Shown one piece after another: positions 1-36,403 of a DNA stretch of 36,403 bases. The stretch spans positions 1 through 36,403 of the forward strand of contig DZAZ01000012.1 in the NCBI GenBank assembly GCA_022729755.1. Direction: 5' to 3'. The DNA comes from Helicobacter cetorum (GTDB lineage Bacteria; Campylobacterota; Campylobacteria; Campylobacterales; BB28). Made by a program: the position numbers and the translations under genes. Numbering within the stretch: the first letter of the stretch is position 1; every line of letters starts with the position of its first letter. The notes under the pieces were generated by a model that saw only the letters and a program-made list of their open reading frames with translations, was not told the origin of the DNA and ran no database searches.

Positions 1-2
1 AT

Positions 3-44
3 AAAATTCCTCGTGGTTATGGAGTTTGGATTAAGAGAGATTAA
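3..44 (+). CDS. 3' end of an unidentified CDS (…KIPRGYGVWIKRD*)
   Basis: Open frame from the window edge ending in TAA, followed by a palindromic segment; too short to identify. Confidence 0.3.
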   Translation, partial: KIPRGYGVWIKRD

Positions 45-54
45 TCTCTTAAAC
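33..54. terminator. Possible hairpin terminator (ttaagagAGATTAATCTcttaa)
   Basis: Inverted repeat centred on ATTAAT just after the partial CDS stop; small loop, no strong T-run. Confidence 0.25.
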
Positions 55-73
55 TTCCCCTTAAGTTGCAAAA

Positions 74-616
74 TTATAAATCAAAAATTTCACTAAAATC
101 CATTTCAAATTTACAAATATCCAAATCAATCTCACAAAAACCCTCTTTTTGAAACTTTCCCTTTAAATAATATTTATCATCTTTCAGCTCATATACTTCA
201 GCTTCTAAGTTTTCAGGCTCAATGATGATGTAGTATTTAACTTTTTCTCTCTCATAAATTTCAAATTTCAATCCTCTATCTTTTTTTTCTGTTGATGGCG
301 ATAAAATTTCAACTACCAAAGCTGGAGTTTTTGTAAGCTTTATAAAATCCACATCAACATCACAAACAATCAAATTATCAGGCTGAATAATTGTGTCATT
401 TCTCACAACCCAATCAACTGGCATAAAAACTTTACATCTTTTACAATTTTTTAATTTTGATTGAACTTCAAAAGCTATATTATTGCTAATTCTTTGATGT
501 TTTCCCTTTGGCATTGGTGACATTGCATAAGGCACACCATCAATCACTTCCCATCGTCCTTGCCAATTTTCATAATCTTCATAAGTATAATGCGGTAAAT
601 AATCAATCGCACCCAT
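74..616 (-). CDS. Uma2 family (DUF820) restriction-endonuclease-fold protein
   Basis: Y..WE.IDG..Y.MSPxP...HQ.I, QPDN.IVCD and PALVVEILSPST..KDR..K...Y motifs typical of Uma2/DUF820. Confidence 0.85.
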   Translation of the reverse strand: MGAIDYLPHYTYEDYENWQGRWEVIDGVPYAMSPMPKGKHQRISNNIAFEVQSKLKNCKRCKVFMPVDWVVRNDTIIQPDNLIVCDVDVDFIKLTKTPALVVEILSPSTEKKDRGLKFEIYEREKVKYYIIIEPENLEAEVYELKDDKYYLKGKFQKEGFCEIDLDICKFEMDFSEIFDL

Positions 617-739
617 AAAAAGCCTTTTTTATTAGTTTATTTCTTTATATTTAGTTTAGTAAAAAGTCTTACTTTTTTTAACAATTCTTTATAGTAATTT
701 AGTCTTTCGGATAGTAGGAGATAAAAAGAGAGAAAAACT

Positions 740-1237
740 CTATTTTATCTCTATTGCTTTAGTTGTAAAAAACTTTGTAGCTTTAGGATTTGAATAAATT
801 ACTTTATAATTCTCTTCTTTTTGATTTATAACTTTAAATTGAGTGTTTGTACTAGTTTTTTTAGCTAATTTATACTTTACTTCATATATTTGTTTGAAAC
901 CTTCAGCTTCTTCTACACTTATAATTTCAACATCAACTCCACCTTCTAATACATAAAGAGCTTTCATTAAATTCTCATTTGATGGTCTATAAAGTGCAGC
1001 AGTACACTTATCCATATCAGCTTGCATTGGCGGTGGTAAAGAAAATAGCATTGGTGGTAAAACATCGCACTCTTCAGGAAAAGGGCTTTTTCTTACTTTT
1101 ACGTCTTTTTTTTCTTTCTCTTTTGGAATTTCTGTCGTTGTCTCTTTTTTAGTTTCAAAAAAACCAGGGGGCATTGGAGGCATTTCACTAGCAAATAACA
1201 TTAATGGTAAAGTGAAAAATAAAACTTTTTTCTTCAT
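740..1237 (-). CDS. Putative secreted/periplasmic protein downstream of pseudopilin genes
   Basis: Internal ATG at 1237 preceded by AAAAAAGGAG; signal peptide MKKKVLFFTLPLMLFAS; same strand and cluster as pseudopilins. Confidence 0.6.
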   Translation of the reverse strand: MKKKVLFFTLPLMLFASEMPPMPPGFFETKKETTTEIPKEKEKKDVKVRKSPFPEECDVLPPMLFSLPPPMQADMDKCTAALYRPSNENLMKALYVLEGGVDVEIISVEEAEGFKQIYEVKYKLAKKTSTNTQFKVINQKEENYKVIYSNPKATKFFTTKAIEIK

Positions 1238-1250
1238 TAATTCTCCTTTT

Positions 1251-1769
1251 TTATAGTTTGTTAAATTCAAAAATTATAGGCTTTAACTTATCATTTTTTA
1301 AATAAATTAAAAATGATTTAGAACCATTTGAGTCATAAACTCTAAAAGCTTTGCAATTTGGAACAACTTTATCTAAATGAACATTAAACATTTCATTATC
1401 CTCAATTGGAAGTTTTATAGTACTTTTAGATTCAAGCCTAATCAAAGTATCATCTTTTTTAGATACAAACCAAACAACATTTGGATTCTTGATATTATAG
1501 AGAGAATTTTTTGACTTGTCAATTTGGACAATTGAGTAATTTTTTGAATCAGGTTTCTCTAAAAATTTAATTCCACCACTTGCTAAAGCCATATCTCTAT
1601 AAATAGTTGTTAAAAATTTTTCTCTAAGTTCAAGTTCTAAATTTTTATTTTCATAAAATTTATTTGTAAATTTTAGCGAATCAATAGAACTATATAAATA
1701 AATGAAAATCAAACTAATTAAAGCGACCGAAATCATCAATTCAATTAAAGTAAAAGCTCTCTTGCTCAT
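1251..1769 (-). CDS. Prepilin-type N-cleavage protein (GspJ-like pseudopilin)
   Basis: MSKRAFTLIELMISVALISLIFIYLY type III prepilin signal; ORF track extends to 1784. Confidence 0.75.
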   Translation of the reverse strand: MSKRAFTLIELMISVALISLIFIYLYSSIDSLKFTNKFYENKNLELELREKFLTTIYRDMALASGGIKFLEKPDSKNYSIVQIDKSKNSLYNIKNPNVVWFVSKKDDTLIRLESKSTIKLPIEDNEMFNVHLDKVVPNCKAFRVYDSNGSKSFLIYLKNDKLKPIIFEFNKL

Positions 1770-1770
1770 A

Positions 1771-2442
1771 CTACATTCCACCAATACTTGGTAATGTATT
1801 TGAATTTGAAGATGGAATTTGTGGCATTTGCTGATTATTATTATTTTGCTGATTTATAGAAGGTAATTGTGGTGGATTACCTTGAATCGTTTCTTGATTT
1901 GTTTGTACTTGAGTATTTTGTGTTGTGTCTCCTCCACCTATTAATGGCTCTTGTGTTATAGTTGGCATATTCTCCATTCCTTCAAACTCAAATGAGTAAA
2001 GATATGTCCCCGCCTCTTTGAATTTTACATCAATTCTATTTAACAAAATTGGCTCAAGCTCAACACCTTCAGCTCCAGCATCTGAATAATCAAGCTCATC
2101 TTCTTCATCTACAATATTTCCCGAAGCAAATGGCTCAATTTGGGCTATTTCAACTTTTTTAATATGTACATTTTCTTCTTTTAAAATTTTTTCCAACTCA
2201 TCATTTTTTATATTTGGATATTTTAACTTAATAATTTCAAAAAGAGTTCTATCTTTATCTTCTAACTCTTTTGAATAACTATTAAAAACTAAAGAAGCTT
2301 TTTCATTTATATCAATTCTACTAAGTGAAAACTCAAAAGTTCTAGTATGATTTGAGTGAATTTGAAGTAAACTAAGCCCAACAACACTTATTATAATAAC
2401 TGAAACCATCACTTCAATTAGTGTAAAAGCCCTAATCTTCAT
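1771..2442 (-). CDS. Prepilin-type protein (GspI-like) with Q/N/P-rich C-terminal tail
   Basis: MKIRAFTLIEVMVSVIIISVVGLSLL prepilin signal; low-complexity tail NQQNNNNQQMPQIPSSNSN. Confidence 0.75.
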   Translation of the reverse strand: MKIRAFTLIEVMVSVIIISVVGLSLLQIHSNHTRTFEFSLSRIDINEKASLVFNSYSKELEDKDRTLFEIIKLKYPNIKNDELEKILKEENVHIKKVEIAQIEPFASGNIVDEEDELDYSDAGAEGVELEPILLNRIDVKFKEAGTYLYSFEFEGMENMPTITQEPLIGGGDTTQNTQVQTNQETIQGNPPQLPSINQQNNNNQQMPQIPSSNSNTLPSIGGM

Positions 2443-3001
2443 AATAATCACCAGCATTAACAGGATAATAATTTCTATTTAAAAATTGCTCTTTTGCCAA
2501 TTGTTCATCGCTAGTTACATTTACATCGCTAAAATAAGAGTTAAAAATGTAGTATTTAGCAAAATTATAAACTACAAATGAAGAGTTAGAACCATTTGGA
2601 TATATTTTATATTCAAAGCAAACTTTTTCTAATTCTGGAAATTCCACACTTTGGTCAATAAATCTCTCTTTAAATTCAACTTTAACCAACTCGCCATACT
2701 CATCAATCACATAAATTTTTAATTTATCATCTAATTTCAGTTTTAAATCATCGTTTATAATTTTTTCATCTTCATAAACTACACACTTTTGACAATTTTG
2801 ATAACAAACTAATTTAATTAATTTATCATTTTTTTGAAACTCTTTCATAAACTCTTTTAAATTTTCAAACTTAAACTCTTTATCTTTTGAAAAAAATCTA
2901 TCAAAAGAAATTCCAACCAAAGTATATAAAATACCTATAATAAAAATAACTAATATTAATTCAAAGAGGGTAAAACCTCTTTTTTTATCTATTTTTGACA
3001 C
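2432..3001 (-). CDS. Prepilin-type protein (GspH-like pseudopilin)
   Basis: KKRGFTLFELILVIFIIGILYTLVG prepilin signal. Confidence 0.7.
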   Translation of the reverse strand: MSKIDKKRGFTLFELILVIFIIGILYTLVGISFDRFFSKDKEFKFENLKEFMKEFQKNDKLIKLVCYQNCQKCVVYEDEKIINDDLKLKLDDKLKIYVIDEYGELVKVEFKERFIDQSVEFPELEKVCFEYKIYPNGSNSSFVVYNFAKYYIFNSYFSDVNVTSDEQLAKEQFLNRNYYPVNAGDYYED

Positions 3002-3432
3002 TCGCTAAATCTTATGTCTTTTGCTTCATCAATTCCACCCTCTTTAGCATCAGCTCCAAGAGAGATAAGTTCATAACTTTCTTCACCTTTTACATATACA
3101 AATGCTCTTTTCCAAGGGTCTTTTGGAATATTTCCCTCTTCAAAATAACCTTTTAGCGAATAGTTTGGATATTTTGTCTCATCAGGATTTTTTGCTAGTG
3201 AATTTAATCCCTCTTCTGTATCAGGATATGTTCCATTATCTAATTTAAACATTTTAAGTGCTTCAGATACATTTTTCATTTGAATACAAACTAATTTTTG
3301 CTTTGCTTCTTCACTCTTTCCAATTAAATTTGGCATTACAATAGAAGCTAAAAGTCCTAAAATAATAATAACAATCATAATTTCAATAAGTGAAAAACCT
3401 CGTTTACTTCTTCGATACTTTTTATTATTCAT
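2989..3432 (-). CDS. gspG: Type II secretion major pseudopilin GspG
   Basis: RGFSLIEIMIVIIILGLLASIVMPNLIGK…DNGTYPDTEEGLNSL…KDPW…SLGADAKEGG canonical GspG. Confidence 0.9.
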   Translation of the reverse strand: MNNKKYRRSKRGFSLIEIMIVIIILGLLASIVMPNLIGKSEEAKQKLVCIQMKNVSEALKMFKLDNGTYPDTEEGLNSLAKNPDETKYPNYSLKGYFEEGNIPKDPWKRAFVYVKGEESYELISLGADAKEGGIDEAKDIRFSECQK

Positions 3433-3489
3433 AAAAATACCCCTTTGTCAAATAAATTTAAAAGTCGCAATTATATAACAATTTATCTT

Positions 3490-5580
3490 TTATTTAAGTA
3501 ATAGTTTTCTAACCCTTCGTTTATTACCACCAAAAATCTCTTTGTAGCGATTCTTTAAAATTTGTGATTGTAACTCTTCGGTTGTTGTTTGTTTTTGGTA
3601 AAGTAGTAAAAAGCTTTTATCACTTAATTTTTCTAAAACACTTGGAATAGTATCTACATAACTAGACCACGAAATAGTGTTAACTCTTGCACTAAATACT
3701 ATTAATAACTCATCTTTTTCTATTTTAGAGCTAAAATCATCAAACCTCGTCCAATCATCAAACCTATTTTGTTTAAAAGTTAAAGATGGTTTAAGGTTCA
3801 TTACAGCTTCGACATATCGCAAAGTCATATTTGAAGCCATAACATTAACTTCTAAACCTAATTTCTTGCTAAAAGTTTTAAGTTGCATCATAGAGTGCAA
3901 AAATCCCTCTTCTAACTCGGCTCGTGGTGGAATTGCAATTGTCACATTGCTAAATGTGTTCAAAGGTTGCGATAAACAAGAGATTATTAGAGAGTGTTTA
4001 CTCTTTTTAACTACCGTGTTTATAACATTTCCAAAAATTTTATCACTATCAACACTTTTACTCTTATCCCAAACTAATAAAATATCTGAAACCATTAATT
4101 CAGTTGCACTTTTTATTATTCCATTACCAATTGATGGGGCTATTCTAGTTATTATTTGAACTTGATTTTCAGTTGCACTACCGATTTTAACCGCATCTTC
4201 TAAAATTCTTCTACTAAAGTGTAATTGCTCTTCCGTCTCTTTATTATCTTTTACGACTTTAAGTGCATATATTGGACTATCACTTTCATCTTTGAAAAAA
4301 ACAGCTAAATTCATCAATTCACTTATTTTTGATTGAGTTCCTGTTGCTAATAGTAATTTTTGTTTCTCTTCGTGTTTTTGATTTATAATGTTTGCCTCTT
4401 TATCTGCTATTTTTTGTCCCCATTTTTCAACTATTAAAGAACTAACTAAGCAAGTTACCAAAATTTTTACGATAGTTCCATTTAATATAGTTTCATCAAA
4501 AAAGTTAAGTTTGTACCCAACAAAAACAACAGCTAATGAAACAGCAGCTTGAGAAACACTAAGTCCATAAATAACCATACCTTCCGATTTATCTAATTTT
4601 AAAGTTTTTTGTGTGAATACAGCCGCAAGATATTTTCCAACTAAAGTTATAACAATTAATACAATAGAGACCCAAATAGTTTCAAATGAGATAAAAAAAA
4701 CTTTTAAATCTACAATCATTCCAACACCGATTAAGAAAAATGGAATAAATATGGCATTTCCAATAAATTCAATTCTATTCATAAGTGGAGAGTTGTGAGG
4801 TATAAATCTATTTAATACAAGTCCAGCAGCAAATGCTCCAATGATAGGCTCAAGTTTTACAAAATCTGCTAAAGAAGCCGATAAAAAAACCATTGCTAAA
4901 ACAAAAATATATTGAGGAATACTCTCTTGATATTTTGTAAAAAATAGGTATGCAATCTTTGGCAATAACCAAAAAATAATTACTCCAAATATAAAAGTTG
5001 AAATTAAAAGCTTAGTCCAAAATAAAACTCCAAGCTCTCCTCCAACACTTGCCGTAATTACAGCTAAAACTAAAAGTGAAGCACTATCAGTAATTACAGT
5101 TCCACCAACAGCCGTAGAAACGGCACTACTTTTAGTAATTCCTAATTGAGTTGCTATTGGATAACTAATAAGTGTGTGAGCTCCAAACATACTACCTAAT
5201 AATAAAGATGAAATAAAATTTAATCCTAAAAGATAATATCCACCTAATGTTCCAAGTATCATAGGCACACTAAATGTAAATAAACCAAAAATTAAACTTC
5301 TATGACGATTTTTTTTAAAATCCACCAAATCTATTTCAACTGCTGCTAAAAACATAATATAAAGCAATCCAACAGTTCCAAGAAGTATAATGGAGCTATC
5401 TCTTGCCAAAATTCCAAGCCCATTTGGACCCAAAAATACACCTGCCAAAATAAGTCCAACTACGGAAGGAACATTAAGTCGTTTTAGCCATAATTGAGAA
5501 AATAAAACTATTACTAATATAATAAAAAATATTAAAACTGGATTTGTAAAAGGAATAATAAAAAAGTCGTCGTGATGCAT
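3490..5580 (-). CDS. Kef-type (CPA2) cation:proton antiporter with C-terminal UspA-like region
   Basis: Multi-TM protein; LILAGVFLGPNGLG, GAHTLISYPIA, EPIIGAFAAGLVLNR motifs. Confidence 0.85.
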   Translation of the reverse strand: MHHDDFFIIPFTNPVLIFFIILVIVLFSQLWLKRLNVPSVVGLILAGVFLGPNGLGILARDSSIILLGTVGLLYIMFLAAVEIDLVDFKKNRHRSLIFGLFTFSVPMILGTLGGYYLLGLNFISSLLLGSMFGAHTLISYPIATQLGITKSSAVSTAVGGTVITDSASLLVLAVITASVGGELGVLFWTKLLISTFIFGVIIFWLLPKIAYLFFTKYQESIPQYIFVLAMVFLSASLADFVKLEPIIGAFAAGLVLNRFIPHNSPLMNRIEFIGNAIFIPFFLIGVGMIVDLKVFFISFETIWVSIVLIVITLVGKYLAAVFTQKTLKLDKSEGMVIYGLSVSQAAVSLAVVFVGYKLNFFDETILNGTIVKILVTCLVSSLIVEKWGQKIADKEANIINQKHEEKQKLLLATGTQSKISELMNLAVFFKDESDSPIYALKVVKDNKETEEQLHFSRRILEDAVKIGSATENQVQIITRIAPSIGNGIIKSATELMVSDILLVWDKSKSVDSDKIFGNVINTVVKKSKHSLIISCLSQPLNTFSNVTIAIPPRAELEEGFLHSMMQLKTFSKKLGLEVNVMASNMTLRYVEAVMNLKPSLTFKQNRFDDWTRFDDFSSKIEKDELLIVFSARVNTISWSSYVDTIPSVLEKLSDKSFLLLYQKQTTTEELQSQILKNRYKEIFGGNKRRVRKLLLK

Positions 5581-5633
5581 AAAAAAGCCTTTTTACTTTA
5601 TTGCTTAATTTTGATTAAGTTTTAAAGTTTTTA

Positions 5634-6827
5634 TTAAAAATTATAATTTGCTCTTAGTACATATCCAGTATAGCTATCAGCTCCCGTATTAGTATTATCT
5701 TCTAAAAATACGATAACTCCATCAACTGAAAATGGCTCTTTTTCATAACCAAGAACTATATCAAACTCTTCTTTGTCAAAATTATCTGCTTTAAATACAC
5801 CATAGTATGCACCAATTAAAGCACCATTTAAGCCAAAATTACTTAAATCTTGTTCAACTCCACCCGCATATGCTTGAGCATTTTTGCCATTTACTGGTGT
5901 TAAATTATCAAAATATGATGTAAACATAGGAGCCCCACCCCAAGCCTCAATTAATTCATCATCATTTCCATCATTAAATGCAATATTCAAAGTTGTGTTT
6001 GTTTGTAAAGTTGCAAAAGCATTTAAACCTACCATAAATGCTTTTTTAGCTCCCATTACTTTATCGCCAATATCAGCTTGAAATTGATACTGCCCACCAA
6101 CTCCAAAATCTACACCATTAAAGTTAAATTTATATCCAGCTTCTAAATAGAGTGCATTTACAACATTTGTAATATAGTAATTCCAAAATTGAAGATTTAC
6201 ATTCTCAACTCCTTCATAAGTTGCACTAACAAAAGCTATTCCATCATCATTTTGGATTTCAGCTGCTGTTTGAATTGCTCCAAATCTTTCAGGACCAACT
6301 GCACTCTCCCAACCACTCATTTTATTAAAATATCCAGCACTTAAAGTTAAATCTTTTATAGTCGTGTTTGTAGCTAAAATCCCACTAAAAGTATTTGGTA
6401 TCATTCTAATATCATCTGAATTCATAAGTGGAGTATCAAGCTCTTGACGACCGATTTTAATCGTTGTATCTGAAATATTTGCTCTAAAATATGCTTCACC
6501 CAAAATAGTATAACTTTTTTTATCTGCATCAAAAAAATCACCATTTACCTTATCTTTTTTTCTATCGTTAAAACCTAAACTATTTGAAGTGTAACCAGTT
6601 ACTCCAGCTCCATATTTTTGAGCTTCAGATGTTTCTAAATGCACCTTTGCACCCAAACTAAAAGCTCGTTCATCTATTTGTTCTTTTTTATCAAAAGCAA
6701 CTTTAATAAGCCCTGCTCTTACTTGTCCATTAATTTTGCCACTTTGAAATGTATCTCTAAGCCAAGCAATATCATCAGCCATCAACATATTAACTGCAAC
6801 GATTGAAAGTAATAATGTCTTTTTCAA
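5634..6827 (-). CDS. OprD-family outer membrane porin (Campylobacterota type)
   Basis: Signal peptide, GQVRAGLI, IKIGRQELDTPLMNSDDIRMIPNTFSG, C-terminal …LRANYNF beta-barrel end. Confidence 0.85.
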   Translation of the reverse strand: MKKTLLLSIVAVNMLMADDIAWLRDTFQSGKINGQVRAGLIKVAFDKKEQIDERAFSLGAKVHLETSEAQKYGAGVTGYTSNSLGFNDRKKDKVNGDFFDADKKSYTILGEAYFRANISDTTIKIGRQELDTPLMNSDDIRMIPNTFSGILATNTTIKDLTLSAGYFNKMSGWESAVGPERFGAIQTAAEIQNDDGIAFVSATYEGVENVNLQFWNYYITNVVNALYLEAGYKFNFNGVDFGVGGQYQFQADIGDKVMGAKKAFMVGLNAFATLQTNTTLNIAFNDGNDDELIEAWGGAPMFTSYFDNLTPVNGKNAQAYAGGVEQDLSNFGLNGALIGAYYGVFKADNFDKEEFDIVLGYEKEPFSVDGVIVFLEDNTNTGADSYTGYVLRANYNF

Positions 6828-6878
6828 TTTTTATCCTTTTTTTAATATTTTTTGTATTATATATTTTGCTAACTTAGT

Positions 6879-7643
6879 TTAAATTGAAGTATTTTGAAAA
6901 TCATTATCATCTAATTTAAAAAATTCCCTTAAAGCATAGTGTCTAAACTCTTTTGCTTCAATCAAATCTCCCTCAAAAAGCACTTTTTTATTAAATAAAA
7001 TAGAAAATCTATCAAGTACTCTATTTATAGTTTCAATTTGGTGAGTTACCATTACAACAGTTAAATTTAACATATTTCTAAGTTCAAGTATCAATTTATC
7101 GAAAGCTTCAGCACTTATTGGGTCAAGTCCACTTGTAGGCTCATCTAAAAATAAAAGTTTAGGGTCAAGCACCAAAGCTCTGGCAAGTCCTACTCTTTTT
7201 TTCATTCCACCACTAAGTTCGGCTGGATATAAATTTGCAACTCTTTCAGATGATAAACCCACCATTTCTATTTTTGCATAAGCTATCTCTTTGATTAACT
7301 CTTGAGGTAAATTTGTGTACTCTTTTAGTGGAATTGAAACATTCTCAAGTACATTAAGCGAAGAAAATAAAGCTCCAAATTGAAAAAGCACACCCGTATT
7401 TAATCTAAATTTGGCGACCTCTTTAGAACTCATTTTTTTTAAATTTTTACCAAAAATAATAATTTCACCATTTCTATACTCTTGTAACATTATCATCTCT
7501 CGCAAAAGTGTCGATTTTCCCGTACCACTTCCGCCAAGAATTCCATAAATTTCACCCTCATTAATAGTTAAATTTACACCATCGTGGATAGTTTCACTTC
7601 CAAATTTTGTTATAAGATTATTAACTTTTACAACTTCACCCAT
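6879..7643 (-). CDS. mlaF: ABC transporter ATP-binding protein, MlaF/Ttg2A type
   Basis: GGSGTGKSTLLREM Walker A, ELSGGMKKRVGLARAL signature, FLDEPTSGLDPISA Walker B; ORF track extends to 7649. Confidence 0.8.
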   Translation of the reverse strand: MGEVVKVNNLITKFGSETIHDGVNLTINEGEIYGILGGSGTGKSTLLREMIMLQEYRNGEIIIFGKNLKKMSSKEVAKFRLNTGVLFQFGALFSSLNVLENVSIPLKEYTNLPQELIKEIAYAKIEMVGLSSERVANLYPAELSGGMKKRVGLARALVLDPKLLFLDEPTSGLDPISAEAFDKLILELRNMLNLTVVMVTHQIETINRVLDRFSILFNKKVLFEGDLIEAKEFRHYALREFFKLDDNDFQNTSI

Positions 7644-7658
7644 AATCAACCTTAAGCT

Positions 7659-9623
7659 TTAAGTTTTAAATTGATTTAACTTATTGCTTAACTCTTCAGT
7701 CATTTTATGCAAATACTCAATCGCTGAAACTATCTCTTCCACACTTCTAGCATTTGAAGTTGAAATTTCACTTATCTCTTCAGTTTTTGCAATATTTGTT
7801 TTAATGCTATTTGCGATTTTTAAATTATTCTCTAATGCTTCATTTGCAACATTGACACTACTATCCATAATTATTGAAGTTTCATTAATTTTATTTTCAA
7901 CTTCACTTGAAATATCAGAAAGTTCATTAATAACTTCCGAATTTCTATTCATATTTTCACTTGCATCGATGATAGATTGAACTATCACACTAATAGTGGC
8001 ATTAATTTCACTTAAGCTTTTTTGAGTTCGTTCAGCGAGTTGTCTAACCTCATCAGCTACAACGGCAAAACCTCTTCCGTGCTCACCCGCACGAGCAGCT
8101 TCAATTGCAGCATTAAGTGCTAATAAATTTGTTTGTTCGGCGATATCACTAATTACAGTTAAAACTGACTTTACAGCTTCAGCATCTGAACTTAATTGAT
8201 TAAGTTTAATAGAAAGTTCAACTTCGCTTTGTGAAGTAGTTTGAATTTTTGAAACCATATTTAAAATAACTTTTCTAACTTCTTGCAAATTATCTTTTGC
8301 AATTACAATATCATTTTTTGTTTTTTGAGATTTTTCTAAAGACTCTTCAAGTGAAATTTTCATCTCTTTTTCACTTTTTACATTTTCATTTATAATTCTT
8401 GCTTCATCTTCAACCCTATGTCCAACTTGTAAAGCACTAGAAGAAAGCTCATTTGCAACTGAAGCTGTTTCGTGCGAACTGTTTTTAATAGTATTTATCG
8501 TAGTTTGTACTTTTTCTATAAAATTATTTACCTCTTGTTTTGCTTGTTCTAGCTCATCAGCTCCATTAACTTTTAATCTTTTAGTTAAATCTCCATCTCC
8601 ACTTGAGAGATTTTTTGCAGTTTCTCTTAAAGTTTCTATTTTTCGCACGATAGTTATCAATAAAACACTATATAAAACTATAATCACAACTATTAAAATA
8701 ATTAAAGCGATAAAAACTTTACTTATATATTCACTTAACTCACTTGAATAGTTAAATATCTCTTCTAATTTTATCTCTTTTAATTTTGCAATCTCTTCAA
8801 TTTTGCTTTGGTACTCACCAGCAACTTTATCAACCTCTTGCATAATATTTTCGCCATCTTTTCTAGTTTTATTAATAGCTATCCCATAATTAGCCATCTC
8901 TAAACCTACATCAAACATTTTTAAATACAAAGCTTCAAACTCTTTTAGAGCATTAATCATTGAAGCATCTTTGATAGAATTTTTAGAGGTATTAATATCA
9001 GCTAAAATACAACTTTTTCGCTCATTAACTTCATTAATTCCCTCACTATCTCCAACTGCTAAAATATCTGTGAAAACTTCTTGAGTAGTTTTAATGTCAT
9101 ATTTCATATTTAAAAATAAATTTTGATTTAATTTAGTTGATAAGTGTATTGTTAATTTTTCTAAATTTTCATTTTGTGCATCAAATTTTTGCATACTCTC
9201 CATTGATTTAGCTCTAGCTTCTCTTTTATCAATGCCATTTTGTGCCATTTTATGAAGTAATTCATAATATCCATTAAACCCATCTTCAATAGATTTTAAA
9301 TTAATTAAATCATCCTCTTTTAAATCCATATTTTTAAACTCTTGTATCTCTTTTAAAAAATCACTTTTTTCATTCTCAAGCTCTTTTAAACCTTCAATTT
9401 CACCCATTGCAAAAATATCTGTTGCAATCTCTTGTAAATGTTTTATCTCATATTTAAACTCATTAAAATGAGAAGTTATATGTGATTGATAAATCAAATC
9501 ATTGTGTGCAGAATGCATCTGTTTATCTGCAAAAAAAGATAAAACACTTGCAATAATTAATAAAGTTATCGCTACAACAACTATAATTACCGTTTTATGA
9601 AAAATTTTAACACTACTTAACAT
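7659..9623 (-). CDS. Methyl-accepting chemotaxis protein
   Basis: Two TM segments, HAMP, conserved hairpin [43 protein letters not shown]. Confidence 0.95.
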
Positions 9624-9870
9624 TTTTTAAATCCTCCATTTCTTTTTTGTCCATTGCTTGAATTAAATCCTCATAAATTTTTAAACTTTCCATCGCTTCA
9701 TTTTCATCAATTTTATTAATAGCATAACCAATATGAATTAATACATAATCATTTATTTTAACCTCATCAGCTAATAAATCAAGCCCCACAACTCTTTTAA
9801 CCCCCATTGTATCAACTGTTGCCATATTCTCATTTATTTCGACAACTTTAGATGGAATTGCTAAACACAT
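9613..9870 (-). CDS. hypC: HypC/HupF-family hydrogenase maturation chaperone
   Basis: [12 protein letters not shown]…[10 protein letters not shown]…[19 protein letters not shown]. Confidence 0.9.
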
Positions 9871-9889
9871 AAACTCCTCCTACTTTTAT

Positions 9890-10471
9890 TTATATATTTA
9901 ATGGATTTGTAAAAATTTGATTATTTAACAGTTTCTCAAAACTAAATTTATCTCCCCATTCATTTTGAATTTGCTCCGAAAAAACAACCTCTTTTAAATC
10001 TATTTCACCCATAATTTTACTGTAAGCATCTTCTCTAAAACACTGGGCATATCCACTATCAGTTTCGTGAACTATAATACTATTAAGTATCACCTCTTTT
10101 TCTGCATTTAACATTTTCGTTTGAGTTAAAAGTTTATCAATTATCAAAAAAATAACTCTTGAGAGTTGTTCAGCACTTGGGCTAACAGGAAGGCTAACCC
10201 ATCGTTTGCTAAATTTTTTTATATACTCAATATACTCTTTATTATCTTTATCCCAAAAAGTTGTTGAGTGGTCAAAACTATCGATAAAATCTTTAATATA
10301 GAGTTTCATTAAACCAAAATCATAAACCATTTGTCCATTATCCAAAAAGTTTGATTTTATTAAAACTTCAACTTTATAACTATGCCCGTGAAGTGATTGT
10401 GAACATCTAGTTGATGAACAATTTCTTACGATATGAGCATTTTCAAATTTAAATAATTTTCTAATCAACAC
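9890..10471 (-). CDS. queD: 6-carboxy-tetrahydropterin synthase / PTPS family (QueD)
   Basis: F.F.NAHI…LHGHSYKVEV…VYDFGLMK…DHSTTFW…HETDSGYAQ. Confidence 0.85.
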   Translation of the reverse strand: MLIRKLFKFENAHIVRNCSSTRCSQSLHGHSYKVEVLIKSNFLDNGQMVYDFGLMKLYIKDFIDSFDHSTTFWDKDNKEYIEYIKKFSKRWVSLPVSPSAEQLSRVIFLIIDKLLTQTKMLNAEKEVILNSIIVHETDSGYAQCFREDAYSKIMGEIDLKEVVFSEQIQNEWGDKFSFEKLLNNQIFTNPLNI

Positions 10472-10474
10472 AAT

Positions 10475-12109
10475 TTACAACATTATTGTTGAGTATAAAT
10501 ATGGAGTCAAAGCCTTAAATTCGGCCGCACAAGTATCAACTTCATTATATTGATGCATTATATTTAAATTTTTTCTAGTATTATAAATATCATTTTCGCT
10601 TAGCTTTATTCCATCATTTTTATTTATAAGTTTAGCCAACATTAAATCGCTAAAACCATAACTCTTTGCAAGTCGTAAAAGTTCTGCATTTTGTAAAATT
10701 TCTAAATCTATATTTTTTTCAAACTCAATTATCTCTTTTATGTGGTGTAAAAACCATCTATCAATTTTGCTAAGTTCAAATATTTCATCGATACTAAAGC
10801 CATTTCTAAAGCCATCAGCTATATACAAAAGCCTATCGCAATTTGGTCTTCTAATCTCTTTTTTTATTTTTTCAATATCTTTTGAAATGCTATCAAAACC
10901 ACAAAGTCCAGTTTCAAGAGAATATAAAGCTTTTTGAAGTGATTCTTTAAAAGTTCTGCCAATTGCCATAACTTCGCCAACACTTTTCATTGAAGTTGTT
11001 AGAGTTGAATCTGCTGTTGGAAATTTCTCAAATGTAAATCTAGGAATTTTTGTTACAATATAATCAATCACAGGCTCAAAACTTGCTGGAGTTCCAGTAA
11101 TATCATTTTTTATCTCATCAAGTGTATGTCCAACAGCTAAAAGAGTAGCCACTTTTGCAATTGGATAACCTGTTGCTTTACTTGCAAGTGCTGAACTTCT
11201 TGAAACTCTGGGGTTCATCTCAATTACAATCATTCTTCCAGTGTCTGGATTAATTGCAAATTGCACATTACTTCCACCTGTATCAACTCCAATTTCTCTT
11301 AAAATTTTAAAAGAGGCATCTCTCATAACTTGATACTCTTTATCTGTTAGAGTAAGTGCTGGTGCGATTGTAATAGAATCTCCCGTATGAACTCCCATTG
11401 GGTCAAGGTTTTCGATTGAGCAAACAATAATACAATTATCAGCCCTATCTCTAATAACTTCCATCTCATACTCTTTCCAACCTAAAAGCGATTCTTCGAT
11501 TAATATCTCATTTATCGGACTTGCTTCAAGCCCTTTTTTTGCTAAATCAGCAAACTCATCGATATTATAAGCAACTCCACTTCCACCACCTGCAAGTGTA
11601 AAACTAGCCCTAATAATCAAAGGAAAGCCTATCTCTTTAGCTGCATTCATAGCTTCTTGCATATTATAAGCATAATGCCCTTTTGGTAAATCCATTCCTA
11701 TTTTAATCATTGCCTCTTTAAAAGCTTGTCTATCTTCGCCTTTTTTAATAGCTTCAGGATTTGCACCCAAAAATTTAATACCATTTAGCATTCCTTTTTC
11801 GTGCATTTTCATTGCCACATTTAAAGCCGTTTGTCCACCCATTGTTGGAAGTATTGCATCAACTCCCTCTTTTTCTATGATTTTTGCAATTACATCTTCC
11901 ATAATTGGCTCAATATAAGTTCTATCGGCAAATTCAGGGTCAGTCATAATCGTAGCTGGATTTGAATTGATTAAAACTACTCTATAACCCAACTCTTTTA
12001 GGGTTTTTGTAGCTTGAGTTCCTGAATAATCAAATTCACAAGCTTGACCAATGACAATGGGACCTGAACCAATTAAAAGTATAGTTTTTATATCATCTCT
12101 TTTTGGCAT
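10475..12109 (-). CDS. carB: Carbamoyl-phosphate synthase large subunit, N-terminal half only (A+B domains)
   Basis: [23 protein letters not shown]… through [21 protein letters not shown] ; ends where the second ATP-grasp half should begin. Confidence 0.9.
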
Positions 12110-12221
12110 TTATTACCTTTAAATAAAATTTTATTTTTATTTAATTTTAACAAAAAATCTCTTAATAGGCTATAATATTAAAAATCTTTTATTTTTGCCG
12201 ATGCTAAATCGAGGAAAAAAT

Positions 12222-12770
12222 ATGTATGTACGACAAACTCTAAAACAGGCAAAACTTGACAATGTTAACTCAAACAACAATCAAAGAGTAGCACTCTCTT
12301 TTAAAGACCCTAGAGTAAATGATAGAGTTTTAACGATTGATGTTCCTAAATCAACTTTTCAAGAATTATTAAAGAATTTTGCTAAAAATAATTTTATTTT
12401 AAATGGTGATGGAAGTGTAAAACTTGAAGGTGAAGCTAGTAAATTTATCTCTAGTTGGTGGGAGAGTGTTGCATATAAAAAACAACATCAAGCTGATAAT
12501 TTAAGTATTAGAGGTTTTCGGGACATTGAAAGTCCATATATAAAACAAAATTATATTAGATTTGGCATTATAAATCAACAATTTAATCATATTTTAAAAA
12601 TGTTTAAAGAAGATGGCAAAAGTTTAAAAATCAAATGGATAGCAGCAGGAATTACATTAATGTCGCTTGATAATAGTGAAAATATCAAAGAGTTTAAAAA
12701 AGATAAAAAAGAGTTGGATGAAAAAAAAGATAGAATTCCAACAATTTTTTATTTATATTTTAGAGAATAA
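12222..12770 (+). CDS. Conserved hypothetical protein
   Basis: ORF with RBS-like GAGGAAAAA before ATG 12222 (ORF track from 12195); tight linkage to the next gene. Confidence 0.55.
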   Translation: MYVRQTLKQAKLDNVNSNNNQRVALSFKDPRVNDRVLTIDVPKSTFQELLKNFAKNNFILNGDGSVKLEGEASKFISSWWESVAYKKQHQADNLSIRGFRDIESPYIKQNYIRFGIINQQFNHILKMFKEDGKSLKIKWIAAGITLMSLDNSENIKEFKKDKKELDEKKDRIPTIFYLYFRE

Positions 12771-12780
12771 GTGAGAGTAA

Positions 12781-13512
12781 TTGAATATTTATGAATTTTT
12801 AACAGATGATGGAAAGTGTGCATATTTAAGCGATAAAGTACAAAAAATGCACTATAAAATCATTCAAGATTGTACAAATGAGTATTATCATAATTTAGTT
12901 GAGCGAGGTTGGAGAAGATTTGGTAAACTATTTTTAAGACCCGTGTGCAAAGATTGCGATGAGTGTCAAAGCTTAAAAATAGATGTTTTAAATTTTAATC
13001 TATCAAAATCAATGAGAAAAACAGCAAAAAAAAATAGTGATTTAAAAGTTGTTTTAAAAAGACCTTCAGTTACAAAAGAACACTTAGATTTATTTCATAA
13101 ATATCATAAATTTATGCAAGAAAAAAAAGGTTGGGATTTTGAACAACATACACATCAACACTATTTTAGCTCATTTGTAAACGGTCGTAATGATTTTGGT
13201 TATGAAATGCTTTTATTTTTGGAAGATAAATTAATTGCAGTTGATTTAATAGATATTTTGCAAAATGGTATCTCTTCGGTTTACTTTTTTTATGACCCAG
13301 ATTTATCAAAGCGATATTTGGGAGTTTACTCGATTTATAAAGAGATAGAGTTGGCAAAAGAGTTAAATTTAGAGTGGATATATTTGGGTTATTATGTAAA
13401 AGATTGTCAAAGCTTAAATTATAAAGCTAAATATAAACCCTATAAAATATTACAAGGTAAACCTGAAGTAAAAGACGAAGCTATTTGGTTTAATGTTACT
13501 AATAGTAACTAA
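12781..13512 (+). CDS. bpt: Aspartate/glutamate leucyltransferase (Bpt, arginyltransferase family)
   Basis: C.YLSDKVQKMHYKII…L.ERGWRRFGKLFLRPVCKDCDECQSLKIDV…SVYFFYDPDLSKRYLGVYSIYKEI…YLGYYVKDCQSLNYKAKYKP. Confidence 0.9.
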   Translation: MNIYEFLTDDGKCAYLSDKVQKMHYKIIQDCTNEYYHNLVERGWRRFGKLFLRPVCKDCDECQSLKIDVLNFNLSKSMRKTAKKNSDLKVVLKRPSVTKEHLDLFHKYHKFMQEKKGWDFEQHTHQHYFSSFVNGRNDFGYEMLLFLEDKLIAVDLIDILQNGISSVYFFYDPDLSKRYLGVYSIYKEIELAKELNLEWIYLGYYVKDCQSLNYKAKYKPYKILQGKPEVKDEAIWFNVTNSN

Positions 13513-13629
13513 AATTGGGCTTATAGTGTAATCAAAAAGTGTTAAGTTTGATAAAATTATCACTTAAGTATTAAGTTGATAAAATGCTTTGAAACTTTTG
13601 GTAGCAAAAGACTTTAAAGGAGCAAAAAT

Positions 13630-14397
13630 ATGGAACAAACTTTAGAGTTAAGTGTTTTTCGCTTTAATGCCGACACAGACTTTTTAAGATATTATAAAGA
13701 GTATAAAGTAACAGTAACTTCGTATAAGGCACAAAGATTAATAGATGTGTTAAAAGAGATTAGTAATATAGATAGACATTTCTCTTTTGAAACTGACAAA
13801 AAAGTTTATGTAAAAGTAAACTCGAAAACTACAAGAGTAGACACTTCAATTCAAGATTTAATCAAATGTTTTGGTACTTCATTAAAAATTGAACCTTTAG
13901 CTGAAAATAGAGCCATTGATGATTTAATTATTAATGACGATGATTTTAATGCAAAGTTAAAAACTTTTGCAAATATAATCGATTTAAACGATAGATTGAG
14001 ATATAAAGAGTATAAATATTTATACTATACAAGTGATATGTTGAGATTTAATCCAAATTATTTTGGAAATGCGGTTTTTGCATTAGCTGATGATTTAATC
14101 AAAAAATATCCAGAAAAAGAGCTTGAAATTTTAGAAAAATTAAGCGATGAAGAGAATGGAATTTGGTTATATTCTCCTACTTGCAATAAGTTTTTTTTAA
14201 GTTCTCAAGAAAAAGAGTTAAATAAAAAAGTTTTATCTTTAAAAAGAAAAATTCTTGCCAAAGTAAATAGTGAAGTTGCAGAAAATAAGAGAAAAGAGAT
14301 ACAAAGTAAACTTCATTTAACAAATCAAGCTAAAAAAGTATTAGAACAAGATAACTCTTTGATTGGTGAAATGAAAAAACTTTGGCAGGAGGCATAA
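13630..14397 (+). CDS. DUF5644-like protein resembling an SdhB/FrdB N-terminal ferredoxin domain but lacking most cluster cysteines
   Basis: LSVFRFNADTDFLRYYKEYKV…VLKEI and CFGTSLKIEPLAENRAIDDLIIN echo SdhB; only 2 Cys in 255 aa. Confidence 0.55.
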   Translation: MEQTLELSVFRFNADTDFLRYYKEYKVTVTSYKAQRLIDVLKEISNIDRHFSFETDKKVYVKVNSKTTRVDTSIQDLIKCFGTSLKIEPLAENRAIDDLIINDDDFNAKLKTFANIIDLNDRLRYKEYKYLYYTSDMLRFNPNYFGNAVFALADDLIKKYPEKELEILEKLSDEENGIWLYSPTCNKFFLSSQEKELNKKVLSLKRKILAKVNSEVAENKRKEIQSKLHLTNQAKKVLEQDNSLIGEMKKLWQEA

Positions 14398-14398
14398 A

Positions 14399-15244
14399 AT
14401 GAAATATCTATTATTTGATAATATTGCAAATAAAAAAGATTCACAATCGCTCTATTTATCTAGCATCGAGCTTTGTTCACAATTTGATATTGGGCTTAAA
14501 AAAGTAGAAAATACAAATTTTTATGATGCTTTAGATGTAAATTTATTGGATGATGGCTTAACTTCAATAGTAATTGATGCATATAATTTGGCTTTAGCTG
14601 AAGAGAGTGATTTAGCAATTTTATGTTTAGATGATTTATCTTTTAATAATTACACAAAAACTAAAGAGTGTTTGAAATCTAATAAAAAATTAAAAGATGA
14701 AGTAAACACTAAACTTTCACAACTTGGTAAAGAGTATAAAGGTAGAGTTGAAATTAAGCATATAATCGAACTAATTTCAAATGATATTGGGGTTGAAAAA
14801 ATTGCTTCAAGAGTAAAAAACTCTTTCAAAGATTTCAATATAGCAGTTCATTATGGTAATAGTTATTGTGAATTGAAAGAAAAATTAAACATCGAAAATA
14901 TCGAGATAATTCTCAATTCAATTGGTGCAAAAGTTATTAAATTAGATTCGATTTATAATTCGCTTGGAAGTGAATATTTAAATTCAAATAGTGAAATTGC
15001 TTATAAAATGGCAGGTGAAATTTTACTTGATATGTTTGATTGTAGTACTGATATTGTAACTTCAACCGATACAAATACTTTTATTATGTTTGATAAAAAT
15101 CAAAAAGCAATCGAGTGTGAAATGGGTCGAGATATTAAAATTCCATTTTTAAATTTAGCACAATTAATACTTCTTGCAATTGGTGAAGTTGAAACTAAAA
15201 AACTTGGACTTGAGTACCACAAAATCGTACCAAAGTTTATTTAA
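14399..15244 (+). CDS. HdrB/SdhE-like protein lacking the CCG-domain cysteines
   Basis: NLALAEESDLAIL, LGKEYKGRVEIKHIIELI, HYGNSY, LNSNSEIAYKMAGEILLDM…DIVTSTDTNTFIMFDKNQ…IKIPFLNLAQLILLAIG…KLGLEYH track HdrB-like proteins. Confidence 0.6.
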   Translation: MKYLLFDNIANKKDSQSLYLSSIELCSQFDIGLKKVENTNFYDALDVNLLDDGLTSIVIDAYNLALAEESDLAILCLDDLSFNNYTKTKECLKSNKKLKDEVNTKLSQLGKEYKGRVEIKHIIELISNDIGVEKIASRVKNSFKDFNIAVHYGNSYCELKEKLNIENIEIILNSIGAKVIKLDSIYNSLGSEYLNSNSEIAYKMAGEILLDMFDCSTDIVTSTDTNTFIMFDKNQKAIECEMGRDIKIPFLNLAQLILLAIGEVETKKLGLEYHKIVPKFI

Positions 15245-15262
15245 CTCCTCTCTTTTTCTTTT

Positions 15263-16096
15263 ATGAATAAAGAAGACTTTTTTATATCTATTTTTTCAAA
15301 AAATCAAAAATTTAAAAACTTCATTGGAGATGATGGTGCTGTTATTGATAATTTAGTTTACTCTCAAGATGCTTTTTTTGAAAATGTGCATTTTAAACGA
15401 GAGTGGATGAGTTTAAAAGAGATTGCGAAAAAATCAATGATTGTCAATATTTCCGATGCAATCGTTATGAATGCAACTCCTAAATATGCACTTTTAACTG
15501 TGGCAATTCCAAAAAATTTTACAAAAAAAGAGTTGCAAGAGTTAGCAAGTGGATTTTTAGAAGTTGCAAATGAGTACAATATCGCAATTATCGGAGGTGA
15601 TACAATCTCTAATATAAAGCTTGATATTTCAATTACAATTATTGCTGAAGTTAAAAAACCTATTTTTAGAAAAGGTTTAAAAGAGAATAATCGTTTAGCT
15701 TTTAGCGGAAACTTAGGCAATTCAAAAAGAGATTTAAATAAACTTTTAAGAGGTGAAAAAATTCCTAAAAACTCTAAATTTATAACTCCAAAATTAAATC
15801 CAAAATTTTTTTATGAAATAGCACCTTTTTTAAATATTGCAATTGATATTTCAGATGGATTATTTTTTGAACTACAAAGAGTTAGTAAAGCTAATAATTT
15901 GACTTTCAAATTTTTCAAAAATTTTACTAAAAAAATTGGATGCAGTGGCGAAGAGTACGAAATACTTTTTGGATTTGATAAAAAATATAGCACTAAAATA
16001 AGAAATATCGCTAAAAAACATAGAGTAAATTTAACAATTTTTGCAAAAGCCATAAAAGGTAAATATAAAAATCGATGTAAAGCCCACCACTTTTAA
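15263..16096 (+). CDS. thiL: Thiamine-monophosphate kinase
   Basis: IGDDGAVID…DAFFENVHFKREWMSLKEIAKKSMIVNISDAIVMNATPKYALLTVAIP…IIGGDTI. Confidence 0.9.
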   Translation: MNKEDFFISIFSKNQKFKNFIGDDGAVIDNLVYSQDAFFENVHFKREWMSLKEIAKKSMIVNISDAIVMNATPKYALLTVAIPKNFTKKELQELASGFLEVANEYNIAIIGGDTISNIKLDISITIIAEVKKPIFRKGLKENNRLAFSGNLGNSKRDLNKLLRGEKIPKNSKFITPKLNPKFFYEIAPFLNIAIDISDGLFFELQRVSKANNLTFKFFKNFTKKIGCSGEEYEILFGFDKKYSTKIRNIAKKHRVNLTIFAKAIKGKYKNRCKAHHF

Positions 16097-16108
16097 AATG
16101 GAGTAAAA

Positions 16109-17770
16109 ATGATAATTTCAGCAGGAAAAAATGAAACATTTAAATTTGCTCATCCAATCGGGGTTGGTTTAATTGAAAGTGCAATTAATTTAACAAAACT
16201 TTGCCTTTTTGATAGACCTGAATTTTTAATTTTTATTGGAAGTGCTGGAAGTTACACAAAAGAGTATAAAATTTTTGATATTATTGAGAGTTTTAGTGCT
16301 TCAAATGTGGAATTATCGTTTTTGCAAAATAATTCATACACTCCAATTGATAATGTTATTAGTTTGCAAAAAAGTGTAATAATAAATTCAAGTAATTATA
16401 TAAGTACAAATTTTAATTTAACTCAAAAGTTTTTAGCTTTTGATATAAAGCTTGAAAATATGGAGTTTTTTTCAGTTTTAAAAGTTGCACAAATGTTTGG
16501 TATAAATGTAAAAGGAATTTTTATAATTACAAATTACACCGATGAAAATGCACACAGTGATTTTATCAAAAATCACGATGAAGCGATGAGTAAATTGATT
16601 AAATATCTAAGCCAAAAATATAGCATAAGTCCAAATTTAAGCCAATTTTTAAATCCAAAACCACTTTTTTATAATGAGATAGATTATACAAGAATGCCAA
16701 AAGCTTATGAGAGTATTAAAAATTATTTTGATTTTAGCAAAACAAAAATTATTCATATCGTAGGAACTAATGGCAAAGGCACAACGGGGCGATTTTTGGC
16801 ACACTATTTATATAAATTGGGTTTTAAAACACTTCATTATGCTTCACCTCATATTTTAAAATTTAATGAGCGAATTTGGATAAATGGAAGTGATGTAAGC
16901 GATATTGAATTAGAAAAAGCTCATCAAAAATTACTCTCTATTTTGCCAAAAGAGTTTCAAAATTCACTAAGTTATTTTGAATATACCACACTTTTAGCCT
17001 TTTTAATTGCTAATAATATGGATTTTATTGTTTTAGAAGCTGGACTTGGTGGGGAGTTTGATGCAACGAATGTGATTAAAAGTGATTTAAGCTTAATTAC
17101 GACGATTGATTTTGACCATCAAGAATTTTTAGGAAATACAATTAAAGAGATTGCTTCTACAAAATTAAAATCTATCGATAAAGTGGCAATTATAGGCAAA
17201 CAAATTCATAGCGAAGTTCTTGAAATAGCTAAAAATTTGAATAAAAAATATTTTGATTTTAGAGAGTTTTTTGACAATGATGATGAATTCAAAGAGTTTA
17301 TAAATCAAAAAAATTTTCCACTATTTTTACTTGATAATTTAAAATTAGCACTGTTGGCCATTAAATTTTTTGATTTAAAGATTGATGTAAATTTACTTAG
17401 TGATATTAAACTTTTTGGTAGATTTTATAAAATAAAAGAAAATATTACGATAGATGTGGGACACAATCCACTTTCAGCAATTGTTATAAAAGATGCAATC
17501 GGCGATAAAAAAATTAATTTAATTTATAATAGTTTCAAAGATAAAAATTATGAAGAGATTTTAAAAATATTAAAGCCAATTATAAAAGAGGTTTTTATTT
17601 TTCCAATACAAAATCCTAGAATTGTGCAAAAAGAGAAATTAGAGGAAGTTTTAATTAAATTAAATATAAAATTTTGTGATTTTAAGAGCTTAAATAAAGA
17701 TGAAGAGTATTTAGTTTATGGCTCATTTTCATTGATAGAAAATTTCATAAAATGGCTGGAGGCTAAATGA
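16109..17770 (+). CDS. folC: Fusion: nucleoside phosphorylase/nucleosidase-like domain + folylpolyglutamate/dihydrofolate synthase (FolC)
   Basis: N-term FLIFIGSAGSYT…LENMEFFSVLKVAQMFGI…HDEAM (PNP_UDP-like); C-term HIVGTNGKGTTGRFLAHYL…SPHILKFNERI…EAGLGGEFDATNVI…HQEFLGNTI (FolC). Confidence 0.85.
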   Translation: MIISAGKNETFKFAHPIGVGLIESAINLTKLCLFDRPEFLIFIGSAGSYTKEYKIFDIIESFSASNVELSFLQNNSYTPIDNVISLQKSVIINSSNYISTNFNLTQKFLAFDIKLENMEFFSVLKVAQMFGINVKGIFIITNYTDENAHSDFIKNHDEAMSKLIKYLSQKYSISPNLSQFLNPKPLFYNEIDYTRMPKAYESIKNYFDFSKTKIIHIVGTNGKGTTGRFLAHYLYKLGFKTLHYASPHILKFNERIWINGSDVSDIELEKAHQKLLSILPKEFQNSLSYFEYTTLLAFLIANNMDFIVLEAGLGGEFDATNVIKSDLSLITTIDFDHQEFLGNTIKEIASTKLKSIDKVAIIGKQIHSEVLEIAKNLNKKYFDFREFFDNDDEFKEFINQKNFPLFLLDNLKLALLAIKFFDLKIDVNLLSDIKLFGRFYKIKENITIDVGHNPLSAIVIKDAIGDKKINLIYNSFKDKNYEEILKILKPIIKEVFIFPIQNPRIVQKEKLEEVLIKLNIKFCDFKSLNKDEEYLVYGSFSLIENFIKWLEAK

Positions 17771-18672
17771 GAAATAGATTTACTATTACAATTTCTGATA
17801 TAAGTGGGAGCAGAAGTTATGATGTACATCAAATAGTTAAAAAAATAGTTATTTATACAATATTAATAACAATAAGTTTATTTGTAATTGGTGGTTATTC
17901 TATTTCGTTTCTTATTTCGCAAGTTGAAGAGTTAACTTCAAAAAAAGAGTTAATGAGTGAAGAGTACCAAACACTTCAAAGAGAAAATGAAATTTTAAGC
18001 GAAAAAATTTTGCAAAAAAGTGAAGATTTAGATGCAATTAGCAATAAAGTTAATGATATTGAGGGGCTTATTGGACTTAGATTTAATGAAAATTTAACAC
18101 TAAATGAAAGAGTTGATTTAGCAAAATTCACAACAGCAGAAAAACAACACATTATAAGGCAAATTCCAAATGGTTATCCAATCGAAAATAGTGGAATTAA
18201 TAGTCAATTTGGTTGGCGAACTCATCCGATTTTAAAAAAGAAAGAGTTTCACTCTGGTCTTGATTTAAAAGCTAATATGAATACTAAAGTTTATGCAACA
18301 GCCGATGGTGTAGTGGAGTATGCTGGTAAACACTCAAGTAGTGGTTATGGAAATTTAATTATTATGTCGCATAGTTTTGGATTTAAGAGTTTTTTTGCAC
18401 ATTTGGATAAAATAAATGTGGAGATTGGAGACATAATATCTCAAGGGGATTTAATAGGTGAAAGCGGCAGTAGTGGGCTTAGTAATGGGCCACATTTGCA
18501 CTATGAAGTAAAATACATAAATATGCCCCTTGACCCTATGAACTTTGTTGAGTGGAATATGCAAAACTATGAAACAATCTTTGAAAAGGAGAAAAAAGTA
18601 AAATGGCAATCTTTAATAAATTTGATAAACAAAGTGGCGGTGCAACAATCATCGCAAAAGGGTGAGAGTTGA
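17767..18672 (+). CDS. M23/LytM peptidoglycan endopeptidase, Csd1/Csd2-like cell-shape protein
   Basis: TM + coiled coil, SQFGWRTHPILKKKEFHSGLDLKA…GNLIIMSHSFGFKSFFAHL…GPHLHYEV; located between folC and ccmA as in H. pylori. Confidence 0.85.
   Translation: MRNRFTITISDISGSRSYDVHQIVKKIVIYTILITISLFVIGGYSISFLISQVEELTSKKELMSEEYQTLQRENEILSEKILQKSEDLDAISNKVNDIEGLIGLRFNENLTLNERVDLAKFTTAEKQHIIRQIPNGYPIENSGINSQFGWRTHPILKKKEFHSGLDLKANMNTKVYATADGVVEYAGKHSSSGYGNLIIMSHSFGFKSFFAHLDKINVEIGDIISQGDLIGESGSSGLSNGPHLHYEVKYINMPLDPMNFVEWNMQNYETIFEKEKKVKWQSLINLINKVAVQQSSQKGES
18602..18662 (+). repeat. Left copy of perfect 61-bp direct repeat (5' end of ccmA / 3' end of csd)
   Basis: aatggcaatctttaataaatttgataaacaaagtggcggtgcaacaatcatcgcaaaaggg, identical to 21726-21786. 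Confidence 0.98.
18603..18665 (+). pseudogene. Vestigial 20-codon 5' fragment of ccmA (MAIFNKFDKQSGGATIIAKG*)
   Basis: Same frame and sequence as the intact ccmA start at 21727, with AAAAGGAG upstream, truncated by TGA at 18663-18665. Confidence 0.85.
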
Positions 18673-19808
18673 GAGAAGAAGATAAGAATAAAAATGAAGA
18701 AGTTGAAATTATTGAAGAATTAGAAGGTGAAAATAGTTTAAATCCTAGCCATAATGATGTAAATGATGTAGAAAAAATTTATCCAAATGCAAATATAAAA
18801 GTTGAAAGAGGACAATTTTCTGTTTTTGAATTGAAAAGAAAATATGAAAAAGAACAAATTATAATGAATCCAGATTTTCAACGAAATGAAACTTGGGAAA
18901 AGAAGCAAAAATATGAACTTATAGAATCTATTTTAATGGGAATACCATTGCCACTTATATATTTAACAGAAAATAGAGAGGGCAAATTAATTATTATTGA
19001 TGGAAGACAAAGATTAACTACTCTTTTTGAATTTTTAGATAATAAATTTAAATTAAATAAATTAAGAATCTTACATAAATTAAATGATAGTTATTTTAAA
19101 GATTTAGAACCAAAACTTCAAGCAAATTTAGAAGATTATCAATTAATATCACATATTATAAAACCACCAACACCTGACAGAATAAAATTTGACATATTCG
19201 ATAGAGTAAATAGAGGAGGAACTCCGCTAAATAATCAAGAGATGAGAAATGCCATATATCAAGGAGAATCTACAAAACTATTAAAAAAGCTTAGCGAACT
19301 TGAAATTTTTAAAAAAGCAACAGGAAACTCAATTAATGCAAAAAAGATGAAAGATAGATATCTAATACTTAGATTTTTATCTTTTTATCTTTTAAAAAAA
19401 GAAAAATTACTAGTAGAATATAAAAGCGATATAGATGACTTTTTAGGTAAATCTATGGAGTATATAAATTCATTAAATGAAAATGAACTAAAAAAGTTAA
19501 AAACAGTTTTTATTACGGCAATGACAAATAGTTATGAAATATTAGGTAAAGATGCCTTTAGACTACCAAATGAAGACCCAAATAGAAATAGACCGGTAAA
19601 TATGTATTTTTTTGAATCAGTTAGTTTTTTACTTTGTAATAAAGATTTTATGAATTTAAGTGAAAAAATAAAGAGTATTTATAAAGATTTAATCAATAAT
19701 AAAGAATATTTAGACACCTTAACTTATACAATGGATAGTAGCATTAGTGTAATGAAAAGATTTGAAATTATAGACAAAGCGATAGAGGAGTTAGAAAATG
19801 CTAAATAA
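18669..19808 (+). CDS. DUF262 (GmrSD_N/ParB-like) domain protein, no C-terminal HNH evident
   Basis: F.VFELKRKYEKEQIIMNPDFQRNETW…LIESILMGIPLPLIYL…KLIIIDGRQRLTTLFEFL; TTG start overlapping csd TGA. Confidence 0.9.
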   Translation: MREEDKNKNEEVEIIEELEGENSLNPSHNDVNDVEKIYPNANIKVERGQFSVFELKRKYEKEQIIMNPDFQRNETWEKKQKYELIESILMGIPLPLIYLTENREGKLIIIDGRQRLTTLFEFLDNKFKLNKLRILHKLNDSYFKDLEPKLQANLEDYQLISHIIKPPTPDRIKFDIFDRVNRGGTPLNNQEMRNAIYQGESTKLLKKLSELEIFKKATGNSINAKKMKDRYLILRFLSFYLLKKEKLLVEYKSDIDDFLGKSMEYINSLNENELKKLKTVFITAMTNSYEILGKDAFRLPNEDPNRNRPVNMYFFESVSFLLCNKDFMNLSEKIKSIYKDLINNKEYLDTLTYTMDSSISVMKRFEIIDKAIEELENAK

Positions 19809-20850
19809 ATTATATATAAAAGATTTTAAATCAATAGATAACTTGACTTTAAATTTAAGATATTTAACTATTTTAGCAGGTACAAATTCAGCAGGAAAAT
19901 CTAGTATTATTCAATCTATTTTACTTTTATCTCATAATATAACTAATGATTTCAACTCTCCTCTTAATGGTCATTTAGTATCTATTGGTAACTTTGATGA
20001 AGCAAGTAATTTTATAACAAATGCTAAAAAATTCAATATAGACTTAGATGGTTTTGAATTAGAATTTATAGGCGATGATAGTAAAAAAAATTGTGAAGTT
20101 AAAATTATAAAAGATAATGAAGCTATAAAAGATGTATTAAATTATCATCGTAAAAAATTGCATTATATTTGTGCTGATAGATTAGGTAGTCAAGATTTAT
20201 ATTTAAAAAATTTTGATATGTATGACAAATTTGGAGTTTTTGGAGAATTTGCAATAGATTACTTTGAAAAAGAAAAAAGAAACCCAATAGAAAATAATTT
20301 AATAATCGATAAAAATAGTACTACATTAGAAACACAAGTCAATTATTGGTTGAAGTATATTATAAATGCAAAATTACAAACTAATGAAATAATGGAAAGC
20401 GATAGAGTAAAAGCAACCTTTAATTATATGAATAATCGCCCAGTTAGAACAAAAAACATCGGTTCAGGACTTAGTTATATTATCTCTATTTTAATTGTTT
20501 GCTTAGCTTCAAAAAAAGATGATGTGATTATTATCGAAAATCCTGAAATTCACTTGCACCCAAAAGCCCAATCAAAATTAACTGAATTTTTTACATTTAT
20601 TGCAAATGCAGGAATACAACTTATTATTGAGACTCATAGCGACCATATTTTTAATGGTATTAGAGTAGCAGTAAATAAAAAGAGAATTTCTACTGATAAA
20701 ATATCTATTAACTTTTTTGACTTAGATATGGAAACCCTTTTAACAAAACATTCAGAGATAAAATTAAATGAGTATGGTGGAGTTATAAACCATATAAATG
20801 GACTTTTTGACCAGTTTGATGATGATTTAGATGAGCTATTAGGACTGTAA
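19798..20850 (+). CDS. AAA ATPase with DUF3696-type C-terminus
   Basis: LAGTNSAGKSSIIQSILLLS Walker A; GSGLSYIISIL signature; DVIIIENPEIHLHPKAQSKL Walker B; IETHSDHIFNGIRVAV; overlaps previous gene by 11 nt. Confidence 0.9.
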   Translation: MLNKLYIKDFKSIDNLTLNLRYLTILAGTNSAGKSSIIQSILLLSHNITNDFNSPLNGHLVSIGNFDEASNFITNAKKFNIDLDGFELEFIGDDSKKNCEVKIIKDNEAIKDVLNYHRKKLHYICADRLGSQDLYLKNFDMYDKFGVFGEFAIDYFEKEKRNPIENNLIIDKNSTTLETQVNYWLKYIINAKLQTNEIMESDRVKATFNYMNNRPVRTKNIGSGLSYIISILIVCLASKKDDVIIIENPEIHLHPKAQSKLTEFFTFIANAGIQLIIETHSDHIFNGIRVAVNKKRISTDKISINFFDLDMETLLTKHSEIKLNEYGGVINHINGLFDQFDDDLDELLGL

Positions 20851-20851
20851 A

Positions 20852-21724
20852 ATGGAGGTTTTAATAAATGAATTATCATTAGATGGGCAATTTAGTGATG
20901 AAAATGATTTTTTAGAAAAGAGTTTATATATTTTAGAAGTTTTAAAATTAATGAAAAAATTTGATTTTATCCATTTAAAAAAAGAAGATTTTTGTGAATC
21001 TAAAATTTCAAATAAATTAACTTTTTTCAATCTTTTAAAAATAAGAGATAGTAAGTATAAATTAGAACTTGATACAATAAGAGTATTTAAAAGATTTTTT
21101 TCACCACTATATGGAGAACCATATTGGAATGAGACACAAAAACATAATTTAAATGATATTTATTTATATAACCTACAAAATATTAATAATAGTTCTTTAG
21201 CAGAGAGTTGTGAGAGAGATAGAGTAGTTTTATCATTTAAACATAATGATTTTTTAAGTGAAAATTTAAAAGTTCAAAGAAATGAAGAAGATATAGATAT
21301 TTATAATATTTTTGAAAAAAATTTATTTCTTGACTTTTTAATTTTTAATTCACAAATAGATTTGATAAACTACTTTAATTTTAGATTTAAAAATTTAGAA
21401 TTAATAAAAAACTTAAATCGCTATCCACTAATAGAATTTATTGAATCTCAAAAAATTGAACTTAAACATAGCATTATAGCTATAGTATTAGAGTTTTTCT
21501 ATCTAAAAAATAACAATTTAAAGATAGATGAAAATTTATCAAAAAATTTAGGAAAAGGTTTATTTGAATTAAGAGGTAATTTTGAAGATGGAATATTTAG
21601 AATCTTTTATTTTTATAATAATGATGATATAGTGTTTATTAATGGATTTATAAAAAAATCAAATCAAACTCCAAAAAATGAAATAGAAAATGCAAGAAAA
21701 ATAAAAATAGAATATAAAGGATGA
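20852..21724 (+). CDS. Uncharacterised protein with C-terminal HigB/Gp49-like (RelE-superfamily) toxin-type domain
   Basis: C-term YPLIEFIESQ…NLGKGLFELRGNFEDGIFRIFYFYNNDDIVFINGFIKKSNQTPKNEIENARKIKIEY matches the Gp49/HigB pattern; starts 1 nt after the ATPase stop. Confidence 0.75.
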   Translation: MEVLINELSLDGQFSDENDFLEKSLYILEVLKLMKKFDFIHLKKEDFCESKISNKLTFFNLLKIRDSKYKLELDTIRVFKRFFSPLYGEPYWNETQKHNLNDIYLYNLQNINNSSLAESCERDRVVLSFKHNDFLSENLKVQRNEEDIDIYNIFEKNLFLDFLIFNSQIDLINYFNFRFKNLELIKNLNRYPLIEFIESQKIELKHSIIAIVLEFFYLKNNNLKIDENLSKNLGKGLFELRGNFEDGIFRIFYFYNNDDIVFINGFIKKSNQTPKNEIENARKIKIEYKG

Positions 21725-21725
21725 C

Positions 21726-21786
21726 AATGGCAATCTTTAATAAATTTGATAAACAAAGTGGCGGTGCAACAATCATCGCAAAAGGG
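21726..21786 (+). repeat. Right copy of perfect 61-bp direct repeat (start of intact ccmA)
   Basis: Identical to 18602-18662; offset 3124 bp. Confidence 0.98.
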
Positions 21787-22188
21787 ACAAAGTTAAGTGG
21801 TGATATTGAATTAGAGTGTACTTTGCATATTGATGGGATTTTTGATGGTACGATTAATTCAAAAAGTATGGTAACTATTGGTAAAAGTGGGGTAGTTAAT
21901 GGTGAAGTTTTTGCAAATAAAGTTATGATAAGTGGAAGTTTTTCTGGAGTTATTGACTCAGAATTTGTTGAAATTTTAGCCGAAGGTAGAGTTTTTGGAA
22001 AAGTTATTGCAAAAGAGTTTATGATTGAAAAAAAAGGGCTTTTTGAGGGAGAAAGTCGAGTGAAAAATATCGATAAAAATACTCTAAAAGATGTAAAAAC
22101 AATAAATATCGAACAAGATAAGTTAACTAATAAAAACGATGTTGCAAACTTAGAAAATAAGTTAGATGTGAATAAGCCAAAAATTTGA
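21727..22188 (+). CDS. ccmA: Bactofilin (CcmA)
   Basis: GTKLSGDIELECTLHIDGIFDGTINSKSMVTIGKSGVVNGEVFANKVMISGSFSGVIDSEFVEILAEGRVFGKV; upstream ATG at 21721 also possible. Confidence 0.9.
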   Translation: MAIFNKFDKQSGGATIIAKGTKLSGDIELECTLHIDGIFDGTINSKSMVTIGKSGVVNGEVFANKVMISGSFSGVIDSEFVEILAEGRVFGKVIAKEFMIEKKGLFEGESRVKNIDKNTLKDVKTINIEQDKLTNKNDVANLENKLDVNKPKI

Positions 22189-22219
22189 TATAATTTCAAG
22201 AAAAAAAGGAGATTTTTAA

Positions 22220-22897
22220 ATGAATAAAATAGCGATTGGTATCGTTGGTTTGATAGTTGCAGTGTCGGTTTTTTTACTAATGGACAGCGAAGATGTTGCA
22301 ACAACTACAAAAGTTAACACAACAAAAGAAAATGAAGTAAAAGTTCAAGAGGCACAGTCTCAAGAGGTTAAAATAGAGTACACTCAAACTAAAGAGCTTA
22401 GCGAAAAAAAAGAAGAGCCTGTAGTTGAAGCAAAAACGGAAGTAAAAGAGGTTGTTAGAAAAGAGTCTGAAGTTGTGCAAAAAGTTATAAGTGAACACTC
22501 ATTAACTCCTATTCAAAATGCAAAGAGTGATAAAATTACATTTAAAGATAGTAGTGGTAAGTATGAAGCTGAAATTTTGGTTAATTCGCTTAATCAAAGG
22601 GATGGTAATATGTTTCCTCAAATTCCAATTATAGCAAATGTAAAACTACCAAGTGGCGAAACAATAAGCACTCAAATTGACCCAAGTTTAGCACAATCTA
22701 ACGATAAAATTTATATTAAAGTATTTGATACTCAAACTGGAGAAGATAAAATTTATAATATTTCAGATGTTGCAAGTTTAAGTTCAGGACAAAAAGCAGA
22801 TGTAACACTTTCAGGTGATGGAGCTGGAGAAAAAGGTGAAATCAAAAAAGAAGAGAGTGCAGAAACACTACTACCTCCTATGCCTCCTGTGAATTAA
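22220..22897 (+). CDS. Membrane-anchored hypothetical protein
   Basis: N-terminal TM, E/K/V-rich linker, AAAAAAAGGAG RBS. Confidence 0.6.
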
Positions 22898-23769
22898 TTT
22901 TCACCTTTTTCTTTATACATTCCATCTAAAAGAGAGTTTACAAACTCTTTTTTATCAAATTTAATCAAATCATCTTGTTTTTCACCAACTCCAACATATA
23001 AAATTGGGATTTCTAAAGTTTTTGCAATTGAAAAAACAGCACCACCTTTTGCAGTTCCATCAAGTTTTGTGATAATTATTCCATCAATTCCTATCATTTC
23101 ATTAAAAGCTTTAGCTTGAGCGATTGCGGAATTTCCTTGAGTTCCATCAAGAATTAAAATTTTTCGATGAGGTGCATTTGCTTTTGCATTTGCTATAACT
23201 CTAACGATTTTTTTCAACTCATTTGCTAAATTTGTTTGGTTGTGAAGTCTTCCAGCTGTATCGATGATAACTCTATCAAGTCCCCTTGAAATGGCTGAAA
23301 CAATACTATCATATGCAACAGCTGATGGGTCGTGTCCTTGTTTTGTGTAAATTATTGGAATTTCGAGTTTATCAGCCCAACGAGAAAGTTGCTCAATCGC
23401 TGCGGCACGAAATGTATCACCTGCACTAAGTAAAACTTTTTGACCCTCTTTTTTATATAAATTTGCTAATTTTGCAATAGTTGTAGTTTTTCCTGCACCA
23501 TTTACTCCAATAATCAATTCAACTATTAGCTTATCATCAATACTTTTTACTTCATCTTTAAAGAGTGATAAAAGCTCAATTTCAAGCTTTTCTCTTGTAA
23601 CTTCTTTGGGAAGTTTTTCTAATAATTCTTCGATTAAATCGTATTCAACATCAGCTTCAATTAAAATTTCTTCTAAAAGACTTCTTTCAATTTTTTCTTT
23701 TTTAGTTGGTACAATCTCTTTTATAGCTTCAATTGTTTTTTGAAGACCTCTTTTTAAAAATCCTATCAT
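22894..23769 (-). CDS. ftsY: Signal recognition particle receptor FtsY
   Basis: [61 protein letters not shown]. Confidence 0.95.
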
Positions 23770-24308
23770 TTTTTCATAGCCCTTTTAATATCTGAAACTA
23801 TCATCTCTTCTGGAATTGCTCCAATGTAGTGAGTGAAATACTCTCCATTAGCATCATACATAATCATAAATGGAATTGAGCGAACTCCACCAACACTTTT
23901 AACTAAACTTGAAATATCACCTGAAGTCAATATAATATAATTCATACTATTTTCTTCCATAAATTTTTTTGTCTCTTCAAGATTTTTATCCTCTTCTAAC
24001 AAAACTCCAACTATTTGAAGATTTTCACTATAGTCTTTTTGAATATTAACTAAATGTGGAATTACAGCTTTACAAGGTGGACACCAAGTAGCAAAAAAGT
24101 CAAGCAAAATAATTTTACCTTTTAATTCGCCAAAGTCAAATCCACTTCCTTTTTTTTCAAAATTGTAACTTTTAGCCGTAGAATCAATTAATTGAAGATT
24201 TGTAATTTCTGGAATTGCCTTTGTAGATACAACTTCTTGTTTTAATTCCTCTTTTTCTTCACATCCAGTAAAAATAAGAATAATAAATAATAAGATAAAA
24301 AATCGCAC
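23766..24308 (-). CDS. TlpA/ResA-like thioredoxin-family lipoprotein
   Basis: Lipobox-like [29 protein letters not shown]. Confidence 0.9.
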
Positions 24309-24382
24309 AAAAAATCCTTTCTTTTTATTTAAGTTAAATTTTAATAACTTAGCGATAAATTATAATCAAAGAAGGCTTAAAA

Positions 24383-24976
24383 ATGAAAAAAAATGAGTTT
24401 AGAAAAATTTGTTTAAAAAACTTAAAAAAAAGCTCTAAAAATGCAAAGTTATTAAAAGATAAAAAAGTATTAATAAAATTAAAATTTATCTTAAAAACTT
24501 TAAATAAAAAAAGAATTTTACTCTACACTCCACTTAAAATTGAAGTAAATACAATGCCACTTATTCACTCTTTGCGAGGTAAGTATTTGGTATTTGTCCC
24601 TTTTATGCAAGGTGTTAGTTTTAAAATGGTAAAATTTCGGCTGCCTCTGAAAAAAGGTCACTTTAATATCTCTCAACCAAGTAATTCTAATTTTAAGTTG
24701 GCTAAAATCGATATTGCAATAGTCCCTATTATTGGGGTAGATGGGGAGTATAAACGAATTGGTTTTGGAAAAGGAATGTATGATAGATTCTTCTCTAGCT
24801 TAAAATATAAACCAATAATAATTTTTGTCCAAATTGAAAAATGTTTTACAAAAACAAAACTTAGTGATAATTATGATATTAGTTGCAACTATTTAATTAC
24901 CCCCAAAGAGATTTTAAAAATAAAAGGAAAGAGAGTTGGTAGAGTTCATATTGGTAAGCATAACAGCCATTATTAG
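24383..24976 (+). CDS. 5-formyltetrahydrofolate cyclo-ligase family protein
   Basis: KKRILLYTPLKIEVNTMPLI…VPIIGVDGEYKRIGFGKGMYDRFF. Confidence 0.85.
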   Translation: MKKNEFRKICLKNLKKSSKNAKLLKDKKVLIKLKFILKTLNKKRILLYTPLKIEVNTMPLIHSLRGKYLVFVPFMQGVSFKMVKFRLPLKKGHFNISQPSNSNFKLAKIDIAIVPIIGVDGEYKRIGFGKGMYDRFFSSLKYKPIIIFVQIEKCFTKTKLSDNYDISCNYLITPKEILKIKGKRVGRVHIGKHNSHY

Positions 24977-26501
24977 TGCCTATGCTGGATACTTCATACA
25001 AAAAAAAATAAATGATAAAAACATTGATTTTTATGTAGAACAAGCTAAAGCAAAAGCTAGAGCTATTGAAGATGAAGCTAAAATTAAACTTCAAGAAGCA
25101 ACCATTAAATCAAAAGATGCTGAAATTAAAGTTAAAAAGTGGTACGAAGATGAACTTTTTAAACTTCAGCGAGATTATGAAGTTAAACTTGAACAACTTC
25201 AAAAAAGCGATGATTTAAGACAAAGGCGAGTAGAAGAAGAGATTAATAGTTTAACTATGGAGCGAAAAGAGGTAAAAAACGAAAAAAGGCGAATTGATAA
25301 GTTAATCAATGAAGCCAGAGGTATTAAGAGTGAATATGAGCATAAGTTAAATGACACTCTTCATATTTTAGAAAAATCATCAGGTTTAACTAGAGATGAA
25401 TCAAAAACAATTATTTTAAAAAAAGTAGAAGAAGAATCGCGAGGTGAAATTGCTCATATTGTTAGAAAATATGAAAATGAAGCTAAACTTGAAGCAAAAC
25501 GAAAAGCAAACTATATTTTAGCTCAAGCCACAACTCGCTTTGCAGGAGATTTTGCAGCAGAGCGACTTATAAATGTAATTCACTTAAGCGATGATGAGTT
25601 AAAAGGTAGAATTATCGGAAAAGAGGGGCGAAATATCAAATCACTTGAAATGCTTTTAGGAGTTGATATTATCATCGATGATACTCCAAATGCGATAATT
25701 TTAAGTAGTTTTAATCTCTATCGAAGAGCCGTTGCGACAAAAACAATCGAACTTTTAATTGAAGATGGACGAATTCAACCAGCTAAAATTGAAGAAATTT
25801 ATGAAAAAGTTACAAAAGAGTTTGAAGATAGTTTAATTGAAGAGGGCGAAAATATCGTTTTAGATTTGGGTTTAAGTGGAATTCACATTGAGCTTATTAA
25901 ATTAATAGGAAAACTTAAATATCGTGCAAGTTACGGACAAAATGCACTTGGACACTCATTGGAAGTTGCACATTTAGCTGGAATAATTGCAGCCGAAATG
26001 GATGGAGATGAAATTCTAGCAAAAAGAGCTGGACTTTTACACGATATTGGGAAATCTTTAACTCACGAATATTCAGGCAATCACGTCGATTTAGGTGCTG
26101 AAATTTGTAAACGATACAAAGAACATCCAGCCGTTATAAATGCAATTTATGCTCATCACGGACACGAAGAGGCTAAAAGCATTGAAGCAGCAGCAGTTTG
26201 CACAGCCGATACTCTTTCAGCCGCAAGACCTGGAGCTAGAAGAGAAGTGCTTGAGAGCTTTTTAAAGAGAGTTCAAGAGATTGAAGCGATAGCAGTTAAT
26301 AAATATGGTGTAAAACAAGTTTATGCAATTAATGCGGGAAGAGAAATTAGAGTGATTGTAAATGCACATCTTATAAATGACGATGAGTCGGTACTTTTGG
26401 CTAAAGAGATTGCAAAAGAGATAGAGGAAAAAGTTCAATATCCAGGGGAGATAAAAGTGAGTGTAATCAGGGAACTTAGAGCGATAGATTATGCTAATTA
26501 A
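24936..26501 (+). CDS. rny: Ribonuclease Y
   Basis: N-terminal TM, coiled coil, KH (GRIIGKEGRNIKSLE) and HD (LLHDIGKS…HVDLGAEI) domains. Confidence 0.95.
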   Translation: MVEFILVSITAIISAYAGYFIQKKINDKNIDFYVEQAKAKARAIEDEAKIKLQEATIKSKDAEIKVKKWYEDELFKLQRDYEVKLEQLQKSDDLRQRRVEEEINSLTMERKEVKNEKRRIDKLINEARGIKSEYEHKLNDTLHILEKSSGLTRDESKTIILKKVEEESRGEIAHIVRKYENEAKLEAKRKANYILAQATTRFAGDFAAERLINVIHLSDDELKGRIIGKEGRNIKSLEMLLGVDIIIDDTPNAIILSSFNLYRRAVATKTIELLIEDGRIQPAKIEEIYEKVTKEFEDSLIEEGENIVLDLGLSGIHIELIKLIGKLKYRASYGQNALGHSLEVAHLAGIIAAEMDGDEILAKRAGLLHDIGKSLTHEYSGNHVDLGAEICKRYKEHPAVINAIYAHHGHEEAKSIEAAAVCTADTLSAARPGARREVLESFLKRVQEIEAIAVNKYGVKQVYAINAGREIRVIVNAHLINDDESVLLAKEIAKEIEEKVQYPGEIKVSVIRELRAIDYAN

Positions 26502-27706
26502 ATAAATTCTCTAAATTTATCACTCGTAAAATTCCAAGCAATAGGGAGTATTTTAACAATACTTTCTTTTTCTATAAAAGAAGTCTCTTTTTTCGTTATG
26601 ATAAAAGAGTTTGCATCGTTTAATGCACTCACCATTCCAGGGGAGTTTTTCTTAGAAACTACAAAATTTTCTCCATCAAAAAATCCTGAAATTGCCGTAT
26701 TTTTTCCCGCTTTTATTTTTAAATCTTCGCTCATTTTTGCCAATATAAAATTGTGATGACACTCATTTTTGCCAAGTAATTTATAGATAATTGCTCGTCC
26801 AAAAAGTTCAAAATTAATCGCACTAGCAAATGGATTTCCCGCTAAATTTAAAATATAACTACTTTTTATTTTTCCAAAAAGCGTGGGTTTTCCAGGCTTT
26901 ATATCGATTTTGTCAAAAAGTACTTCAAATCCAAAACTCTCAAATGCCTCTTTTGTAAAATCAGCTTCACCAACACTAATTCCACCACTTGTAACGATTA
27001 AATCACTATCAAGCGAATTTTGTATCATTTCATTAATAGAATTTAAGTTATCTTTTGCACTTCCAACAAAACTAACTTCACACCCAAGTTCTTTAATTCT
27101 TGCATAAAGTGAAGGAGTATTTGAGTTATAAATTTGATGAGGCTCAATCTTTTCAAAATGCAATTTCAACTCTTCCCCAGTTGCAAAAATGGCGACTTTT
27201 GGTTTTTTATAAACTCTAATATGGCTCACTCCTTGAGATGATAGTAGTGCAATTTTGGTCGAATTTATTATCTGCCCAACACTTAAAATAATTTTACCGT
27301 TCTTTACATCTTCGCCACTAAATCGCATATTTGCCAAATTTTTAATATTTTGTGGAAGTTTTATCATTTCAGCACTTTTTGTAGTATCCTCTTGAGGTAC
27401 AATTGCTTCTGTACCTTGCGGAATTTTAGCACCTGTCATAATTTTGATAGTTTTGCCATTTTCAAGATTAAAATTCTTATCATCTCCTGCTAAAATCGTA
27501 CCAATTACCTCAACCTCTTTACCACTATCAATAAGTTTTATCGCATATCCATCCATTGCTGAATTATCAAATCTTGGCAAATTAAAACTTGCATAAACAC
27601 TCTCACTTGCAACTCTATTTATCGCATCTTCAATAGGAATAATTTCACTTTTTAAATTAAAAACACTATTTTTTATAATTTCTAATGCTTCATAAATACT
27701 AACCAT
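26498..27706 (-). CDS. moeA: Molybdopterin molybdotransferase MoeA
   Basis: [56 protein letters not shown]…[12 protein letters not shown]. Confidence 0.95.
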
Positions 27707-27807
27707 TTGTTAATCCTTACACTCTATTTTTGGTTTATTTTAACATATTTTATTTGATAAAAAGGGATACTTTAGTAAACTTAAATTTTAAAATGGAGGT
27801 TGAATTT

Positions 27808-28308
27808 ATGACAATGGTAACACTTGAGACGAATTATGGAAACATTACACTTAAACTTTATGAGGATAAAGCTCCAATTACGGTTGAAAATTTTTTAAAA
27901 TATGTAGATGATGGTTTTTATAATGGAACGATTTTTCATAGAGTAATTCCAAACTTTATGATACAAGGTGGTGGAATGGATGTAAATATGCAAGAAAAAG
28001 AGAACAATCCACCAATTAAAAATGAGGCAAACAATGGCTTAAGTAATAAGCGAGGAACTATTGCAATGGCCAGAACTATGGTAGTTGATAGTGCTACAAG
28101 TCAATTTTTTATCAATACAAATAACAATACTTTTCTTGACCACGGTGGTAGAGATTTTGGATATGCAGTTTTTGGAGAAGTAGCTGAAGGAATGGATACC
28201 ATAGATAAAATCTCATCTACAAAAACAGGCTTTTCTGGAATGCACCAAGATGTACCACTTGAGCCTATAATTATTCAAAAAGCTTATAAAAATAGTGAAA
28301 AAGAGTAA
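27808..28308 (+). CDS. Cyclophilin-type peptidyl-prolyl isomerase (cytoplasmic)
   Basis: [14 protein letters not shown]…[32 protein letters not shown] before ATG 27808. Confidence 0.93.
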
Positions 28309-28321
28309 TAAATTACTCTTT
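28300..28321. terminator. Bidirectional hairpin between convergent genes (AAAGAGTAAT-AA-ATTACTCTTT)
   Basis: Perfect 10-nt inverted arms containing both stop codons, A-rich 5' and T-rich 3' flanks. Confidence 0.6.
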
Positions 28322-28738
28322 AGCTCCCTTTAATATAAGTAAACCCTCAAGCTCTTTAAAACTTTTAAATCTAGTCTGTTTTAGTGCCGTATTACCCCAT
28401 CTATTCTTAACATTCAAATCAGCTCCACTATCGATTAAATATTTTGCAACTTCAAATTGATTATTCCAAATTGCACACATCAAAGCTGAAGAACCAGTGC
28501 TATCTATTGCATTTATGTCATAATTCTTTCCTAAAAGATACTTAATAGTTTCAACCTGACCGTGACAACTTGCAATATAAAGCGGTGTTCGTCCTTCAGT
28601 ATCTCTAATATCGCCATTAGTTAAAGATTTAATTGTAGTTAAATCCCCCATCATAGCAGCTCGATAAAGTTGTGAATCATCGGCACTTAAATTCGTAGCT
28701 AAAAGTGTTGCAATTGCAAAAAGTGTTACTTTTTTCAT
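28313..28738 (-). CDS. Secreted ankyrin-repeat protein
   Basis: Signal peptide; EGRTPLYIASCHGQVETIKYLL…GSSALMCAIWNNQFEVAKYLIDSGADLNVKNRWGNTAL. Confidence 0.9.
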   Translation of the reverse strand: MKKVTLFAIATLLATNLSADDSQLYRAAMMGDLTTIKSLTNGDIRDTEGRTPLYIASCHGQVETIKYLLGKNYDINAIDSTGSSALMCAIWNNQFEVAKYLIDSGADLNVKNRWGNTALKQTRFKSFKELEGLLILKGAKE

Positions 28739-28986
28739 AGTTTTATCCTTTTAATTTTCAAGATGAAAAATATTATTATATATTAGATTAATTTATAATT
28801 AATAGTGCTTCAACTCTCTAATTAGTGATTATGAAACAAATCCTGGAAACCAAACTGAAATTGTAGGTTCTATTCTATTCTCTACTTTTAATTTTTTATA
28901 ATTTAAACTGTATAATGCCCTAAAATTATTTATCACAACTCTTCCAGCAATAAAGTTGTGTATCATCTTTTTTCCTTTTTTATTAG

Positions 28987-30105
28987 TTACTCACTCCAAT
29001 CAAAAAACTTTAAGTTTGCTGTACTTAAAACTGCAACTCCCTCTTCTCTTCCAATAAAACCCAATTTTTCGGTAGTTGTAGCTTTTATGTTTACTTGATA
29101 CTTTTCGATTTGTAACAATTTTGCAATCTCTTCTTTGATTTTTATTTTATAATTAAATAATTTTGGTTTTTGGGCAATAATACTAACATCTACATTGGTA
29201 ATTTCATAACCTACACTGTGTACAAATGAAACAATTTTTTCAAGCAATATTTTTGAATTTATATCTTTATAAGCCCTATCTGTATCAGGAAAAAATTCTC
29301 CAATATCTCCACCACCAACTGCACCAAGAAGTGCATCAATTAAAGAGTGAATTAAAACATCACCATCAGAATGAGCCTTAAATCCGTAATTTACATCAAT
29401 TTCTACTCCACCTAATTTCATCTTTGTATCACTGCTAAACTCGTGAACATCAAATCCATTTCCTACAAAAATATCTTTTGATGGAGCTTTTAAACATTTT
29501 ATCTCTTTTAAATTTTCAAAAAATGTTACTTTTTGAGCCTCATTTGAACCTTTGACATATACAACTTTTCCACCAATTGCTTTAATTGCACTACTATCAT
29601 CAGTGTATAAAATCTCGCTATTTAGAGCTTCTTTTAACTTTGAAGTGGTTGAGAGTTGTGGAGTTTGAATAAGTTTTATTTTATCTCTATCGATTGTATC
29701 TTCATTATATACGATGGTATCAGAAACGTTTAGATATGGAACAATACAATCGCCATCTTCTTTTGCATCAATTACTCTTAAAACCATATCTTTATCAATG
29801 CAACATCTTGCAACATCACTAACCATTACATATTTAGTATCTACCAATTTTATGGCATTTTGAAGAGATTCTTGCCTTGTTTTGCCACCTTTTACAAATG
29901 TATGATTTGCAAAATTTTGCATATATTTTAATTCTATCTCATTTGAAGTTATAATTATTTTTTCAAAATTATAAAATGATTTGAAACGATTTGTAACAAA
30001 AAGCCACAATGGAATCAAATCTATTCTAAGCCATTGTTTTTTAACTTTTTGCCCAAATCGATTAGAATCCCCTGCACTAAGCAAGATTAGAGTTAAATCG
30101 GACAA
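28987..30105 (-). CDS. ispDF: Bifunctional IspD/IspF enzyme
   Basis: ILLSAGDSNRFG (IspD) and GNGFDVHEF…KLGGVEIDVNYGFKAHSDGDVLIHSLIDALLGA…GEFFPDTD (IspF); TTG 30105 with AAAGGA favoured, ORF track extends to 30150. Confidence 0.92.
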   Translation of the reverse strand: MSDLTLILLSAGDSNRFGQKVKKQWLRIDLIPLWLFVTNRFKSFYNFEKIIITSNEIELKYMQNFANHTFVKGGKTRQESLQNAIKLVDTKYVMVSDVARCCIDKDMVLRVIDAKEDGDCIVPYLNVSDTIVYNEDTIDRDKIKLIQTPQLSTTSKLKEALNSEILYTDDSSAIKAIGGKVVYVKGSNEAQKVTFFENLKEIKCLKAPSKDIFVGNGFDVHEFSSDTKMKLGGVEIDVNYGFKAHSDGDVLIHSLIDALLGAVGGGDIGEFFPDTDRAYKDINSKILLEKIVSFVHSVGYEITNVDVSIIAQKPKLFNYKIKIKEEIAKLLQIEKYQVNIKATTTEKLGFIGREEGVAVLSTANLKFFDWSE

Positions 30106-30244
30106 ATTTAATCCTTTAATAAAAAATTTAAATGTTACAAAATTATACATTAAAAACTTTTTTTTTAAATTAAGTACTCCTTTTTTAAATTCTTAATTTT
30201 TGATATGATTACACTTAAAAATTTAATACAAAAAAGAGTGAAAT

Positions 30245-31834
30245 ATGCTACAAACGATGAATTTGACAATGAGATACGGCAAAAGAGTGTTATTTGAAAA
30301 TGTTAATTTAAAACTTGATAGGGGCAAAAGATATGGTTTAATTGGTGCAAATGGTGCTGGAAAATCAACTTTTTTAAAAATCCTTTCAGGTGAAATTGAA
30401 CAAAGTCTTGGTGACATTTCGATTGAAGGTGGGCTTAAAGTTGGAGTTTTAGGACAAAATCAATATGCTTTTGAAGATTTTAGCATTTTTGATGCAGTTT
30501 TATATGGAAATAAAAGACTTTATGATGCAATCAAAGAGAAAGAGAAGCTTTATGAAAGCCCAGAATTCACAGATGAGATAAATAACCGTTTAGCTGAACT
30601 TGAAGTTATTTGTGTGGAAGAAGACCCAACATATGAGTATAGTGTTAGAATTGAAAAAATTCTTCAAGATTTAAATTTTGCAACTTCTATGCAACAAGAA
30701 AAAATGGCAAATGTTACAAATGCCGATAAATTCAAAGTTTTATTAGCACAAGTGCTCTTTCCAAAACCTGATATTTTATTTTTAGATGAGCCTACAAATA
30801 ATCTTGATATTGAGGCGATTGGTTGGCTAGAAGAACAACTTACAAGACACGATGGTACAATGGTTGTAATTTCGCACGATAGACACTTTTTAAATGCAGT
30901 TGTAACAAATATTTTAGATGTGGATTATCAAAAGATTAGGGTTTTTACGGGCAATTATGATGATTGGTACATCGCTTCAACTTTAATCGAAAAACAAACT
31001 CAAATGGATAGAGATAAAAAACTCAAAGAAAAAGAGGAACTTGAGAATTTTATTAGACGATTTTCAGCAAATGCTTCAAAAGCAAAACAAGCTACAAGCC
31101 GTCAAAAACAACTTGAAAAGTTGAATATTGATGAGCTTAAAACTTCAAGTCGAAGAGACCCAAGTATCGTTTTTAAGCCTTCTCGTGATATTGGAAATGA
31201 AGCACTTGAGATTGAGAATATTTCAAAAGCTTATGATAGAGTTTTATTCAAAAATTTAAGTATTCGATTTGAAAAAGGCGATAAAATTGCAATTATTGGA
31301 CCAAATGGAGTTGGTAAAACTACACTTTGTAAAATTATTATGCAAGAGATAACACCAGATGCTGGAGTGGTAAAATGGGGACAAACTGTCAAAACTAGCT
31401 ACTTTCCACAAAATACAACTGACTTAATTAAAGGTGAAGCGATTTTATTTGAGTGGTTAAAAGAGTTTGACCCAAAAAGAGATATTGATGAAATTAGAAG
31501 TTGTTTAGGAAGAATGCTATTTACGGGCGAAGAGCAGAAAAAAAGCATAAAAGATATTAGTGGTGGTGAAAAACATAGAATGATGTTATCTAAGATGATG
31601 CTTGAAAATGGAAATTTTTTAGTTTTAGATGAGCCGACAAACCACCTTGATTTAGAAGCAATTATAGCACTTGGAGAAGCACTTTATAATTTCAAAGGTA
31701 ATGTAATTTGTGTTAGCCACGATAGGGAGTTAATCGATGCTTTTGCAAATAGAATAATAAAAATCGAAGCTGATGGAAAAGTGATTGATTTCAAAGGTAA
31801 TTACGAAGAGTATAAAGAGGCTTATCATAAATAA
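30245..31834 (+). CDS. ABC-F family ATPase
   Basis: Two ABC cassettes: GANGAGKSTFLKIL, FLDEPTNNLDIEAI; GPNGVGKTTLCKII, ISGGEKHRMMLSKMML, LDEPTNHLDLEAI. Confidence 0.93.
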   Translation: MLQTMNLTMRYGKRVLFENVNLKLDRGKRYGLIGANGAGKSTFLKILSGEIEQSLGDISIEGGLKVGVLGQNQYAFEDFSIFDAVLYGNKRLYDAIKEKEKLYESPEFTDEINNRLAELEVICVEEDPTYEYSVRIEKILQDLNFATSMQQEKMANVTNADKFKVLLAQVLFPKPDILFLDEPTNNLDIEAIGWLEEQLTRHDGTMVVISHDRHFLNAVVTNILDVDYQKIRVFTGNYDDWYIASTLIEKQTQMDRDKKLKEKEELENFIRRFSANASKAKQATSRQKQLEKLNIDELKTSSRRDPSIVFKPSRDIGNEALEIENISKAYDRVLFKNLSIRFEKGDKIAIIGPNGVGKTTLCKIIMQEITPDAGVVKWGQTVKTSYFPQNTTDLIKGEAILFEWLKEFDPKRDIDEIRSCLGRMLFTGEEQKKSIKDISGGEKHRMMLSKMMLENGNFLVLDEPTNHLDLEAIIALGEALYNFKGNVICVSHDRELIDAFANRIIKIEADGKVIDFKGNYEEYKEAYHK

Positions 31835-31853
31835 AAATTCTTAAAGGCATTTT

Positions 31854-32627
31854 ATGGATATTTTGCAATCTATAATACTTGGTGCAGTTGAGGGTTTAAC
31901 GGAGTTTTTGCCAGTTTCTTCAACGGGACATTTAATTTTAACAAGTGAATTGATGGGAATAAAACAAGATAGTTTTCATAAAACTTTTGAAGTTATAATT
32001 CAATTGGGTTCGATTTTATCGGTTTTATTTGTATTTAAAAATAAAATTATTCCAACAAATAAAGAGGCTATTACTTTATGGAAAAAATTAATTGTTGCTT
32101 TTATTCCAACTGGAATTCTCGGTTTTTTGCTCTATAAACATATAAAAGAGTTATTTATGCCTGAAACTGTGGCTTTTATGCTTATTTTTGGTGGAATTGT
32201 TTTTATAATTTTAGAGTATTTTTATAAAGAGAGTAGCAAAGTGGAAACGACTGATGATATAAGTTACAAACAAGCCTTTTTAGTCGGGCTTTTTCAATCA
32301 ATTTCAATGATACCAGGAACTAGTAGAAGTGGTGCAACTATCATTGGTGGATTATTGATGGGATTTAATCGAAAAGTAGCGACTGAATTTAGCTTTTTAC
32401 TCGCTGTTCCTACGATGTTTATCGCAACTTTTTATGATATATATAAAAATTATAATGAGTTTAATTTTGATAATAGCTTGATTTTAATAGCTGGTTTTAT
32501 TTCAGCTTTTACTTTTGCCTTTTTTGCAGTCAAAACTTTTTTAGCCTTTGTTTCAAGATTTAATTTTATTCCTTTTGGTATTTATAGAATACTTATTGGT
32601 GTAATATTTTTATACTATTTATATTAA
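31854..32627 (+). CDS. uppP: Undecaprenyl-diphosphatase UppP/BacA
   Basis: GAVEGLTEFLPVSSTGHLIL and MIPGTSRSGATIIGGLLMGF. Confidence 0.95.
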   Translation: MDILQSIILGAVEGLTEFLPVSSTGHLILTSELMGIKQDSFHKTFEVIIQLGSILSVLFVFKNKIIPTNKEAITLWKKLIVAFIPTGILGFLLYKHIKELFMPETVAFMLIFGGIVFIILEYFYKESSKVETTDDISYKQAFLVGLFQSISMIPGTSRSGATIIGGLLMGFNRKVATEFSFLLAVPTMFIATFYDIYKNYNEFNFDNSLILIAGFISAFTFAFFAVKTFLAFVSRFNFIPFGIYRILIGVIFLYYLY

Positions 32628-32643
32628 AAAGTAAGGTCATTAT

Positions 32644-33720
32644 ATGAATAAAATAAAAGTATTTGTAATCGATGATTCGGCACTTGTAAGACAAACATTT
32701 ATTAGAATGTTTGAAAATGATAATTTAATAAAAATTATAGATGTGGCTCCAAATCCTATTTTTGCAGAAAAAAAGATGGAAAAAAATTGGCCTGATGTGA
32801 TAATTTTGGATATTGAAATGCCATTAATGGATGGACTTACATTTTTAAAACAAATTATGCAAACAAGACCAACCCCAACTGTAATTTGCTCAAGTGTTGT
32901 TCAAAAAAATTCTCAATCAGCAATAGAAGCCCTTGAAATTGGGGCTGTTGATATTATTACAAAACCTCAAATTGATATTAAAAGTTTTTTTGATGAGAGT
33001 AAAGAAAATATTGCACAAATTATAAAAAGTGCTTCTATTGCAAGAATTAATAAAATTAACACAAAAATAACTCCAAAAGAGAGCAAAATTTCCAATTTCA
33101 TATCAAATATAGAAGATAAACTTACAAGTGATGTAATACTTGCAAAGAAAAAAACTCATCACCATTTGACCGATAAAATTATCGCTATTGGAGCTTCAAC
33201 TGGTGGAGTTGTAGCACTTGAAGTTTTATTAAAAGATTTACCAAAAACAACCTATGGCACAGTTGTAGTTCAACATATGCCAAAAGGTTTTACTAACTCT
33301 TTTGCCCAAAGATTAAACAGTGTGTGTCAGATGGAAATAAGAGAGGCTAAAAATGGCGATAAAATCGAGCGCGGCTTAGTTTTAATTTGCCCTGGAGACC
33401 TTCATATGTTAGTTAAATATAAAAGCGATGGTTATTATGTTGAGATAAAAGATGGCCCACGAGTTAGCAGACATAAGCCTTCAGTTGATGTTTTATTTCG
33501 CTCCGTTGCAAATGAAGCTGGTTCAAATGCAATAGCAGTAATTCTCACAGGAATGGGAGATGATGGAGCTAAAGGAATAAAAGAGATAAAAGAGACAGGA
33601 GGTAAAACAATTGCTCAAGATGAAGCAACTTGTGTTGTATTTGGAATGCCAAAAGAGGCTATAAAACTAGGTGGAATTGATTTAATTTTACCACTTGAGA
33701 AAATTTTTGAGGTATTTTAA
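32644..33720 (+). CDS. cheB: Chemotaxis protein-glutamate methylesterase CheB
   Basis: Receiver (DDSALVRQ…DVIILDIEMPLMDGL…KP) plus IGASTGGVVALE…VVVQHMP..FT.SFA.RL…GDDGAKG. Confidence 0.95.
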   Translation: MNKIKVFVIDDSALVRQTFIRMFENDNLIKIIDVAPNPIFAEKKMEKNWPDVIILDIEMPLMDGLTFLKQIMQTRPTPTVICSSVVQKNSQSAIEALEIGAVDIITKPQIDIKSFFDESKENIAQIIKSASIARINKINTKITPKESKISNFISNIEDKLTSDVILAKKKTHHHLTDKIIAIGASTGGVVALEVLLKDLPKTTYGTVVVQHMPKGFTNSFAQRLNSVCQMEIREAKNGDKIERGLVLICPGDLHMLVKYKSDGYYVEIKDGPRVSRHKPSVDVLFRSVANEAGSNAIAVILTGMGDDGAKGIKEIKETGGKTIAQDEATCVVFGMPKEAIKLGGIDLILPLEKIFEVF

Positions 33721-33836
33721 TTACTGATGTTACGATAAGTTGAGTTTATAGTGTATGTCACATCCCCTGCTATAATATCACAAATATTAAACAGTAAATT
33801 ATTACAAAGAATTATTAAAAAAATGGAGACTTACAG

Positions 33837-34196
33837 ATGCTATTATATCATCCAACAGCTAAAACTACTTATGTGATTAGGAAGGAAATTCACGATAATC
33901 CTGAAAACTTGACACAAGTTGAGTTGGCGGAAAAGTTCAATGTGACGGTATCGACGGTTGTGAAATGGCAAAATCGCGAATGCTTTGAAGATGCTCCACA
34001 TGGGGCGATTAACCCGAAAAAGTCGATAACAGATTTAGAAGAATATATTATATGTGAGATAAGAAAAACTCCAATTGAGTGTTTAGAAAGTTGGTTTAAC
34101 GAAAAACCAGAGTTGTTTAAAGTTGATATTGAGACATTTAAAAATGCAGAAAGAGGGTTATATTTAAATGACTATAGAAAGGGATTTAATAGATGA
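33837..34196 (+). CDS. IS481-type transposase N-terminal helix-turn-helix domain, stand-alone (no DDE domain)
   Basis: [18 protein letters not shown]…[31 protein letters not shown] resembles IS481 transposase N-termini; next gene is an MCP. Confidence 0.65.
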
Positions 34197-34209
34197 TAGA
34201 GAGAAAACT

Positions 34210-35655
34210 ATGAACTTTATTAATAATTTAACAGTAAAAAATAAAATCTCTTTCATAGGGATTGGTGGATTTGTAGCTATTTTTGTTTTTGCATTTTTAA
34301 GTTTTGCAGCTTTTGAAAAATCACTTAACTACTTTGATAGTATAAAAGAAAATGAAGTTAAACTTTTAAAACTCTCAAATGAAGTTAAATATAACAGTTC
34401 ACAAGTTCAACAATGGCTTAGTGATATTTCAGCAACAAGAGGTGCTGAAGGTTTTGATGATGGATTTGATGAAGCTAAAAATTTTGCATCTTTACTTGAA
34501 CAAAATTTTAATGATTTAGAAAATTTAGCAAAAGAGACTAATTTTAAAGAGTTATTAGATGACACTAAAATTTTGAGAGAAAATTTTCAAAAATTTTATG
34601 AAGTTGGTCAAGAGATGGCAAAAAAGTATATAAATGATGGTCCAGAAGTTGGAAATGCCTTTATGTTAGTATTTGATGAAATTGCCAATAAAATGTATGA
34701 AAGTAGCGATGAACTTATGGAAATGGCAAACAATAACTATTCTGGTAAAATGGAAAATTTTGCTTTAATGATACAAGAGTATAAATTTAAAATTATTTTT
34801 ACAGCTTTAGTTTTGGTGATTTTAATGATATTAACAATTTATTTTATAGTTAGAGATATTACAAACTCCCTATATCATAATTGCAATGTAATGAGTGAAA
34901 TAAGTTCTAAAATCGCAAGTGCTTCAGCCCAAATATCTTCAGCCTCAAACTCTCTTGCTGAAACTTCAACAACACAAGCTGCCTCAATTGAAGAGATAAA
35001 TGCAACAATTATTAATACAATATCCATAAATCAAGAAGATGAAAAGAAAGTAAAAGAGGCTAATCAACTCTCAAAAGAAACAAATTTAGTAGCAAAAGAA
35101 GGAAATGATAAAATTCAAGAGTTAATTCATTCTATGAATAAGACAATACAAGCTAGTCAACAGAGTGCAAAAATTGTAAAAACAATAGATGAGATAGCAT
35201 TTCAAATCAATTTACTTGCACTAAATGCGGCCGTTGAAGCAGCTCGTGCTGGTGAACACGGACTAGGATTTGCTGTTGTAGCTGACGAGGTTAAAAATTT
35301 AGCAACTCGTTCAGCCAAAGCTTCACACGAAACTACTGATATTATTGAAAAAACAATTAATCAAATCAAAGAGGGAAGTAAAATTACCAAAGACACAAAT
35401 GAAGTTTTTAAAAAAATATTAGATAAAGCTGAACAAACTTCAACTTTTATTGAGCAAATCGCTATTTCTACAAAAGAACAATTAGATAAAATGGAACAAA
35501 TTGCTAAAGCAATAAATAGTGTCGATGAAGCAACACAACATAATGCTGCCGTATCCGAACAAACAGCTGCTTCAGCTAATCATCTACAAATACAATCTAC
35601 AGAAATGTTAGAAAGTGTAGATGGTGTATCCAAAAAAATTGGAATTAAAAGTTAA
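34210..35655 (+). CDS. Methyl-accepting chemotaxis protein
   Basis: TM–sensor–[62 protein letters not shown]. Confidence 0.93.
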
Positions 35656-35781
35656 AGTTAAAAACAAAATTTGTTAAAAAGCAAACAATTTACATATCAT
35701 TAAATTAATAGGTTCTAAGAATTTATTATATGTAAAAGATGAAATTGTTAAAATGCTAGATTAATTAAAAAAAGGAGAAAA

Positions 35782-36306
35782 ATGAAAAAAATTGTTGTAA
35801 TGCTAACTTTAGCTGTTGGTTTAATGGCAGGTAATTCTATTGTTGTGCTTGAGACAAATCAGGGCAATATTGAGCTTAAATTAAATGAAGAGGTAGCTCC
35901 AAAAGCTTGTGAAAATTTTAAAGGACTTGTGAAAACAGGTTATTATAATGGACATATTTTTCATAGAGTTATAAAAAATTTTATGATTCAAGGCGGAGAC
36001 CCAACAGGCACGGGAAGAGGTGGCGAGTCTATTTGGAATAAGCCATTTGAAGATGAATTTTCTCCAAAAGCTTTATTTGACAAAGCGGGAATTTTGGCAA
36101 TGGCTAATGCAGGTAAAAATACGAATGGAAGTCAATTTTTTATTACTACAAAGCCAACTCCTTGGTTAAATGGACATCATACAATTTTTGGTGAAGTTGT
36201 GAGTGGTTATGATGTTGTGCAAAAAATAGAAAATACAAAAACGGCTCCTGGGGATAAACCTACTGAAGCGCAAAAAATTATAAAAGCTTACATAAAAGGT
36301 AATTAG
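35782..36306 (+). CDS. Secreted cyclophilin-type peptidyl-prolyl isomerase
   Basis: Signal peptide MKKIVVMLTLAVGLMAG; HIFHRVIKNFMIQGGDPTGTGRGG…GSQFFITTKPTPWLNGHHTIFGEV. Confidence 0.95.
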   Translation: MKKIVVMLTLAVGLMAGNSIVVLETNQGNIELKLNEEVAPKACENFKGLVKTGYYNGHIFHRVIKNFMIQGGDPTGTGRGGESIWNKPFEDEFSPKALFDKAGILAMANAGKNTNGSQFFITTKPTPWLNGHHTIFGEVVSGYDVVQKIENTKTAPGDKPTEAQKIIKAYIKGN

Positions 36307-36403
36307 TGTTAAAAATTGGTGAATTTAATAAATTAAAAATTGCAAGAGAGCTTAGTTTTGGGCTATTTTTAGAAGATAAAGATGAAGAGGTATTACTTCC
36401 TAA
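36306..36403 (+). CDS. 5' end of CvfB/S1-like RNA-binding protein (partial)
   Basis: GTG start overlapping previous TAG; (M)LKIGEFNKLKIARELSFGLFLEDKDEEVLLP; runs off window. Confidence 0.5.
   Translation, partial: MLKIGEFNKLKIARELSFGLFLEDKDEEVLLP

Follow-up and report, generated by a model that had tools for sequence, protein, structure and literature searches.

A predicted Menshen anti-phage operon in the csd-ccmA overlap of Helicobacter cetorum, bracketed by a 61-nt direct repeat

We found a three-gene operon of the predicted Menshen anti-phage type, nsnABC, lodged in the overlap between the cell-shape genes csd and ccmA of Helicobacter cetorum and flanked by a 61-bp duplication of the target. 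The operon was probably inserted without a dedicated recombinase, and may have arrived as a donor circle that integrated by a single RecA crossover. The locus lies in a 36,403-nt stretch of contig DZAZ01000012.1 (assembly GCA_022729755.1), which was analysed at its full length and is hereafter called the window; all features described below are on the forward strand.

The two repeat copies, at 18602-18662 and 21726-21786, are identical at 61/61 nt, with a start-to-start spacing of 3124 nt, and extending the repeat to 72 nt gave 94% identity. About 4e-24 exact 61-mer pairs would be expected by chance, given the base composition, and a whole-genome search detected these two copies and no further one. 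The repeat begins 1 nt upstream of the ccmA ATG and spans the csd-ccmA overlap except for its final 10 nt; the left copy, as the target duplication, comprises the 3' end of csd together with an orphan ccmA start, and the right copy is the beginning of the intact ccmA. Since the two copies in the window are identical, neither can be singled out as donor-derived. The orphan start opens a mini-ORF of 20 codons (18603-18665; MAIFNKFDKQSGGATIIAKG), which is presumably translated in the cell and terminates 3 nt short of the start codon of nsnA.

The csd gene (17767-18672) encodes an M23-type peptidoglycan peptidase (Pfam Peptidase_M23, 103.9 bits; the nearest NCBIfam model, a Helicobacter shape Pgp3, scored below cutoff) and takes its 3' end from the left repeat copy and from the opening bases of the cargo, which provide a new TGA stop. 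With the cargo in place, its product ends in VAVQQSSQKGES (terminating in QSSQKGES), whereas the joined empty-site reading ends in VAVQQSSQKGQS (terminating in QSSQKGQS), a change of one residue. The bactofilin gene ccmA (21727-22188; Pfam Bactofilin, 84.2 bits) is intact, and its product shares 66% identity over residues 1-149 with that of the congener G001. When the cargo was removed in silico, csd and ccmA overlapped by 70 nt. The original prediction had described a perfect 61-nt repeat and the preservation of both host genes to within one residue, and both descriptions were confirmed. In addition, the motif AAAGGA (21716-21721), located in the final nsnC codons and 5 nt upstream of the ccmA ATG, is a likely replacement ribosome-binding site of ccmA. 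Because the csd stop overlaps the nsnA start, the orphan frame ends near nsnA and the AAAGGA motif lies within nsnC, the Menshen genes would be expected to be co-expressed with the shape operon, with ccmA using the ribosome-binding site supplied by nsnC. A scan for promoters and terminators around the cargo returned no more than were found in shuffled sequence.

The 3.06-kb cargo, left unidentified in the original prediction and assigned to Menshen by PADLOC here, is predicted to be a complete nsnA-nsnB-nsnC operon, because its products match the PADLOC NsnA, NsnB and NsnC models in gene order. Specifically, nsnA (18669-19808), whose TTG start shares bases with the csd stop (TTGA), encodes a DUF262/GmrSD_N protein (PADLOC NsnA, 384.5 bits, with residues 11-375 aligned to positions 20-382 of a profile of 385 and thus near full length; Pfam GmrSD_N, 98.2 bits), in which the DGxQR residues are invariant across 15 aligned NsnA sequences; nsnB (19798-20850), co-directional with nsnA and overlapping it by 11 nt, encodes an AAA/OLD-type ATPase (PADLOC NsnB, 325.6 bits over 1-349 of 350; Pfam AAA_15, 89.5 bits, and DUF3696, 23.5 bits, with no Pfam TOPRIM match); and nsnC (20852-21724) encodes a fusion of an NsnC N-terminal part (PADLOC NsnC, 140.7 bits on residues 1-189; a second NsnC model, 107.5 bits over 1-288) to a C-terminal Gp49/RelE-HigB-like domain (approximately 21494-21700; Pfam Gp49, 53.9 bits, residues 215-283). 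According to a review, Menshen defence is lost when the DUF262 gene is mutated or deleted (PMC10952713). The GC content of the cargo is 22.8% (18.9% in nsnC) versus 28.6% for the window, which is compatible with a foreign origin, and the nearest NsnA relatives, about 50% identical, are spread across phyla (Scalindua, Sulfurospirillum and Sulfurovum). An NsnA match was present in 33 of the 399 genomes of the order, and a second Menshen copy in the present genome, at C31, is without such a bracketing repeat. This Menshen copy sits inside a cell-shape operon. As had been predicted, neither the ORF translations nor Pfam searches of the cargo revealed transposase or integrase genes, and an inverted-repeat scan of the cargo region gave weak, scattered matches (70-83% complementarity) with no clear terminal inverted repeats. 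No tRNA and no Rfam match were found anywhere in the window.

In the order-level relatives that carry csd and ccmA together, csd ends 55-136 nt inside ccmA and out of frame at all loci inspected; for one of these, L029, the printed overlap was 4 nt with an internal ATG taken as the ccmA start, and the upstream ATG at 1450 gives 103 nt. The csd1/ccmA overlap of H. pylori is 82 nt, and conservation of the overlapping arrangement has been reported for other curved species and other Campylobacterota (PMC9507126). In the only congener, G001, csd and ccmA are on different contigs, so that the empty state has to be deduced at the order level. The overlap in the order-level relatives, taken with the normal 70-nt overlap left once the cargo is removed, suggests that the empty, overlapping state is ancestral. 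The comparison with empty sites proposed in the original prediction yielded, at the order level, an overlapping, single-copy state, and a duplicated ccmA start already present in relatives, which had been named as evidence against an insertion, occurred in none of the ccmA matches listed for them. We also surveyed csd-ccmA spacing in 104 genomes with both genes placed: the genes abutted or overlapped in 98, were separated by 47 nt between match edges in one and by 0.16-0.47 kb in three, all of one genus, and were unlinked in G001. An insert of multi-kb size (3 kb) was seen in this genome alone, so that the search for other cargos at this junction, also suggested in the original prediction, found none. 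The junction was therefore rejected as an insertion hot spot on the basis of the 98 genomes, and no second clear insertion of the same kind was seen in 334 kb of the genome itself.

Similar architectures were found at other Menshen loci. Among 90 loci with nsnA and nsnB, gathered from the order and from named genomes, eight (the window included) were tightly bracketed by direct repeats, versus 0.45 expected when the operon interval was slid along the same loci, and four of the eight were insertion-type on individual reading, namely the window, plasmid pPEL1, L127 and L161. The strongest parallel case is pPEL1 of Campylobacter peloridis, in which Menshen lies between the two copies of an exact 66-nt repeat that breaks off abruptly at either side; the flanks found in pPEL1 are contiguous in C. 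lari pCL2100 and pCL_BCH-10973, with a single repeat copy, providing a clean pair of empty and filled sites on Campylobacter plasmids. The Menshen architecture is present in plasmid records from two C. peloridis strains, that of pPEL1 being a complete sequence. At the left junction of pPEL1, within about 2 nt, C. armoricus pCA639-1 (L214) carries a KAP-type NTPase gene, the insertion of which was accompanied by loss of about 90 nt of the target and no duplication. In L127, a Flavobacterium MAG, Menshen abuts a gene start; the gene is methyltransferase-like by visual inspection of its motifs, with no Pfam match, and copies of its first 19 codons precede both Menshen and a second defence operon, PD-T4-4, located upstream; the near orphan copy differs from the functional gene at five positions, 5/5 of them third codon positions. 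In L161 (Streptomyces sp. SCUT-3), a luciferase-like monooxygenase gene contributes its 5' end as the repeat, with 158 nt identical between the copies and an adjacent start region that has diverged yet is still coding. Judged from these substitution patterns, the copies in L127 and L161 resemble two alleles of a single gene, each from a different genome, rather than a copy followed by decay.

Of the eight tightly bracketed loci, the other four were not accepted as target duplications: the repeat of L079 is an attC-like inverted repeat, those of L077 and L120 are paralogous methyltransferase-like and GNAT-like genes, respectively (types read from sequence only), and that of L151 is a terminator-like palindrome. 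The repeat of L141 is likewise attC-like in appearance. Repeats at L076, L088, L094 and L096 are of the tRNA type, consistent with ordinary integrase islands, and only 1 of 14 PD-T4-4 loci was tightly bracketed.

For the window, the data are probably best explained by a model in which the incoming donor DNA would have carried nsnABC directly ahead of a ccmA start, end joining would have closed the donor molecule into a circle (junction at 18662/18663), and a single RecA crossover with the ccmA start in the chromosome would have integrated this circle, leaving the cargo between two copies of the repeat. RecA-driven recombination between these copies would then excise the cassette and restore the exact ancestral overlap. 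Such a route would account for the missing recombinase and for a right border that falls sharply at the start codon, as well as for the arbitrary left border in coding sequence and the allelic repeat copies seen elsewhere; indeed, the allelic copies in L127 and L161 favour a donor-borne homologous anchor over a transposase or an attachment site. In E. coli, circularised conjugated DNA has been found to integrate by a single crossover, with duplications of 109-950 bp (PMC3240628). The ComEC and DprA families are present in this genome, which allows transformation without proving it; a donor with Menshen already ahead of ccmA, which the model requires, was not found among the Menshen loci collected. 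Since only duplications covering the overlap spare both shape genes, events of this kind would be the ones to persist. As a tentative and somewhat doubtful generalisation, defence operons might be recombinase-free units that use the 5' end of a downstream gene as a homology anchor and dock there, even serially, through one RecA crossover, leaving an orphan start as the scar and a cassette that could be excised to the exact empty site.

Alternatively, the ends of a cargo fragment may have been joined illegitimately at positions that were staggered (on sister chromosomes, for instance), doubling 61 bp of recipient DNA with no donor homology. We regard this as possible but unlikely: the perfect match between the two copies in the window and in pPEL1, the abrupt repeat ends in pPEL1 and the reports of this form for restriction-modification genes (PMC3031569, PMC3874152) all suit it, but doubling of the recipient's own DNA leaves unexplained the distinct coding alleles in L127 and L161. 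In addition, the repeat begins 1-3 nt from the downstream start codon in both the window and L127, a position that would be unexpected for random staggered joins but is expected if the donor cassette already abutted that gene. The original prediction had placed a mobile module at the gene overlap by an attachment-site-like or homology-mediated mechanism; the insertion, its long repeat and the homology-mediated route are retained here, whereas the attachment-site-like route, in the integrase sense, is not. In that scenario, an integrase or serine recombinase acting in trans would use the ccmA start as its attachment site, which would fit the long identical direct repeat, the exact reconstitution of the downstream gene and the plasmid target junction common to the Menshen and L214 cargos. 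However, no recombinase is encoded in the cargo, the site is not reused elsewhere, with csd and ccmA abutting or overlapping in nearly all genomes surveyed, the other Menshen insertions have unrelated targets (plasmid intergenic DNA and the starts of methyltransferase-like and luciferase-like genes, compared with the ccmA start here), and the plasmid KAP-type NTPase insertion lost target sequence rather than duplicating it, making integration of this type very unlikely. An assembly artefact or strain mixture also has to be considered for a draft or metagenome-derived genome of 132 contigs and 88% completeness, in which assembly at small k could wrongly join a 61-bp repeat; yet the joins are sensible at the gene level (csd regains its stop, nsnC lies directly against ccmA and the operon is complete), ordinary reads are longer than 61 bp and the same architecture recurs in the C. 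peloridis plasmid records, so that an artefact seems most improbable.

Insertion with long target duplication is known for restriction-modification genes, with variable lengths of the order of 100 bp (PMC3874152, PMC3031569). As cited in PMC3031569, PMC3874152 and PMC1643837, it was first reported in 2000 from a comparison of H. pylori strains (Nobusato et al. 2000, Furuta et al. 2010), and these sources give no settled mechanism. The present locus resembles such insertions in carrying defence genes without a transposase and a long target duplication (tens to hundreds of bp), in the same phylum as H. pylori; an exact 61-nt repeat immediately brackets the cargo, and transposase, integrase and clear terminal inverted repeats are absent. 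A single-copy site is seen in order-level relatives, as the overlap, and in pCL2100 for the parallel case pPEL1. The locus differs from those insertions in that the cargo is Menshen, that the duplicated stretch falls on a conserved out-of-frame overlap, so that both overlapping genes survive, and that the repeat copies in two parallel Menshen loci are different alleles. Compared with known Menshen (NsnABC) systems, the operon shares the order of the three genes, the DUF262 and AAA/OLD-type ATPase components, matches to NsnA and NsnB over their full length and a match to NsnC, but its NsnC differs in its Gp49/RelE-like C-terminal domain and its weaker match to the NsnC models. The locus does not fit an integrase-dependent genomic island, given the absence of a recombinase from the cargo and of tRNA from the window and the lack of reuse of the site, nor does it fit an integron cassette, the repeat being ccmA coding sequence rather than an attC-like inverted repeat. 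The single crossover of a circularised fragment, described in a study of homology-facilitated illegitimate recombination (PMC3240628), is similar in that direct repeats of the anchor flank the insert with no site-specific enzyme; that study, however, used designed plasmids after conjugation, whereas the repeat here is 61 bp and natural, and its mechanism is deduced. These comparisons extend the insertion style of restriction-modification genes to another defence system, Menshen. Duplication of the overlap lets the operon open without breaking either gene, so that such scars can be maintained, and the locus, together with its Menshen parallels, supplies a testable clue, allelic repeat copies pointing to a donor-borne homology anchor.

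In the only congener (G001), csd and ccmA were found on different contigs (G001:C86 and G001:C73) and with differing neighbours, indicating that the csd-ccmA overlap, which is conserved otherwise, has been broken in this lineage. In the window's own genome, a 92-nt tRNA-like repeat brackets a stretch of about 11 kb (locus L192, G000:C5, positions 251-13416), which has internal repeats as well (182 nt at 98.9% identity and 60 nt at 95%) and looks like an integrated island. The window itself contains two paralogous segments (27823-27971 and 35848-35996; 70% identical in DNA), which were assigned, from translation only, as putative cyclophilin-type peptidyl-prolyl isomerase segments.

Repeats were also found around defence operons at other loci. 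At L079/L141 (JALUBH010000026.1), 133-nt repeats with attC-like inverted ends lie on both sides of a Menshen operon, which is possibly an integron cassette; at L215 (G203:C1, 5827-8042), a 44-nt direct repeat (89%) with a palindromic core tightly brackets a PD-T4-4 operon. In a Flavobacterium MAG (L127, JAIFLT010000118.1, 1177-9057), two distinct defence operons, PD-T4-4 and Menshen, are stacked upstream of a single methyltransferase-like gene, the first 19 codons of which are copied ahead of PD-T4-4 and again ahead of Menshen.

The left junction of Menshen in the Campylobacter peloridis plasmid pPEL1 coincides with the point at which a KAP-type NTPase gene is inserted in the related C. armoricus plasmid pCA639-1 (L214, NZ_CP044261.1, 8472-10341). 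However, about 90 nt of the target were lost with the NTPase gene insertion, whereas the target was duplicated with that of Menshen in pPEL1.
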